From Terribacillus aidingensis (lineage in GTDB: Bacteria; Bacillota; Bacilli; Bacillales; Amphibacillaceae), in assembly GCF_040703035.1 (NCBI RefSeq), contig NZ_CP159996.1, positions 1,150,001 through 1,214,000 of the forward strand: a stretch of DNA of 64,000 nucleotides. The letters run 5' to 3'. The notes under the pieces were generated by a model that was given only the letters and a program-made list of their open reading frames with translations, searched no databases and was not told the DNA's origin. The translations under genes and the position numbers were made by a program. This document shows, piece after piece, positions 1-64,000 of this stretch (positions within the stretch are counted from its first letter, which is position 1; the number at the start of each line of letters is the position of its first letter).

Positions 1-1
1 T

Positions 2-985
2 CCGCATAAGCATTTTCAAGTAGTAAGCTATAGACTGGAAGCAAATAAGACAACGAAGCCGCTTCATGAATATATAGATAAGGAAGCGGGAGTCCTAACG
101 TTGATCTTACAAACTTCAGATCTGCACATATACTTGTGGAACAGCGACCATACATTCAGTGAGGGTTTATTTGGGGAATTACCGAAATCAGGTGCTGTAT
201 GCAGTACAGAAGCTTTTGCTAATCTCTCGGAACTGAAAGGAAAGCAAAAGGAACTGGAAAAAGTCGAGAGTTATCGGTTTTTCTTTCCGGGGAAGTTTTA
301 TCTGTCGGAAGACATCCTGCCGCCACTGCCTGAGGAGAGACAGTTATTTCAATTGGATCGATTTATCGAAGAGTGCAAGCGGGAAAATTTTCAGGAAGCT
401 TTTACTTATTTAGAGGAACATATCGGACAGATGGTTCTGGATTACCAACAGGATATTGGCGAATACAAAGCTTTTCTGAATAATATTATGTTCAATCTAA
501 TGGTGCTGCTTGGCAATATGGATTACCAGACAGAGGTGCTGGAGAAGAAGAAGTATTCGTATTTCCAACAAGTCGGCCAATCAGCGGATGTTTATACAGC
601 TAATCAGACGGTTGAATCATTTTTAAAAGAAGTAAAGCGGATTGTGGAAACAGAGGAAGGACAGGGACATATGCGGAAACTGACGGATTATATCAAGGCG
701 CATTATCATGAATCGTTATCATTATCTGATATTGCGAACCATTTCCATTTTAGTCCTTCTTATTTATCCAATTATTTTTCGACCCATAGCAAAGAGGGTT
801 TCAGCGAGTACCTTAACCGTATCCGAATTGAGGCAGCTATTTCCTTGCTCAGACAAAACGATATACCTATTTCAAAAATCAGTGAGCAAGTCGGATTTTC
901 AGATCACAGTTATTTTTGTCGTGTTTTCAAAAAGCAAACAGGCTATTCTCCTTCGCAATATCGGCGAAAACGGATGATGAGCTAA
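2..985 (+). CDS. YesN-type AraC-family response regulator, 3' part (5' end outside window)
   Basis: The frame is open from the first bases of the window, so the true start and the expected N-terminal receiver domain lie upstream. What is visible is about 327 residues: a variable linker region, then a C-terminal AraC-type double helix-turn-helix over roughly the last 100 residues (SLSDIANHFHFSPSYLSNYF, then ISKISEQVGFSDHSYFCRVF, then the family signature KKQTGYSPSQYRR). Proteins of this kind are DNA-binding partners of YesM-type kinases that sense extracellular sugars. It lies 13 bp upstream of such a kinase and ahead of a beta-galactoside ABC importer, so it is most likely the activator of that operon. 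The receiver domain is inferred, not seen. Confidence 0.85.
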   Translation, partial: PHKHFQVVSYRLEANKTTKPLHEYIDKEAGVLTLILQTSDLHIYLWNSDHTFSEGLFGELPKSGAVCSTEAFANLSELKGKQKELEKVESYRFFFPGKFYLSEDILPPLPEERQLFQLDRFIEECKRENFQEAFTYLEEHIGQMVLDYQQDIGEYKAFLNNIMFNLMVLLGNMDYQTEVLEKKKYSYFQQVGQSADVYTANQTVESFLKEVKRIVETEEGQGHMRKLTDYIKAHYHESLSLSDIANHFHFSPSYLSNYFSTHSKEGFSEYLNRIRIEAAISLLRQNDIPISKISEQVGFSDHSYFCRVFKKQTGYSPSQYRRKRMMS

Positions 986-998
986 GGAGGGGAAGTTG

Positions 999-2765
999 AT
1001 GAACTTGATCAAAGACCGTCTTCAGCCCAATGGTCTGTTTATGAAGATGTTCCTTATAACTGTTGCACTTATTATTTTAGTTGCTATTACCGTAACTCTT
1101 ACGACAATCCGGATGGCTGAGCAGTTTTTCGTAGAAAAGTTCAGCATTACCAATTCGCAGATCATCGATCAGATTCAGTATGATTTTGAAGAATTGAATT
1201 ACAGCATTGTGATGGCGGCTACCGATATCGGTCAGAGCAGCACAATCGAGGCTTATTTATCAGAGAAAGAGCCGGATAATGAGCGTATTATGAGTCTTTA
1301 CCTTGTAATGAGCCAAATTGATCATCTGCGGGAACAGCTAGGTGATCAAAATGTGGAGATAGCAATTGCTGATCAAGATGCAATCTCATACAGGACGAAC
1401 TTTACGTATTGGCCTGCAGCACCAACAGATATTCGTAATCATGACATTACGGAAACGATCACCAAGGAGCCGAACAAGCTGCTTTATTTTCAGGATTCAA
1501 GAGAAGCATCCGATAATTATGTCATTGCGGCGAAGGCACTGCTTGATCGGGAAACAGATCAATCATATGGCGCGGTTTACTTTCCGATTAAAGAGGGGCA
1601 GCTGCGTTCCTTTTACACAGACTACGTAAAGCCGGGGAATGATTTTTATGTACTGGATCAAAACGGCAAGGTGGTCTCAAGCAGTTTAACGAATGCCATC
1701 GGGCAATCGCTTCCTGAGCTTAGTCAGCAGGCAAAAAATATGCAAGCCGATGAAGAAACGTACCGGGAGGTCGAGTTTCAGGATACCAATCAAATTATGC
1801 TGGCAGAATATCTGCCTTATTTTGATATGTACCTAGTTAATATGGTGGACAAGCAGACCGCTGTCGGAAATCTGATTGATACAAAGCAAATTGCATTATT
1901 GCTAGCAGGTGTTGTCGTTCTTGCCCTGATCATTGTTTTCCTTGTTACGAAGCGGCTGACCAACTCCCTATCGAAGCTTGTTAAAGACATTGAAGCTGTA
2001 CCAAAGAAAGGACTGAAGCGGCGGCTCGTGTATGAAGGTACATACGAAACAAATCAAATTGGCCTTGCTTTCAACAGCATGATGGATGAACTGCAAGTAT
2101 ATGTAGAGAAACTCATCGAAGCCCAAAAACAGCAGCGTCATGCGGAGCTGGCTGCATTGCAGCAGCAGATCAATCCCCACTTCCTTTATAATACGATGGC
2201 TTCCATCAAGTTCTTGGTCATGATGGGGGAAAGGGAAGAAGCTGAAAAAACGATTGATGCGTTCATCACGCTTTTGCAAAATACAATCGGCAATGTTGAT
2301 GAGTCGGTTACCGTAGAGCTGGAACTGCAGAATTTAAAAAACTATGTGCTGATCAATCAGAAACGGTACGGGGATAGGATTCAGGTACAGTTTATGGTGT
2401 CACCGGATTGTTTGGACTATCTTATTCCAAAGCTGATATTGCAGCCATTTATCGAAAACTCATTTTTCCATGCTTTCAATAAAACAGCTGAAGGCACTAT
2501 TACAGTGCTTGTATGGAAAGAAGCAGACGACCTTGTATGTGAAGTAGCCGATGATGGCGATGGAATGGCAGCATGTGCAGATTTGCCTAATACAAACCGC
2601 AATCGACAGCTGTTTTCCGGTATCGGTGTCAAAAATGTACATGAACGAATCCAGCTTCTGTATGGAACAGAATATGGTGTGTCCATCACGAGTGAGACAG
2701 GTCAGGGGACGAAAGTAAAATTAAGGCTGCCGGCAGTAAAAGAAGAAGAAAGAGACGTAATATGA
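999..2765 (+). CDS. YesM-type sensor histidine kinase
   Basis: Membrane sensor kinase of the LytS/YesM class (His_kinase plus HATPase_c). One transmembrane segment lies near residues 15-37, followed by an extracellular sensor region of about 255 residues, a second membrane segment near 296-317 and a HAMP-like linker. The phospho-acceptor is in NPHFLYNTM (His about 394), and the ATPase has the N box (LILQPFIENSF) and G boxes (DGDGM, GIGVKNVHERI, GQGTKVKL). AAGGAGG at 984-990 favours the ATG at 999 over the TTG at 996. It pairs with the AraC-type regulator just upstream; together they probably sense a galactoside outside the cell and control the importer/LacZ operon that follows. Confidence 0.9.
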   Translation: MNLIKDRLQPNGLFMKMFLITVALIILVAITVTLTTIRMAEQFFVEKFSITNSQIIDQIQYDFEELNYSIVMAATDIGQSSTIEAYLSEKEPDNERIMSLYLVMSQIDHLREQLGDQNVEIAIADQDAISYRTNFTYWPAAPTDIRNHDITETITKEPNKLLYFQDSREASDNYVIAAKALLDRETDQSYGAVYFPIKEGQLRSFYTDYVKPGNDFYVLDQNGKVVSSSLTNAIGQSLPELSQQAKNMQADEETYREVEFQDTNQIMLAEYLPYFDMYLVNMVDKQTAVGNLIDTKQIALLLAGVVVLALIIVFLVTKRLTNSLSKLVKDIEAVPKKGLKRRLVYEGTYETNQIGLAFNSMMDELQVYVEKLIEAQKQQRHAELAALQQQINPHFLYNTMASIKFLVMMGEREEAEKTIDAFITLLQNTIGNVDESVTVELELQNLKNYVLINQKRYGDRIQVQFMVSPDCLDYLIPKLILQPFIENSFFHAFNKTAEGTITVLVWKEADDLVCEVADDGDGMAACADLPNTNRNRQLFSGIGVKNVHERIQLLYGTEYGVSITSETGQGTKVKLRLPAVKEEERDVI

Positions 2766-2895
2766 TGCAACTACTTGGCAGTCAGCATGGATGGAGTTAA
2801 ACATATTTCAACTGTCGTAATGAAGAGGCGGTATCGGAGTAAAGTAAATTGCGATAGAAAATACAAATAACAAAAAATAATCCTAATCTCCATTA

Positions 2896-2909
2896 TGTAA
2901 GCGTTATCA
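2896..2909 (+). promoter_or_regulatory. cre site (CcpA), upstream of the galactoside operon
   Basis: TGTAAGCGTTATCA matches every position of the Bacillus cre consensus TGWAARCGYTWNCW. It lies about 115 bp upstream of the solute-binding protein start, so catabolite control of the operon by CcpA is expected. Confidence 0.8.
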
Positions 2910-2987
2910 ATATAGAGATTTAATCCAAGTATGACACAATAAATTCCTAACAGAAGATAGTAGACGCATGCTAAGATTTAATCATAA

Positions 2988-3001
2988 AGACAGCGCTTAC
3001 A
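2988..3001 (-). promoter_or_regulatory. second cre-like site
   Basis: On the minus strand this reads TGTAAGCGCTGTCT, 13 of 14 positions of the cre consensus. It lies just upstream of the ribosome binding site of the solute-binding protein. With the perfect cre at 2896 it would give a two-site CcpA repression arrangement flanking the likely promoter. Confidence 0.65.
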
Positions 3002-3022
3002 AAAAAGAGGGGGTAACATTTG

Positions 3023-4297
3023 ATGAAAAAGTTTCTAGCACTTTTATTTGTTAGTTTGCTCGTTCTGTCTGCGTGTTCTTCGGGTTCCGGCTCGGAAGCG
3101 GATGCAGATACGAACGATATCAAAGTTTGGGCTTGGGACCCGAACTTCAATATAAAAGCAGCCGAGCTTGCGAAGACAGCTTATCAAAAGGAAAACAGTG
3201 AGCTCAATATTGAAGTTATCGAGTATGCACAGGATGACATCATCCAAAAGCTCAATACTAGTCTCAGCTCTGGGACAACAAAAGGCCTACCGAACGTCGT
3301 TTTAATTGAGGACTATCGTGCGCAAAGCTTCTTGCAGTCTTATCCGGATATGTTTTACGCGGTTGACGATGCAATCTCAATCGATGAATTTGCAAAGTAC
3401 AAACAGCCGCCGACAAGCTTTGAAGGCAAGCAATATGGAGTTCCCTTCGATTCAGGTGTAGCTGGTTTGTATGTACGAACTGATTACTTGGAAGAAGCAG
3501 GATACAGCATCGATGACCTGCAGGACGCTGATTGGGAGAAAGTAATTGAAATTGGTAAAGCAGTGAAAGATGCTACAGGCAAGCAAATGATCACGCAGGA
3601 TCCAAAAGATCTAGGTCTGTTGCGTATGATGATCCAGACAAGTGGTGCATGGTATTTGGAGGAAGATGGAGTAACTCCGAATATAGCTAATAATGATGCG
3701 CTGAAAGAAGCATTCCGTCTGTATAAGGAAATGATCGATGCAGACTTGGTGAAACCTCATGCAGACTGGAGCCAGTACATTGCCACAATCAATAATGGAG
3801 ACATTTCCATGCTGCCAAGTGGTAACTGGATCACACCTTCTGTTAAAGCGGAGGCATCTCAGTCAGGTAAGTGGGCAGTAGCACCATTCCCGAAACTTCC
3901 TGGCATGGAATCAGTGAATGCATCCAACTTGGGCGGTAGCTCCTGGTATGTATTGAACATCCCTGGTAAAGAAAAAGCAGCTGAATTCTTAGGCAAGACA
4001 TTCGGTGCCGACGGTGATTTCCATCAGCAGTTCGTTGAAGAAGTAGGCGGTGTTGGAACCTATCAGCCTGCAGCTGAAGGAGAAGCTTACCAAGCAGAAG
4101 ATGAATTCTTTGGCGGTCAGAAGATAATGTCTGATTTCGCAGCTTGGACAGAAGAAATTCCACAGGTCAATTACGGTCTTCATACGTATGTGATCGAGGA
4201 CATCCTTGCGAATGAAATCCAGAAATATTTGCAGGGCGAAGATTTAGATACGGTTATGGAAAACGCACAATCGCTGGCAGAACAGCAAGCGAAGTAA
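3023..4297 (+). CDS. ABC transporter sugar-binding lipoprotein
   Basis: Extracytoplasmic solute-binding protein of the carbohydrate (CUT1) class, 424 residues. The N-terminus is a lipoprotein signal ending in LVLSAC (lipidated Cys about 18), followed by a Ser/Gly/Asp-rich tether. A strong GAGGGGG site at 3006-3013 favours the ATG at 3023 rather than the TTG one codon earlier. It is the first gene of an importer operon with two permeases and a GH2 beta-galactosidase, so the ligand is inferred to be lactose or another beta-galactoside oligosaccharide. The sequence alone does not identify the sugar. Confidence 0.9.
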   Translation: MKKFLALLFVSLLVLSACSSGSGSEADADTNDIKVWAWDPNFNIKAAELAKTAYQKENSELNIEVIEYAQDDIIQKLNTSLSSGTTKGLPNVVLIEDYRAQSFLQSYPDMFYAVDDAISIDEFAKYKQPPTSFEGKQYGVPFDSGVAGLYVRTDYLEEAGYSIDDLQDADWEKVIEIGKAVKDATGKQMITQDPKDLGLLRMMIQTSGAWYLEEDGVTPNIANNDALKEAFRLYKEMIDADLVKPHADWSQYIATINNGDISMLPSGNWITPSVKAEASQSGKWAVAPFPKLPGMESVNASNLGGSSWYVLNIPGKEKAAEFLGKTFGADGDFHQQFVEEVGGVGTYQPAAEGEAYQAEDEFFGGQKIMSDFAAWTEEIPQVNYGLHTYVIEDILANEIQKYLQGEDLDTVMENAQSLAEQQAK

Positions 4298-4304
4298 ACC
4301 AAGT

Positions 4305-4342
4305 GCCCTGGGACGCCGCGAACAAAAGCTGCCTCCCGGGGC
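4305..4342 (+). promoter_or_regulatory. intercistronic hairpin between binding protein and permease
   Basis: GCCCTGGGA (4305-4313) pairs with TCCCGGGGC (4334-4342), nine pairs including one G-U, with a 20-base loop and a pyrimidine-rich tail but no clean T run. Such structures behind binding-protein genes often stabilise or attenuate the transcript so that the binding protein is made in excess over the permeases; that role is inferred. Confidence 0.5.
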
Positions 4343-4366
4343 TTCTTTCGAAAGGAGCCCACATTC

Positions 4367-5302
4367 ATGAATATTCCTGAAAAACTAGGACCGGAAAAAC
4401 TTGCAGAAAAACCAGCACCGCGTCCAGCACGATCCCTCAGGCTGAAAAATACATTGGTCGGCTGGACATTTGTTGCGATAGCTTCACTTTTAATTGGAAT
4501 ATTTTATTTCTTCCCGATGGTGCAGGCATTGATAATGTCGTTCGAGTCTGGCAGCGGTGTGAATCTGTCATTCGTCGGATTTGAGAACTATATCCGTCTA
4601 TTTCAGGACCCTGTATTTCTGACTACGGTCAAGAATACGGTCATCTATTTGATCATCCAAGTACCAGTCATGATTTTGTTAGCATTATTCCTGTCTGTTG
4701 TACTGAACAATAAGACACTGAAATGGAAGGGATTCTTCCGAACAGCCATTTTCCTTCCGTGTGTAACATCACTTGTTGCATACTCAGTTGTGTTTAAATA
4801 CCTGTTTGCACCAGACGGTATCGTGAACATGACCTTGCTGAAGATCAATCTGGTTTCTGAGCCAATTCAGTGGCTGACAGACCCGTTTTGGGCGAAAATC
4901 ACCATCATCCTGGCAATCACATGGAGATGGACTGGCTACAATATGATCTTTTATTTGTCTGCTCTTCAAAACGTGGATCGATCCATCTATGAAGCTGCAA
5001 AAATCGATGGTGCTTCTGCTATCCAGCAGTTCTTCAAGATTACGATTCCGATGCTGAAGCCGATCATTCTATTCACATCCATCACATCGACAATCGGGAC
5101 ATTGCAATTGTTCGATGAGGTAATGAACATTACAGCTGGGGGACCAGGAAATGCCACCATGACCATTTCCCAATATATTTATAACTTGTCCTTCAAGTAC
5201 ACGCCTGACTTTGGCTACGCTGCAACTGTTTCCTATGCCATCGTAATCTTGATTGTTATCTTCTCGATCATCCAATTCAAAGCGGCAGGTGATAAGAAAT
5301 GA
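4367..5302 (+). CDS. ABC sugar permease, MalF/UgpA type
   Basis: Integral membrane permease of 311 residues with about six hydrophobic segments and a long Pro/Arg-rich cytoplasmic N-terminus. The EAA loop that contacts the ATPase is present (EAAKIDGASAIQQFFKITIP, near residue 209). The start is supported by AAAGGAG about ten bases upstream. It overlaps the next permease by four bases (ATGA), indicating translational coupling. No ATPase gene lies in the operon, so the importer probably borrows a shared MsmX-type ATPase, as many Bacillus sugar importers do. Confidence 0.92.
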   Translation: MNIPEKLGPEKLAEKPAPRPARSLRLKNTLVGWTFVAIASLLIGIFYFFPMVQALIMSFESGSGVNLSFVGFENYIRLFQDPVFLTTVKNTVIYLIIQVPVMILLALFLSVVLNNKTLKWKGFFRTAIFLPCVTSLVAYSVVFKYLFAPDGIVNMTLLKINLVSEPIQWLTDPFWAKITIILAITWRWTGYNMIFYLSALQNVDRSIYEAAKIDGASAIQQFFKITIPMLKPIILFTSITSTIGTLQLFDEVMNITAGGPGNATMTISQYIYNLSFKYTPDFGYAATVSYAIVILIVIFSIIQFKAAGDKK

Positions 5303-6123
5303 GACTATCCAACAAAGTAATCGGTTATCTTTTCCTCAGCATCTGTGCGATCATTTCCATCTTCCCGTTTTACTGGATGGTTGTCAGCATGACAAACACG
5401 TCTACTGATGTTACGAGAGGGAAATTACTGCCCGGTGGACATTTTATTGAGAACTTCAAGAATCTGCTTCAAACAGTAGATTTAGTGCCAGCATTGACGA
5501 ACTCAGCAATCATTGCAGTCGCTACAACAGTCCTTAGCTTGCTGATAGCTTCTTTGGCGGGATATGGATTTGAAATTTATCGCAGCAAAGCAAAAGATGT
5601 CGTATTCAATATCTTACTATTGTCGATGATGATTCCATTTGCGGCCTTGATGGTGCCTTTGTTCCGTATGTTCGGCAGTATCACACCAATCTTTCCGTTT
5701 CTCGGAATTGATACACTAACTGCTGTAGTGCTGCCGAGTATTACGACAGCATTCCTTATCTTTTTCTTCCGTCAGAGTACAAAAATGTTTCCTAAAGAAA
5801 TTTTGGAAGCAGGACGGATTGATGGCTTGAAGGAGATTGGTATCTTTTTCCGAATTTATGTACCAACGATGAAGACAACATATGCCGCTGCAGCCATCAT
5901 TACATTCATGGCCAGCTGGAATAACTATCTCTGGCCGCTAGTCGTCTTACAGTCACCAGATAAACAGACGATTCCATTGCTTATTTCGAATCTAGGTTCC
6001 AGCTACTCGCCCGATTACGGCATGATCATGATGGCAATCGTTATTGCGACATTGCCGACAGCGATTATTTTCTTCTTTATGCAGAAGCATTTCGTAGCAG
6101 GAATGATGGGTTCCGTGAAGTAA
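5299..6123 (+). CDS. ABC sugar permease, MalG/UgpE type
   Basis: Second permease subunit, 274 residues, about six membrane segments, with the EAA loop EAGRIDGLKEIGIFFRIYVP near residue 173. It would form the heterodimeric channel with the preceding permease, whose stop codon overlaps this start. The beta-galactosidase gene begins 25 bp downstream, so import and hydrolysis are co-transcribed. The ligand assignment follows only from that neighbour. Confidence 0.92.
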   Translation: MRLSNKVIGYLFLSICAIISIFPFYWMVVSMTNTSTDVTRGKLLPGGHFIENFKNLLQTVDLVPALTNSAIIAVATTVLSLLIASLAGYGFEIYRSKAKDVVFNILLLSMMIPFAALMVPLFRMFGSITPIFPFLGIDTLTAVVLPSITTAFLIFFFRQSTKMFPKEILEAGRIDGLKEIGIFFRIYVPTMKTTYAAAAIITFMASWNNYLWPLVVLQSPDKQTIPLLISNLGSSYSPDYGMIMMAIVIATLPTAIIFFFMQKHFVAGMMGSVK

Positions 6124-9189
<3,066 letters not shown>

Positions 9190-9191
9190 AG

Positions 9192-9225
9192 AAACCCCCC
9201 TCTGATCAGGCAGAGGGGGGTGTTT
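9192..9225 (+). terminator. rho-independent terminator after lacZ
   Basis: AAACCCCCCTCTG pairs with CAGAGGGGGGTGTTT around a six-base loop. It ends at the stop of the convergent minus-strand gene, so it may serve both directions. Confidence 0.85.
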
Positions 9226-9227
9226 GA

Positions 9228-9551
9228 TTATGCGAAGCTTGCTTCTTCATATTGCAGCAATGTCTTCGTCATGACAGGTGCTTGATCTTTGTCTTTATTT
9301 TCTTTCCGCATTGCACGGTGCTCTGCGACATGTGATTCTCGGGAGATCCAGGCTACGAAATCAGCTTTTTGATCCCACTTGGTAACAATAGCATAAGCGA
9401 CTGTATCACTTTTTTTTGTATCTTTGTTCCAGCATTCGGCTGAATGCAAGCCAGCCACATCAGTCAGTTCTTCCATCGTATGCTTTACTTTATTTATAAT
9501 TTTATCTTGGGCGTCGAGTGCACCTTCGAAAATAACTTGATTGACAAACAT
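9228..9551 (-). CDS. HmoA/IsdG-like heme-degrading monooxygenase (ABM domain)
   Basis: A 107-residue single ABM-fold (dimeric ferredoxin-like) protein. The C-terminal half has the family pattern: a Trp-containing strand (TKWDQKADFVAW) followed by SHVAEHRAMR, whose His is in the heme-ligand region. The length matches B. subtilis HmoA. A near-perfect Fur box lies about 65 bp upstream of the start, which strongly favours an iron/heme role over a generic quinol monooxygenase. It probably opens heme in the cytoplasm to release iron. The exact subfamily is not certain from inspection. Confidence 0.75.
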   Translation of the reverse strand: MFVNQVIFEGALDAQDKIINKVKHTMEELTDVAGLHSAECWNKDTKKSDTVAYAIVTKWDQKADFVAWISRESHVAEHRAMRKENKDKDQAPVMTKTLLQYEEASFA

Positions 9552-9614
9552 AGGATTGCCTCCTCATAAATCTCGTTCTCCTTTAAAGCTACCAGAATGC
9601 TGGGGAACAGTCAA

Positions 9615-9629
9615 TGAGAATGATTATCA
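9615..9629 (-). promoter_or_regulatory. Fur box
   Basis: TGAGAATGATTATCA matches the 7-1-7 Fur box TGATAATNATTATCA at 14 of 15 positions. It lies about 65 bp upstream of the HmoA-like gene on the minus strand and in front of no other oriented gene with a comparable fit. Confidence 0.85.
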
Positions 9630-9739
9630 GTATTGAAGGAAAGTTGTGGAGTATAAACTTTCTGTCATACTTTTACAACGTGAGGATGTCCTGTCATAGT
9701 TATATATAAACTGAATTTTTCGACATGTGGGGGCGCGGT

Positions 9740-9943
9740 ATGTTTGAGTCTGACTTCGTTAATCTGATTATAGAAATAATAAGCACGTTGGCATTATTTC
9801 TAATTGTAACCTATACCATTTTTGACGATATTAAACAGGATGCGTTTATGCTTGTATTATTCATTATTATGTCTATTGTGATGATCAAATCTATCGTCAT
9901 GAGAATAGTGAAATTCATTAAGAGCACTCAAAAAGCTGACTGA
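9740..9943 (+). CDS. small membrane protein, 67 aa
   Basis: Unrecognised. Two hydrophobic segments (about residues 9-24 and 35-55) separated by an acidic turn, with a basic C-terminal tail that would be cytoplasmic. The ATG at 9740 is preceded by a G-rich stretch (GGGGGCG) acting as a weak ribosome binding site; the upstream ATG at 9725 has none. It is followed by the bidirectional terminator at 9974, which supports its being transcribed. Confidence 0.55.
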   Translation: MFESDFVNLIIEIISTLALFLIVTYTIFDDIKQDAFMLVLFIIMSIVMIKSIVMRIVKFIKSTQKAD

Positions 9944-9973
9944 TATATCAAATGAAATACGTCATGAAATAAC

Positions 9974-10010
9974 AAACGGGCTGTCGGTATTAACTCGACA
10001 GCCCGTTTTA
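9974..10010. terminator. bidirectional terminator
   Basis: AAACGGGCTGTCG pairs with CGACAGCCCGTTTT around an eight-base loop, with A and T runs on opposite sides. It lies between the convergent small membrane protein and guaC and can end both transcripts. Confidence 0.9.
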
Positions 10011-10994
10011 TCAATAAACTTTATCGCCATTAAAGATACTATTTTTAACAACAACATAATCAACGTTGCGGATTGCTTCTAATTTTGTACCGCCAGCATA
10101 AGAGATGGAAGACTGAAGGTCTTGTTCCATTTCTGTCAAAGTATCTTGAAGTGACCCTTTGTGCTCAACGAACATTTTCTTGCCTTCGACATTACGTTTT
10201 TCGCCTTTTTGGAACTCAGATGCAGAACCGAAGTATTCTTTGTACAGCTTGCCATCTTTTTCTACCGTGTCGCCAGGTGATTCCTCATGACCGGCAAACA
10301 AGGAGCCGATCATGACCATAGATGCTCCGAAGCGAACTGATTTGGCGATGTCGCCATGTGTGCGGATACCGCCATCAGCGATGATTGGCTTGCTTGCTGC
10401 TTTCGCGCACCAGCGCAGTGCTGCCAGCTGCCAGCCTCCAGTTCCAAAGCCAGTTTTGATTTTTGTAATACAAACCTTACCTGGCCCGATGCCTACTTTC
10501 GTTGCATCAGCTCCAGCATTCTCAAGCTCCCGGACTGCTTCTGGTGTACCGACGTTTCCGGCAATGACAAAGCTTTCCGGCAAATGCTTCTTGATGTGCT
10601 GAATCATGCGGATAACAGCATTGGAATGACCGTGAGCGATATCAATCGTAATAAATTCAGGTACCAAAGCTTTGCTTGCCAGTCCTTCTATGAAACCATA
10701 TTCGTCTTCTTTTACTCCTACACTAATTGATGCGATCAGATTCTGTTCCTGCATTTTCTTGATAAAGGCTTCTCTTGTTTCAGGTTCGAAACGATGCATC
10801 ACATAGAAGTAATTATTTTCAGCCAAATAAGTGGCGATGTTTTCGTCAATGATCGTCTGCATATTTGCCGGTACGACTGGCAGACGGAATGTATGGTTTC
10901 CAAGTGTAGCAGTCGTATCGCATTCTGAACGGCTGTCTACTACGCATTTTGCGGGAATTAATTGAATATCTTCGTAATCAAATACATTTTCCAT
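10011..10994 (-). CDS. guaC: GMP reductase
   Basis: NADPH-dependent reduction of GMP to IMP, part of purine salvage, cytoplasmic. The 327 residues are the usual length for the Firmicutes GuaC type. The IMPDH/GMPR barrel is complete: N-terminal [10 protein letters not shown], the substrate-binding PANMQT, the phosphate loop and the catalytic cysteine loop [17 protein letters not shown]. It is monocistronic, between a clear promoter and a shared terminator. No guanine riboswitch is visible in the 160-base leader. Confidence 0.95.
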
Positions 10995-11057
10995 GTTTAT
11001 ACCCCTCTAAAGACGAATTATTTTTGGTGGTGACTTTTATTTCGTTCGCCCTTTGGT

Positions 11058-11086
11058 ACTATACAATAATTCAGAAAACAAAGCAA
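11058..11086 (-). promoter_or_regulatory. SigA promoter of guaC
   Basis: On the minus strand TTGCTT and TATAGT are separated by 17 bases, about 65 bp upstream of the guaC start. Confidence 0.65.
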
Positions 11087-11150
11087 AGGTTTTATTCAAA
11101 AAATAAAAATATAATTAAATGGGGTAGAATAATAGGGGAGGGATAGTAAA

Positions 11151-11804
11151 GTGAAATTGCGAATGAAGATGATCTATCGTACACCTAAAGGAACGGAAGC
11201 GGAGTTCTTGTCAGATTATTTGCCGCCAGGTGCTGCGCTTTTACTGATGGAAGATATGCAGCAGAGCGGAAGAGTACCGCAGTTAGAGCTTCTGGATCAA
11301 TATGAGACAGAATGGACCATAAAAGAATTGCGCAGCTACATGAAGGAATTGGAAACAGAGCCGCATAATGTCCGCATGTATGTGGATGGAGGTTTTGATA
11401 AGGAAACAGGCAGAGGCGGCCTTGGCTGTGTTATCCATTATGAACAGAGTCAAAAGGAATACCGTCTTCGTCGTAATCAGGAAATGGAACAGCTTATCTC
11501 AAATAATGAAGCGGAATATGCAGCCCTCTATTTTGCGATAGGTGTTTTGTCCGAAATAGGAGTGAAAGATCAGGGAATCGAGGTATACACAGATTCCCGA
11601 ACCGTCGTCAATCAGATGTCGGAAGAGTGGCCAGTTTATGAAAAAGAACTGAAATACTGGGCAGATAAAGTGGATGATGTGGTGAAGAGGATCGGGTTAA
11701 CGGTGCAATATGCCCATGTGGACAGAAATCAAAACAAAGAAGCAGATCAGCTTGCAAGCCAAGCTTTGAAAAGTATCCAAATTGACAGCACGATACAAAA
11801 ATAA
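11151..11804 (+). CDS. RNase HI-like protein (YpeP type)
   Basis: 217 residues: an N-terminal region of about 75 residues without a recognised fold, then an RNase H domain starting at MYVDGGF. Acidic positions typical of the fold are visible: Asp in YVDGG, Glu in NNEAEYAAL, Asp in YTDSRTVV and Asp near the end in NKEADQLAS. The family cleaves RNA in RNA-DNA hybrids, although some reverse-transcriptase-like members of Bacillus have weak or untested activity. It stands alone on the plus strand and runs convergently into an unknown gene. Confidence 0.85.
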   Translation: MKLRMKMIYRTPKGTEAEFLSDYLPPGAALLLMEDMQQSGRVPQLELLDQYETEWTIKELRSYMKELETEPHNVRMYVDGGFDKETGRGGLGCVIHYEQSQKEYRLRRNQEMEQLISNNEAEYAALYFAIGVLSEIGVKDQGIEVYTDSRTVVNQMSEEWPVYEKELKYWADKVDDVVKRIGLTVQYAHVDRNQNKEADQLASQALKSIQIDSTIQK

Positions 11805-11828
11805 CCGCCCAAGCTAAGCTTGAGCGGT
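11804..11828. terminator. possible shared terminator hairpin
   Basis: ACCGCCCAAGCT and AGCTTGAGCGGT form a stem with one mismatch between two convergent genes. The flanking T run is poor, so termination is only probable. Confidence 0.45.
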
Positions 11829-11833
11829 CATTC

Positions 11834-12223
11834 TTATTTGGAAGTCTGTTGATCAAGAGCTTCAATCAAACTAGTCTTGGTAGAACCAGATGCTGCTTCC
11901 ACTAATGCTTGGAAACGTTCTGTCAGCAATTCCTTGTTTTTATACTCCTGCGGATGGTTCTGATTGTAATAGAAACGGAAGATAGCTTCCTCAGAGAAAT
12001 GCTGTTTTCCGATCTTAATCATGAATCCTACAGGAAGCTTATCATAAGCATATGCTGCTTTTGTCTCGACTAGCGGCGTTTCCGCTACAGCTGTTTGGTT
12101 TTCAGTTGCCAGCTGTTGAATTGCCTGCTTGATGAATTTCTTGCGGGCACGCTTCTTCTTAGAACGCATGTTCATCTCAGCAAGAACTTTATCCAGACTT
12201 TCGGTTTTCGTAAGTACTGTCAC
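11834..12223 (-). CDS. conserved hypothetical protein, 129 aa
   Basis: Not recognised. A basic N-terminal stretch (MRSKKKRARKKF, near residues 18-29) could bind nucleic acid or anchor an amphipathic helix; the rest is soluble, with a Phe/Tyr-rich middle (FRFYYNQNHP). The GTG at 12223 is preceded by AGAGGAG at good spacing; further upstream only a TTG without a site is available. It is convergent with the RNase HI-like gene. Confidence 0.6.
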   Translation of the reverse strand: MTVLTKTESLDKVLAEMNMRSKKKRARKKFIKQAIQQLATENQTAVAETPLVETKAAYAYDKLPVGFMIKIGKQHFSEEAIFRFYYNQNHPQEYKNKELLTERFQALVEAASGSTKTSLIEALDQQTSK

Positions 12224-12323
12224 GACTAAAAACTCCTCTATTATTGTCTGCAACCTCTATCATATGATATTTTCGCAGATTTTAGAAGTCTAGCAGTAGA
12301 ATTGCTAACTTTCTGACAAGTTA

Positions 12324-12602
12324 TCAATAATAGTAAGTGTCGGAATACGTTGGATCTGATTCAAATAGTGCTATACCGAGAATCATGAAAATCATGAAGA
12401 CAAGGAAATAAAGTACGATAACTGCGGCCATTACGATAAATGTAGCAATGGCATAATTCCTTCTTGGATTGGCACGATCAGCTGCCCAGATGATCAGCAT
12501 GATAATATTGACAAGCGGAATTCCTGTTAATACCAATGTCCATACCCATTGCATAATTCTCATTTGACCATTGCTTTGATGGTCTCTTTGTTGTGGTTCC
12601 AT
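12324..12602 (-). CDS. small two-helix membrane protein, 92 aa
   Basis: Unrecognised. A polar Gln/Arg-rich N-terminus is followed by a membrane segment (about residues 19-40), a short basic loop (DRANPRRN) and a second long hydrophobic segment (about 51-78), ending in an acidic/tyrosine tail. The layout resembles short DUF4870- or phage-shock-like membrane proteins, but no family can be named. AGGAGCG is upstream of the ATG. Confidence 0.65.
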   Translation of the reverse strand: MEPQQRDHQSNGQMRIMQWVWTLVLTGIPLVNIIMLIIWAADRANPRRNYAIATFIVMAAVIVLYFLVFMIFMILGIALFESDPTYSDTYYY

Positions 12603-12713
12603 AAATAAATCGCTCCTGACTTAGGTAAAATAATGACAGAAATAACTATAATGGATAGTTTCTGTTAATTCAACCAGTGTCAGTAAACCCTACAAAGCTG
12701 GTATGAAGCTATT

Positions 12714-12854
12714 TTAGGGACTTTTCTCCTGATTCGCTGCCCGCTCCAGTCTTTGTTTCGTTTCCAGCATTTCTTGCCGTGTCATCGGATCAAAAAGACC
12801 TTCCGCAAGGGTTTTATCAATATATTGGATTGCTTTGTCCAATTGGGAATCCAT
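12714..12854 (-). CDS. small soluble protein, 46 aa
   Basis: Short ORF starting MDSQLDKAIQYIDKTL and ending AANQEKSP. AAGGAG lies at good distance upstream of the ATG at 12854. It is a charged, helix-forming sequence with no membrane segment and no recognised family. The ribosome site and helical composition support translation, but its role is unknown. Confidence 0.55.
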   Translation of the reverse strand: MDSQLDKAIQYIDKTLAEGLFDPMTRQEMLETKQRLERAANQEKSP

Positions 12855-13048
12855 TTTCTTGGCACTCCTTCTCCATAGGTTTTCTCTACTACCGGGATTT
12901 GTTAATACTTCCAGTATAATGACACATAATCACATCTTTTATACTAGGTAAATTGCAGTCTGATTCCTGAAAATATTATAATTCTAGAGGTTGTCCGCCA
13001 ATCCCTCTTTCGATATGCTTAATTTATTGAAAAGTTGAGGTGAAACAG

Positions 13049-14170
13049 ATGCTATACGACATCATCATTCTCGGGGCTGGTTCAATGGGGATGAGTGCAG
13101 GTTATCAGCTGGCAAAGAAAGGCCAAAAAGTATTGACGGTGGACAGCTATCATCCTCCGCATACACACGGGAGCCACCACGGGGAAACAAGGATTATCCG
13201 TCATGCATACGGCGAAGGGGAGGCTTATGTTCCATTTGCCCTCCGTGCTAGAGAATTGTGGAAGGATCTGGAGCAGAGGATCAAAAAAAGCATTTTGCTT
13301 GAAACAGGTGTATTAAACTCCGGTCCTGAATCAAGTCCTTTTATACAAAATGTCATTAAGAGTGGTAAAAAATATGATTTGGATGTGGAAAAGCTTACTT
13401 CTGAGGAAATGAAAAAACGGTGGTCAGGTTTGACTATACCCTCCGATTATATTGGCGCTTATGAAAAGGATGCAGGTTATCTGCTAACGAATCAGATTTT
13501 GAATGGTTACGCCGGGCTGGCTGCTTCTCATGGAGCTCAACTTGCAGGAGGGCAGCGTGTAGAAAAAGTACATATAAAAAAAGGCAAGGTCGAAGTTAAG
13601 ACTAATAATGGAATATACAGTGGGAAGAAGTTGATTGTAACAGCAGGAGCATGGGGAGGAGAATTACTGTTACAGCTTGGACTGCAGCTGCCGATTACAG
13701 TCATTCGGAAGACATTCGCTTGGCTGCATGCTGATGAATCTTTTCAAGAAGGCAAATTCCCTTGTTTCAGCTTTGACACAAATATGGGTACATATTATGG
13801 ATTTCCTGATATAAACAGGACTGGATTTAAGATCGGACGCCATGACACCGGCTTGCCGATACACCCAGATCAAAAGAGTGCTCCATTCAATGATGGTGAT
13901 GCAGAAGAGCTGCTAAGCTTCCTGTCTCGATTTATGGGAGGCGGAACATTCCGGCTGCGGGAAGGGAAAACATGCATGTACAGTATGACTCCCGACGAAG
14001 ATTTTATCATTGATCATCATCCGGATCACCCTGAAGTCATGTTCGCACTCGGCTTTTCAGGCCATGGATTCAAATTCGCCAGTGCAGTAGGTGAAGCTCT
14101 CAGTGAAATGGCACTGGAGAAGGAATTGACAGTGGATATGAAGCCTTTTCGTTTAAAGAGATTTGAATAG
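13049..14170 (+). CDS. solA: FAD-dependent oxidase, sarcosine / N-methyl-L-tryptophan oxidase family
   Basis: 373 residues of the MSOX/MTOX family, which oxidatively demethylate N-methyl amino acids and release formaldehyde and hydrogen peroxide. The N-terminus has the dinucleotide fold (GAGSMGMSAGYQLAKKG) and the family's HGSHHGETRIIRHAYGE stretch around the flavin. Near the C-terminus, ALGFSGHGFKFA is the usual FAD-binding/substrate strand. TGAGGTG precedes the ATG at 13049. It stands alone; the substrate (sarcosine, N-methyltryptophan or other) cannot be read from sequence. Confidence 0.85.
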   Translation: MLYDIIILGAGSMGMSAGYQLAKKGQKVLTVDSYHPPHTHGSHHGETRIIRHAYGEGEAYVPFALRARELWKDLEQRIKKSILLETGVLNSGPESSPFIQNVIKSGKKYDLDVEKLTSEEMKKRWSGLTIPSDYIGAYEKDAGYLLTNQILNGYAGLAASHGAQLAGGQRVEKVHIKKGKVEVKTNNGIYSGKKLIVTAGAWGGELLLQLGLQLPITVIRKTFAWLHADESFQEGKFPCFSFDTNMGTYYGFPDINRTGFKIGRHDTGLPIHPDQKSAPFNDGDAEELLSFLSRFMGGGTFRLREGKTCMYSMTPDEDFIIDHHPDHPEVMFALGFSGHGFKFASAVGEALSEMALEKELTVDMKPFRLKRFE

Positions 14171-14281
14171 ATGCAGATTTTGATGGTTATTGTTAAAGAA
14201 TGGACATAAATCAAAGCAAGGTAACTTTCTATCATGTTATAATAAAGGAATAGACTATTTTTTGTAAGGAGATGCTGTATC

Positions 14282-14452
14282 ATGCCACCAAGCGTGCGTT
14301 TGATTCTGATCTTGGCGGTGGCCTTGCTTACTGTCGGGCTCTTATTTTATGGAGCTGTCAAAAGTAAGCAGATGAGGGTGCCTTTCATGATTTTGGGGAT
14401 ATTATTAGCATTCATCTATATCGTTTCATTTATCGTATTATTTGTTATATAA
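14282..14452 (+). CDS. small hydrophobic protein, 56 aa
   Basis: Two hydrophobic segments joined by a basic loop (AVKSKQMR), starting MPPSVRLILILAVALL. TAAGGAGA lies at good distance before the ATG, and a strong terminator starts at the stop codon, so this is very likely a real single-gene unit. No family is recognised. Confidence 0.65.
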   Translation: MPPSVRLILILAVALLTVGLLFYGAVKSKQMRVPFMILGILLAFIYIVSFIVLFVI

Positions 14453-14486
14453 AAAGCATGCACAAATATCGTGCATGCTTTTTATA
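14451..14486 (+). terminator. terminator after the 56-aa membrane protein
   Basis: AAAAGCATGCAC pairs with GTGCATGCTTTT around a short AT loop, followed by further T residues. Confidence 0.88.
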
Positions 14487-14541
14487 TTTTCTACAGGAAA
14501 GCGTACCATTCATTTCTAGGAACAGTGAAATTGAAACATTA

Positions 14542-14571
14542 TTGTAATGTTTTGTCACACTTTCGTATAGT
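14542..14571 (+). promoter_or_regulatory. putative promoter with a WalR-like direct repeat
   Basis: TTGTAA and TATAGT lie 18 bases apart, about 105 bp upstream of the M23 peptidase gene. The same stretch contains TGTAAT (14543) and TGTCAC (14553), resembling the WalR box (two TGTWAH hexamers five bases apart) but with four bases between. WalR control of a wall hydrolase would be sensible, but the fit is imperfect. Confidence 0.4.
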
Positions 14572-14674
14572 ATACTGTTTCCGGAGATTACTTTATTTTC
14601 TATTCATTACAGATTAATCATACTAGGGCTATAAGAATCAAAATCAAATAAATAGATTCACAGGGGGAACGGAT

Positions 14675-16138
14675 TTGAGAAAAAAATGGCTGCATATCGG
14701 TTTGGCTGCAGTGATCGGAACTGCTGCACTTGTCTTGCCGGTATCTAGTAATGTTGCTTTTGCCTATGAGGATTTGGATGAACAAAGAGAAGAAGTCGAA
14801 CGGAAGAAATCGGAGAATGAAGAGCAGCAAACAGAGAAGTCAGAGAAGCAGGATGACTTGCAGGCTGCTGCTGCGAAACTCCGCACTGAGTTAGAGAAAA
14901 TCGATGGCAAAATCAGTGAAACGAACACCAAACTAGCAGATACAGAATCTGAGATTTCCAGCTTGGAATCTGATATTGATACATTGAAGAAGGAAATTGC
15001 TGATCTTGAAGTCCGGATCGAAGAGCGTCACGGTTTGCTGAAGGATCGGATGCACTCTTTGCAGAAAAGTGGGGGTCAGGTAAAATATTTGGATGTCATC
15101 ATGGAATCCAAGAGTTTTTCGGACTTCCTGAACCGTGTTGATGCTGTAAGCACAATCATGGGAGCCGATCAGGATTTGATGGAAGCTCAGCAGCAGGACT
15201 TAGAAGATGTTGAATCTAAGAAATCAGAGCGTCAAACAAAGCTTGTTCGTGTAGAGAAGCAGGCAGATGTCTTAGAAGAGACAAAGCAAACCTTGACAGA
15301 TCAGCAGGAAGAGAAGGACAAGCTTATTGCAGAGGTTATGGAAGAATATGATGTAACTTCTGAGGAACTTGTCAGTCTGAGTGAAGAATCCGCATTGCTG
15401 GCTGCCCAGGAAGAAGCTATTGCTGCAGAGGTTGCTTACCGTGATAAGCAGAAAGCAGAGGAAGAAGCACGCAAGGAAGAAGAGCGTCAGCGTGCAGAGC
15501 AAGCAAAGCAGGAAGAAGCTGCTAGAGTAGCAGCAGCTGAAAAAGAAGCAGCTGCCGAAGCGGAAAAAGCTTCTGCATCTGCTGCAAGCGAATCGACAGT
15601 AAAACAAGTGCCGAAGCAGGAAACATCTGAGCAGAAGCAAACAGCAGATACGAAGTCGACATCTGCTAAGTCAGCTCCAGCTAAACAGGCAAATACTGCA
15701 CCAAAACAGGAGCAGCAAACATCCAAGGTTCCTGCGTCCAGTGGTGATTTCATTACACCAGCACCTGGCAGTATTACTTCCGGTTTCGGACCAAGATGGG
15801 GTACATTCCATTACGGAATCGATATTGCGAAGCGTGGGTCTAATGTGCCGATTTGGGCAGCAGCTTCTGGTACGGTGTCACAAGCCTACTATTCTTCCAG
15901 CTACGGAAATGTGATTTTTGTGAGCCATTCTATTGATGGAAAAACATATACAACTGTATATGCTCATTTAACATCCATGAAAGTAAGTGCAGGTCAGCGT
16001 GTCTCCCAAGGGCAGCAGATCGGAACAATGGGGAATACAGGTATGTCTCAAGGGCAGCACCTTCATTTCGAATTGCACACAGGTGCATGGAACGGCAGTA
16101 AATCAAATGCAGTGAACCCGATTCCATATTTGAATTAA
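14675..16138 (+). CDS. EnvC-like murein hydrolase activator / M23 metallopeptidase with coiled coil
   Basis: 487 residues, secreted. Signal peptide at residues 1-30, then a long coiled coil (about 35-250) rich in Glu, Lys and Gln, an Ala/Glu/Lys low-complexity linker (about 250-355), and a C-terminal M23 (LytM) domain with HYGIDIAKRG and GQHLHFELH carrying the zinc-ligand positions. Both M23 signatures are intact, so it may be an active endopeptidase rather than a degenerate activator. The architecture parallels CwlO/EnvC proteins controlled by FtsEX, but with M23 in place of NlpC/P60. The start is TTG with GGGGGAA upstream. Confidence 0.88.
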   Translation: MRKKWLHIGLAAVIGTAALVLPVSSNVAFAYEDLDEQREEVERKKSENEEQQTEKSEKQDDLQAAAAKLRTELEKIDGKISETNTKLADTESEISSLESDIDTLKKEIADLEVRIEERHGLLKDRMHSLQKSGGQVKYLDVIMESKSFSDFLNRVDAVSTIMGADQDLMEAQQQDLEDVESKKSERQTKLVRVEKQADVLEETKQTLTDQQEEKDKLIAEVMEEYDVTSEELVSLSEESALLAAQEEAIAAEVAYRDKQKAEEEARKEEERQRAEQAKQEEAARVAAAEKEAAAEAEKASASAASESTVKQVPKQETSEQKQTADTKSTSAKSAPAKQANTAPKQEQQTSKVPASSGDFITPAPGSITSGFGPRWGTFHYGIDIAKRGSNVPIWAAASGTVSQAYYSSSYGNVIFVSHSIDGKTYTTVYAHLTSMKVSAGQRVSQGQQIGTMGNTGMSQGQHLHFELHTGAWNGSKSNAVNPIPYLN

Positions 16139-16140
16139 GT

Positions 16141-16178
16141 AAAACTCCAACACTCGTAAAGGGTGTTGGAGTTTTTTT
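16141..16178 (+). terminator. terminator after the M23 peptidase gene
   Basis: AAAACTCCAACAC pairs with GTGTTGGAGTTTTTTT around a nine-base loop. Confidence 0.9.
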
Positions 16179-16226
16179 GCATTTGGTGTAAAATGGAAGG
16201 AATATATGGAAAAAGGAGGGAGATGA

Positions 16227-17006
16227 ATGCACCAACCAGCATTAGATAGACTAGCAGATATTTTGGCAAATGAAGAGGAAGTTAAAGCCATATTCGTAAA
16301 AGGATCTTTTGGCAGAGGAGAACAGGACCCGTACTCTGATATAGATTTATATTGCCTAGTGGAAGAAAATGACTTAAATCACTTTCTAACAAAAAGATTG
16401 ACCTTGCTTTCCGCATATAAAAATGTGCTTTATAGCGAAGAGCTATTTATAATTGCGCCGCAGTTAATTGTTGTTTACGATGACTTCCTCCATGTGGATT
16501 TGTTCACAGTAACGGAAAAGACGTTTAAACAGAGCGACCATTTTCAAACTCTTTATGATCCGCATCACTTGCTGGATCAATTCAAAGAAACACAAAAGCT
16601 GACGATGTCAGATGAAGAATACGGCAGCCAGATAATAGATATGACATGGTTTCTCTTCCAGTATCGAAAAGCTGCTCTGCGAGAGAATGGTGCATGGGCA
16701 GCTGCTATGCTTCAGCAAGTTACCGATCCGCTCGCCAGAATGCTTTTGCATCATTATGCACCTGGTCGTGCACAACTTGGTTTAAAACGAGCGGAGCAGC
16801 TGCTGCCTTTCTCTATTTTTTCCGAGTTCAAAATAATCTTGGAAAATGTCACTCCATCAGGACATCAAAAAGCAGCAACTGCTATTCTTCATCTGCTCAC
16901 CCGAGAACAATCTTTTCTGGAAAATCGGCTTAAAGGAGCCGAAAAACAAGTAATCTATCCTTTTTTTCAAAAGTTGATTGCAGAAGTATCTCTTCTTAAT
17001 AAGTAA
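16227..17006 (+). CDS. nucleotidyltransferase-domain protein
   Basis: 259 residues. The N-terminal polymerase-beta-type nucleotidyltransferase motif is clear: KGSFGRGEQDPYSDIDLYC, with the Gly-Ser helix start and the paired metal-binding aspartates DID, and a third acidic strand (HVDLF). The C-terminal part is helical and resembles the accessory region of aminoglycoside-type or HEPN-associated nucleotidyltransferases. The family transfers nucleotides to small molecules or proteins; no substrate can be assigned. AAAGGAGGGAG lies before the ATG, and a terminator follows closely, so it is monocistronic. Confidence 0.78.
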   Translation: MHQPALDRLADILANEEEVKAIFVKGSFGRGEQDPYSDIDLYCLVEENDLNHFLTKRLTLLSAYKNVLYSEELFIIAPQLIVVYDDFLHVDLFTVTEKTFKQSDHFQTLYDPHHLLDQFKETQKLTMSDEEYGSQIIDMTWFLFQYRKAALRENGAWAAAMLQQVTDPLARMLLHHYAPGRAQLGLKRAEQLLPFSIFSEFKIILENVTPSGHQKAATAILHLLTREQSFLENRLKGAEKQVIYPFFQKLIAEVSLLNK

Positions 17007-17010
17007 AAGA

Positions 17011-17042
17011 AAAAGCGATATCCTTTAGGATATCGCTTTTAA
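17011..17042. terminator. bidirectional terminator
   Basis: AAAAGCGATATCC pairs with GGATATCGCTTTT around a tight loop. It lies between convergent genes and overlaps the end of the minus-strand small ORF. Confidence 0.88.
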
Positions 17043-17212
17043 TCTATACTAGCTTGAACCGACCACCGGACATCGCTATTCGTCTGTGAATTAAGCTTCT
17101 CCATCAGATCTGTTGCTTCCATTTCATTACGGAACAGCATATCTGAAGATGAACTAGAATGTTTTAGGTAGGTTTTCGTTCCGTTCGCTTCTCGGACAAT
17201 TCTGTAGAGCAT
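17039..17212 (-). CDS. small hypothetical protein, 57 aa
   Basis: Soluble, starting MLYRIVREANGTKTYLKHSS. AAGGAAG precedes the ATG at 17212 at good spacing; the codons upstream of it are probably untranslated. It reads like a short single-domain protein that places a Trp/Val strand at the C-terminus; no family recognised. Confidence 0.55.
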   Translation of the reverse strand: MLYRIVREANGTKTYLKHSSSSSDMLFRNEMEATDLMEKLNSQTNSDVRWSVQASID

Positions 17213-17609
17213 CGAACCCACTTCCTTACCTATTTATTATATTTCTATATCCATTGTCTCATAGGAAATGACGAATGTATATGAATTAAATCGAATATAC
17301 CATTAAGATTCTGTGGCAAATTAGTATAATCTGCATTTTCTTAGCAGACTTCTAACAGAGAGTAGGTCAAAAGTAATTACAAGTTTTTCTATGCACATGA
17401 AAAGGATCAATTTATGTATATATTGTAAATTATTTACGTTCAAACAGACAGAGTGATAGATAAATGTCTGTTCTTATTGAGAATAAGCCTCCGGTAACAA
17501 TTTTCTTTCTTTTACAACAATTAAACATATCTTCACAATACTTTAAACACTAGCTTCACAATCAGCTTGTACAGTTAACAATATAGGAACAATTGAAAGG
17601 AGTAATGCT
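17213..17609. other. 397-bp intergenic region upstream of the surE operon
   Basis: No credible ORF. The first half is AT-rich without recognised elements. At 17473-17487 there is a perfect inverted repeat CTTATT-GAG-AATAAG that could be an operator. The last 100 bp carry the PhoP-box-like hexamer array listed separately. Confidence 0.6.
17511..17580 (+). promoter_or_regulatory. PhoP-box-like hexamer array
   Basis: Hexamers resembling the Bacillus PhoP box TTHACA recur at near helical-turn intervals: TTTACA 17511, TAAACA 17522, TTCACA 17532, TAAACA 17544, TTCACA 17555, TGTACA 17568, TTAACA 17575. The gaps of the first six are 5, 4, 6, 5 and 7 bases, close to the 11-bp periodicity of PhoP sites. 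They lie 30-100 bp upstream of an operon with a nucleotidase and a possible phosphonate-type importer. Confidence 0.5.
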
Positions 17610-17729
17610 GTGAAGAATATGTATTTTTCTTTAATGTTGCCATGGAGCGAACCTCAGGAAAAGATAGTGCAGAATGCAGCTGAAAGCTGTTTGTCTGGCT
17701 TTATGCAAGCAGAGGAGGGCGTCACATGA
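17610..17729 (+). CDS. leader peptide ORF coupled to surE, 39 aa
   Basis: GTG start with AAAGGAG seven bases upstream, sequence beginning MKNMYFSLMLPWSEP. The stop codon overlaps the surE ATG (ATGA), so ribosomes finishing it are placed to start surE. It has no recognised family. It could be a small protein or a coupling/regulatory leader. Confidence 0.55.
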   Translation: MKNMYFSLMLPWSEPQEKIVQNAAESCLSGFMQAEEGVT

Positions 17730-18514
17730 AAATATTGGTTACCAATGATGACGGTGTCTTCTCTCCTGGTGTAGAGGCGATGATTGAGACACTGCAGCAT
17801 TTCGGCGAAGTATATGTCGTTTGCCCAGATCAGGGATTCAGCGCTGTCAGCCAATCCATTACTTCACGGCAGCCTGTTCGTGTAAAGGAGATGTATCATT
17901 TTCCGGGTGTTGCTGGAGCTTGGAGTTTGAACGGTACTTCTGCTGATTGTGTCAAGCTCGGTGTGGAAGTACTGCTTCCGGAAACACCGGATTTCCTTTT
18001 CTCAGGGATCAATCTGGGACCTAGTCTGGGGAGGGATGTGTATTATTCCGGCACGATGGCTGCGGCTGTGGAGGCTGCCCTATATAACATTCCGTCTGCC
18101 TCCGTCAGCTTGAATATTAGCTCTGTTCACCATGTAAACTATTCCAAGGTAAAGACTCTTTTCTATCAGGTTGCAGAAGTTCTGCTCCAGCATAGATCGA
18201 AATCGGTCGGTTTACTGAATGTGAATTTGCCGAATGTCGATAAACGGGAGTACAAAGGGATTCAAGTCATCCCGATGGACATGAGTGTATCGCGGTATCG
18301 CTTCGTTGGCCTGCATGATCCTCATGGTGAAGTATATTATTGGCTGAAGGATCAGCTTCGGGAGCTGGAGAACTTTCATCCGGCAAGCGATTATCTTTTG
18401 TTAAAAGAAGGATACATAACCGTCTCACCAATTGAATTGCGCACCCACTATAAACGCAAACAAGAACAAGTAGAACGCTGGTTTAAGTCTATGGAGACAA
18501 ATACATCAGAGTAA
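17726..18514 (+). CDS. surE: 5'/3'-nucleotidase SurE
   Basis: Metal-dependent nucleoside monophosphate phosphatase, 262 residues, the usual SurE length. Metal and active-site motifs are in place: ITNDDG-like start (LVTNDDGVFSPG), GTSADCVKLG and SGINLGPSLGRDVYYSGTM. The family dephosphorylates nucleoside monophosphates and short polyphosphate. It is translationally coupled to the leader ORF, and the ABC transporter binding protein starts 14 bp downstream. That makes a joint role in scavenging phosphorus compounds plausible (inference). Confidence 0.92.
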   Translation: MKILVTNDDGVFSPGVEAMIETLQHFGEVYVVCPDQGFSAVSQSITSRQPVRVKEMYHFPGVAGAWSLNGTSADCVKLGVEVLLPETPDFLFSGINLGPSLGRDVYYSGTMAAAVEAALYNIPSASVSLNISSVHHVNYSKVKTLFYQVAEVLLQHRSKSVGLLNVNLPNVDKREYKGIQVIPMDMSVSRYRFVGLHDPHGEVYYWLKDQLRELENFHPASDYLLLKEGYITVSPIELRTHYKRKQEQVERWFKSMETNTSE

Positions 18515-18528
18515 AGGGAGAGATTGAG

Positions 18529-19548
18529 ATGAAAAGAAAATGGATGGCAGGTATCGTAGGTACTGCATTGTTTGCACTTACAGCATGCGGGCAAGAGGAA
18601 GCCGGTACCAGTGCAGGTGCTTCGGACGGAGAAATCGCCGGTACGCTCAGCTTCTATACATCCCAGCCGGATGCGGATGCTCAGAAATTGGTCGAGGGCT
18701 TTGAAAAGCACTACCCGGAGGTGGAAGTGGAAACATACCGTTCTGGTACCGAAGAAGTGATTTCCAAGCTGAATGCGGAGAAGATGGCAGGAGATGTACA
18801 AGCCGACGTCCTGCTCGTGGCGGACAGTGTGACATTTGAGGATTTGAAAGAGCAGGATATGCTGCAGGCCTATGAGTCTGGAGAATTGGATAGCGTCCCG
18901 GATGAATTCGAAGATGCTGATCATTATTATACAGGAACGAAAATCATGGCAACAGGAATAGTAGCCAATACCGAATCGGGTGACGTACCAACTAGCTGGA
19001 GTGCATTAGAAGAAGCTGATGCAAAGGCTCAGACAGTCATGCCTAGTCCGCTTTACTCTGGTGCTGCAGCATACAATCTTGGTGTTTTGACCAGACAGGA
19101 TGCTTTTGGCTGGGAATTCTATGAAAAGCTCAAAACCCAAGAAACTGCAGTAGTAAAGGGGAACGGTGATGTATTGAAATCTGTTGCTTCCGGTGACAAG
19201 CAGTATGGTGTGATTGTCGATTATCTTGCTGCCAGGGCCAAAGCGGATGGATCTCCAGTTGAGCTCGTTTATCCAGAGGAAGGTGTCCCGGTCATCACGG
19301 AACCGATCGGTATCACAAAGGATACCGACAACACTGCAGCAGCAGAAGCTTTTGTTGATTATGTTTTATCTGAAGAAGGACAAAAGCTGGCAGCAGAGCT
19401 GGGTTATACCCCGATCCGTGAAGGAATCGATGCTCCGGAAGGGCTGAAGACATACGATGACATGAAAGTATTACAGGCTGATACTGAAGCATTGTATACA
19501 TCACGCAATAAAGACAAACAGCAATTTGAGGACCTGTTCGGTAAATAA
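18529..19548 (+). CDS. ABC transporter substrate-binding lipoprotein (FbpA/PhnS-type)
   Basis: 339 residues, lipoprotein signal ending LTAC (Cys20), then a type II periplasmic-binding fold of the Fe3+/thiamine/2-aminoethylphosphonate cluster (for example GTLSFYTSQPDADAQ, YSGAAAYNLGVL and the C-terminal AEAFVDYVLSEEGQ). This family includes both ferric-iron and phosphonate binders. No Fur box is seen upstream, while PhoP-box-like repeats are, and SurE is the preceding gene, so a phosphorus-containing ligand is preferred. AAAGGGAGAG lies before the ATG. Confidence 0.82.
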   Translation: MKRKWMAGIVGTALFALTACGQEEAGTSAGASDGEIAGTLSFYTSQPDADAQKLVEGFEKHYPEVEVETYRSGTEEVISKLNAEKMAGDVQADVLLVADSVTFEDLKEQDMLQAYESGELDSVPDEFEDADHYYTGTKIMATGIVANTESGDVPTSWSALEEADAKAQTVMPSPLYSGAAAYNLGVLTRQDAFGWEFYEKLKTQETAVVKGNGDVLKSVASGDKQYGVIVDYLAARAKADGSPVELVYPEEGVPVITEPIGITKDTDNTAAAEAFVDYVLSEEGQKLAAELGYTPIREGIDAPEGLKTYDDMKVLQADTEALYTSRNKDKQQFEDLFGK

Positions 19549-19566
19549 GCAAATGGAGGGCAACCC

Positions 19567-21273
19567 ATGCAACAAACTATGAAATCAAGGCAGCTGGAAG
19601 AAGGCGGGCATACCGCCCTCCGCAAGCTTCCTGCTATAATCGGGATGCTGATCCTCATCTTCTTTTTCCTGCTGCCGATTGTCAGGCTGATCATAATGAG
19701 TTTCACCTCTGGAGAGAGCCTCTCTGTCAGTGCTTATTCAGAGGTGCTCAGGGAGTCTGTCACTTGGAAAACACTTTGGAATACAATTTATATTGTCCTC
19801 GGCAGTACTGTCTTGTCCATGATACTCGGCATAACGATGGCTGCAATCATGGCATATACTGATGTTCGCGGTAAGTCTGCTATGCAGCTGTTCATCTATT
19901 TGCCTTTCATCATTCCGTCTTATATTACGACACTCGCTTGGGTACAATTTTTCAGCAGTTCAGGTCCGCTTGGTAGATTGCCTGAATGGCTGATGCCTAA
20001 TCTATACAGTGTCGGAGGAATTATATTCGTACTCGGTATATCACATTACCCGCTTGTCTATTTGATGACAGTACAAGTGTTCCGCAGAATTCCTCGTGAT
20101 GCAGAACTTGCTGCAATGGTTTCGGGTGCGTCACGTATCTCAACCTGGAGAAAAGTGATTCTTCCGATGGCCCTGCCTGGTATTTGCAGCGGCGGTTTGC
20201 TAGCGTTCTTATCCAATCTGGATAACTTCGGTGTGCCAGCTTTTCTAGGTATACCTGCGAATATACGTGTACTGAGTACATACATCTATGAACAAGTCAT
20301 CGGCTATGGACCAAGTGCCTTCAGTCGGGCAGCTGTTCTTTCCGTATTGCTTGGTATCGTTGCTGCAGCTGCTACGCTGATTCAAGTATGGCTTTTAAGA
20401 AGAAGCAAAGTTACAGAAACAACTGTGCCGGATAATGAGCCTCGAATCCAGCTGCGCCCAAGCCGGAGGAAAATCTTGCAGACAGTCCTTTGGATATTTC
20501 TGCTAAGTACAAGCCTGGTGCCTTTTTTTGCAATGGGTACAGTCAGTTTGGTTCAAGCATATGGAATCGATTTGACATGGGAGAATTTATCTCTGGAAAA
20601 TTATCGCTATATCTTATTTGAGGATGAAAAAGTAATTCGATCCTTAAGCAATAGTCTTCTGCTAGGACTCATCACTGCATTTGTCTGTCTTATTTTCGGA
20701 ACTATATTTGCTTATTACCGTTCCCATAAGCAAGGAAGATTTCCAAAGGTATTGGAAGCGATTATTACGATGCCTTACGCTCTACCAGGAACAGTACTGG
20801 CGCTATGTATCATTTTGATGTGGATGCAGCCATTACCTGGCTGGTATCCAGGTGTGTATGGCACACCAGCTATTCTATTAATCGCTTATATCACGCGGTT
20901 CTTTGTATTACAGTTTCGAGGCAGCTACACTGCTTTCTCGCAGTTGGATGCTCGGATGGAAGAGGCAGCGCGGACGAACGGCACAAATCTTATTACAAGA
21001 TGGAGGCAAATTCTCTTGCCGCTTATTTTGCCTGGTGTCCTGAGTGGTGCGCTGCTTGTTTTGCTGACATCGCTGACAGAGTTGACTGTCTCCAGTATGC
21101 TTTGGTCAAGCGGTGCCGAGACAGTCGGAGTGATTATTTTCAGTTTCGAGCAAGCTGGTTACAGCACGTACTCGACTGCATTTTCGTCATTGATTGTCCT
21201 GGCAATTCTGCTCGGGGGTATTGCATATCTCGTGTTGCAGCGTAAATGGAGTCAAAGGGGGAAAAAAGCATGA
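19567..21273 (+). CDS. ABC transporter permease, fused two-domain (FbpB/PhnU type)
   Basis: 568 residues with about twelve membrane segments in two homologous halves, each with an EAA-like loop (AAMVSGASRISTWRKVILPM in the first; EEAARTNGTNLITRWRQILL in the second). The duplicated form replaces the usual heterodimer and is typical of Fe3+ and 2-aminoethylphosphonate importers. It overlaps the ATPase gene by four bases. Good GGAGGG site upstream of the ATG. Confidence 0.88.
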   Translation: MQQTMKSRQLEEGGHTALRKLPAIIGMLILIFFFLLPIVRLIIMSFTSGESLSVSAYSEVLRESVTWKTLWNTIYIVLGSTVLSMILGITMAAIMAYTDVRGKSAMQLFIYLPFIIPSYITTLAWVQFFSSSGPLGRLPEWLMPNLYSVGGIIFVLGISHYPLVYLMTVQVFRRIPRDAELAAMVSGASRISTWRKVILPMALPGICSGGLLAFLSNLDNFGVPAFLGIPANIRVLSTYIYEQVIGYGPSAFSRAAVLSVLLGIVAAAATLIQVWLLRRSKVTETTVPDNEPRIQLRPSRRKILQTVLWIFLLSTSLVPFFAMGTVSLVQAYGIDLTWENLSLENYRYILFEDEKVIRSLSNSLLLGLITAFVCLIFGTIFAYYRSHKQGRFPKVLEAIITMPYALPGTVLALCIILMWMQPLPGWYPGVYGTPAILLIAYITRFFVLQFRGSYTAFSQLDARMEEAARTNGTNLITRWRQILLPLILPGVLSGALLVLLTSLTELTVSSMLWSSGAETVGVIIFSFEQAGYSTYSTAFSSLIVLAILLGGIAYLVLQRKWSQRGKKA

Positions 21274-22349
21274 TTACATTACAAGGATTGGAAAAGCATT
21301 ATGGGAAAACCGCTGCATTGAGCCAAGTGGATCTGACGATACCACAGGGGGAATTCCTCGCCATTCTCGGTCCGTCTGGCTGCGGAAAAACTACATTGCT
21401 GCGATTGCTGGCTGGTTTCATGAAGCCTACGGCTGGAGCTATACGATTCGGTAATACAGAAGTAGCTAATTCCAAACATAGCAGCAAGCCGGAAAATCGT
21501 AATATAGGTATGGTTTTCCAATCGTTTGCCCTTTGGCCTCATATGACTGTCGAGGATCATATACGCTTTGCATTGAGAAATCATCGTTTTACTCGAAAAC
21601 GGACGGTCGAAGAACAGGCAGAAAGAGTAACAGAGGTATTGCAGCTTGTCGGAATGGAATCTTTCCGGAAAAGATATCCTGCAGCTCTATCAGGCGGACA
21701 GCAGCAGCGTGTAGCATTAGCTCGGGCAATCGCTCCGAAACCTGATATTCTGCTCATGGATGAACCGCTTAGTGCTCTGGATGCGGAATTGCGTATCAGT
21801 ATGCGAAAGGAAATCAAGCAGATTCACAAGAAGCTGGGTGCCACCATCATCTATGTTACGCATGATCAAGGAGAGGCTTTGGCAATGGCTGATCGAGTGC
21901 TTGTCATGCAGCAAGGCAAGATTGAACAAGCAGATGCTCCAGAAACAATCTATCAGCGTCCGAGAACTCCTTTTGTGGCTACGTTTGTTGGAAAAGCAAA
22001 TTTAGTAAAAGGTACGTGGCATGGTGACCATTTTGTACCTGCCGGCAGTCAAATACGCTGGCGGGATAATGGCGTATCAGAAAAGCTGAAACAAAAGCAG
22101 CTTTATCCTGTCCGACCGGAGGAATGGCAGCTGTTACCGGCAGAAGCGGATGGATTGAAAGGAGAAGTAATCATAAGCCAGTTTCAAGGAACAGAACGGC
22201 ATTATGTGATTCGGGTGGACAGTCAGGATTATCAAGCATCTCAGCCAATTGCTGCTTCAGCATGGCGTGAAGGAGAGCTGGTGTCGTTGCAGGCAAGAGC
22301 AAAAGAGATGCAGTATACAACCGAAGAAGTGCTGATAGAATTAAGATAA
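21270..22349 (+). CDS. ABC transporter ATP-binding protein (FbpC/PhnT/PotA type)
   Basis: 359 residues from the ATG at 21270, which overlaps the permease stop and has AAAGGGGG upstream; an in-frame ATG at 21246 inside the permease lacks a comparable site. Walker A GPSGCGKTT, Q-loop, signature LSGGQQQRV, Walker B DILLMDEPLSALDA and the switch His (VTHDQGEA) are complete. A C-terminal TOBE-type domain (about residues 240-359) matches importers of this group. It powers the two preceding components. Confidence 0.92.
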   Translation: MITLQGLEKHYGKTAALSQVDLTIPQGEFLAILGPSGCGKTTLLRLLAGFMKPTAGAIRFGNTEVANSKHSSKPENRNIGMVFQSFALWPHMTVEDHIRFALRNHRFTRKRTVEEQAERVTEVLQLVGMESFRKRYPAALSGGQQQRVALARAIAPKPDILLMDEPLSALDAELRISMRKEIKQIHKKLGATIIYVTHDQGEALAMADRVLVMQQGKIEQADAPETIYQRPRTPFVATFVGKANLVKGTWHGDHFVPAGSQIRWRDNGVSEKLKQKQLYPVRPEEWQLLPAEADGLKGEVIISQFQGTERHYVIRVDSQDYQASQPIAASAWREGELVSLQARAKEMQYTTEEVLIELR

Positions 22350-22354
22350 TAGTA

Positions 22355-22387
22355 AAACTGGACTCCCGTGAAAGGGAGTCTTTTTTC
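22355..22387 (+). terminator. terminator of the surE-ABC operon
   Basis: GACTCCC (22361) pairs with GGGAGTC (22374), followed by six T residues. Confidence 0.88.
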
Positions 22388-22431
22388 TTGAAGGAAATTG
22401 GATACAAAGACAGAAATAATGGATAGAGGTG

Positions 22432-22809
22432 ATGCGTTTGAAACGGGATATGTCTCTTATCAGAAGTCTCCTGCTGGATATTGAAGCAGAGTTCACAGAG
22501 GGAGGTTTTGCGCTGGAAGTAACAGAAGAGGATGAGTATTCCGAAGAAGAAATGAATTATCACTTGCAGCTGATGAAGGAAGCGAAATTAATTAAAATGG
22601 ATACCGTTCTTGATGAGGAAGAGGAAGAAGAGGAGCTGCTCATCTATGGGTTGACCTGGGATGGACATGAGCTCCTGGACAGTATCAGGGAAGAGGAAGT
22701 ATGGCAGCAGCTACTCGTGAAGCTGAAGAGAGAGAAGGGCAGTATGCCGTTTTCCGTTCTGCGTAAACAGGCGGCGAAAGCAGCGGAAGCATTTTATGCT
22801 TCCGAATAA
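22432..22809 (+). CDS. DUF2513 family protein
   Basis: About 125 residues. It begins LKRDMSLIRSLLLDIE and ends its core with LTWDGHELLDSIREEEVW, both typical of DUF2513, a small winged-helix-like family often found in phages and islands. An acidic run of seven glutamates interrupts the middle. The start may be ATG 22432 or TTG 22438; GAGGTG fits either. No function is established. Confidence 0.75.
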   Translation: MRLKRDMSLIRSLLLDIEAEFTEGGFALEVTEEDEYSEEEMNYHLQLMKEAKLIKMDTVLDEEEEEEELLIYGLTWDGHELLDSIREEEVWQQLLVKLKREKGSMPFSVLRKQAAKAAEAFYASE

Positions 22810-22972
22810 TTTATCAAAAATACGATTACGATCGGCACAGAAGTTAGTAGATGATGATAATGAAATTTTTGAAAAAAAGAAGTTTTAATTACTGGCCAAT
22901 TTGGCAAAACAGAAGTATCAAGATTATGGGAGGGTTAAATATGCTCTGCATCTTTTCCGCCGCGAGGGATAA
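22796..22972 (+). other. possible broken small ORF with one in-frame stop
   Basis: One frame reads 30 residues from the ATG at 22796 (GGAAG upstream), stops at TAA 22886-22888, then stays open for 27 more codons ending at 22972 with protein-like composition (LLANLAKQKYQDYGRVKYAL). It overlaps the 35-aa ORF at 22941 in another frame, and only one of the two is likely genuine. It could be a decayed small gene or chance. Confidence 0.3.
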
Positions 22973-23048
22973 GTTCCGGGAAGACCACCAAAAACAGCAG
23001 CAGGCGGCTAAGCAAGGCGCCAAGACTGATACTGCTGCTAAGAAATAA
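22941..23048 (+). CDS. small protein, 35 aa
   Basis: Starts MLCIFSAARDKFREDHQ and ends in a Gln/Ala/Lys-rich tail. GGGAGGG seven bases before the ATG is a good ribosome binding site. No family recognised. A different frame through the same DNA also looks partly coding, which lowers confidence. Confidence 0.45.
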   Translation: MLCIFSAARDKFREDHQKQQQAAKQGAKTDTAAKK

Positions 23049-23122
23049 GAAAAAGCTGCGCACTTATAAAAAGCGGATGCGAAGTAAAGACTACAGATAA
23101 AAAGCAAAAGAGGTGCAGGCAG

Positions 23123-23224
23123 GTGCGCAGTCGGTCTACATTCATCAAAGGATTCATGTTAGGGATTGTCATTGCCCTGGCAGTATGGTTCGTCGTAACT
23201 TATATAGCTTCTAAATTTGTATGA
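23123..23224 (+). CDS. single-span membrane peptide, 33 aa
   Basis: GTG start with AGAGGTG upstream. A basic N-terminus (RSRSTFIKG) is followed by one hydrophobic helix (LGIVIALAVWFVVTYIA). The basic N-terminus suggests it stays inside. A bidirectional terminator follows at once. It resembles the many uncharacterised Bacillus membrane miniproteins. Confidence 0.5.
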   Translation: MRSRSTFIKGFMLGIVIALAVWFVVTYIASKFV

Positions 23225-23230
23225 TATAAG

Positions 23231-23260
23231 AAAACACAGCTGTTATAGCTGTGTTTTTTT
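23231..23260. terminator. bidirectional terminator
   Basis: AACACAGCT pairs with AGCTGTGTT, with A and T runs on either side, between two convergent small genes; it overlaps the 3' end of the minus-strand one. Confidence 0.8.
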
Positions 23261-23395
23261 CTGCTTGTGGGCGTTGTTTTCATATTCTGTTTCCGGATGA
23301 CCGTATTCGCCATTCATCGCCTGTTCATCCTGATCTAAACCGATCGCTTCTGCTGCTTCATCACGCTGATTCGATTTATCTTGTCTTTGCTGCAT
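23243..23395 (-). CDS. small acidic/polar protein, 50 aa
   Basis: Starts MQQRQDKSNQRDEAAEAIGL; Gln-, Glu- and Asn-rich with no hydrophobic segment. A near-perfect AGGAGGTGG lies seven bases upstream of the ATG. Composition and size resemble small acid-stable spore-associated proteins, but no SASP motif is visible, so only the reading frame is asserted. Confidence 0.65.
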   Translation of the reverse strand: MQQRQDKSNQRDEAAEAIGLDQDEQAMNGEYGHPETEYENNAHKQKKTQL

Positions 23396-23469
23396 CTATC
23401 CCACCTCCTGTCGATAGTGTGGCACTCCTGACAGTAATTATGTAAGGACAGTCTAGCTGCCCCTCTATT

Positions 23470-23742
23470 TTAACGCTGTTGAGTGGAATAGTAATAGTTG
23501 TTATACGGATAAGGTGTTGGATATGGATAAGGAACAGGATAAGGCACTGGGTAAGGAGCGTTATATCCATATTTATAACCATAGCTCGGTCCGCTGATTA
23601 AAGCACTGCCAAGAAGACCTCCTGCCAACCCGCCAATGAATGGGATGAAAGCGAATCCGAACCGCTGATCCTCCTGGTTTATTCTGTAGTCTGTTGTATA
23701 TGTTGATTGTCCATATGGATGCGAATAGTGTGTATAGCTCAT
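23470..23742 (-). CDS. Tyr/Pro-repeat protein, possible spore-coat component
   Basis: About 90 residues: a Tyr-rich N-terminus, a glycine-rich hydrophobic segment (IPFIGGLAGGLLGSALISG), then a repetitive Pro-Tyr-Pro-Val/Thr tail. Tyrosine/proline repeats of this type occur in Bacillus coat proteins and similar surface miniproteins. AGGAGG is too close to the ATG at 23748 and fits the ATG at 23742. Function is inferred from composition only. Confidence 0.65.
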   Translation of the reverse strand: MSYTHYSHPYGQSTYTTDYRINQEDQRFGFAFIPFIGGLAGGLLGSALISGPSYGYKYGYNAPYPVPYPVPYPYPTPYPYNNYYYSTQQR

Positions 23743-23969
23743 AAACATTCCTCCTGTCCCTTTACTTTATGCACAGCAGTCTAGGGAAGGATGGGCAAGT
23801 ATCTTGACGATTGAGAAAAGATTTCCAAGCTAGAAACTCATTGGCAGGACTAGTTTTCAGGCAAGGACATACACTAGTAATGACACGTTCATGTTTGTAA
23901 GCCAAGGTGACTGGGTATTAAGCGTTATGGACTAATTTTGGACATACATAACGAGAAAAGGACTTGATT

Positions 23970-24581
23970 ATGCAGAAACTTCTTACGCTTTTTTTATTGA
24001 CTTTCTTTTTTATCAGTAACCTATGTCTGGTTTTATACCTGCCATTAAAGGATCTGAAACAGAATGTCTATCCTGCAAGAGTTTATGCGGATGAAAGAAC
24101 CCAGCCAATGCTATCGGAGAAGGATACGCATTCTGAAAACGGACCTGCATCCATCGTCTTATCTGAAAGAGATGATCGAACCAAAGACTTGGCGGAAGCG
24201 ACAATCGAACAAAAACAGTATTCAGCTGAAGAAATCGAGCTGCTTCAAAGGTTAGTACAAGCTGAGACGAGCGGAGAGGACTATCCCGGCAAGGTGGCAG
24301 TGGCTACTGTAGTCCTTAATCGTATCGAAAGTGATGAATTCCCTGATTCAATTCATGATGTAATCATGCAGAAGGGGCAGTTTCAGCCTGTAAGCTCGGG
24401 TGTCATATGGCGAAGTGAACCAACAGAAGAAACGGTACAAGCAGTGGCGGATGCATTGGTGCAAAAAGATAACATGCAGGACATAGTCTGGTTCATGAAT
24501 CCGGAAACAGCTACTACAAACTGGATAGCAGAAACACAGGAGCATGTGGAACAGATTGGCAACCATGTTTTCTACCGTTAA
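23970..24581 (+). CDS. SleB/CwlJ-type cell wall hydrolase
   Basis: 203 residues. Hydrophobic signal/anchor at residues 3-22, a polar linker to about 88, then a Hydrolase_2 (SleB/CwlJ) domain beginning LLQRLVQAETSGEDYPGKVA, whose Glu is the expected catalytic residue, with GQFQPVSSG typical of the family. Members are cortex-lytic transglycosylase-like enzymes active in germination or sporulation. It lacks the N-terminal peptidoglycan-binding domain of SleB. ATG 23970 fits AAAAGGA; the earlier TTG does not. Confidence 0.85.
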   Translation: MQKLLTLFLLTFFFISNLCLVLYLPLKDLKQNVYPARVYADERTQPMLSEKDTHSENGPASIVLSERDDRTKDLAEATIEQKQYSAEEIELLQRLVQAETSGEDYPGKVAVATVVLNRIESDEFPDSIHDVIMQKGQFQPVSSGVIWRSEPTEETVQAVADALVQKDNMQDIVWFMNPETATTNWIAETQEHVEQIGNHVFYR

Positions 24582-24763
24582 TATGGAGGTGGTACTGTCG
24601 AACTCAATAATTTTTTTACTTAATGTAATTTAGGCTCATCAGGAATGGCAATAAGCTCTAGCAGATTTGAATTTCAAACCCATCGCGTTGTCAACAAAGT
24701 ATGTTTTATATCTCCTCTGACCGGCAAAACATTAGGGAAGCCTAATAGAAGGAGATGTTAGCA

Positions 24764-25588
24764 TTGGGGAAATTAGATGATCGTATTGCAGTCGTGACCG
24801 GCGGAGCTACCGGTATTGGTCGAGCAACTGCTTCTTTGTTTGCAAAAGAAGGAGCTACAGTACTAGTAGCGGATATAAAGAAAGATGAGATGACAGGTTT
24901 GGTAGAATCCATTCTATCGGCTGGAGGAAAAGCAGAAGCCTACGAAGTAGATGTTTCTGACGAAGATAGTGTGAAGAAATTTGCTGATCAGGTAAAAGAC
25001 GCTTACGGAAAATTGGATGTGCTCTTCAATAATGCCGGTATTGATCAAGAAGGCGGCAAAGTGCATGAATATCCAATTGAATTATTCGACAGCATCCAAA
25101 AGACAGATCTGCGGGGAACCTTCCTTATGAGCAAATTTCTTATACCGCTTATGCTGGAAAATGGGAAAGGCGCTATCGTGAATAATGCTTCGATGAGCGG
25201 GAGTTTTGCCGATCTGGACAGATCTGGCTATAACGCAGCCAAGGGCGGGATTATCAACTTTACAAAAGCAACTGCCATTGATTATGGCAGACAAGGAATA
25301 CGGGCTAACTCTGTGTCGCCAGGCACAATCGAAACACCATTGATTGACGAACTGACAGGTTCAAAAGAAGAGGAACAGGGAAAAGCTTTCCGTGAATCGA
25401 ATAAATGGCTTGCTCCAATGGGCAGACTCGGAGCACCAGAGGAAATTGCCAAGGCTGTTTTGTTCCTTGTATCAGATGACAGCTCCTATATCACTGGTCA
25501 GGACTTGATCGTTGATGGAGGACTAACAGCATACACATGGCCAGGCAAAATGGTAATGGACGACAGCTGGAAAGAAACGACGCAATAA
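24764..25588 (+). CDS. short-chain dehydrogenase/reductase
   Basis: 274 residues, classical SDR: cofactor fold TGGATGIGRA, NNAG motif, catalytic Ser and YNAAKGG (Tyr-x-x-x-Lys), C-terminal GQDLIVDGGLT. It resembles the glucose-1-dehydrogenase/3-oxoacyl-ACP reductase group; the substrate is unknown. AAGGAG overlaps the ATG at 24755 too closely and fits the TTG at 24764. It precedes the uronate locus but is separated by a terminator, so it is probably independent. Confidence 0.85.
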   Translation: MGKLDDRIAVVTGGATGIGRATASLFAKEGATVLVADIKKDEMTGLVESILSAGGKAEAYEVDVSDEDSVKKFADQVKDAYGKLDVLFNNAGIDQEGGKVHEYPIELFDSIQKTDLRGTFLMSKFLIPLMLENGKGAIVNNASMSGSFADLDRSGYNAAKGGIINFTKATAIDYGRQGIRANSVSPGTIETPLIDELTGSKEEEQGKAFRESNKWLAPMGRLGAPEEIAKAVLFLVSDDSSYITGQDLIVDGGLTAYTWPGKMVMDDSWKETTQ

Positions 25589-25647
25589 GAGTGGTGGAGC
25601 AATTAAATACTGTCCCAATTGTGAAGCGGTAAAGAAAAAATATATAC

Positions 25648-25695
25648 AAACAGTCAATCACCGATATTGAATCGGAGATTGGCTGTTTTTTTTGT
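25648..25695 (+). terminator. terminator after the SDR gene
   Basis: A stem of about sixteen bases, ACAGTCAATC-ACCGAT with ATCGG-AGATTGGCTGT, is followed by a run of eight T residues. Confidence 0.88.
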
Positions 25696-25890
25696 ATAAT
25701 AAGTTTTCTTCTTTGATGGAGTTTTGTAGGTTCTGTGGACCTGCCTCTATTTTGTATATATGCTCATATGTTAAAAAATGCAACATATTGTTCTTGATAT
25801 AGTTTAAAAATGCCTCTTTAAGAATCGAAATTTTTGATAAAATGAGTGGTTATTTAAAAGAAAAAATATTTAAAAAATACAGATATTTAA

Positions 25891-25920
25891 TTGATATTTG
25901 AAAGGGCTTTCATTTATACT
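25891..25920 (+). promoter_or_regulatory. promoter of the hexuronate operon with embedded cre-like site
   Basis: TTGATA and TATACT separated by 18 bases. Between them lies the palindrome TGAAAGGGCTTTCA (25899-25912), which fits the cre consensus except for G at the central CG. CcpA bound there would block RNA polymerase directly. Confidence 0.7.
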
Positions 25921-25921
25921 G

Positions 25922-25954
25922 TTACTAAATCAGTTTACAAAACCGATTTAGTAA
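25922..25954 (+). promoter_or_regulatory. double LacI-type operator, inverted repeat
   Basis: TTACTAAATC (25922-25931) and GATTTAGTAA (25945-25954) form perfect 10-bp inverted arms. Each half also begins a LacI-type site (ACTAAATCAGTTTACA on plus, ACTAAATCGGTTTTGT on minus), resembling the palindrome AGTAAATCGGTTTACT found before the transporter gene of the same locus. It sits right after the promoter, as expected for a repressor site. Confidence 0.7.
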
Positions 25955-26202
25955 AGGAAACTCAGGATTGCAGCTACAAAGAGTTTGTTACTCTTATCGC
26001 GGTCTTCGAGGTTCCACCATCCCCTTACCCCAAAATCATATAGCAGCTCAGCATGTAAACGCCTGTCCATTGCTTAGTAAGAGTTTGCTCATCTATTATT
26101 CTCCTCGATACAGCTATCATAGACAGTTTTAAATGCAAGTTAAAAACATGGGAATGCTTCGTGAAAATCGTTCAAATTAAGAGTGAGTGGGAGGCAAGTA
26201 AC

Positions 26203-27240
26203 ATGTCAACAGTAGTGATTGAAGCGGAAAAAATAAAGGAGCTTGCAAGCAGGAAATTGAAAGAAGCTGGCCTGAATGGTATTCATGCTGAAAAAGTGGC
26301 AGAAGTTTTGGTTCATGCTGATCTTCGAAATGTTAATTCTCATGGTGTGCTGCGCACAGAACATTATGTAAACCGTTTGAAAGCGGGAGGGATTAATCCT
26401 GACGCCCAAATCTCATTTAAAGCGACAGGACCTGTAACCGGGATAGTAAATGGTGACGATGGATTTGGCCATGTGATTGGCGATGTGGCCATCGATCATG
26501 CTATAGACATGGCAAGACAGAGTGGAGTAGGCATGGTTACAGCTATTAACAGCAGCCATTGTGGAGCATTAAGCTACTTTGTTCAAAAAGCGGCCGAAGC
26601 TAACCTGATCGGGATTGCCATGACCCATACTGATAAAGTGGTGGTTCCGTTTGGGGGCAGTTCTCCCTTCTTTGGAACAAATCCGATTGCTTATGGTGTT
26701 CCAGCCAAAAACAATAAGCCTTTTATCTTGGATATGGCCACCTCCAATGTAGCTTTGGGGAAAGTCCTCCAGGCTCGTGAGGAAGGAAAAGATATTCCGT
26801 TTGGCTGGGGTGTGGATGACAATGGCGCACCAGTGACAGACCCGAACAAAGTCGTTTCCCTCTCCCCATTTGGAGGTCCAAAAGGGTATGGACTTGCTGT
26901 CATTGTTGATATTTTTTCTGGTTTATTAGCTGGAGCAGCTTTCGGTCCTCATATTTCCAAAATGTATGATGACTTAGATCAAAAACGTAAATTGGGTCAT
27001 TATTTCTGTGTCATCAATCCATCATTCTTTACCGATACCGATACATTTCTCGAACAAATGGACAGGATGATGGATGAGCTTAAACAGGTACCGCCCGCTC
27101 CAGGTATTGAGCGTGTATTTGTTCCGGGGGAAATAGAACAAATTCATGAAGAAAATAATACGGAGAATGGGATTAGAATCGCCTCCAGCGTTTATGAATA
27201 CCTGACAGGGGAGAACAAAAATGAAAGCATTACAAGTTAA
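26203..27240 (+). CDS. yjmC: malate/lactate dehydrogenase-family oxidoreductase (YjmC-like)
   Basis: 345 residues of the Ldh_2 family (NAD(P)-dependent 2-ketoacid reductases such as DlgD and AllD). Family signatures are visible: [12 protein letters not shown] near the N-terminus, [23 protein letters not shown] and [12 protein letters not shown]. The start at 26203 follows GGGAGGC; an in-frame GTG at 26161 has no site. It occupies the yjmC position of the B. subtilis exu operon, first gene after the operator. The physiological substrate is not established. It overlaps the next gene by 20 bp. Confidence 0.85.
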
Positions 27241-28240
27241 AGGTCCTCGTGAATTAGCTGTCATTGAAGCTGAGCTGCCTAAAATAAAGAGCACTCAGGA
27301 TGTATTGGTCAAGGTTAAAAGAGTAGGGATTTGCGGGTCTGATATGCATATTTATCATGGAACGAACCCGCTTGCAACCCTTCCGCGTGTGGTTGGGCAT
27401 GAAGTTACGGGTGAAGTTGTGGATATTGGAAACGACGTAAAAAATATCAGAGTAGGAGACCATGTCGTAGTTGAACCAATTCGATATTGCGGAAAGTGTT
27501 ATGCGTGCCGAAAAGGCCGACAAAATGTATGCGCTTTATTGTCTGTGTTCGGCGTTCATGAAGATGGTGGAATGAGAGAATGGCTCGTTCTTCCTGAAAA
27601 GCAGCTGCATGTGGTTGATTCAGAACTTCCTTGGGAAGAAGCTGTAATGGCTGAGCCGTACACGATCGGTGCACAGGCGGTATGGAGAGGAAGTGTCGCC
27701 CAAGGGGACACGGTTTTGATACAAGGAGCAGGACCAATAGGGATTTGTATCTTGAAGCTTGCAAAGTTTCAGGGAGCAGCAGTTCTGATTACGGATTTAA
27801 GTGAATCCCGTCTTGATTTTGCGAGTGAGAATGGTGCCGATGTTACAGTAAACGCTGCAAAAGAAGATGTGAGGCAGCGAGTTTCTGAATGGACAGGTGG
27901 AGAGGGTGCAAATGTAGTGATAGATGCCGTCTGCCTGCCATCCACCTTTGAACTGTCCATAGAAGTGGTATCAGAAGCGGGACATGTGGTTGTTCTTGGC
28001 TTTGACGAGAGATTCTCTTCTATTTCCCAGCTGCCGATTACGAAAAAAGAAATAACTATAACTGGTTCGAGGCTGCAAACTCACCAGTTTCCGAAAGTAG
28101 TGGATTTATTGAATAGCGGGAAGCTCAGGGCGAACGGTTTGATAACACACACTTTCACTCTCGATCAAGTGCGGGAAGCTTTTGAGTTCATTGAAAACAA
28201 TCCTGATCAGGTAAGAAAAGCAGTTATCATATTCGACTAA
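27221..28240 (+). CDS. yjmD: zinc-dependent alcohol dehydrogenase (YjmD-like)
   Basis: 339 residues, medium-chain dehydrogenase of the threonine/L-idonate/galactonate group. The catalytic zinc ligands lie in [12 protein letters not shown] and VVGHEVTGE; the structural zinc loop is [15 protein letters not shown]; the cofactor fold is GAGPIG. In uronate loci such enzymes are thought to oxidise sugar acids such as L-gulonate or galactonate. Its start lies inside the end of the preceding gene, and the KDPG aldolase begins 11 bp after its stop. Confidence 0.88.
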
Positions 28241-28251
28241 GGAGAGATAAC

Positions 28252-28893
28252 ATGATCGCTAAACATTCAATCCTAGCCCGTATATCTGAATTGAAAGTGG
28301 TAGCCGTCATTCGCGGCAATACAGCAGAAGAAGCTATTGAACTATCAAAAGCAGCCGCTGATGGAGGGATTGAAGCCATTGAACTGACATACACAACCCC
28401 CAATATCGATCAAGTCTTCAAGGAGTTAGCAGGAACAAAAACGCTTCTTGGAGCCGGTTCTGTACTAGATCCTGAGACAGCGAGGCACGCCATTCTTTCT
28501 GGCGCCCAGTTTATCGTAAGTCCGTCTTTGAACCCTGAGACCGCTACAGTATGCAACAGATATGGAATTCCTTACCTGCCAGGGTGCATGACGATCAAGG
28601 AAATGATTCAGGCGCTGGAAACTGGATGTGATGTAATCAAGCTATTTCCTTCCAGCCAATTCCCGCCTTCGTTTATCCGCTCCATTAACGGCCCACTTCC
28701 AAATGTGAAAGTGATGCCTACAGGCGGTGTAAACCTGGATAACATAACAGAATGGTTGAAGGCAGGGGCAGTTGCAGTTGGCATTAGCAGCGACTTAAAT
28801 AGAGCCTATCAAAATGGCGGGTATAATTCCGTGGTGGAACTATGCAGTGAGTATCACAATAAAGCAAATAAAGCTGCTGGAGGTGTAGCATGA
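28252..28893 (+). CDS. kdgA: 2-keto-3-deoxy-6-phosphogluconate aldolase
   Basis: 213 residues, class I aldolase of the Eda/KdgA family splitting KDPG into pyruvate and glyceraldehyde 3-phosphate, the last step of hexuronate breakdown. The barrel motifs are intact: VIRGNTAEEA, the Glu in IELTYTTP, GAGSVLD, and the Schiff-base Lys in CDVIKLFPSS. AAGGAGAG lies before the ATG, and the stop overlaps uxuA by four bases. In B. subtilis this gene is in the separate kdgRKAT operon; here it is embedded in the exu-like operon, while no 2-keto-3-deoxygluconate kinase is seen nearby. Confidence 0.92.
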   Translation: MIAKHSILARISELKVVAVIRGNTAEEAIELSKAAADGGIEAIELTYTTPNIDQVFKELAGTKTLLGAGSVLDPETARHAILSGAQFIVSPSLNPETATVCNRYGIPYLPGCMTIKEMIQALETGCDVIKLFPSSQFPPSFIRSINGPLPNVKVMPTGGVNLDNITEWLKAGAVAVGISSDLNRAYQNGGYNSVVELCSEYHNKANKAAGGVA

Positions 28894-29966
28894 ACATCAC
28901 ATTTCGTTGGTATGGAAGAGACAATGACACTGTTCAACTCGAACACGTCAAACAAATTCCAGGTGCTAAAGGAATTGTCTGGGCCCTTCACCAAAAACCA
29001 GTAGGGGAAATATGGGGAAAAGATGAGATTAAAGAAGAAGTCGAATACATTCAATCATTTGGTTTTCACACAGAGGTTGTAGAAAGTGTAAATGTCCATG
29101 AATCTATCAAATTAGGCAATGAGGAAAGACAGCACTATATTGAGAACTACAAGCAGACGATCCGTAATCTATCGGAATTCGGGGTTAAGGTAATTTGTTA
29201 TAACTTCATGCCGATATTTGATTGGACGCGAACGAATATGTTCCATCCGTTGGAAGACGGTTCCACTGCCCTGTTTTACGAAAAAGCTAAAGTGGCAGAT
29301 CAAGATCCGCAAGATTTGATCCGTACTGTGATGGAAGCTTCAGACCTTACTCTTCCGGGTTGGGAACCAGAAAAAATGGCAAAGATCACTGAGCTCTTTG
29401 AAGCATATAAAACGGTCGATGAAACCAAGCTATGGGATAATCTAGCATTCTTCCTGAAAGAAATCTTACCTGTTGCGGAAGCTTCCGGCATCAAAATGGC
29501 TATCCATCCGGATGATCCACCATGGTCGATTTTTGGTCTTCCACGGATCATTACAGGGGAACAAAGCTATGAAAAACTGATATCTATATCAGCTTCTCCT
29601 GCCAACGGCTTTACTATATGTACAGGGTCCATGGGAGCAAATCCGAAGAATGATATGGTCCAGGTAGCAAGAAAACATGCATCGCGTGCACCGTTCTCCC
29701 ACATTAGAAATGTGAAAATCTATGATAATGGAGATTTTGTAGAGACTTCCCATTATACGCAGGATGGTTCCATCAATATCAATGGCGTCGTAGCTGAGTT
29801 ACATAGACAAAACTACGATGGATATGTAAGACCAGACCATGGCCGCCATATATGGGGCGAGAAATGCAGACCAGGTTATGGGCTTTATGATCGTGCACTT
29901 GGTATTATGTATTTGCTTGGATTATGGGATGCATATGAAGCAAGGAAGTCAGGTGAAAGCACGTGA
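28890..29966 (+). CDS. uxuA: mannonate dehydratase
   Basis: 358 residues, the Firmicutes UxuA length; metal-dependent dehydration of D-mannonate to 2-keto-3-deoxygluconate. Family landmarks include TFRWYGRDND near the N-terminus, ICYNFMPIFDWTRT, AIHPDDPPW, and RPDHGRHIWGE near the C-terminus. It overlaps its neighbours on both sides by four bases, so this is a tightly coupled block (kdgA-uxuA-uxuB). No defect is seen. Confidence 0.95.
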   Translation: MNITFRWYGRDNDTVQLEHVKQIPGAKGIVWALHQKPVGEIWGKDEIKEEVEYIQSFGFHTEVVESVNVHESIKLGNEERQHYIENYKQTIRNLSEFGVKVICYNFMPIFDWTRTNMFHPLEDGSTALFYEKAKVADQDPQDLIRTVMEASDLTLPGWEPEKMAKITELFEAYKTVDETKLWDNLAFFLKEILPVAEASGIKMAIHPDDPPWSIFGLPRIITGEQSYEKLISISASPANGFTICTGSMGANPKNDMVQVARKHASRAPFSHIRNVKIYDNGDFVETSHYTQDGSININGVVAELHRQNYDGYVRPDHGRHIWGEKCRPGYGLYDRALGIMYLLGLWDAYEARKSGEST

Positions 29967-30799
29967 TACCAATTCATGAAAATTTAAAAGGGAAAGTGGC
30001 AGTCATTACAGGCGGGAGCGGTGTCCTCTGCTCCCAAATGGCTATCGAGCTTGCCCGACAAGGCGTGAATATAGCTATTTTGAACAGGGATGCTAAAAAT
30101 GGTCGTGATGTGGTTGAAAGGATTCAGACATCAGAGGGTACTAGTATCTCCGTGAAAGCTGATGTTTTAGACAAAAGTTCTATGGAAAAGGCTCGTGAAG
30201 AGATTTTAGGAACCTTTGGACAAGTGGATTTTCTAATCAATGGGGCTGGAGGAAATCATTCTGATGCTGTTACAGATACGGAAACATATCAAGGTGAGGA
30301 TACAGGGAAATCGTTCTTCGATTTAGAAGAAAATGGATTTTCAAAAGTGTTTGCGACTAATTTTACCGGCTCCTTCATTTCCAGTCAGGTATTTGGAAAG
30401 GATTTATTGCAGGCAAAGGCACCGTCCATTTTGAATATTTCTTCCATGAGTGCCTATGCACCAATGACAAAGGTTCCAGCATATAGTGCGGCTAAATCAT
30501 CCATCAATAATTTCACGATGTGGATGGCGGTTCATTTCGCAGAGACCGGTCTAAGGGTAAATGCCATTGCCCCAGGCTTCTTCTTAACGACACAAAACCG
30601 GAACCTTCTTATAAATGATGATGGGAGCTATACGGCTCGCTCCAACAAAATCATAAACGGAACTCCTATGAAGCGATTCGGGAAACCGGAAGATCTGCTG
30701 GGAACAATGCTTTGGCTGCTCGATGACAGCTATTCCGGTTTTGTTACGGGTATTACCGTACCTGTTGATGGAGGGTTCATGGCATACTCAGGTGTATGA
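29963..30799 (+). CDS. uxuB: SDR-type D-mannonate oxidoreductase (fructuronate reductase)
   Basis: 278 residues, short-chain dehydrogenase with TGGSGVLCSQMA at the cofactor site, NGAGGN, and YSAAKSS as the catalytic Tyr/Lys. SDR proteins at this position (YjmF in B. subtilis) reduce D-fructuronate to D-mannonate. The start is GTG overlapping the uxuA stop, with CAGGTG upstream. It ends the first transcription block; the repressor gene follows after a 138-bp gap. Confidence 0.88.
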   Translation: MIPIHENLKGKVAVITGGSGVLCSQMAIELARQGVNIAILNRDAKNGRDVVERIQTSEGTSISVKADVLDKSSMEKAREEILGTFGQVDFLINGAGGNHSDAVTDTETYQGEDTGKSFFDLEENGFSKVFATNFTGSFISSQVFGKDLLQAKAPSILNISSMSAYAPMTKVPAYSAAKSSINNFTMWMAVHFAETGLRVNAIAPGFFLTTQNRNLLINDDGSYTARSNKIINGTPMKRFGKPEDLLGTMLWLLDDSYSGFVTGITVPVDGGFMAYSGV

Positions 30800-30880
30800 T
30801 TAAATTGATATTTTTGAAAAGTTAATCATCCGTCATTTTACCGTGCTTGCTTCTGCGTTATAATAACCAAGAAATGAATC

Positions 30881-30911
30881 GTACTACAAAACGTTTTATA
30901 AATAGTAGTAC
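30881..30911 (+). promoter_or_regulatory. nested palindromes upstream of exuR
   Basis: GTACTAC (30881-30887) and GTAGTAC (30905-30911) form an outer inverted repeat around AAAACGTTTT (30888-30897), a CG-centred palindrome of the LacI-operator type. It lies 27 bp before the repressor start and is a likely autoregulatory site. Confidence 0.55.
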
Positions 30912-30937
30912 GGAACAAATATGGCGAGGTTGACAGA

Positions 30938-31957
30938 ATGAGACCCATTACAATCACAGACGTAGCAAAGCAAGCCAATGTATCTAAAAGCACTGTATCT
31001 CAATACTTGAACAAGCGGTACGAGTATATGAGTGAAAAAACACGCCAAAAAATCGAATCCGCCATAGAAGAATTGAATTATCAGCCTAATATTGTGGCTC
31101 GAAGCCTTAAACAAAAAACTACTTTTACAGTTGGGGTCATTGTAGCGAATATCCTCCATACATTCTCTACACATGTGATTCGTGCCGTTGAGAATTTCTT
31201 TCATGAAAAAGGGTTTCAAATAATTGTATGTAACGCGGATGATGAACCTGAAAAAGAAAAGAAATATATCGAAATGCTCAGGGCAAAACAGGTAGACGGA
31301 ATCATAATCTTTCCAACCGGAGGCAATTTGGATCTTTATGAGCGTATGCTCAATGATGATTTTCCGATTGTATTCATGGACAGAACCATCAAGGACATGA
31401 ATATTGCAACAGTGATGCTTGATAACCATCTGGCATCTAAGCTGGCAGTTGACCATTTTGCTGATAAAGGCTACGAACAAATTGCCATACTCACTACTTC
31501 TGTTATCAGAAACATTAGTCCAAGGGTGGAAAGAATTGAAGGATATAGAATTGCTATGGAAGCCTGTGGACTGCAAGTAAAGTCAGAGTATATAAAAACA
31601 GCTGATGTCGATCAGATTGCACCAGCATTAAAGGAACTTTTTCAACTGGAAACTCCACCGCAAGCTTTGCTAGCTGGTAATGATATCGTACTTATTGAAA
31701 TACTGAAATATATAAAAGAACAGGGCTTGAGAATACCCGAGGATGTAGCGGTCATTGGAATTGATGAAGTTCCTTTTGCCAATTTCTTCACTCCTCCCAT
31801 TACAACAGTATCTCAACCGGCTATCGAAATGGCTGGCAAAGCAGTCGACTTATTGCTGCAGCAAATGAATAAAGACCTGGAAGAGAAGGACAAAAGCGTT
31901 ATTCGCCTAAAGCCAAGTCTTCTAGAAAGGAACTCTTGTCTTTCCTTAAAGCAATAA
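30938..31957 (+). CDS. exuR: LacI-family repressor of the hexuronate locus
   Basis: 339 residues: N-terminal LacI HTH (ITITDVAKQANVSKSTVSQY) with hinge helix (NIVARSLKQ), then a type I periplasmic-binding-like effector domain with VDGIIIFPTG and IGIDEVPFANFFTPPITTV. Position and family match ExuR, which represses uronate genes until galacturonate or glucuronate is present. Several CG-centred operator-like palindromes lie in front of this gene, exuT and the main operon. Which of these it binds is inferred. Confidence 0.88.
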   Translation: MRPITITDVAKQANVSKSTVSQYLNKRYEYMSEKTRQKIESAIEELNYQPNIVARSLKQKTTFTVGVIVANILHTFSTHVIRAVENFFHEKGFQIIVCNADDEPEKEKKYIEMLRAKQVDGIIIFPTGGNLDLYERMLNDDFPIVFMDRTIKDMNIATVMLDNHLASKLAVDHFADKGYEQIAILTTSVIRNISPRVERIEGYRIAMEACGLQVKSEYIKTADVDQIAPALKELFQLETPPQALLAGNDIVLIEILKYIKEQGLRIPEDVAVIGIDEVPFANFFTPPITTVSQPAIEMAGKAVDLLLQQMNKDLEEKDKSVIRLKPSLLERNSCLSLKQ

Positions 31958-31983
31958 AGGCTGCTTCCGCCTTTTACTTCGAA

Positions 31984-31999
31984 AGTAAATCGGTTTACT
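31984..31999 (+). promoter_or_regulatory. LacI-type operator upstream of exuT
   Basis: AGTAAATCGGTTTACT is palindromic except for the positions flanking its central CG, and shares AAATCrGTTT with both half-sites at 25922-25954. It lies 99 bp upstream of exuT. Confidence 0.7.
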
Positions 32000-32050
32000 A
32001 TCTTTATTCCTAGTGGGTTTCTGGATGTAAGGCAAATCGTTACCTTAAAA

Positions 32051-32064
32051 TGTAAGCGCTTTAT
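32051..32064 (+). promoter_or_regulatory. cre site upstream of exuT
   Basis: TGTAAGCGCTTTAT matches 13 of 14 cre consensus positions and lies 34 bp before the exuT start, consistent with roadblock-type CcpA repression of uronate uptake. Confidence 0.7.
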
Positions 32065-32097
32065 CTAAAATTGTTACAACCCTAAGGAGGTAAATCC

Positions 32098-33375
32098 ATG
32101 AAATCATTGTTTACTAAAGGGAAACTAGCTGTCATGATTTTGTTGTTTTTTGCCGGTATCATTAATTATCTTGACCGTTCAGCCTTGTCCATTGCAGCAC
32201 CGTTCATTACGGAGGATCTGGAACTTACTGCTACTCAAATGGGGATTATTTTCAGCAGTTTCTCAGTCGGATATGCGATTTTTAACTTCTTGGGAGGGGT
32301 AGCTGCTGACAGGTACGGAGCTAAACTCACTTTATTTGTAGCTATGATTGTCTGGTCTGTATTTAGCGGGGCCATTGCGCTTGCTGTCGGATTCACTAGC
32401 TTAATCATTATCCGTATCTTGTTCGGAATGGGGGAAGGCCCTCTTTCCGCCACTATTAATAAAATGGTGAATAACTGGTTTCCATCTGATCAGCGGGCTT
32501 CTGCTATAGGACTAGCCAACAGCGGAACTCCGCTAGGTGGTGCTATAGCAGGTCCGATCGTGGGCTTCATTGCCATCTCATACAGCTGGAAATTATCCTT
32601 CGTCCTAATAATGATTATCGGGTTTATATGGACGATTATATGGTGGAAGGTTGTAAAAGAAAAGCCAGCTGAGACTGCTGTAGAGAAAGATATTACAACA
32701 GAAGCAGCTCCAAGGGCAAAGAAACCATTGACCTTCTATCTAAAACAAAAAACGGTCTTGTTCACTGCATTTGCTTTCTTTGCATATAACTATATTTTGT
32801 TCTTCTTTTTAACCTGGTTCCCTAGTTATTTAATAGATGCAAGGGGAGTCAGCGTTCAGGAGATGAGTATCGTCACAGTCATTCCCTGGGTTCTTGGTTT
32901 TATCGGCCTTGCTGCGGGAGGTTTTGTTTCTGACTTTGTATTGAGAAAGTTTGCTAGAAAAGGCGTGCTGTTCTCCCGTAAGGTCGTATTAGTTACATGC
33001 TTACTTGCCTCTGCAATATGCATCGGTCTAGCTGGCCTTGTTACTACAACATTTAGTGCTGTTGGGTTAGTGGCATGTTCAGTATTTTTCTTATACCTAA
33101 CTGGTTCTATTTATTGGGCAATCGTTCAAGACGTTGTTGACCAAGGTAATGTCGGTTCAGTCGGGGGCTTCATGCATTTCCTTGCCAACACAGCGGGTAT
33201 TATCGGGCCGACTCTAACTGGTTTCCTTGTTGATAGATCAGGCACTTACACTGCAGCGTTCCTGCTTGCTGGCGGATTAGCAATATTTGCTTCGCTGGCT
33301 GTCATTCGATTTGTTCGTCCGATTAAAGGGACAGTTGTTCCTGGTAACGCAGATAAAACGATTACCGGAAACTAA
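32098..33375 (+). CDS. exuT: MFS hexuronate transporter (ExuT-like)
   Basis: 425 residues, twelve predicted membrane helices, anion:cation symporter subfamily. The family signature near TM1 is present (YLDRSALSIAAPFI), along with GGVAADRYGAK in the first cytoplasmic loop and FGMGEGPLSATINKMV. CTAAGGAGG gives a strong start. It has its own operator and cre site. Substrate (galacturonate/glucuronate) is inferred from the locus. Confidence 0.9.
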   Translation: MKSLFTKGKLAVMILLFFAGIINYLDRSALSIAAPFITEDLELTATQMGIIFSSFSVGYAIFNFLGGVAADRYGAKLTLFVAMIVWSVFSGAIALAVGFTSLIIIRILFGMGEGPLSATINKMVNNWFPSDQRASAIGLANSGTPLGGAIAGPIVGFIAISYSWKLSFVLIMIIGFIWTIIWWKVVKEKPAETAVEKDITTEAAPRAKKPLTFYLKQKTVLFTAFAFFAYNYILFFFLTWFPSYLIDARGVSVQEMSIVTVIPWVLGFIGLAAGGFVSDFVLRKFARKGVLFSRKVVLVTCLLASAICIGLAGLVTTTFSAVGLVACSVFFLYLTGSIYWAIVQDVVDQGNVGSVGGFMHFLANTAGIIGPTLTGFLVDRSGTYTAAFLLAGGLAIFASLAVIRFVRPIKGTVVPGNADKTITGN

Positions 33376-33393
33376 ATTCCGCAGGATGCTAGA

Positions 33394-33440
33394 AGAGGTT
33401 TCTTTATAGTTTAGTAAACGTAAAGAGACCTCTTTTCGTT
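33394..33440 (+). terminator. terminator or attenuator between exuT and uxaB
   Basis: AGAGGTTTCTTTA (33394) pairs with TAAAGAGACCTCT (33421) and is followed by TTTT. The loop itself contains the palindrome GTTTAGTAAAC, which resembles the operator half-sites of this locus. Confidence 0.7.
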
Positions 33441-33481
33441 TAATGTAATTTCGGAATCAACATCGGAAAGGACGAAGGACC

Positions 33482-34956
33482 TTGATAAAACAAAGGAGCA
33501 TGGAAGAAGTAGTCAATGATTGTAAGGGTCGTAAACCGCTGCCAGTAAAAATCCTTCAGATCGGGGAAGGAAACTTTCTAAGAGGCTTTATTGATTGGAT
33601 GATACAAGAAGCAAATAGACAGGGAAACTTCAATGGCGGAATTGCCGTAACAAATCCACGCCAATCTGGCAGTGAGAAGATGGAGAAGCTGAAAAAGCAG
33701 AAAGGGCTGTTTACCCTCTTGACCAGGGGAATTCAGTACGGAGAAACGATTGAGAATGGTCAGATCATTGATGTCTTTTCTAAGATAATAGATCCTTACC
33801 GGGAATGGGACGAATTTTTGCTGTTGGCAAAAGAGCCGGAGCTGAAATTTGTCATTTCCAATACGACGGAAGCAGGCCTTGTCTATATTGCAAGCGATGT
33901 AGTCGAAAACAGCCCCTTGGAAACGTTCCCTGCCAAACTGACTCATTTCCTTTATAAACGTTTTGAAATATACAATGGTGACCCTGATAAAGGGCTTATT
34001 ATGCTTCCTTGTGAATTAATCGAACAGAATGGGCAGCTCCTTAAGGAAATAGTGTTATTACATTGCAGGGATTGGAATCTACCGAATGAATTTATTTCCT
34101 GGTTGCATGATCATAATCTTTTCTTGAGTTCTCTTGTTGATCGGATTGTCCCTGGTTTTCCGGAGCAGGAGGCCGAGACGATATTCAAAGAATCGGGATA
34201 TGAGGATCCCTTTTTAAATGTTGTCGAACCTTATCATTTATGGGTAATCCAAGGGGATGGCAGGCTCGATGATCTCCTCCCTTTAAAAAAATCCGGTCTA
34301 AATGTTAACTGGGTAGATGATTTAAAGCCTTTCCAGCTTAGAAAAATTCGTATTCTGAATGGGTCTCACACACTCATGGCACAACTAGGCATTTTGATGG
34401 GCATTGAAATCGTGAGGGAAGCAGTAACACATAAAGAGATGGCACTATTTATTAAAAATACGATTACTGAGGAGATAATACCCTCGCTAGATCTTGATCC
34501 TATGGAATCTTTAGCATATGGAGAGGCTGTGTGGGAACGTTTTCTCAACCCCTTTTTGCAACATAGACTCTCAGATATATCTCTTAATGCCTGTTCCAAA
34601 TTCCAATCGAGGCTCCTGCCTACACTAAAAGCATATGTTATTAAGAACGGTAGACTGCCGGAAAACATCATGAAGGCCTAGCGGCCATCATCTGCTTCTA
34701 TAAGGCTGAATTGTTAGATGGAAGATATGCAGGAAGTGATTTTAACGGCAAAACCTATATTATCCGTGATAATGAACGAGTTCTTGAATTTTTCCATTCA
34801 CAATGGGGTCTTCTGCAAAGTCAAGAACGATCGCTTCACACAATGGTGAAAGGAATCTTGCAAAACAAGGAAATATGGGGAGAGAATTTACATGAAATCC
34901 CAGGTGTGACTGAAAAAACTGCTGCGTTAGTAGCGGAATTGGAGGGGAAACGATGA
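33482..34956 (+). pseudogene. uxaB: tagaturonate reductase, frameshifted
   Basis: NADH-dependent reduction of D-tagaturonate to D-altronate (mannitol dehydrogenase superfamily). The first 399 codons (TTG 33482 to TAG 34679-34681) carry the N-terminal GEGNFLRGFIDWMI and the catalytic-region LRKIRILNGSHT. The C-terminal 90 residues continue in another frame from 34678: the expected KALAAIICFYK is read as KA before and LAAIICFYK after the break. Restoring one C within GGCC at 34675-34678 gives one frame of about 491 residues, the normal UxaB length. Either a recent one-base deletion or a sequencing error. The 3' end overlaps uxaA by four bases as in an intact operon. Confidence 0.88.
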
Positions 34957-36454
34957 GCTTAAATGCATCTATTCTATTGCATGAAAATGATGGAGCAGCT
35001 GTTGCATTGCGTGACATCCGCATGGGGGAAACAATCTTGATTGAGGAACTATCTAAATCCATAAAGGCTACCGAAGACATCACCAAAGGCCATAAGTTCG
35101 CTGTCAAAGAGATTGCACAAGGAGATAATGTCCTGAAATTCGGTTATTCCATTGGGATAGCTACCGAGCACATCATGGAGGGTTCCTGGATACACACCCA
35201 CAATTTAAAAACCGGCTTGAATGGATTGCTGGAGTATTCCTATGAACCGGATGTGGCATCCAATCAACCAATGAGGGAGAGCAGTTTTTACTTTAATGGG
35301 TATGTTCGGGAAAATGGAGAGGCCGGCATTCGGAATGAGATATGGATCATCAACACAGTGGGCTGTATCAACAAAACGTGTGAGCATCTGGCTAAGATGG
35401 GCGGATCATTATATGGAGATCGAATCGATGGTATTTACCACTTTTCCCATCCATATGGATGCTCTCAGCTAGGGGATGATTTAACCTATACACAAACATT
35501 ATTGGCTTCACTGGCAAATCATCCAAATGCAGCCGGTATTTTGGTGGTCGGTCTTGGCTGTGAAAACAATCAAATCGAAGAGTTCAAAAAGGTAATAGGA
35601 GAACAGCCCGCTGGAAGAATCAAGTTTTTAACTTCACAGGAAGTGGACGATGAATTCGAGGTCGGAATGGAGCTGATCGGGGAGCTTGTGGAGTATGCTG
35701 AACAATTCAAAAGACAGTCTGTTCCCGTTTCAAAATTGAAAATTGGTCTTAAGTGCGGTGGTTCAGATGGGTTATCTGGTATTACTGGCAATCCATTAGC
35801 AGGCATGATTTCTGACTGGATCATCTCTGAAGGAGGGACTTCCATACTGACCGAGGTACCAGAAATGTTCGGTGCAGAAACGATCCTCATGAATCGAGCA
35901 GCCAATGAAGAAGTCTTTCGTAAGATTGTTCATCTAGTAAACGATTTTAAAGAGTATTTCATTAGACATGGACAGGAAATTTATGAAAATCCCTCTCCAG
36001 GTAATAAAAGGGTGGCATTACGACACTGGAGGAAAAGTCGCTTGGCTGTACCCAAAAAGGAGGTCATTCGATTGTCCAGGATGTAGTCCCTTATGGGGAA
36101 AAAGTTAAAGTGTCTGGATTGAATCTGGTCCAATCACCAGGTAATGATCTTATTTCTGTAACGGCTCTTGCGGCAGCTGGTGCTCATATCGTTCTATTCA
36201 CTACTGGCAGAGGAACTCCTTTTGGAGGGCCGATTCCTACAGTGAAAATCTCCACTAATACAGAGCTGGCACATCGAAAGAAAAACTGGATTGACTTTGA
36301 TGCGGGCCGGCTTGTAGACGGAATGAAAATGGAGGATTTGACTGATGAGCTGATTGAAGACCTTATCGATCTGGCCTCCGGAAAAAGCCGTACGAATAAC
36401 GAAAAGTTTGAGTTTAGGGAAATTAGTATCTTTAAAGATGGCGTTACGCTGTGA
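34953..36454 (+). pseudogene. uxaA: altronate dehydratase, frameshifted
   Basis: UxaA dehydrates D-altronate to 2-keto-3-deoxygluconate. The SAF-like N-terminal domain and most of the catalytic domain are read to codon 377 (stop 36084-36086), but after ENPSPGNK the frame is wrong. In another frame the expected GGITTLEEKSLGCTQKGGHS continues, then the end with FTTGRGTPFGG. One added base at the AAAAGGG run (36006-36012) restores a single reading frame of about 500 residues, the normal length. The C-terminal ORF from 36110 is therefore not a separate gene. It is the second consecutive galacturonate-branch gene with a one-base loss. Confidence 0.88.
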
Positions 36455-36490
36455 TCCAGGTATCTTATCCTAAACCGGAGGGGAATTATT

Positions 36491-37507
36491 ATGAAAACGA
36501 TCGTATGCAATAGTCCCAATCAATTATTAGTGACAGAGAGGAAAAGGCCTGCTGTTAAAGAAGGGGAGGCCTTAGTGAAGATTCATAGGATCGGGGTATG
36601 CGGAACAGATATACATGCATACCATGGCAGACAGCCCTTTTTTTCCTATCCAAGAGTTCTGGGACACGAGCTTTCTGGAGAGATTGCTGAATTGAATGAA
36701 GAAAATCAAGATCTTTCCCTAGGAGATAAAGTGGCAATCATTCCCTATCTGGAATGTGGACAATGTATAGCTTGCCGAAAGGGAAAACCGAATTGCTGCC
36801 GGAATATCCAAGTGCTTGGTGTCCATACAGATGGTGGCATGCAGGAGTATATTTCGGTACCCACCAGCCATTTGATAAAAATCAATCAATTGTCTTACGA
36901 TCAGGCTGCTATCGTCGAATGTTTGAGTATAGGCGCACATGCGGTCCGTCGGGCTAATATACAAAGAGATGAATATGTGCTGGTGATTGGGGCAGGTCCA
37001 ATCGGGTTAGGAATCATGCAATATGCAAAGCTTGCTGGAGCAAAAGTCATTGTCATGGATATGAGTATGGAAAGATTGAAATTCTGTCAGAAATGGGCCT
37101 CCCCGGATTATACAGTAAATGCAAAAGAAAACCCTGAGTATGATATTGCTGAAATCACTAATGGGGATTATCCGACAGCGGTGTTTGATGCGACAGGTAA
37201 TATTAACTCCATGAATAATGCCTATAAATATGCTGCCCATGGAGGAAGCATAATTTATGTTGGCTTGGTACAGGCAGAGCTTCAATTTTCAGATCAGGAA
37301 TTCCATAAGCGGGAGTTGACCATATACGCAAGTAGAAATGCTACCAAGGAAGATTTCGAAACCGTTATAAATTCGCTGGAAGAAGGAAAAATAGACATTC
37401 AACCATTCATTACCTGTAATGTATCCCTCGAGTCCCTCCCAGAACGTTTTGAGGATTTGACTGCACCTGAAACAGGCAACATTAAAATAATGATTGAGTT
37501 GCCGTAA
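36491..37507 (+). CDS. second zinc-dependent sugar-alcohol dehydrogenase
   Basis: 338 residues, medium-chain dehydrogenase with catalytic zinc motifs GVCGTDIHAYHG and LGHELSGE, structural zinc loop CGQCIACRKGKPNCC, and cofactor fold GAGPIGLG. It resembles the enzyme at 27221 but is clearly diverged, so not a recent duplication. It follows uxaA by 37 bp with GGAGGGG before the ATG and probably ends the operon. Likely acts on a sugar acid or polyol linked to uronates; substrate unknown. No strong terminator is seen right after it. Confidence 0.85.
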   Translation: MKTIVCNSPNQLLVTERKRPAVKEGEALVKIHRIGVCGTDIHAYHGRQPFFSYPRVLGHELSGEIAELNEENQDLSLGDKVAIIPYLECGQCIACRKGKPNCCRNIQVLGVHTDGGMQEYISVPTSHLIKINQLSYDQAAIVECLSIGAHAVRRANIQRDEYVLVIGAGPIGLGIMQYAKLAGAKVIVMDMSMERLKFCQKWASPDYTVNAKENPEYDIAEITNGDYPTAVFDATGNINSMNNAYKYAAHGGSIIYVGLVQAELQFSDQEFHKRELTIYASRNATKEDFETVINSLEEGKIDIQPFITCNVSLESLPERFEDLTAPETGNIKIMIELP

Positions 37508-37681
37508 TAAAGCTGGGGATGAACCTCCAGCTTCTTTATATTTATAGTAGATATGGCGAAACCCCATGAGCCTAAAGATGAAAGAGAATCTTACTCATCA
37601 AACCGAGAAAATGCTTATTCAAAAGTACTGAACATAAAAGGCCATCACAGAATAGAAAAGGTAAAAGTAGGAGCAGGATTA

Positions 37682-37736
37682 TTGACATACAAAAAATTTA
37701 GATATATGATTGACCTATCAACTATTGATGTATCAA
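37682..37736 (+). promoter_or_regulatory. SigA promoter and overlapping palindromic operator of the marR operon
   Basis: TTGACA (37682) and TATGAT (37705) are 17 bases apart, close to consensus. Directly downstream, TATCAACTATT occurs twice, producing overlapping palindromes ATCAA-CTA-TTGAT (37718-37730) and TTGAT-GT-ATCAA (37725-37736). Placement at the transcription start is typical for autorepression by a MarR regulator. Confidence 0.7.
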
Positions 37737-37753
37737 CTATTTAGGAAGAGGTT

Positions 37754-38215
37754 ATGACGATGACTGCTTGTTCTGTCCGTCTGCAGATTTTCCTGCAGCT
37801 GCAGGCTGTAAATAAAGAGCTCTGCTCAAAGTTTGAGGCATGCTTAGGCGCCAGCCCATCCCGGGTGGAGATTCTTCATTATTTGCTGCAGCATGAGGAA
37901 GTGACCCAATCAGCATTACAAAAGGAAGTCAATATCGATGCCGCCGCTGTAACGAGACATTTAAAGCAGCTTGAGGCTGCCGGTACGATTCTGCGCTACA
38001 AGAAAGCTGATGATCAGCGAGCTACATGGGTGAAGCTGGAGGAGGAAGCAAAGCGTCATATCGAGCAATCCTATCTGGAAAAATGCCAGTTCGTGAATGA
38101 GACTCTCGCTGGATTTTCGGAAGACGAGCTAGAACAATTCCTGCAAATGCTGAGCAAAGTCAGTAAAAATGTGTCCCGTGTTACAAAGAATCAGCTAGGA
38201 GGAGAAAACAAATGA
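37754..38215 (+). CDS. MarR-family transcriptional regulator
   Basis: 153 residues. A winged helix-turn-helix is clear in the centre (LLQHEEVTQSALQKEVNIDA, then AAVTRHLKQLEAAG and a wing RYKKADDQRATWVKLEEE). The two cysteines CSVRLQ (near 6) and SKFEAC could serve in redox sensing, but that is speculative. It heads an operon with a nitroreductase (4-bp overlap) and a quinol-type monooxygenase, like the MhqR/YodB systems for quinone and electrophile stress. The start could be ATG 37754 or 37760. Confidence 0.88.
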   Translation: MTMTACSVRLQIFLQLQAVNKELCSKFEACLGASPSRVEILHYLLQHEEVTQSALQKEVNIDAAAVTRHLKQLEAAGTILRYKKADDQRATWVKLEEEAKRHIEQSYLEKCQFVNETLAGFSEDELEQFLQMLSKVSKNVSRVTKNQLGGENK

Positions 38216-38856
38216 ACGAAACATCCATATATAACAAAGAAGCTTTTTTGCAAATCGTACAGGATCGCCGTTCCATCCGTACGTATGATGAAAACGTGAA
38301 AATCAGTAAAGAAGAAATGTCTGAAATGCTCACTGTAGCAACGAAGGCGCCATCATCAGTCAACTTGCAGCCTTGGCGCTTTGTTGTCATCGAAAGCCCG
38401 GAAGCGAAAGCAAAGCTTGCGCCGCTTGCCCGCTTCAATCAGCAGCAAGTGAAAACTTCTTCTGCAGTAATCGCCGTATTTGCTGATATGAATAATCTTG
38501 ACTACCTGGAAGAAATCTATGGAAAAGCAGTAGAGCATGGTCTGATGCCGAAAGAGGTCAAAGATCAGCAAGTGGTCTCTATACTTAATTTGCTTTCAGG
38601 TATTACGGAACAGAAAAATAGGGAATCAATCCTTATCGATAGCGGTTTAGTATCGATGCAGCTGATGCTGACTGCAAAGGCATATGGTTATGATACAAAT
38701 CCGATTGGCGGATATGAGAAAGACCAAATTGCTGAAGCATTCGATTTGGATAAAGAACGTTATGTTCCTGTTATGCTGCTTTCTATCGGGAAAGCAGCAG
38801 ATGCTGGCTACAAATCCTATCGTATGCCGGTAGAACAAATTACAGAATGGAAATAA
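38212..38856 (+). CDS. nitroreductase-family FMN oxidoreductase
   Basis: 214 residues with the N-terminal nitroreductase FMN phosphate motif (DRRSIRTYDENV), APSSVNLQPWRFVVI, and the C-terminal YGYDTNPIGGY loop. Such flavoproteins use NAD(P)H to reduce nitroaromatics, quinones or azo compounds. GGAGGAG precedes the ATG, which overlaps the MarR stop. A role in quinone or electrophile detoxification is inferred from the operon. Confidence 0.9.
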   Translation: MNETSIYNKEAFLQIVQDRRSIRTYDENVKISKEEMSEMLTVATKAPSSVNLQPWRFVVIESPEAKAKLAPLARFNQQQVKTSSAVIAVFADMNNLDYLEEIYGKAVEHGLMPKEVKDQQVVSILNLLSGITEQKNRESILIDSGLVSMQLMLTAKAYGYDTNPIGGYEKDQIAEAFDLDKERYVPVMLLSIGKAADAGYKSYRMPVEQITEWK

Positions 38857-38869
38857 GGAGAGAGAAACT

Positions 38870-39163
38870 ATGATTATCATCCACGCTAGAATGTCAGTTA
38901 AACCAGAGAAGAAAGAAGAATTCCTTCAAGAAATCGAAGCAGTTATGGAAGGAAGCCGTGCAGAAGCAGGTAATAACAGCTACGACCTATTCCAGGATCC
39001 AAAAGATGTTAACAGCTTTGTCATGGTGGAGAATTGGAAGGACATGGAGGCTGTCCAAGCACATAATACAAGCAGCCACTTCCAAAAATTCAGTGCAGCT
39101 GCCCAAGAAATGCTTAGTGCACCACTGGCAGCAGATGTGTATCAAGGTGAGAAATTGAATTAA
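38870..39163 (+). CDS. putative quinol monooxygenase (YgiN-like ABM protein)
   Basis: 97-residue ABM domain. The typical pattern is present: an N-terminal strand (IIHARMSVKPEKKEEF), NSYDLFQDPKD, and VMVENWKDMEAVQAHNTSSHF. It is a small dimeric ferredoxin-like fold that can oxidise quinols without a cofactor. AAGGAGAGAG lies before the ATG. It is third gene of the MarR operon, which ends in a terminator directly after it. Confidence 0.85.
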   Translation: MIIIHARMSVKPEKKEEFLQEIEAVMEGSRAEAGNNSYDLFQDPKDVNSFVMVENWKDMEAVQAHNTSSHFQKFSAAAQEMLSAPLAADVYQGEKLN

Positions 39164-39165
39164 TC

Positions 39166-39195
39166 AAAAAGGATGACCACAGTCATCCTTTTTCT
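39166..39195 (+). terminator. terminator of the marR operon
   Basis: AAAAAGGATGAC pairs with GTCATCCTTTTT around a four-base loop. Confidence 0.9.
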
Positions 39196-39386
39196 TTTAT
39201 CTTTAACGGAAGTATTCCTTCATAATATTCAATTGGACCTGCTTCGGAGATGATGAATTCACGAAAACCTTGTTCACTTACATCATGGAGAGCAGCTAAT
39301 AGGAGTGATCGGCCAAAACCTGAATCCATAGATATTTGATTTTTCTCTCGGGTTATAAAGACAACACGTTCGTCAGAAAAATTCAT
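39183..39386 (-). pseudogene. C-terminal remnant of a GNAT acetyltransferase
   Basis: Only 67 codons are open, and there is no ribosome binding site before the ATG. From about residue 22 the sequence FGRSLLLAALHDVSEQGF, followed by an AGPIEYYE-type segment, reads like the acetyl-CoA-binding helix and last strands of GNAT acetyltransferases, without the N-terminal half of the fold. The 5' end abuts the terminator of the arylamine N-acetyltransferase gene upstream on the same strand. The likely story is a deletion that removed the front of a GNAT gene. Confidence 0.55.
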
Positions 39387-39392
39387 ACATAC

Positions 39393-39423
39393 GAAAAAGA
39401 GACCGCATTTTATTGCGGCCTCT
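39393..39423 (-). terminator. terminator of the nat gene
   Basis: On the minus strand AGAGGCCGCA pairs with TGCGGTCTCT, followed by TTTTT. The nat stop codon lies in the loop, so the 5' arm is coding. Confidence 0.8.
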
Positions 39424-40183
39424 GGATGTCAAATTTAGTTTGTAACAATTTATTATATTCTTCCTCGTCAATCGTCTGCTTCTCAGGGACACCGTTCTGC
39501 CATTTCGTAAAGGAAGAAGGAGTGAGAATATACAGACCATCTGATGTCCTTCTTGTAAGCAGCGGTGACTTATTGAAAGGGGAAGCAGGATGTGTTTCAA
39601 TAATCTGCTGCATTTGTTCCAGTTCGGTCATGTCGGTAATCTGGTTTTCTACTGAGAAAAAATATCCTATACGCCAATCGTCGTCTCGATCCGCTAATTT
39701 TAAATCCAGCGTATAACCTTCATCAGCGGGAATAATACGGAATTGGCCATTAGCAGTTGCCATCATTTCACCTGACAAAGGAAGTGGAGCAAGAGGTATA
39801 TTAGCTCCAAATCCGGCATCGACAATATATTCTTCACCATCATGCTTCAAAAGGATAGTGACATGTGTATTACCAGTAGCACTCCAGTCATTTTTATCCT
39901 GATCGTAAATACAGGCAGATACTAACGTTACATCGAATCCGCTATCCTCTAAGAAATGATAAAGAAGCGTATTAAGTTCATAGCAAACGCCGCCTTCGCT
40001 GTGAATAAGGATTTTTTCCTGCAGACCTTCTTTTGATAGAAGACTTTTATGTTTCTCAATAATGCGCAGGTTCTCAAATGGAATGGACTGAGCAAAACGT
40101 TGTAATAGTATAGGAAGAGTCTCAAATGTCACTTCGCTATCCATATTGATTCGCTGTTGAAATAAGTTTCTGAATGATTGCAT
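39410..40183 (-). CDS. nat: arylamine N-acetyltransferase
   Basis: 257 residues, slightly shorter than the usual ~275. The Cys-His-Asp triad is complete: Cys67 in GGVCYELN, His107 in NTHVTILL and Asp122 in VDAGFG. The family acetylates arylamines and hydrazines from acetyl-CoA in the cytoplasm, usually as xenobiotic defence. The Arg that commonly precedes GGVC is Glu here, which may alter substrate preference. AGGAGG lies before the start. Confidence 0.92.
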   Translation of the reverse strand: MQSFRNLFQQRINMDSEVTFETLPILLQRFAQSIPFENLRIIEKHKSLLSKEGLQEKILIHSEGGVCYELNTLLYHFLEDSGFDVTLVSACIYDQDKNDWSATGNTHVTILLKHDGEEYIVDAGFGANIPLAPLPLSGEMMATANGQFRIIPADEGYTLDLKLADRDDDWRIGYFFSVENQITDMTELEQMQQIIETHPASPFNKSPLLTRRTSDGLYILTPSSFTKWQNGVPEKQTIDEEEYNKLLQTKFDIQRPQ

Positions 40184-40285
40184 CGTATTCCTCCTGACTC
40201 AGCTAGTATAAATACTTTGTATCAGAATTGCTTGCATCGTGCTTTTGTATCCTATATAATGACCAGATGAATATGGCAGATAGTT

Positions 40286-40372
40286 TTCTAGGGTTCCGCA
40301 GTTAATAGCTGGTCTGGTCCGAGAGAAAACGCACAGCAATGCTGTGACACGGAAGGATAAAAGCCTGGGAGA
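40286..40372 (+). ncRNA. guanidine-I (ykkC) riboswitch
   Basis: The conserved blocks are all present in order: CTAGGGTTCCG (from 40288), CTGGTCTGGTCCGAGAG (from 40309), ACACGG (from 40347), GGATAAAAGCC and GGGAGA. The last helix overlaps a transcription terminator. Directly downstream are two small multidrug resistance genes, the classical guanidine-exporter target of this riboswitch. Confidence 0.95.
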
Positions 40373-40395
40373 TTTCTATCTCCCGGGCTTTTTTT
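40363..40395 (+). terminator. riboswitch expression-platform terminator
   Basis: GCCTGGGAGA pairs with TCTCCCGGGC, followed by seven T residues. Guanidine binding upstream would prevent this hairpin and allow transcription of the exporter genes. Confidence 0.9.
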
Positions 40396-40412
40396 GATTG
40401 GAGGAAATGAAC

Positions 40413-40751
40413 ATGACAAAACAGTGGCTTAGCGTAGTGCTGGCAGGACTGATTGAAGTATTATGGGTTATTGGGTTAAAGCACGCAAATAATGGGCTTG
40501 AATGGTCGGGTACGATTGTTTGTATCCTGCTTAGCTTCTATTTGATGCTGCAGGCGAGCAAACATATGCCTGTCGGTACCGTATACGCAGTATTCGTCGG
40601 GATTGGGTCGACCGGTACCGTGATTGTGGATATGTTATTCTTCGGCGAACCTTTTAAACTGGCGAAGGTCGCGTTGATTGCAGTTCTTCTCATAGGTGTT
40701 ATTGGACTTAAGCTGGTAACTGGGGACAAACAGACAGAGGAGGGTGCCTGA
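40413..40751 (+). CDS. SMR guanidine exporter subunit (YkkC/GdmC type)
   Basis: 112 residues with four membrane helices. The membrane-embedded Glu expected to bind the cation is in the first helix (GLIEVLWVIGLKHA). The start at 40413 follows GGAGGAAA; an in-frame TTG 15 bases earlier overlaps that site. It overlaps the partner gene by one base, so a heterodimer is expected. The guanidine riboswitch upstream identifies the substrate as guanidinium rather than general drugs. Confidence 0.9.
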   Translation: MTKQWLSVVLAGLIEVLWVIGLKHANNGLEWSGTIVCILLSFYLMLQASKHMPVGTVYAVFVGIGSTGTVIVDMLFFGEPFKLAKVALIAVLLIGVIGLKLVTGDKQTEEGA

Positions 40752-41065
40752 TGGCTTGGATTGTGCTTATCATAGCAGGTATGTTTGAAGTGCTTGGTGT
40801 GACAATGATCAATAAACTAAATGAGAAGCCCAGCTTCAAGAACATCAGCTTATTCGTTCTCGGATTCGCCGGAAGCTTTGGCTGTTTATCCTATAGTATG
40901 TCGTATCTGCCGATGGGGACTGCTTATGCGATTTGGACCGGAATAGGAACTGCAGGCGGAGCAGTCGTCGGGATGCTTTTCTTCCAGGAATCGAAGGATT
41001 GGAAGAGACTCGTCTGTATTGCGCTGATCTTGGCTTCAGCTGTAGGTTTAAAACTGATTGCTTAA
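40751..41065 (+). CDS. SMR guanidine exporter subunit (YkkD/GdmD type)
   Basis: 104 residues with four membrane helices and the embedded Glu in AGMFEVLGVTMINKL; GTAYAIWTGIGTAGG in the third helix is a standard SMR motif. It is coupled to the preceding subunit. Paired SMR genes usually form antiparallel heterodimers with opposite loop charges. A terminator follows directly. Confidence 0.9.
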   Translation: MAWIVLIIAGMFEVLGVTMINKLNEKPSFKNISLFVLGFAGSFGCLSYSMSYLPMGTAYAIWTGIGTAGGAVVGMLFFQESKDWKRLVCIALILASAVGLKLIA

Positions 41066-41066
41066 A

Positions 41067-41101
41067 AGAAGAGCATGTGGAGACACATGCTCTTCTTTTA
41101 T
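41067..41101 (+). terminator. terminator of the guanidine-exporter operon
   Basis: AGAAGAGCATGTG pairs with CACATGCTCTTCT around a four-base loop, followed by TTTA. Confidence 0.9.
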
Positions 41102-41103
41102 TT

Positions 41104-41423
41104 AATACTAACGTTTTGTACGTACTTATTTACGTAAAATAATTGTAAAGTCCTTTTTTGCTACAATTCGTCTTAATTTTGCAAAAAACCTCAAATTACC
41201 AGTTTATAAGACTATTATAATGGTACTATATTATTTCTTTTCCTAAACCGGGATATCTGCCTATAGAGTCTCGGGACTTAACGCTTAATTTCTGGAAATC
41301 GTTTCATACTCCGTTGACTTTAAATTTTCCTTTCTTTAGGATTTATTTTAGAAGGTAATGGGTATACATTTATTGGAATCGTTACAACCTTCTGTAAAAT
41401 TAATTAAATGAGGAGCTGAGCAA
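41104..41423 (+). other. 320-bp region upstream of the T7SS operon
   Basis: No ORF. AT-rich with a TATAAT at 41216-41221 but no convincing -35 at standard spacing. The esxA ribosome binding site (GAGGAG) lies at the 3' end. This presumably holds the main T7SS promoter and its activator sites, none of which is recognisable to me. Confidence 0.5.
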
Positions 41424-41720
41424 ATGTCAGGACAAATTCGCATGACCCCTGAGCAGTTACAAAACCATGCAAAGAGATATGGTAAGGGTTCTCAAACAAT
41501 TGATGACGTTCTTACAGATCTAAGTAATCTGCAGGTACAACTTCGTTCAGAGTGGGAAGGTAGAGCTTTCGATCGTTTTGATGATCAATTCATCCAGCTG
41601 AAGCCTAAAGTTCAAGAGTTCTCCCAGCTTATGCTAGATATCCAGCAGCAGCTCGAGAAAACAGCTCAAGCAGTACAAGAGCAGGACGAAGCACTATCAC
41701 AAAACTTCGGATTCAGATAA
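41424..41720 (+). CDS. esxA: WXG100 protein EsxA/YukE
   Basis: 98 residues, helical hairpin with the central WEG turn (SEWEGRAFDRFDDQF), typical of secreted WXG100 substrates and structural partners of T7SS. The start follows GAGGAG. It is first gene of the ess-like cluster and is separated from esaA by 179 bp carrying a stable hairpin, which would allow it to be made in excess over the membrane components, as is usual for EsxA. Confidence 0.95.
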   Translation: MSGQIRMTPEQLQNHAKRYGKGSQTIDDVLTDLSNLQVQLRSEWEGRAFDRFDDQFIQLKPKVQEFSQLMLDIQQQLEKTAQAVQEQDEALSQNFGFR

Positions 41721-41765
41721 GCACCCAACTGGCTGCTGTTTGACCGTCGCATCACACGACAGGGT

Positions 41766-41795
41766 GGGCTGCATGACGCACGCGTTATGTAGCCC
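41766..41795 (+). promoter_or_regulatory. intercistronic hairpin between esxA and esaA
   Basis: GGGCTGCATGAC (41766-41777) and GTTATGTAGCCC (41784-41795) pair fully, with two G-U pairs, around GCACGC. No T run follows directly, so it is more likely a transcript-stabilising or partial-attenuation structure than a full terminator. Confidence 0.55.
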
Positions 41796-41899
41796 AATTA
41801 CTGTAAAAAAACAAGTTTTGTGTATCATCCATCATTACCATAAACGATACTTGAAAACACATACTATACAAACTGGAGACACCAGGAGTTGAGAATACA

Positions 41900-44800
41900 T
41901 TGAAAAAGTTTGATAAAAGATGGATTTTATTTTTAGTACTTATCGTATTGCTAGCGTCTGGTTTATCTTACTTAACCTTGCACCAGGAAACGACGAAGAC
42001 AGCGGAACAGCCGCAAACACAGAATATGTCGGTTGCACTTGTAAATGAAGACCAAGGTTCTACGTTTAATGGTACCGAGCTTGCCTTCGGGGATGCCTTT
42101 GTCAATTCGGTTAGTGAGAATGAGAATCATGAGTGGTTCGTCGTAAGTCGGGGAGTTGCGGAAAGCGGCTTGAAGAATAATACATACGATATGATGATCG
42201 TAATTCCCAATGACTTTTCGGAGAAATCACTCAATATCACTGCTGAAGCACCTGAGCAAGTAGTGCTGCAGTATAAGATCAATGCATCTGAAAATCCGCG
42301 TATGAAGGAAGAAGCGGAGAAAACAGCAAGTGATATCCTGAATGATTTTAACAGAAGAGTTATTGATGTGTATTTTGCCAGCATCATCGGGAATCTGCAG
42401 AATGCACAAGATAACATTGGTCAGATGGTCAACCGTCAAGCGGCATATACGAATTCCTATAACTCAAATGTGTTCCAGCCATTGTCTGGCTACACCGATC
42501 AATTCGGTATGGTAAGAGACAATACCGAAGTTTCAAAAGAAAGCTTCACAAGTTTCGGTGAGCTGCTGGCTTCTTATGAAGATCAGCTAGTTGACGAAAC
42601 GCAGCTCGGAGAAGACTTCGTCAGCAACCTGGACGAAGTGATGAATTTAAAAGAAACGAATAACACGGAACTTATAAACTTCCAGGATCAAATCAATCAA
42701 TTCAGTCAAGGTTTGACGGCTGGGGAAGTCGACCAGCGACTGGATCAGCTTGTTGCTGCCAATGAAGCAATCAACCGTCAATTCGCAGCAAGTCAGCAGA
42801 ATGCTGTTGATACAGTTATGAACCGTCCAGTTACATCATTAAATACGACTAATATCTATTCGGGTTCTGTATCACTACAGCAGCAGCTGCAGGATTCCTC
42901 TAAAAGAGTTGCAGCCTTACAGCAGGATATTGATGCGTATCTGACGGAAAGCAATGAGCAATTCAGGGCTAAGATCGAGGATAGAATCAGGAATACGATT
43001 GAGGAAGAGCTTGATGAAGATCAGTATTTAAATATCAATGCGCTGTTTGAAGACCCTAATCAAGTTGCTGTTAATAGAATTAACCGAGCTATTGGAAAGC
43101 TGCCTTCTTTGAATATTGAAGATTTTCAAAATGTAGGCTTGCCTGATAGTACAGTAAATGAGATTACGAATGTCATTGCAATGACAGAAAAATATCAGAA
43201 TGAAATTAAGAATGTAAACATTGATCGGGATCCTTCCCCTATTTTGAAAGATGAATTTGACAGATTGAATGAGAAGCTGACAGGAGAAGGTGTTCAGGTA
43301 ACAGATAGTGTCAACATTCCTGAAAATAAAAAAGAAGGACAGATTTTCCGTTTACAAGTTCCAGAAGGTTTCAAAGTTAGTCATTTGGGAATCCAGCTTC
43401 CAGGTGAAGCAGAGCAGTCTTACACAGGAGCAATAGAAAGTGGCGAAGTAAAATTACCAGCCAACCGTGAGGGCGAATTTAAGGTGAATCTCACCCTGCG
43501 GAAAGAAGAAGGAAGCTTCGATGTTTACAAGCCCATCGATTGGAGCTGGACTTTAGAGCAGAAGGATATAGGAGATGTAGATAAACCAGATGATTTGGCT
43601 TATGCACCTACAAAAGGAAATCTACTTGCAACTACCCAAATCAAAAATGACGATAACCAGCGAGTTGAAGAAGATGCGGTTACCGAAGAAGATACACCAG
43701 CAGAAGATACATCATCTGATAATGGAGAAAATGATCAAACTGCGCCTGAAGAAGGAAACCAGCCTGATGAAGATAATGCTGAAACTCCAGTAACTCCGCC
43801 TGATAATGATCAGGGTGAAAACCCAGGTGAAGGAGGAACCGATCAGCCAAGTGAACCAGGTGAGGGCGAAGAACCAGGAGATTCCAACGAACAGCCAGGC
43901 AGTGATAAACCAGATGAAGAAGATAAAGATGAGCCTGAGAAGCTCTATATCAAAGACAATATCATCGAGCATCAAATCAGTACGCCTGTAGAAGACTTGG
44001 ATGATACGACTGAGACATTGATTCGCACTGTGACAAATACAATCACTGCGTATCAAGAACTTGGCTCACTATACGAAAGTTATTATGGTTTTGGATTGCA
44101 TGGACTACCAGATGATTTTAGTTCCACAAGCTTAAATGATTTGGCTACCAATGACTCCCTGTATTACTTATTTAAGAAAAAAGACATTAAGGATCTTCTT
44201 GCAGGCTATATGACGAACCAAATCACTGGCAGCGTTACAGAACAGCTTCAAACACCAGCGGAAGCATTCCGTCAGCAAGTAGGAGACTACCAGTCGCGAG
44301 TACAGCAAGCTATCGCAGATGCTGATACACTAACTGGCCAGGTTGCCGCAACGACTGAACAAGCAGCGGTCTTGAATGACAATGTCAGCCGGACATTAGA
44401 AGATGTAGCAGCATGGCGCGAACAAATGATGACGGTACTGGATGGTCAGACAGAAATCCAAACGAATGCCCAGGGTGAGCAGGAAGCTGTCCTGACATTA
44501 GGCAGTGAATTCCAGCCGCTTCTAATGTCGAGTCAGTCATTAGCTGAGCAAGCACAAAGTAATACGAATACAGCTGATCAAGTATATGAAACCTTCGATA
44601 ATATTGATACGCAAGCTAGAGAAATCGAAGAGAGCGGTACAAATCTAGTAAGCGATGCGGAGACGCTTGCTTCCAATCTGACAGACAAGCTGTCGGATGA
44701 TCAGAACTTCACGGAGAACTTCACGGAAGTGCTGGCAAACAGCCGAGTCGGTGACAGGCAGAATGAAAATCTATATGATTTCCTTTCCAATCCTGTCCAG

Positions 44801-45436
44801 ACAAGCAATGAAGGTACGATAGCAGCACAAGCCGAGACGATTTTCACGCCTTATTATCTAGTGCTGATCAGTTTCATTGTCGTTCTCTTCACGGCTTATG
44901 TCATCTCTACGTTGCATATGAGACGAAAACAGGATGATCAATTTGCATCAGATATATCACTAATGGTACAGCACGCACCAATCACTATCATTACAGCGGG
45001 TATTGGTCTGTTGGAAGGTATCGTCATTGGTATTGTATCCAGCTACTATTTGCCAATTGACGATTTGAACAAACTGCAATTGACAGCTGTCATGGCTCTC
45101 CTTATCACGGCGATGCTGTTGATAGCGACTTACTTGTTAAGACAGATGAAAATGATCGGAATGTTCATCCTGCTGGCGATATTCAGTTTGTATCTGTTCT
45201 TTACAGATGCGATCGGTACAGCAAGCACAGCATTCCCGACAATTGAGAAGTTTTCTCCTCTTCAATACATGGAAACATTCATGCTTCGTATTGTAGAAGG
45301 CTCGGTCAACTATGTTGTTGCGATATTTGCACTAGTCATCGCAGCGGCTGTAGGTGCCTTAGCCAACCTATTGGTCATTAGCCAATCGGATAAAGGAGTA
45401 GATAATGCCGATGACAACCAAACGGAAGCTGGTTGA
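41900..45436 (+). CDS. esaA: T7SS membrane protein EsaA/YueB
   Basis: 1178 residues, larger than B. subtilis YueB. One N-terminal membrane helix (about 8-25), a very long extracellular region, and about five helices from residue 985 on (for example LVLISFIVVLFTAYVIS). EsaA forms the extracellular stalk of the secretion machine; YueB is the SPP1 phage receptor. A low-complexity acidic, Pro/Gly-rich linker lies at about residues 585-680, between the N-terminal half and a second helical half. TTG start with CAGGAG upstream. It overlaps essA by 32 bp. Confidence 0.93.
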   Translation: MKKFDKRWILFLVLIVLLASGLSYLTLHQETTKTAEQPQTQNMSVALVNEDQGSTFNGTELAFGDAFVNSVSENENHEWFVVSRGVAESGLKNNTYDMMIVIPNDFSEKSLNITAEAPEQVVLQYKINASENPRMKEEAEKTASDILNDFNRRVIDVYFASIIGNLQNAQDNIGQMVNRQAAYTNSYNSNVFQPLSGYTDQFGMVRDNTEVSKESFTSFGELLASYEDQLVDETQLGEDFVSNLDEVMNLKETNNTELINFQDQINQFSQGLTAGEVDQRLDQLVAANEAINRQFAASQQNAVDTVMNRPVTSLNTTNIYSGSVSLQQQLQDSSKRVAALQQDIDAYLTESNEQFRAKIEDRIRNTIEEELDEDQYLNINALFEDPNQVAVNRINRAIGKLPSLNIEDFQNVGLPDSTVNEITNVIAMTEKYQNEIKNVNIDRDPSPILKDEFDRLNEKLTGEGVQVTDSVNIPENKKEGQIFRLQVPEGFKVSHLGIQLPGEAEQSYTGAIESGEVKLPANREGEFKVNLTLRKEEGSFDVYKPIDWSWTLEQKDIGDVDKPDDLAYAPTKGNLLATTQIKNDDNQRVEEDAVTEEDTPAEDTSSDNGENDQTAPEEGNQPDEDNAETPVTPPDNDQGENPGEGGTDQPSEPGEGEEPGDSNEQPGSDKPDEEDKDEPEKLYIKDNIIEHQISTPVEDLDDTTETLIRTVTNTITAYQELGSLYESYYGFGLHGLPDDFSSTSLNDLATNDSLYYLFKKKDIKDLLAGYMTNQITGSVTEQLQTPAEAFRQQVGDYQSRVQQAIADADTLTGQVAATTEQAAVLNDNVSRTLEDVAAWREQMMTVLDGQTEIQTNAQGEQEAVLTLGSEFQPLLMSSQSLAEQAQSNTNTADQVYETFDNIDTQAREIEESGTNLVSDAETLASNLTDKLSDDQNFTENFTEVLANSRVGDRQNENLYDFLSNPVQTSNEGTIAAQAETIFTPYYLVLISFIVVLFTAYVISTLHMRRKQDDQFASDISLMVQHAPITIITAGIGLLEGIVIGIVSSYYLPIDDLNKLQLTAVMALLITAMLLIATYLLRQMKMIGMFILLAIFSLYLFFTDAIGTASTAFPTIEKFSPLQYMETFMLRIVEGSVNYVVAIFALVIAAAVGALANLLVISQSDKGVDNADDNQTEAG

Positions 45437-45908
45437 TTTGGCGTTCATATTCACCATTATTCTGCTGATACTTCTACCTATAGAAGTATCAGCAGAAACT
45501 AATTCTGATGAAAATGAACGTGGAAGTCTGCAGATGCAAATCGACCGTATACAAAAGCAAAAAGATGTTGGGACAGATAACCAGGAAACGGAGAAGGAAA
45601 AAGTTTTCCCAGGACTATTCAATGAGGAAACGACAGATGAAATTCAGCAAAAAGCGGAAGGCAAAAGAGCGGATGTAGAATCATTGCGAGATAGTGTTTT
45701 TACACTGGACATCAATAAGCAATCTTCATTAGAGGAAGTGCAGGATACATTATTTACCGCAGACTATACCTCTGAAGCTGCCAGTGGTCAGAAGGCAGCG
45801 GATCAAGCTGAAGAGGATTCCGGAAATGGAGTACTTTATTTCCTAATTGGAATAGCGCTCGCGTTATGCATCGGCTTATATATGATGATGCGAAAATTAT
45901 TAGACTAG
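45405..45908 (+). CDS. essA: T7SS component EssA/YueC
   Basis: 167 residues. N-terminal signal-like helix (residues 9-30), a polar extracellular middle rich in Glu/Gln with RADVESLRDSVFTLD, and a C-terminal membrane helix (about 143-161, LYFLIGIALALCIGLYMMM). EssA is a small membrane subunit required for secretion in S. aureus. Its start overlaps the esaA end, and esaB follows 10 bp downstream, so the genes are coupled. Confidence 0.85.
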   Translation: MPMTTKRKLVDLAFIFTIILLILLPIEVSAETNSDENERGSLQMQIDRIQKQKDVGTDNQETEKEKVFPGLFNEETTDEIQQKAEGKRADVESLRDSVFTLDINKQSSLEEVQDTLFTADYTSEAASGQKAADQAEEDSGNGVLYFLIGIALALCIGLYMMMRKLLD

Positions 45909-45918
45909 GAGAAAGACG

Positions 45919-46173
45919 ATGGCCAACACGAAACATATTAACGTCACGATGGACTTCCAATCTGTCAGCGGAGAAGGATCTGTCTATGACTTGCGAATCC
46001 CCACCCAACTAACGGTGAAGCAGCTGCTTCATCACGTAATGGATACATTGCATATCGAAATAAATGACATTCATTCCACGATCAAGATCGTAACCAAGCA
46101 TCTTGTCCTGGCGGATGATGACTATCTAAGAGACTATCCAGTCACAGACGGCGATGTACTCGTAGTCTTATAA
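45919..46173 (+). CDS. esaB: ubiquitin-like T7SS protein EsaB/YukD
   Basis: 84 residues, beta-grasp fold of the YukD family; pattern HINVTMDF at the first strand and YPVTDGDVLVVL at the end. It lacks the C-terminal diglycine of ubiquitin, as usual. Cytoplasmic; needed for full T7SS activity by an unresolved mechanism. GGAGAAAG lies before the ATG. Confidence 0.9.
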   Translation: MANTKHINVTMDFQSVSGEGSVYDLRIPTQLTVKQLLHHVMDTLHIEINDIHSTIKIVTKHLVLADDDYLRDYPVTDGDVLVVL

Positions 46174-46216
46174 TGTAAAGAGCCGTGTGTGCCAATTGTG
46201 AAGGAGCCAGCAAAAC

Positions 46217-47491
46217 ATGAATGAGAGAAAAATAGAATTGGATAAAGCTACATATACCCTACAGCAGGATAAACAAACTATCCGGATAACAATGCCCAAA
46301 TCACAAACCTCGGTAAAAGATATCCGGCAGCTTCATTTGATGCACCAACCTTCCGATCAGTTTGTACCAATGGAGGTACAAGAAGAGGAAGATACTTTAG
46401 CTTTCATCTACAACACCAATCCCAACCATAAAAAGTGGTCTGACGTCCAAAAGCTGCGTCAAGATGATAAACTGCGCATTTTGAGCAATATTGGCAAACT
46501 TGAACGCTTTTTGTCCAGTCGGATTACGTTTTTCCTTCATCCTGACAATCTCGTCTTCGATGAGAACTTGATGCCGCAAGTGATTCATCGCGGTGTCCGT
46601 GAAATCGTACCCCCATTCGATATGCAGTCAGAGACATTCCTTAAACAATATAAATGCTTGAGCATCGCCATGTTCTCGAAGAAATATTCATTCGATCAGC
46701 TTTATCATGGCTCCCTTGAGAATGCAAATGAATCAGATTTTGAGAAGAAGATCCAAAAGCTTGAAACGATTGAAGCATTAAGACAATTCCTGCGAGAGAG
46801 CTATGCAAAGGAACAGAAAAAAACGGATAAGACGATGAGCTTTTTACCGACAAAACGTTTTAGGTTATATAAACGCTTATCCATCATCATGATTATCCTT
46901 AGTGTTTTGCTGGCAGCGCCGCTTGTTTACTTTGCGCTGATCAAGGACCCTTTCCAAGATAAGCAATTGGAAGCGCACGGTGAGTTCCTAGCGGACAATT
47001 ACAATGACGTTATTTCAACTTTGGCAGAAGAGGATCCGGAAAAGCTGCCGAGCCAGACCAAATATGCACTGGCGTATTCCTATATCCAGGTAGAAGCTTT
47101 ATCTGATGAAGAAAAAGAATCAATTTTAAAAAATGTATCCTTGAAGAGTGACCAAGATTATCTGCTTTATTGGATCTATAACGGTCGTGGAGAATTCGAT
47201 ACTTCCTTGAATAAAGCCAAGTATATTGATGATCCGCAGCTGATTATCTACGGCTTGATCAAGAAAATCGAACAAGTGAAGAACAATCCGGATCTATCGG
47301 GTACGGATCGTGACAGACAAGTTGAAGATTTCCAAAATCAGCTGGATAAATTGCTGGAAGAATATAATATGGATCCTCTTGGTGAGGAATCCGGTAGTGA
47401 AGCGGCACCTGATCAGGAAGCTGCAACAGAGGAACAGCAAAACACTGAGGATCAAAATGCTGATGAAAATAAGCAAGAAGAAGAGAAATGA
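46217..47491 (+). CDS. essB: T7SS component EssB/YukC
   Basis: 424 residues. Cytoplasmic pseudokinase-like domain (1-220), single membrane helix (about 224-243, LSIIMIILSVLLAAPLVYFA), then an extracellular helical domain and a Gln/Glu-rich acidic tail of about 30 residues. EssB/YukC bridges the ATPase to the outer-face components. GAAGGAG lies before the ATG. The order before essC is the same in staphylococci. Confidence 0.92.
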   Translation: MNERKIELDKATYTLQQDKQTIRITMPKSQTSVKDIRQLHLMHQPSDQFVPMEVQEEEDTLAFIYNTNPNHKKWSDVQKLRQDDKLRILSNIGKLERFLSSRITFFLHPDNLVFDENLMPQVIHRGVREIVPPFDMQSETFLKQYKCLSIAMFSKKYSFDQLYHGSLENANESDFEKKIQKLETIEALRQFLRESYAKEQKKTDKTMSFLPTKRFRLYKRLSIIMIILSVLLAAPLVYFALIKDPFQDKQLEAHGEFLADNYNDVISTLAEEDPEKLPSQTKYALAYSYIQVEALSDEEKESILKNVSLKSDQDYLLYWIYNGRGEFDTSLNKAKYIDDPQLIIYGLIKKIEQVKNNPDLSGTDRDRQVEDFQNQLDKLLEEYNMDPLGEESGSEAAPDQEAATEEQQNTEDQNADENKQEEEK

Positions 47492-47535
47492 TGTTTTCAG
47501 CGATGGATGGAGTGCATAGAGAGGAAGAAGAATAG

Positions 47536-50500
47536 ATGGCACATAAAACACTGCTCATAGCATATAAAGATAAACTGCATAAATGCCATTTGCCAGAACA
47601 ATCAGGTCAGACTGTAATCATCGGGGATAAGCGCAAGGACCAGGTAACGATAGCTGGACTGACTACTGAGATAGAACTGGACTGGGACGGACAGAAACTA
47701 TCCTATCAGCAAGAGGAGATTCGTGCTGCTAAACAAATAGGGGAACTGCAGCTATATGTAATTGATACGAAAAAGTACAACATATTTGATATTGCTGGCC
47801 AGCAATCTGTCACATTCGGTGCAGCGACCTACAATGATATAAGTAAACAGCATTGGAAAGCCGATTTTGTACTAATGCGTGAAACAGGTGTGGATGGTTT
47901 TCGAATAGATTTACGTAGCGGAAGCATCTACCATAACTACCGCCTGCTCCAAGATGATGCACTGGTGGAAGATGGAGATATCCTGTTTGTAGATGGCGTC
48001 ATGATGACAATCTACACAGATACAATTGAAATCAACTCAAACGGAAGCTTGGATGCTTCGTTCATGGAATTGATCGGTCAAGAAAAACCATACGGCGGGG
48101 AGTATCCAGACTATCACCGTTCTCCGCGTATCATTTACCGGGAACCAGAAGAGCAACGAACCATTGCAAAACCAGCCAATAAGCCGAGTAAACCGAGTGA
48201 GCAGCTGGCGAGGAACATTGTACCGCCGCTGGTCATGATAGCGGCTTTAGTTGCTATTTCACTGGTTCAGCCTCGTGGGATTTTCATCATCGTTATGGTA
48301 ATCGCCACTTTGGTTACGGTCATCTTTTCCATTACGTCTTATGTGAAAAATGTGCGTAAATACAAAGCGGACATGAAACACAGAGAGGCAACGTATAAGA
48401 GCTACCTAAAGAGAAAAACGAAGGAACTATATCATGCAAGTGAAGAACAGCGACATGCGCTGCATTACCACTATCCTGATGTAGAGAAAATTTCGGGAAT
48501 GGCAGCTGCGACAGAAGCTCGTATTTATGAGAAGACACCTTACCACCATGATTTTTTGAACTTCCGTACAGGATTAGGGCGCGTGGATACAAGCTTTGAG
48601 ATTTCTTACAACGAGGAAGAATTCACACAGGAACAAGATGATTTGGTAGATGAAGCAAGACATTTACTAGACCAGTTCAAAGAATTGCATGATGTTCCGG
48701 TCATAACGTCCCTGACGAAGGGACCGGTTGGTTATATCGGGCAGAGAAAGCTTGTTCTGGAGCAGCTCCAGCTATTAGTGATGCAGCTTTCTTTATTCCA
48801 CAGTTATCATGATTTACAGTTCGTTACGATTTTCCCGGAAGAAGAAAAGCAAGAGTGGGATTGGATGCGCTGGCTGCCGCATGCAAGTGTGCGGGACATA
48901 AATGTTCGAGGCTTCATTTATCATGAACGTTCCCGCGACCAAGTACTCCATAGCTTGTATCAAGTGCTGAAAGAGCGGAAGCTGCAAGTGGATGAAAAAA
49001 GCAATTCGAATGAGAAGCTTTATTTCTCACCTCATTATGTTGTCCTTATTACCGATGAAAAGCTGATTTTGGATCATACAATTATGGAATTTTTCAATGA
49101 AGATCCAAGTCAATACGGTGTATCGCTAGTCTTCGTTCAAGATGTTATGCGAGCATTGCCGGAGCATGTGAAAACAGTCATCGATATCCGCGATAGCAAT
49201 GACGGAAAGATCATCCTAGAAGAGGCAGAGCTTGTAAACAAAGCGTTCAAACCAGATCATTTTCCGAAGGATTTCAATAAAGAAGCTGTCTCAAGAGCTT
49301 TGGCTCCACTAAACCATCTCCAAAACCTGAAGAATTCCATCCCAGAACAAGTAACGTTCCTGGAGATGTATGGAGTAGAGAAGGTGGAAGAATTAGCGAT
49401 ACAAGCACGCTGGCGCAAGAATGAGACATACAAGACTCTTGCTGTACCACTTGGACTGAGAGGAAAAGAAGATATTGTTCACCTTAATCTTCATGAGAAA
49501 GCACACGGTCCGCACGGATTGGTAGCGGGTACGACAGGATCTGGTAAATCGGAAATTATCCAGTCGTATATTCTTTCGCTTGCTGTAAACTTCCATCCTT
49601 ATGAAGTTGCATTCCTCCTGATTGACTATAAAGGAGGGGGAATGGCGAATCTGTTCCGCAAGCTGCCGCATTTGATGGGTACAATCACCAACTTGGATCG
49701 TGCACAATCAATGCGTGCTTTAGCTTCCATTAAAGCAGAGCTGCAAAAAAGACAGCGTCTGTTTGGCGAGTATAACGTCAACCATATTAACCAATATCAG
49801 AAGCTATTTAAACAAGGAAAAGCAGCTGAACCAATGCCGCATTTATTCCTTATTTCAGATGAGTTCGCCGAGCTGAAGTCCGAACAGCCGGATTTCATGA
49901 AGGAACTCGTTTCTACGGCCCGTATCGGACGTTCCTTGGGAATCCACTTGATTCTTGCGACACAAAAACCAAGTGGTGTAGTGGATGATCAAATCTGGTC
50001 CAACTCCAAGTTCAAGCTGGCATTGAAGGTACAGAATGCAAGCGATTCGAATGAAATTATCAAAACACCTGATGCAGCGGAAATCACACTGCCTGGCCGT
50101 GCTTATTTGCAAGTTGGAAACAATGAAATCTATGAACTGTTCCAGAGTGCATGGAGCGGAGCAGACTATATTCCGGATAAAAACGATGAAGACCATGTGG
50201 ATCTTACCATCTACAGCATCAATGATCTGGGGCAATATGACATTTTAACGGAAGATTTAAGCGGACTGGAGAAGAAGGAATCTATTGAAAAGATTCCATC
50301 AGAGCTTGATGCCATCATTGATCATATTGCGGATTACACAGAACAGCAGCGTATTGAACCTTTAGCACGCCCATGGCTGCCGCCTCTGCCAGAAAAGATT
50401 TTCGGGCCGGAACTTCACCCAGTTTCATTCCGTGATGCATGGAAAGAACCGAAAAAGCCTTTGGAGCCGATGATTGGTTTACTCGACCAGCCGGAAATGC

Positions 50501-51969
50501 AGCAGCAGATTCCATTGACGCTAAATCTATCCAAAGACGGACATATTGCTGTATTTGCGAGTCCAGGTTACGGGAAATCGACATTCCTACAGACAGTTGT
50601 CATGGATTTGGCGAGACAGCATAACCCGGAACATTTGCACGTGTATTTGCTTGACTTTGGTACGAATGGATTACTCCCATTAAAGAATCTGCCGCATGTA
50701 GCCGATACGTTCCTCGTCGATCAAGTCGAGAAAGTAGGCAAATTAATCCGAATGCTGAATGGGGTTATGAAGCAGCGTAAACAAAAGCTGAGCCAGTACA
50801 GTGTGGCGAACATAGGCTTGTTCGAAAAAGCAAGCGGGGAGACTGTACCGAATATCTGTATTGTGATTGATAACTATGAGTCTGTCAGAGACAGTGATTT
50901 CGGTGACGATTTCGAGAAGGTAATCACACAGATTGCCCGGGAAGGTGCCAGCATCGGAATTCATCTGATTATCAGTGCCGGGCGCCAAAGTGCGATGCGC
51001 ATGCCTTTGCTGTCCAATATCAAGACACAAATCGCTTTGTACCTGATTGAGTCCAACGAAGCAAGATCGATTGTAGGACGCACCGATATAGAAATTGAAG
51101 AAATCGCAGGCCGAGGTCTTGTGAAAATGGAGGAACCAGCATTATTCCAGACCATGCTGCCTGAACACGGGGAAGAAGCATTGGAAATCCTTGATCGGAT
51201 ACAGGATCTAGCTAAAGACATGAACGAAGTATGGGATGGAGACTATCCGGATGCTATCCCGATGATGCCAGAAGGTGTTGTGGACTTCCTTGAATTCAAG
51301 GAACAGCGTCGTACCAAACGGATATTGGAAGAGAAGAAAGTGCCGCTTGGGCTTGATTTTGAAGAAGTATTGCCTGTTGCCTATAATCCGGCGCAATATG
51401 ATCACATGACCGTTATCAGCGATCGGAAAGATGGATTGGATCGTATGATCAGATCTGTCGCGAAGAACGTTACCTTACTGAAAGATGTGTATCAAACGAT
51501 GCTTATTGATACAGCAGATCAGGATATGGCTGACGTAGGGAAAGACATGCATGCTTATGTGTCTGAATCAATCGGTATCTCAACTATCAAAAATGAGCTT
51601 ATAAATGAGATCAAGCAACGAAATTCAGATGGAGTATCGGAACCAAAATGGCTTGTTCAAATTGCAGACCTGCAGGACTTCACGGAACGTGCCGGACTTA
51701 CTCTTGAAGAAGCTACTCTCATGATGGAACGCGGCAGCAAAGCGGGCATTCATTTCATAATTTGCAGCGATTACAACTATATCGGTATCAGTTATGAACA
51801 AGTTCCTAAATATCTTCGCAGCCAAGCTATCTTCGGACTCGTCGGCATGCGCCTGGGCGATCAGGATCTTTTCAAACAGCCATTCATCCGCCAGGAGAAA
51901 TATCCAGAACCATACGAATGCTATGTTGCCATGGATCATCAGCATGTGAAAGTGAAAATTCCAGAATAG
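47536..51969 (+). CDS. essC: T7SS FtsK/SpoIIIE ATPase EssC/YukBA
   Basis: 1477 residues, the motor and recognition subunit. Tandem FHA-like N-terminal domains (1-190), two membrane helices (about 227-270), a conserved linker, then three FtsK-like ATPase domains: D1 with GTTGSGKSE near residue 665, D2 with ASPGYGKST near 1008, and a degenerate D3 beginning about 1290 (VISDRKDGLD lacks a normal P-loop). The C-terminal variant region of EssC is known to match the local effector set, fitting the cargo genes immediately downstream. GAGGAAGAAG lies before the ATG. Confidence 0.95.
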   Translation: MAHKTLLIAYKDKLHKCHLPEQSGQTVIIGDKRKDQVTIAGLTTEIELDWDGQKLSYQQEEIRAAKQIGELQLYVIDTKKYNIFDIAGQQSVTFGAATYNDISKQHWKADFVLMRETGVDGFRIDLRSGSIYHNYRLLQDDALVEDGDILFVDGVMMTIYTDTIEINSNGSLDASFMELIGQEKPYGGEYPDYHRSPRIIYREPEEQRTIAKPANKPSKPSEQLARNIVPPLVMIAALVAISLVQPRGIFIIVMVIATLVTVIFSITSYVKNVRKYKADMKHREATYKSYLKRKTKELYHASEEQRHALHYHYPDVEKISGMAAATEARIYEKTPYHHDFLNFRTGLGRVDTSFEISYNEEEFTQEQDDLVDEARHLLDQFKELHDVPVITSLTKGPVGYIGQRKLVLEQLQLLVMQLSLFHSYHDLQFVTIFPEEEKQEWDWMRWLPHASVRDINVRGFIYHERSRDQVLHSLYQVLKERKLQVDEKSNSNEKLYFSPHYVVLITDEKLILDHTIMEFFNEDPSQYGVSLVFVQDVMRALPEHVKTVIDIRDSNDGKIILEEAELVNKAFKPDHFPKDFNKEAVSRALAPLNHLQNLKNSIPEQVTFLEMYGVEKVEELAIQARWRKNETYKTLAVPLGLRGKEDIVHLNLHEKAHGPHGLVAGTTGSGKSEIIQSYILSLAVNFHPYEVAFLLIDYKGGGMANLFRKLPHLMGTITNLDRAQSMRALASIKAELQKRQRLFGEYNVNHINQYQKLFKQGKAAEPMPHLFLISDEFAELKSEQPDFMKELVSTARIGRSLGIHLILATQKPSGVVDDQIWSNSKFKLALKVQNASDSNEIIKTPDAAEITLPGRAYLQVGNNEIYELFQSAWSGADYIPDKNDEDHVDLTIYSINDLGQYDILTEDLSGLEKKESIEKIPSELDAIIDHIADYTEQQRIEPLARPWLPPLPEKIFGPELHPVSFRDAWKEPKKPLEPMIGLLDQPEMQQQIPLTLNLSKDGHIAVFASPGYGKSTFLQTVVMDLARQHNPEHLHVYLLDFGTNGLLPLKNLPHVADTFLVDQVEKVGKLIRMLNGVMKQRKQKLSQYSVANIGLFEKASGETVPNICIVIDNYESVRDSDFGDDFEKVITQIAREGASIGIHLIISAGRQSAMRMPLLSNIKTQIALYLIESNEARSIVGRTDIEIEEIAGRGLVKMEEPALFQTMLPEHGEEALEILDRIQDLAKDMNEVWDGDYPDAIPMMPEGVVDFLEFKEQRRTKRILEEKKVPLGLDFEEVLPVAYNPAQYDHMTVISDRKDGLDRMIRSVAKNVTLLKDVYQTMLIDTADQDMADVGKDMHAYVSESIGISTIKNELINEIKQRNSDGVSEPKWLVQIADLQDFTERAGLTLEEATLMMERGSKAGIHFIICSDYNYIGISYEQVPKYLRSQAIFGLVGMRLGDQDLFKQPFIRQEKYPEPYECYVAMDHQHVKVKIPE

Positions 51970-51982
51970 GAGGAGCTTATCC

Positions 51983-52402
51983 TTGAGTAAGAATTTGAGC
52001 ATTTTGCAATCACGCAAGCGGTCCCTTTTGAATGGAATTAGTGATGCAAGAAGTCAAGCACAAAGCTGGGGCGATAAAATTACTCGCCTCCAGCAGGCTT
52101 CTAACAGTCTTCAGTCAGATATAACAGCATTGGAAGCAGATAAAGGCAAAATTGACACCTACGAAATCGATGTAAGACGCTGGAAAGGCAAAGAAGAAAC
52201 CCGCTTTTTCGATGCCTATGCCGAGTACAAAGATCAAGTCCAGCTCTTCGTCAAAAAGACAAAGCAAGCAAAAGAAACAATAGATGATGAAATTGTTCGC
52301 TGTGAAGCGAATCGTGCTAGTTGTCTGGCTAGTGCTGAAAACTTGTCTATGTCTTTAAGCACTGTGGAAGGTAGGATTAGACAAGAGATGAAGAAGGAGT
52401 GA
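51983..52402 (+). CDS. DUF5082/YwqH-like LXG accessory protein
   Basis: 139 residues, almost entirely helical with heptad patterns (ITRLQQASNSLQSDITALEAD) and a central Trp-Lys-Gly turn (RRWKGKEETRFF) that recalls the WXG turn. It corresponds to YwqH in B. subtilis, first gene of the ywqHIJK LXG toxin operon. Such LXG-associated alpha-helical proteins bind the LXG domain and help target it to EssC. TTG start with AGGAGGAG, 13 bp after essC. Confidence 0.85.
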   Translation: MSKNLSILQSRKRSLLNGISDARSQAQSWGDKITRLQQASNSLQSDITALEADKGKIDTYEIDVRRWKGKEETRFFDAYAEYKDQVQLFVKKTKQAKETIDDEIVRCEANRASCLASAENLSMSLSTVEGRIRQEMKKE

Positions 52403-52406
52403 GGAT

Positions 52407-52676
52407 ATGGGGAAAGAAGTAGCTATTAATATGGAAGTATTTGAATCCAATGTCAGCAGTCTAAAGGCATCGGCAGAATCATTGCTTTTTAGCCAGCATA
52501 AAAGCTATACACTGGAAAAAACAAATATAGCACCATTTACGAAGGATTTGGAACAAATGGTAAAAGCTATTGAACTCTTAGATAAATACCAGTCATTCCT
52601 GACACAAGATATCCAAACATTAAAAGAGGTCGGAGAAACAATGCGGGACACTGACGAGCAGCTAGGTAAGAAATAA
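52407..52676 (+). CDS. DUF5344/YwqI-like LXG accessory protein
   Basis: 89 residues, helical, starting MGKEVAINMEVFESNVSSL, the pattern of YwqI-type proteins. No WXG turn is visible. It probably pairs with the preceding protein and the LXG effector to form the export complex. AAGGAG lies before the ATG, four bases after the previous stop. Confidence 0.8.
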   Translation: MGKEVAINMEVFESNVSSLKASAESLLFSQHKSYTLEKTNIAPFTKDLEQMVKAIELLDKYQSFLTQDIQTLKEVGETMRDTDEQLGKK

Positions 52677-52719
52677 GAACAACAGTCCGCTTAATAAATA
52701 GTTCTTGGAGGGTTGAATA

Positions 52720-54201
52720 ATGGGAAATAAAGTGGACATGAGTGAGGTTAATCGCTTTTCAAAGGACTTAGCCAATATCTCAAGTAATATTACAGAAGTT
52801 TTGGAACAAATAAATTCTGATTTAGAAAAAATAATAAGTATGGATTCCTTTAGTGGAGAAGCAGCAGATAAGGCAAAAAGCTATTATACCAATGTACATG
52901 GAACCACCATAAAGCTGTTTCAGGATTTATGGAGTGAATTAGAGGTAAATATAACCAACCATATAGAGACTTTTGCTACTGTCGTAGATACAGATAAAGC
53001 CGCTATTATTGAGAGTGATTACCTAACTGAATCAAGCACAGAGATTGAAACACAGCATAGTGCACTAGAATCAGAAGAATCATCAGTTCATAAAACAATT
53101 GATAGTATTTTAGACATTTGCCACGTAAATAAACCGACTTTAGCGACAGCAACAACAAATAAAGAAAAAGCAATAGAAATTATAAAAACGACTCATGACA
53201 ATTTGGAGAGCTTTAAAAGTAACGGTAAAGACGAAATAGAGCAGTTGGATAGTGTCATGGAAGACATCAGGAAAGCTATGGATGAAGCAGGTAAGGAATC
53301 CGGTACTAAGCGATTTGATACAGGTATTGATGGGGAGAAGGTATTAGCTATTTTAAGCAAAGCTGTGACAAATCTAACGTATGCAAAAGATTTAACTGCA
53401 GGTTATACATCTAATAAACCGGTTATCCAAGCAGCTAAGGACTTGGGATTAAATGTTGTAAAAACAAAAGATAAAAATACTGGCAAGCCAATTTATCGTA
53501 TAAGTGCTACCGAAGAAGCATTAAGAAAATTAGGTGTTGAACCTGATCCTCATGCGTTACGTGCATTAGGGCATAAAAAAAATGGTAATGTTAAAGCGCA
53601 CTGGAGTGAGAGAACTAGAATACGTTATCTCAAGAAAGCACCTTTACGCTATTATAATGAGAAGACGGGAAAGCATATATGGTCTGTGACTGGTAAACGT
53701 GTACTTGAAAAATATCCTCAGTTAGAGGCATGGAATGAAAAGGCAGGAATGCTAGATAAAATAAAGGATGTTTCTAAAGTAACAGGTAAAGAAACACTCA
53801 AGGGTCTCAAAGATAGTGTTGTTCCTGATATTAAAAGTTTTGCTTCAAGCTCCGGAGGCGTTGTAAAAGGGGCAGCGAAGTCTTTAGGTCCAATAGGGAC
53901 AGGCTTAAGTTATTATAGTAATTATAATGATGCTAAGAAAGGTGGACTCTCAGGTGGTGATGCAGTTTCTCGGGCAGTTCAGGATACTGTTATTGACACT
54001 ACGGTAAGTACAACGGTTCAAGCGACTCTTACCACTTTGGGGACGGTTGCAATTCCGATCCCAGGTGTAGGAACTGCAATCGGTGCAGGTTTAGGGGTGC
54101 TAACAAATATAGGTCTGAATATGAAATTTGGGAAGAGTAAAAAATCTGTTATGGATCGTACGAAAGATACTTTTCATAAGATTAAGGGTTGGTTTAGCTA
54201 A
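52720..54201 (+). CDS. LXG-domain T7SS effector with glycine-zipper C-terminus (predicted pore-former)
   Basis: 493 residues. The N-terminal ~230 residues are helical and of LXG type (for example SFSGEAADKAKSYYTNVH near 46). A middle region (about 235-340) is basic and aromatic (RTRIRYLKKAPLRYYNEKTG) with no recognised enzyme motif. The last ~125 residues hold Gly/Ala-rich hydrophobic stretches, TVAIPIPGVGTAIGAGLGVL at about 446-465 having the GxxxG spacing of a glycine zipper. This resembles membrane-active T7SS toxins such as TspA and TelE rather than nucleases. No catalytic residues are seen. The strong GGAGGG site and neighbours support expression. Confidence 0.8.
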   Translation: MGNKVDMSEVNRFSKDLANISSNITEVLEQINSDLEKIISMDSFSGEAADKAKSYYTNVHGTTIKLFQDLWSELEVNITNHIETFATVVDTDKAAIIESDYLTESSTEIETQHSALESEESSVHKTIDSILDICHVNKPTLATATTNKEKAIEIIKTTHDNLESFKSNGKDEIEQLDSVMEDIRKAMDEAGKESGTKRFDTGIDGEKVLAILSKAVTNLTYAKDLTAGYTSNKPVIQAAKDLGLNVVKTKDKNTGKPIYRISATEEALRKLGVEPDPHALRALGHKKNGNVKAHWSERTRIRYLKKAPLRYYNEKTGKHIWSVTGKRVLEKYPQLEAWNEKAGMLDKIKDVSKVTGKETLKGLKDSVVPDIKSFASSSGGVVKGAAKSLGPIGTGLSYYSNYNDAKKGGLSGGDAVSRAVQDTVIDTTVSTTVQATLTTLGTVAIPIPGVGTAIGAGLGVLTNIGLNMKFGKSKKSVMDRTKDTFHKIKGWFS

Positions 54202-54215
54202 GGAGGTAAGAATCA

Positions 54216-54986
54216 TTGAAACAATTTAATGAACAGGACTTTGCTGTATTAAGAAAAACGCTAGAATCAGGAAGGCAAAGTCCATCTATGTTAGGAGGAG
54301 TATTAATATTATCTATTATTATGACTCCAATATTATTTTTAATAACATACATTGTAATGTACGATCAATCTACTTATCCATATAAAGATTTATTATTAGA
54401 AATTCATTTATATATGTCTATTTTAATATGCATCTTTTCAATATTATTCGCGATACCAACTATTTATAGAAGGTTTGAAAGAATACAGTACCTTATAATT
54501 ATTATCGTTTCTCAAAATATATTTGCTTGGTTGCCGTTAGTTGCTTGTTTATTCTTAATCGGAAAAGACCCAGGAATGAACACGAGTGACTTAATTTGGT
54601 TAACCATCTTCTGTTTAATAGTAGGAATTATTATTTTCGCAGTAACGTTAATTCGCTTTTATGGGTTACTGAAGAAGGGCGCATATAGATTAGGGACTTC
54701 TAGAGATAGAAATAGATCGGTTTTAGAAGATTTGGTTTCCAAAAATAAGATAACTATTATTCTCGCTAGCGTTGGACTAGTTTACATAATCCAATTCTTG
54801 ATTAGAAGTTTAGATTATTTGGCTATTGATACTATTGTGTTTAGCGTTATAGGATTATTAATTTACTTTGCAATGCAATTCGTTCTTCCTGAACAGCTGG
54901 TAATGTTATATTGCAAATATAAGTTCGAGAGTTTTAATCATAATAAAAAGGGTGGCTTAAAACCCATGAAAGTAAAGAGAGTATAG
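54216..54986 (+). CDS. polytopic membrane protein, likely immunity protein
   Basis: 256 residues, about six membrane helices (near 25-48, 62-82, 90-117, 123-150, 178-196, 203-225), ending in a basic tail. No family is recognised. It starts 14 bp after the LXG effector with a strong AAGGAGG and a TTG start. Membrane-depolarising T7SS toxins (TspA, TelE) are neutralised by polytopic membrane immunity proteins encoded directly downstream, so this position and topology make immunity the leading hypothesis. It is notably AT-rich. Confidence 0.7.
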   Translation: MKQFNEQDFAVLRKTLESGRQSPSMLGGVLILSIIMTPILFLITYIVMYDQSTYPYKDLLLEIHLYMSILICIFSILFAIPTIYRRFERIQYLIIIIVSQNIFAWLPLVACLFLIGKDPGMNTSDLIWLTIFCLIVGIIIFAVTLIRFYGLLKKGAYRLGTSRDRNRSVLEDLVSKNKITIILASVGLVYIIQFLIRSLDYLAIDTIVFSVIGLLIYFAMQFVLPEQLVMLYCKYKFESFNHNKKGGLKPMKVKRV

Positions 54987-55074
54987 AAGTATGCAGACCG
55001 GTTAACTTTCCCTCATAAATATTTAAGGTTTAATAGCTTGAACAACCATTATCAAAAATGAAAGGAACCACCAA

Positions 55075-55530
55075 ATGAACCTTGAAATTAAGCAGTTATA
55101 CTTTACGAATGTACTAATATATAAAAATACAATGTTACGTGAAGACTGGCAAGATGGTGTAGTTATTATGGAAAATTTCATCCTGAACGAAGATATTTAC
55201 CGGAATGGTCCGGTTTTCTTTTCTGTAAAATCAGTTGATAATGAACCCAAGTATGGACAATTTGAATATTATCTACCGGTAAATGAATGGGTAGAACTTG
55301 AGGGACATCCGAAATTCCGCTTTGAATCAGAAATAGAAATAGGAGAGGCATTAGTGTTACGGCAGGCATCGGAAGAAATGGATTTTCAAACAGCATACTC
55401 TAAGATCACGGAATATGCAGATTTAAAAGGCATTGAGTTGGAAGACTCGTTCTATTGTTTTTTACTAGAAGTCTACGAGGACATTATTATTGATGTATAC
55501 GTACCAATAAAGCGGGGTGATTCCAATTGA
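55075..55530 (+). CDS. LXG-locus associated protein, possibly DUF5085-like (copy 1)
   Basis: 151 residues, soluble, acidic; a mixed alpha/beta pattern (NLEIKQLYFTNVLIY, then PVFFSVKSVD and a C-terminal IIIDVYVPI). It shares layout with the next ORF: an N-terminal strand, a substrate-free central ...FFS.... strand, an acidic region and a C-terminal strand. DUF5085-like proteins occur near LXG toxins in Bacillus and Listeria, but the assignment is tentative. AAAGGA precedes the ATG. It overlaps the next gene by four bases. Confidence 0.65.
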   Translation: MNLEIKQLYFTNVLIYKNTMLREDWQDGVVIMENFILNEDIYRNGPVFFSVKSVDNEPKYGQFEYYLPVNEWVELEGHPKFRFESEIEIGEALVLRQASEEMDFQTAYSKITEYADLKGIELEDSFYCFLLEVYEDIIIDVYVPIKRGDSN

Positions 55531-56003
55531 TAACGAATCACAAGTTTGCTTATCGTAATGTAGCTTCAAAGTATTATGCTTTCCGACCTGAAGAAATCGA
55601 TAAGGCCATGGACGACTTTAGAGAAATCTTAGAAGGAAGCGGTCTGCATTTGTCTGGAAATATGTTCTTCTCTATTATAAGTGATCCACAGAGTGAAATT
55701 ATGACGGCAGAGATTTTTTTAACAGTAGATGAAGGTACAATAAAAGGTTACATTAATCCAGAGGAAGAGGTTAGATTCCGGAGTTATTTCACACTTAGTC
55801 CCATGTTGATGACGAGAATAATGGAAGACTTTGACCAGAAATCCCAAGAAAAGTATTGGGAGCTAATAGGGTATCTACAAGTGAATCAATTGGAGCAAAG
55901 CACACCAGTTTTTGTTGAGTACAAAAACAGCTTGTCTGGAATTAATTACGTAGAGATGAGTGTAGGCTACGCGATAAATTTAAACGATTATGTTATTGAG
56001 TGA
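55527..56003 (+). CDS. LXG-locus associated protein, possibly DUF5085-like (copy 2)
   Basis: 158 residues, paralogous in layout to the preceding ORF (NHKFAYRNVASKYYAF, NMFFSIISDP, SVGYAINLNDY). Start is TTG overlapping the previous stop (TTGATAA). Together they would form a coupled pair, perhaps a heterodimer serving as a chaperone, adaptor or extra immunity. No membrane segment or enzymatic motif. A terminator oriented to the opposite strand lies just beyond. Confidence 0.65.
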   Translation: MITNHKFAYRNVASKYYAFRPEEIDKAMDDFREILEGSGLHLSGNMFFSIISDPQSEIMTAEIFLTVDEGTIKGYINPEEEVRFRSYFTLSPMLMTRIMEDFDQKSQEKYWELIGYLQVNQLEQSTPVFVEYKNSLSGINYVEMSVGYAINLNDYVIE

Positions 56004-56020
56004 TTTTGTTAATTACTACA

Positions 56021-56050
56021 TAAAAAAAGAGCATGCTCCCGGCATGCTCC
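56021..56050 (-). terminator. terminator of the SRAP gene
   Basis: On the minus strand GAGCATGC and GCATGCTC pair around a five-base loop, followed by seven T residues. It may also end the T7SS cargo transcript from the other side. Confidence 0.8.
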
Positions 56051-56052
56051 AT

Positions 56053-56715
56053 TCACAATGGATTTATCAATTCCTCACTATTATTCCTCGGCGAATTAAC
56101 AAGCGTAGAAACAGGGTAAGCCGTCAATTCCTCGGAATAAGGTTTCAATAATTCCTGCAATTTATCTGGATCTTGCTGTTCCCGGTCGAGCCATTTGTCC
56201 TGAGAGGCAGCTGACAGTATAACTGGCATTCGGTTATGGATCTGCTGCATGAAGCTGTTTGCTTCGGTTGTGATGATGGTGCAGGTGAAGATGTTGCTGC
56301 CATCTTCATCCTGCCATTTCTCCCACAGTCCTGCGAATGTGAGTGGGTTTTTATCTTTGCGCTGGATGCGCATGGGCTGTTTTTTGCCGTCTTCGGTTTT
56401 CCATTCGTAGAAGCTGTCAGCGGGAATGAGGCAGCGCTGTTTCTGAAATGCTTTCTTGAAGCTGCGTTTTTCCAGCAGTGTTTCGGATCTGGCATTGATC
56501 ATTTTGCTGCCGATCTTCTTATCTGGTGCCCAAGGCGGGATGAGTCCCCAGCGCAGGGTTCCGAGCCGGCGTTTGGTCCCGTCATGGATGACTGCTGCAA
56601 TTTGCTGCGTTGGAGCGATATTGTAGCTTGGTTCGAGTGCTTCCATCTCTGAGACAGCATCATAGGTTCGCAGGAGCTCTTCCCAGGGAGTGAGTAATGT
56701 AAATCTGCCGCACAT
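56053..56715 (-). CDS. SOS response-associated peptidase (SRAP/HMCES/YedK)
   Basis: 220 residues. Start at MCGRF, whose Cys2 becomes N-terminal and forms the covalent thiazolidine with abasic sites in single-stranded DNA; a longer upstream frame is not credible because AAAGGAGAG sits right before this ATG. Other active-site residues are present: Asn in MINARSET, Glu in ADSFYEWK and His in IHNRMPVIL. It protects abasic sites at replication forks. Transcribed away from the T7SS, towards its cargo. Confidence 0.93.
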   Translation of the reverse strand: MCGRFTLLTPWEELLRTYDAVSEMEALEPSYNIAPTQQIAAVIHDGTKRRLGTLRWGLIPPWAPDKKIGSKMINARSETLLEKRSFKKAFQKQRCLIPADSFYEWKTEDGKKQPMRIQRKDKNPLTFAGLWEKWQDEDGSNIFTCTIITTEANSFMQQIHNRMPVILSAASQDKWLDREQQDPDKLQELLKPYSEELTAYPVSTLVNSPRNNSEELINPL

Positions 56716-56756
56716 CTTCATCTCTCCTTTTTTCTCCATTATAACCCTTCTGCCGT

Positions 56757-57494
56757 TTACTGAAACGACTTGGAAACGATGATACACAGCGCAATGGCGG
56801 CAAGCATGACTGCAGCAAAAATCCAATCTGTCCACCTTGTATGATACGTACGGTAAAATGTGCGGTCTCTTTCTCCTGTGAAGCCTTTGGATTCCATGGC
56901 TATGGCTGTCCGTTCAGCTTTGCGGATTGCGCTGGCCAGCAGGGGAATCGTGTACTGTTTGTATCGGCTGAATCTGCTTGTATTCGTTTTGGCTCCCCGA
57001 ATAAGATGCGCAGAGCGGATCGTCGTTAACTCATCTTTTAATAAAGGCAAAAAGCGATAGCCAGCTAAAATGCCGTATGCAAGTTTCGGTGAAACGCGAC
57101 ATTGCTGAATAAGACTTAAGATGAACGCCACTTTGTCTGTTGTCAGGACAAATAGCAAGGATAGTGTAGCGTAGCTGAAAACTCGGATAGCTAATGCAAG
57201 TGCATCCTGCACCGTTTCTTTCGGCAAGTCCCAGAAGAGGAACTGCTGGGTGACAGAAGGATTTTCCGGTGTTTTCGCAAACAGCAGAGTGGATACGAGC
57301 ATACCGATAGCGAACAGGGTGAAGGGAAGCAGATATAGGAGGTACTTCCTTATCTGTACTTTACCCAACAGCAATGTGACAGCCATGGTCCAGCCGATAT
57401 ACAAAAGCAATGCCAATGGATCAAAGAGGAAAGCTATGACGATCGCAGCTATCGTCACTGTCCCTGCTTTGATGCTAGGATTGATATGATGCAT
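56757..57494 (-). CDS. ykoC: ECF transporter transmembrane (T) component, YkoC-like
   Basis: 245 residues from ATG 57494, preceded by AGGAGG; the ORF can be read further upstream but that part overlaps the ATPase gene. Five to six membrane helices and the cytoplasmic coupling motif region (IRSAHLIRGAKT and AIRKAERTAIAMESKGF) that docks on the ATPases. It is the last gene of the thiamine-precursor operon and overlaps the ATPase end by 20 bp. Confidence 0.9.
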   Translation of the reverse strand: MHHINPSIKAGTVTIAAIVIAFLFDPLALLLYIGWTMAVTLLLGKVQIRKYLLYLLPFTLFAIGMLVSTLLFAKTPENPSVTQQFLFWDLPKETVQDALALAIRVFSYATLSLLFVLTTDKVAFILSLIQQCRVSPKLAYGILAGYRFLPLLKDELTTIRSAHLIRGAKTNTSRFSRYKQYTIPLLASAIRKAERTAIAMESKGFTGERDRTFYRTYHTRWTDWIFAAVMLAAIALCIIVSKSFQ

Positions 57495-59094
57495 AGAGGC
57501 TGTCCTCCTGTGTCCGCTTATTGTAAGCTTCTTTTGCGGGAAGGGAGAGTCCATAGTCTGACAGATCTTTTCTCTTCCAAATTCCTGCAGGCTGGTCATC
57601 TGCTACTATACGCCCTTGATCCACAATCAACACGCGCGAAGCAAAACGATCGACCAGTTCCATATCATGCGTAATCATGACAATGGTGCACCCGCGTTGA
57701 TGATGTCTCCAGATTAGATCCATCAGTACTTCAGTAGTATGGCTGTCTTGGCCAAATGTTGGCTCATCAAGCACGAGCAGTTGAGGTTTTTGAACAAGCA
57801 TGGTCGCTACACTGAGCCGTCGTTTTTGACCTTGGCTCAAGGTGAATGGATGCTTATCGGCTTGTGCAGCTAACTGGATTTCCTCCAAGACCCTCTGAAT
57901 TTCATCCGCGTTTACTGTCTGTCCGAAGGCGATTTCATTCCAAACAGAGTCTGTAAGAAACTGATGCTCAGGATTTTGAAATACATAACCGATTTGCTGG
58001 TAGAGTTCATTTGTTTTCCAACGACGTAACTTCTTTCCGAGAAATTCGATATCTCCGGCTGTGAGCTTCAGCAATCCAGTAATTTGTCGGGAAAGAAGCG
58101 TCTTTCCGCTACCGTTTTTACCTGTAATAGCCAGGAATTCTCCTTGCTGAATATCAAGATTAGGGATATCCAGTAGGACTTTTTCTTTATGTTGAAAGAT
58201 AGCATTTTCCACTTGAATTATACGTTCCTTGGTCTGCATAACCTCTGGTGTTTTAGTCTGAAACTGCAAACCATGAGGGAGAAGGTCAACAGTAAGCGGC
58301 CAAGGTTTTGGAAGCTGTGCTTGCTTGGTAAGCAGAACTGCTTCTGGCAGCCAAATGCCTCGCCCCTGCAGCTCCTCGTCATAGAGATTGACTGCTTCAC
58401 TCAAGTCTCCGTCAAAGAATAAAGAGCCATCTCGTTCCAATAGCATCGTCCGGTTAATAATTGGCTGCCAATAGTCAATATTGTGCTCTATGATCAAAAG
58501 CGTCATATCCTGCTGTTCTTTTAACAAACGTATCGTTTCGACAAGGTCTTTGCTCGCAGCCGGATCCAGGTTGGCCGTCGGTTCATCTAAAATAAGCATG
58601 CGAGGCTCGAGAGCCAACACTGCAGCCAGTGCGAGCTTTTGTTTCTGTCCACCGGATAGGGTGTGAATTTGATCTTTTCTCCTATGCTTTAAACCTACAA
58701 GGGAAAGAACCCGATCGATTTCTGAATCCATCAAAGCAGGAGCCATTTTTTTATTTTCTAACCCGAAGGCAATCTCGTCTTCTACGGTTAGCATGCAGAA
58801 CTGTGTTTCGGGGTCCTGAAATACCGTTCCAACCTCTAAGTTGATTTTCCCACTTTTGAAATCCTCGATCCTGGATCCAGCGAAGTAGATACTGCCGCAC
58901 ATCTTTCCATCAAGTTCTTTTGGATACAACCCGTTCAAACAGTACGTGAGTGTGCTTTTTCCGGACCCGCTTGGTCCAAGCAGGAGAATACTATCTCCTT
59001 CCTGGATCGTAAAACTCAAATCAGTTAAGGTAGGAATGCTCTCTTCCTCAAATGTCACGGTAAGCTGGTTTACTTCCAGAAGGGATTGTTTCAT
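57475..59094 (-). CDS. ykoD: ECF transporter duplicated ATPase, YkoD-like
   Basis: 539 residues with two complete ABC ATPase domains. First: Walker A GPSGSGKST, signature LSGGQKQKL, Walker B MLILDEPTANLDP. Second: GKNGSGKTL, LSQGQKRRL, LLVLDEPTFGQD. A fused A1A2 module is characteristic of ykoEDC-type systems. It powers uptake of hydroxymethylpyrimidine/thiamine moieties. Overlaps the S component by four bases. Confidence 0.93.
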   Translation of the reverse strand: MKQSLLEVNQLTVTFEEESIPTLTDLSFTIQEGDSILLLGPSGSGKSTLTYCLNGLYPKELDGKMCGSIYFAGSRIEDFKSGKINLEVGTVFQDPETQFCMLTVEDEIAFGLENKKMAPALMDSEIDRVLSLVGLKHRRKDQIHTLSGGQKQKLALAAVLALEPRMLILDEPTANLDPAASKDLVETIRLLKEQQDMTLLIIEHNIDYWQPIINRTMLLERDGSLFFDGDLSEAVNLYDEELQGRGIWLPEAVLLTKQAQLPKPWPLTVDLLPHGLQFQTKTPEVMQTKERIIQVENAIFQHKEKVLLDIPNLDIQQGEFLAITGKNGSGKTLLSRQITGLLKLTAGDIEFLGKKLRRWKTNELYQQIGYVFQNPEHQFLTDSVWNEIAFGQTVNADEIQRVLEEIQLAAQADKHPFTLSQGQKRRLSVATMLVQKPQLLVLDEPTFGQDSHTTEVLMDLIWRHHQRGCTIVMITHDMELVDRFASRVLIVDQGRIVADDQPAGIWKRKDLSDYGLSLPAKEAYNKRTQEDSLYASYQS

Positions 59095-59669
59095 CCTGCT
59101 TTTCGCTGGCGATAGGTTTTACCAAGGGGAAAGCTTGTCAAAGTTCCTGTTTTAGCCAGCGCCTCACTGATGGCTTTGCCGATCAAGCCGCTTATGACAG
59201 CTCCGCTGATGATCCGGACTATAAGCATAAGCACAACGTAAGAAGGGTCAAGGGCGACAAAACCGCCGCGGAAATATCCCCATATGAAACTTGTGATGGC
59301 GGCCCCAACACCAGCCCCCATCAAAACAAGGACATGATAAGAGCGATAGCGTGTGATGGCAAATGCTGCTTCAGCTCCGAGTCCCTGAACAATAGCCGAA
59401 AGGATGACAATCGGTCCGACGCTGCTTCCAATCAGTACTTCGACAATTCCGGCTATTATTTCCGATACCAGTGCAACACCGGGTTTTTGAATGATATAAG
59501 CTGCAACGATGGAGACGAGGAACCATACTCCGAAGATGATATCGGTTCCGATTGGTCCGACAATCCCCATCATGATGACGTTGACCGGCAAGAACAAGAG
59601 ATAAACAATCCCGAATACAACAGCGAGTGCCGCCATGACTACGATATCTTTCATGCGCCAGTTTTTCAT
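59091..59669 (-). CDS. ykoE: ECF transporter substrate (S) component, YkoE-like
   Basis: 192 residues, five to six membrane helices with short loops, N-terminal MKNWRMKDIVVMAALAVVFG. The position between ykoF and the duplicated ATPase, under a TPP riboswitch, identifies it as the thiamine/HMP-binding S subunit. Start codon overlaps the ykoF stop. Confidence 0.9.
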   Translation of the reverse strand: MKNWRMKDIVVMAALAVVFGIVYLLFLPVNVIMMGIVGPIGTDIIFGVWFLVSIVAAYIIQKPGVALVSEIIAGIVEVLIGSSVGPIVILSAIVQGLGAEAAFAITRYRSYHVLVLMGAGVGAAITSFIWGYFRGGFVALDPSYVVLMLIVRIISGAVISGLIGKAISEALAKTGTLTSFPLGKTYRQRKAG

Positions 59670-60274
59670 TTGATTACCCCCTTGGCAGACGGACTGTTCG
59701 CAGACATTGTCACCGTCATTACGGTGTGAGATGATCCGGAAGCCTCCGTTTCAGTGAAAACATGCTCCAAACCCATAAAGACGTCAAAAGCATTGCCATC
59801 AAGACGAGTGGAATAATGGGATTTGGAAACAGTGATTCCTCGAGAGCGCATATTATCAATTTGCGTATAGATGGTGTCCATGTAATTTCCGCCGCCTAAA
59901 GGATAAAGCGAGAATTTGGATGCTGTTTCAAGCTTCATATCTTTTACTTTAGGTAGGTTCAGCTTTGTTTCGTCCTCGGCCATGTATACGTCCCCAGTGG
60001 AATCTCCAGGACAGCCGATGGAATATGTACCATTGAACACAACATGATCGCCATCTTTGGCTGCTGCAAGGAAAATAGCAGAGGTGACATCGAATACATG
60101 CGGTATTCTCCCGCGAACTAGTGTAGTGACATCGTCCGTCTCAATCCATACTTTCGACGTATCCACGGTTCTCAGTGCCTCTAATATAATTTCTTTGAAC
60201 CTGTCAGCCATTGGATAAACCGAAAAACTGCAGCCGGCAATCCGACTGGTCCCGCAATAATTTTGAATTTCCAT
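59666..60274 (-). CDS. ykoF: thiamine/HMP-binding protein YkoF
   Basis: About 202 residues: two repeats of the YkoF ligand-binding fold (CSFSVYPMADRFKEII in the first, KFSLYPLGGGNYMDTI in the second). YkoF is a soluble protein that binds thiamine precursors in the cytoplasm. AGGAGG fits ATG 60274 (or 60277); the longer reading frame upstream crosses the riboswitch and is not coding. First gene of the operon. Confidence 0.92.
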   Translation of the reverse strand: MEIQNYCGTSRIAGCSFSVYPMADRFKEIILEALRTVDTSKVWIETDDVTTLVRGRIPHVFDVTSAIFLAAAKDGDHVVFNGTYSIGCPGDSTGDVYMAEDETKLNLPKVKDMKLETASKFSLYPLGGGNYMDTIYTQIDNMRSRGITVSKSHYSTRLDGNAFDVFMGLEHVFTETEASGSSHTVMTVTMSANSPSAKGVIK

Positions 60275-60298
60275 CATGATTCCTCCTATTTTTTTGCA

Positions 60299-60332
60299 TA
60301 TAAAAAGCGACGGCACCATAGGGCGCAGTCGC
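60299..60332 (-). terminator. riboswitch expression-platform terminator
   Basis: On the minus strand GCGAC-T-GCGCC pairs with GGTGC-C-GTCGC, followed by TTTTTATA. It lies between the TPP aptamer and ykoF, so TPP binding would end transcription here. Confidence 0.85.
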
Positions 60333-60363
60333 AGAATATACAAAAGTAACAGGACAATTCTGG

Positions 60364-60455
60364 CTGCACTTCCCCACGCTGGTATTATCCAGATCGAGTT
60401 CAAAGGGTCAGAATCAGATGATTCTTCTCAGCCGTTACCAGCTCCCCCAGTGCGT
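60364..60455 (-). ncRNA. TPP riboswitch (THI element)
   Basis: Minus-strand sequence has the THI-box signatures: ACTGGGGGAGCTGG, CGGCTGAGAA, GACCCTTTGAACTCGATCTG, then GGATAATACCAGCGTGGGGA. This is the thiamine-pyrophosphate aptamer and precedes ykoFEDC as in B. subtilis. High TPP should switch the importer off. Confidence 0.96.
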
Positions 60456-60481
60456 CGCAAGCTTATGCAATTGATACGTCT

Positions 60482-60510
60482 ATAGTAAAAAAGATAGCTG
60501 AATTTGTAAA
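60482..60510 (-). promoter_or_regulatory. promoter of the ykoFEDC operon
   Basis: TTTACA and TACTAT 17 bases apart on the minus strand, immediately upstream of the TPP aptamer. Confidence 0.5.
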
Positions 60511-60640
60511 GGGTTTGTTGTTGGAACGTTGCAATTTTCAGCTGTCACTAGTATGGTGACCGTCCAAAGTAAGTGGAGAATAATGGATTATTCAGCGAAT
60601 TGGAAGGGAAGTAGAATAGAAAAATAATGGAGGGGAAAAC

Positions 60641-61585
60641 ATGGAGAAGCACGCTTTTTCAGGTACTGCATGGGAGTGGCTTCAGTTAGATGAGAAGAAG
60701 GATTTAGAGAAAAAAGACGAGCTAAACGCGTACACCATACATATTCCATGGGTAAAACATATACATTCTTCCGACACGAATAGTCTGCAGATGGAGACGA
60801 CAAATCAGGACTCTCTGGCTCTTTGGGGCTCGCTCATATATGTCCAGGAAGCAGCCAAGAAGGAAGAAAAGCATCTTTTTCACTTCTTTGTAAAAGAGAA
60901 CACGCTGCTGACAACTGCACTTGATTTTAAGCTGCTGCCGACTACAACAAAAGATGATATTCTCGCTAAAATGCAAAATGCGGACAATGCGATTGAAGGA
61001 TTTATGATCCTCCTTGGAGAAATCATTTCAGCTTTTTTACATAAAATCGATCAATATGAAGTCAGATTGAAGGACTTGCTTTGGCAGGTGAAAGAGAATA
61101 ATGATACAAAGCTGCTTAACAAAATTGCTGAAAATCGGCATGAGATATTAGTATGGAAGAACTTTTTGATTCCCTTCATAGAGGTTAAAACTGGTGTAGT
61201 CGAAGCATTCGGTGAGGGATATACTGATAACATACATTTTAAACGAACACACTATCGTGTTGAGCGCTGTGAGAATCTTGTTAGAGCGTATGAAGAGGAA
61301 ATCAGAGGTTTAATTGACTTTGAAGATGTTGTCTCTTCTTTTAGAGGCAATGAAATTATGAAGACACTGACTGTTATGACTGTACTTTTCACACCAGTCA
61401 TGGCGCTCGGCGCATTATGGGGCATGAACTTCGATAATATGCCTGAATTGAAGTGGAAGTTCGGGTATGCAGGAGCCCTCATCTTAATACTCCTTTCGAC
61501 TCTTCTGGTTTACTTGTTCTTAAAGGCGAAGGGCTGGACAGGAGATATGCTCGAGTCGAAGAAAAAGCAAAAATATGTGGATTAA
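60641..61585 (+). CDS. corA: CorA-family Mg2+/Co2+ transporter
   Basis: 314 residues; large cytoplasmic N-terminal domain, helical stalk (IDQYEVRLKDLLWQVKEN), and two C-terminal membrane helices with the selectivity signature GMNFDNMPEL between them. The family forms pentameric divalent metal channels. GGAGGGG lies before the ATG. Monocistronic as far as can be seen. Confidence 0.92.
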   Translation: MEKHAFSGTAWEWLQLDEKKDLEKKDELNAYTIHIPWVKHIHSSDTNSLQMETTNQDSLALWGSLIYVQEAAKKEEKHLFHFFVKENTLLTTALDFKLLPTTTKDDILAKMQNADNAIEGFMILLGEIISAFLHKIDQYEVRLKDLLWQVKENNDTKLLNKIAENRHEILVWKNFLIPFIEVKTGVVEAFGEGYTDNIHFKRTHYRVERCENLVRAYEEEIRGLIDFEDVVSSFRGNEIMKTLTVMTVLFTPVMALGALWGMNFDNMPELKWKFGYAGALILILLSTLLVYLFLKAKGWTGDMLESKKKQKYVD

Positions 61586-61675
61586 AAGGGTTAAAGATAT
61601 TAACTTAAGGTATTTTTTCATCCGTTTTATCAAAACTTAAATCTATCACACCTCAGAGTGAAAGTTGGGTTTAAA

Positions 61676-62941
61676 ATGGATTTAAAGACAATACAATCAA
61701 TCAAAAAATACGCAATACCACTAACTGGTGAAGCTGAATTAAGTATCATAAGTGAAAGGGCCGGCAATGCAAAATTTGCCTTGCTTGGAGAAGCGTCGCA
61801 TGGTACATCTGAGTTCTATACCGTACGTGCGGAGATAACCAAAAAGCTGATTACAGAAAAGGGTTTTACATTTGTAGCAGTAGAAGGAGACTGGCCCGCT
61901 TGTCAGGCTGTTAACCGCTACATCAAGGGTTACGACACGGTAAGCGGCTCAGCTCGGGAGGTCCTTAGCAGTTTTAATCGATGGCCGACGTGGATGTGGG
62001 CGAATGAAGAAATTATTGATTTGATCGAGTGGATGAAGACATACAATGAAAAGCACGATGTGCAGCCAAAAGTTGGCTTCTACGGAATAGACATGTACAG
62101 TCTTTGGGAATCCATGGAGGAAGTGATTTCGTACTTAACGAAGATTGATTCTCCTGACGTCGAAATTGCCAAAAAAGCATTTACTTGTTTTGAACCATTC
62201 AACAGAGACAATCAGGAATATGCTGTTTCTGCTGGTCTATATTCTGAAGGCTGTATTGATGAGGTTGCAAAGCTATTAGCAACGATTCAAAAAAAGAAAG
62301 ATCAGTATCCATGTGAAGAGGAGCTCCGTCTTAACCTGGAGGTAAATGCGCTCGTAGCTTATAATGCCGAGCATTATTACCGCTCGATGGTCGTTCGAGA
62401 TGAAGAATCATGGAATATAAGGGATACACATATGGTGCATGCTCTGAACGAGGTTATGAAGTTTTATGGCTCAAAAGCTAAGGCGATTGTCTGGGAGCAT
62501 AATACACATGTTGGAGACGCCAGAGCCACTGACATGGCGCATAATGGAATGGTCAATGTCGGCGAGCTTATACGGCAGCAAAATGCTCAGGAAGATGTGT
62601 ATATCATCGGATTCGGTACGAACAGAGGAACAGTAATAGCTGCGGATGAATGGGGAGTCAATCATGATGTGAAGATTGTTCCAAAAGCAATTGGGGGATC
62701 ATGGGAGGACCTCATGCATAGAGCCGGCGCATTTGATAAAATGCTCTTTTTCGATACAGAGAATAAACATTTATTCCAGCAGAAGATCGGACATCGCGCG
62801 ATAGGTGTAGTGTATCGACCGGAGTTTGAACAGTTTGGTAATTATGTGCCTTCTCATATGTCACAGCGCTATGATGGGTTCATCTATATTGATGAAACGA
62901 GTGCTTTAAGGCCTTTGGCAGTCGAGAGAGTTTTGCTTTAA
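61676..62941 (+). CDS. erythromycin esterase family protein
   Basis: 421 residues of PF05139. Conserved stretches include GEASHGTSEFYTVRAEITKK with the catalytic-region His, VEGDWPACQAVNRY, and WEHNTHVGDARATDM. Classical members hydrolyse the lactone of macrolides, but many chromosomal homologues, often near Bacillus stress genes, have other or unknown substrates. Resistance should not be assumed. The start could also be GTG 61658; neither has a strong ribosome site. Confidence 0.82.
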   Translation: MDLKTIQSIKKYAIPLTGEAELSIISERAGNAKFALLGEASHGTSEFYTVRAEITKKLITEKGFTFVAVEGDWPACQAVNRYIKGYDTVSGSAREVLSSFNRWPTWMWANEEIIDLIEWMKTYNEKHDVQPKVGFYGIDMYSLWESMEEVISYLTKIDSPDVEIAKKAFTCFEPFNRDNQEYAVSAGLYSEGCIDEVAKLLATIQKKKDQYPCEEELRLNLEVNALVAYNAEHYYRSMVVRDEESWNIRDTHMVHALNEVMKFYGSKAKAIVWEHNTHVGDARATDMAHNGMVNVGELIRQQNAQEDVYIIGFGTNRGTVIAADEWGVNHDVKIVPKAIGGSWEDLMHRAGAFDKMLFFDTENKHLFQQKIGHRAIGVVYRPEFEQFGNYVPSHMSQRYDGFIYIDETSALRPLAVERVLL

Positions 62942-62960
62942 AGTTAAAATTTATTTTCCC

Positions 62961-62993
62961 GAGGAGCCGTTATATATTTCGGCTCCTCTTTTA
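62961..62993 (+). terminator. terminator after the esterase-family gene
   Basis: GAGGAGCCG pairs with CGGCTCCTC around an AT loop, followed by TTTT. Confidence 0.85.
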
Positions 62994-63047
62994 AGTTGTA
63001 AAAATCATGTTTGAACTGCTTAATAAGATATAAAGAAGAAGTCCGAA

Positions 63048-63800
63048 TTAATGCACGCCTAGGTAATCCAAAGCATCTTTTACTGTAGACATAGTTGGTG
63101 ATGATAACAAGCTGATATCCATTTCAACTGCTTCTATCGCAAGCTCGGGTCTCATGCCGGTAAAGACAGACTTTATACCAAGCATAGAGAGAACGTGATT
63201 AATCTTGAAGAGATAATCTGTTACAACTTTGTCTAATTGCAAGATACCTGAGAAATCGATAATCAAAGAGTGTACATTCTGTTGTTTCGCTTTAATAGGA
63301 ACAAGATTCAAAAGATGTTTTGCCCGCTCCTCGTCAATTGAACCAACTAAAGGAAGAATGGCTATTCCGTTTAAAAGAGGCACGAGAGTAGCTGAAAGTT
63401 CATTGATTTGATTCATCAATTCCTGGCTTTTTCTCTCAGTTAGTTTTTTCTCAGAGATATCTCTTACATAAGTTTGAATGGCTTTCGTGTCCTCAATTAA
63501 GACCGGGTGACAATATAACTCCACATCTGCAGTTGTACCGTCCAGTTTGAAGATGGATTCCTCTATCACTTCTGCAGGCTTAGCATAAGCCGACTGAATT
63601 CTTTTTCGAATCGCTGATTTAGAACTCTCATGAAAAATATCTAACGGGCTTGCTCCAATGATATCTTCTCTTTTTCCATTAAAGAATAATTCAGCCGCAT
63701 GGTTAACATAAATGATCTTTAGATCTGTATGAACAATTAAGGGATCCAATGAATACTCAATAACTTCGCGGTAATTAATCTTCGATATGTCTTCACTCAT
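63048..63800 (-). CDS. PAS-STAS stressosome-like regulator
   Basis: 250 residues. N-terminal PAS domain (about 8-120, LDPLIVHTDLKIIYVNHAAE and a PVLIEDTKAIQTYVRDISEKK end), a short coiled linker (ELMNQINELSATLVPLLNGI), then a STAS domain (about 148-248) with ILPLVGSIDEERAKHLL and SLIIDFSGILQLDKV. The layout is that of RsbR-type co-antagonists or blue-light/energy sensors feeding SigB; the phosphorylatable Thr/Ser after the strand IDFSG is not obvious, so the switch may be non-canonical. AGGAGGGG lies before the ATG. Confidence 0.82.
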   Translation of the reverse strand: MSEDISKINYREVIEYSLDPLIVHTDLKIIYVNHAAELFFNGKREDIIGASPLDIFHESSKSAIRKRIQSAYAKPAEVIEESIFKLDGTTADVELYCHPVLIEDTKAIQTYVRDISEKKLTERKSQELMNQINELSATLVPLLNGIAILPLVGSIDEERAKHLLNLVPIKAKQQNVHSLIIDFSGILQLDKVVTDYLFKINHVLSMLGIKSVFTGMRPELAIEAVEMDISLLSSPTMSTVKDALDYLGVH

Positions 63801-63918
63801 TATTATCCCCTCCTAGAGAAAGTATAGAGAACTTTGAGTCCGTTAACAAGTCAAGTAGTTTTTGCCTCGGGTTCACAAAGAGTATTGTTGCGGATTGTCA
63901 TTTCATTTAATAGAAAAA

Positions 63919-63955
63919 GATTGCAGAGAATCAAGAAGTTCTCTGCAATCTTTTT
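63919..63955 (-). terminator. terminator of the gene entering from the right edge
   Basis: GATTGCAGAGAA pairs with TTCTCTGCAATC around an eight-base loop, with T runs on both sides. It directly follows the stop of the partial minus-strand frame. Confidence 0.8.
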
Positions 63956-64000
63956 ATTTCTTTTTAATTGTAATAGTCCAAGCAGCTTCGCCTAATTGTT
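63954..64000 (-). CDS. 3' end of a gene extending beyond the window
   Basis: On the minus strand a frame enters from the edge and ends QLGEAAWTITIKKK then TAA at 63954-63956, immediately before a strong terminator. Fourteen residues are too few to name a product; the Trp/Thr/Ile strand with a Lys tail looks like a genuine protein end. Confidence 0.45.
   Translation of the reverse strand, partial: QLGEAAWTITIKKK

Follow-up and report, generated by a model that had tools for sequence, protein, structure and literature searches.

A probable glycine-zipper LXG toxin locus of Terribacillus aidingensis and a candidate family of six-helix membrane immunity proteins

Described zipper toxins and the layout of the locus

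In the excerpted account (PMC12744356), the EsxX locus of Staphylococcus aureus ST398 opens with DUF5344 and DUF5082 genes; the glycine-zipper LXG toxin comes next, and a six-helix protein, a pair of DUF5085 proteins and another six-helix protein are encoded behind it. According to the same excerpts, the DUF5085 protein ExiB gives protection within the cell and binds the zipper, and the DUF5085 proteins of this system act only on cytoplasmic toxin. ExiC and ExiD are described there as protective only jointly and only against outside or exported EsxX, failing against cytoplasmic EsxX, and their homologues are stated to be encoded only in Staphylococcaceae (PMC12744356). TelE of Streptococcus gallolyticus is blocked by its own DUF5085 protein, TipE, while Gallo_0563, a six-pass protein encoded next to telE, did not protect Escherichia coli expressing TelE (excerpts of PMC10434224). 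In the excerpted text on both toxins, toxicity is tied to the zipper end (PMC12744356, PMC10434224). A further LXG toxin of S. aureus, TspA, depolarises membranes and is paired with a membrane-protein antidote, TsaI (DUF443), whose genes occur in strings (excerpts of PMC12744356 and PMC9484751).

As far as these excerpts go, reports of the outside-acting EsxX pair are thus confined to Staphylococcaceae, and no role has been assigned to the six-pass protein next to TelE. Here we describe a locus from Terribacillus aidingensis, within a window (the whole stretch of DNA analysed) of 64,000 nucleotides. In our reading it probably encodes an antibacterial T7SSb toxin of the glycine-zipper kind that EsxX and TelE represent, together with antidotes for two separate compartments, DUF5085 proteins inside the cell and a six-transmembrane protein (6TM) against toxin from outside. 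Toxins of this kind are already known and the locus is not a new kind of system; the 6TM immunity family would be the new element. A family found in many Bacillales and in some more distant records, encoded after zipper toxins, switching alleles together with the toxin tail and also present where the toxin is not, would fill this gap.

The effector gene lies directly 3' of a T7SSb gene set on the + strand. This set begins with an EsxA-type WXG100 protein (41424..41720; PF06013, 80.7 bits against a cut-off of 27.3) and a membrane protein with a TTG start (41900..45436; weak ABC2_membrane_3 match, 25.7 bits against 31.6), which we take from its position and size to be of the EsaA/YueB type. EssA (45405..45908; PF10661, 59.3 bits), EsaB/YukD (45919..46173; PF08817, 43 bits) and EssB/YukC (46217..47491; PF10140, 443.9 bits) follow, and then a motor ATPase with FtsK/SpoIIIE domains (47536..51969; PF01580, 196.6 bits), identified as EssC by context. 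Two small helical proteins are encoded next on the same strand. The YwqH-like protein (51983..52402) matched PF16888 with 72.5 bits against a cut-off of 33.7, a family that we take to be DUF5082, and is likely a Lap4-type partner of the LXG head. The DUF5344 protein (52407..52676; PF17279, 30.9 bits against a cut-off of 27; TIGR04197, 48.3 bits) carries an FxxxD motif at residues 64-68 and is likely a Lap3-type partner. Small partner genes and a T7SSb, both expected of LXG polymorphic toxins, are therefore present beside the effector.

The effector of 493 residues (52720..54201, +) is followed after 14 bp by the 6TM open reading frame (54216..54986, +; TTG start), which encodes 256 residues. 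The initial annotation had noted this gap and the six helices correctly, and had ended its list of the operon at this gene; in fact two DUF5085 genes follow (55075-56003). DUF5085-1 (55075..55530, +; PF16895, 32.4 bits against a cut-off of 30) takes the position of ExiA. DUF5085-2 (55527..56003, +; PF16895, 56.9 bits), in the position of ExiB and TipE, is the proposed cytoplasmic antidote, and the two genes overlap by 4 bp.

This layout resembles that of EsxX, as far as its account was available in excerpts, in the two small helical partner genes (DUF5344, DUF5082) 5' of an LXG toxin whose C-terminus carries a glycine zipper, in the six-helix gene directly after the toxin (the 6TM gene being in the position of exiC) and in the two DUF5085 genes that come next. 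The small partner genes, however, stand in reverse order at our locus, and where EsxX has ExiC (DUF5079) and ExiD (DUF5080) there is one 6TM gene, whose product resembles neither of them at profile level. The available parts of the TelE description likewise give an LXG toxin with the glycine zipper at its C-terminus, upstream DUF5082 and TIGR04197 genes in the same order as here, a six-pass protein directly after the toxin and a DUF5085 antidote. The toxins are likened here by domains and gene plan (a zipper in a hydrophobic stretch, a downstream DUF5085 pair) and not by sequence kinship. 6TM and Gallo_0563 are likewise compared here by gene plan, and the reported lack of protection by Gallo_0563 runs against the role that we propose for 6TM. 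The initial annotation had named TspA and TelE as models. TelE stands, since the locus has the small partner genes and a pair of DUF5085 genes, and for that reason EsxX replaces TspA in the comparison. TspA, in the excerpts of PMC12744356 and PMC9484751, differs from the window effector in its shorter zipper, in being toxic only from outside and in having one membrane antidote.

Head, middle and tail of the effector

The LXG-type N-terminus read in the initial annotation was borne out by a match of residues 5-188 to PF04740 (E=1e-20, 74.9 bits against a cut-off of 26.5), and 52 homologues of the effector were collected. The TelA LXG structure 8gmh was the best match of this domain both by sequence and by fold. 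We divided the effector into the LXG head (residues 1-195; 52720..53304), a basic middle module (residues 215-345; 53362..53754) and the glycine-zipper tail (residues 365-493; 53812..54201), which is the proposed toxin; all three are on the + strand.

The tail had been annotated as a Gly-rich, membrane-active end with GxxxG spacing. Only one segment of the effector, residues 436-468, exceeded the hydrophobicity threshold that we applied, and GxxxGxxxG (451-459) lies inside it. The zipper core (residues 441-465; 54040..54114, +) places these glycines at 451, 455 and 459. The motif alone is not beyond chance, since one turned up in 27% of the shuffled versions of tail residues 365-493; its significance comes from conservation and not from its presence. 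Residues 449, 451, 455 and 459 were glycine in 53 of the 53 aligned sequences, and the last three were invariant across 39 zipper domains, distant ones of 23-28% identity included. The core and the stretch preceding it were the best conserved parts of the effector, with a mean majority identity of 0.75 and 0.71, respectively, against 0.45 for the LXG head. In the AlphaFold prediction the middle was modelled as a mixed alpha/beta domain (pLDDT about 63-86), and confidence in the tail fell to pLDDT <50.

The middle had been described as basic and uncharacterised, of which the first holds (26 K+R against 13 D+E in residues 240-350). As to the second, PF26953.1 was found in 49 of the 52 homologues, the same number that matched our HMM of the middle, and by this homology the window's own middle is very probably PF26953. 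We found no paper naming PF26953 in the open-licence literature. Three of the 52 homologues (P0043, P0046, P0048) have about 95 fewer residues, and of our HMMs those of head and tail match them but that of the middle does not, which points to a separate, dispensable module that is probably not the toxin proper. The distant zipper effectors of loci L073-L077 also matched the head and/or tail HMMs, with no match to the middle. A database search with the middle only returned seven proteins, all already among the effector homologues, and therefore gave no link to another toxin type, at a sensitivity of 7 of the 49 known carriers. Annotations among the relatives can mislead: those listed for P0017, P0021, P0022 and P0083 include FlaC, transposase and ribonuclease YeeF family for effectors, and one 6TM relative is recorded as "ABC transporter ATPase". 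Outside the window, the same genome holds further LXG matches on its contig C1 (positions 3156330, 3192021 and 3171607), the last of these with an internal stop codon.

The 6TM family and its genomic association

The predicted structure of 6TM is a good model (mean pLDDT 85.7) with six long helices at residues 23-48, 57-77, 88-116, 123-153, 178-200 and 204-236, and the charge pattern predicts both ends to be inside. A Pfam scan of the window protein gave no family above cut-off, the only match, to Polysacc_synt, lying below it. The database search returned 62 proteins, the window's own included, and none of these had a precomputed Pfam domain. Identity with ExiC (DUF5079) or ExiD (DUF5080) was rejected on profile comparison, in which hhalign gave probabilities of 1.7% and 1.0%, respectively, against 99.5% with divergent 6TM proteins encoded beside other zipper toxins. 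DUF5079 (PF16882) and DUF5080 (PF16883) are both absent from this genome; in the class, 7 of 299 genomes had the former and 6 of 298 the latter, all of them in one genus. Identity with TsaI was likewise rejected, as neither the window protein nor any of 19 diverse members matched DUF443; this check covered the 15 families matched by the 19 profile A7 members and, for profile A1, 25 of 79 families among the matches listed. Since no described family for 6TM was found in the open-licence literature either, it appears from these comparisons to belong to an undescribed one, in agreement with the initial annotation. The novel toxin-immunity pair suggested there holds as to the 6TM family, whereas the toxin is of the known EsxX/TelE kind.

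Conservation in the family is uneven. Residues P225, E226, Y232, C233, K234 and F240, which form a PE...YCK...F end, were invariant in 19 of 19 diverse members. Mean majority identity was 0.77 in the N-terminal part and 0.82 in the C-tail, against 0.53, 0.30 and 0.41 in the outer loops, and TM2 was as little conserved as the first outer loop (0.53). The best conserved parts thus lie on the predicted cytoplasmic face, which a role in guarding outwards does not by itself explain.

We examined the association of the genes in 299 genomes of the order, picked independently of the toxin, 6TM and DUF5085 genes. Eleven genomes had a strong zipper match, under a threshold (E <1e-18) set post hoc that excludes 20 of the 31 genomes with a match, whose best E values ran from 7.5e-11 to 9.5e-4; DUF5085 was found in ten of these eleven (Fisher p 8e-15) and 6TM in nine (Fisher p 6e-12). 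Among all 31 genomes, weak matches included, 11 had DUF5085 and 10 had 6TM. In seven of the nine genomes the start of the 6TM match lay less than 400 bp from the zipper match, and in the remaining two less than 1.5 kb from it. Four sampled genomes (G085, G099, G131, G230) had DUF5085 without a strong zipper match, and six had 6TM, some as weak matches only, with neither a strong zipper match nor DUF5085. Absences in this sample are provisional, as at least one genome escaped profile A1, namely G085, which profile A7 detected at E 7e-70.

In the loci fetched by their 6TM genes, all 49 zipper reading frames longer than 200 aa (window included) had 6TM at most 300 bp downstream (median 14 bp), a count biased by this choice of loci, from which the 299-genome sample is free; at least two DUF5085 genes followed in 47 of the 49. 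Within the stretch examined, 32 of 52 zipper loci held one 6TM gene and 20 held two or more, and our locus holds one, the only one in the whole genome. Across 35 loci the identity of 6TM correlated with that of DUF5085-2 (0.65), the middle (0.68) and the tail (0.57), values too similar for this comparison to point to the toxin in particular as the 6TM partner. One full locus of the Bacillaceae type (L011) comes from a record titled Roseburia sp. 1XD42-34, a title that may be wrong.

A zipper match nearby was absent from 21 of 73 loci. We searched the genomes behind these loci whole, which came to 19 after leaving out L043 and counting L072 with L029 on their shared contig. No zipper match was found in 14, only remnants (frames of 52-53 residues) in two and an intact copy elsewhere in three; this search, made with profile A3, may have passed over zippers of greater divergence, and assemblies may be incomplete. 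DUF5085 was absent from 10 of the 19, and both zipper and DUF5085 from nine, of which seven carry full-length 6TM reading frames, one (L067) a gene split over two frames and one (L070) a 64-aa fragment. Such candidates for membrane immunity without a toxin are a likeness to ExiC and ExiD, as far as the excerpts describe these. Virgibacillus senegalensis has six tandem 6TM genes, one of them shortened, and at another locus (L016) three 6TM genes adjoin a T7SSb with no LXG gene within the stretch. Both esaG and tsaI are known to occur as strings of immunity genes that are not identical (excerpts of PMC9484751). A further locus (L017) has an LXG gene, 6TM and DUF5085 with no zipper match. There, five tandem reading frames with similar starts follow 6TM and DUF5085 (10566-15651), of which four measure 274-276 aa and the other 180 aa; the two scanned had no Pfam match at E 0.01, and these are possibly another immunity array.

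Proposed roles of the two antidotes and apparent exchange of alleles

Could 6TM instead assist the toxin as a membrane partner in secretion, insertion or sensing, with immunity left wholly to the DUF5085 pair? The predicted cytoplasmic position of its conserved ends, the failure of Gallo_0563 to protect E. coli (excerpts of PMC10434224) and the placement of 6TM close behind the toxin gene, both in the fetched loci and within 400 bp in most of the sampled genomes, are all consistent with this. An accessory would, however, be useless in the nine of 19 genomes that hold 6TM, seven with full-length frames, where neither zipper nor DUF5085 was found. The three 6TM genes beside a T7SSb with no LXG gene within the stretch also count against it. 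DUF5085 proteins of the EsxX system, moreover, are described in the excerpts of PMC12744356 as acting only on cytoplasmic toxin. We consider an accessory role unlikely. We give somewhat less credence still to 6TM conferring immunity only jointly with a second membrane protein, unlinked or non-homologous, in the way that ExiC needs ExiD (excerpts of PMC12744356). The zipper loci with two or more 6TM genes offer products that could pair mutually, while the 32 loci with a single gene, our own locus and genome with just one, and the absence of both DUF5079 and DUF5080 from this genome count against it.

A quite different alternative places toxicity in the middle module, acting for example on nucleic acid or on an enzyme target, with the Gly-rich tail serving only to carry it across a membrane. 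The basic composition and the modelled alpha/beta domain would suit such a role. We regard it as very improbable, given the three homologues that keep head and tail without the middle, the distant zipper effectors with no match to it, and the tie of EsxX and TelE toxicity to the zipper end in the excerpted reports (PMC12744356, PMC10434224).

We therefore return to the zipper toxin with two antidotes. By comparison with TelA and EsxX, the LXG head and the two small helical proteins encoded upstream would target the effector to the adjacent T7SSb. Inside the producer the antidote is most likely the DUF5085 pair, and within it most likely DUF5085-2, which would hold the invariant zipper by analogy with ExiB and TipE. 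Once secreted, the tail would insert into the membrane of a neighbouring cell and depolarise it, as proposed from EsxX and TelE, and the toxin thus probably breaks the membrane barrier of rival bacteria. 6TM, in the cytoplasmic membrane, would block toxin arriving from outside, which for this protein is the more likely of the two sides. The assignment of the inside to the DUF5085 pair and of the outside to 6TM follows from analogy with the EsxX and TelE systems, and immunity from outside by a single gene product would depart from precedent, since ExiC and ExiD are needed together. The initial annotation had proposed 6TM as the immunity protein of the toxin; homology, context and allele coupling keep it as the membrane candidate, and the inside antidote is more likely the DUF5085 pair that was missed there.

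Allele coupling was seen within the genus. Compared with G596, a genome labelled as the same species, identity was 95 and 99% in the two halves of EssC and 99% in the gene that follows the operon, but 66% in the LXG head, 58% in the middle, 54% in the tail, 47% in 6TM and 79 and 75% in the DUF5085 proteins, tail and 6TM being the most divergent. The two 6TM proteins were least alike in TM2, TM4 and the two short outer loops, the first outer loop not being especially divergent (0.62). G596, G590 and G595 were 89-93% identical among themselves in the tail and 79-86% in 6TM, against 54-55% and 45-47% between the window and each of the three. A weaker split of the same direction was seen in the LXG head (66-69 against 79-83%) and the middle (58-66 against 81-88%). 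In DUF5085-1 the split was slight at most and ran the same way as in the tail (79-82 against 81-89%), and DUF5085-2 had none, at 71-79% in every pair. From these identities the tail and 6TM look to have been exchanged together between conserved flanks. A syntenic locus of T. saccharophilus (L045, 7610-9787) lacks both DUF5344 and toxin, keeps DUF5085-2 and a shortened DUF5085-1, and carries a third 6TM type, 43% identical to that of the window; no zipper match was found in this whole genome.

On a broader reading, which in our judgement stands evenly balanced, 6TM would represent a new superfamily that confers allele-specific, single-gene immunity from outside to EsxX-type zipper toxins. The shared cytoplasmic antidote would read the invariant zipper, while the variable tail and 6TM would coevolve as a matched pair; with the zipper antidote shared and tail and 6TM variable and matched, this pair would set who kills whom, and toxin-free strains would gather tandem 6TM genes for defence. 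The natural matched and mismatched pairs of tail and 6TM would be material for studying what sets specificity against a membrane toxin.

In two relatives of the same genus (L122, 12986-17171; L123, 2006-6190) the DUF5085 genes are separated from the next conserved gene by an additional block, which encodes small proteins and a protein of 647-675 aa. The start of the latter resembles that of a 560-aa protein of another locus (L006), which has a weak PT-TG match and adjoins a SUKH immunity gene, and the extra block is probably a second toxin module.
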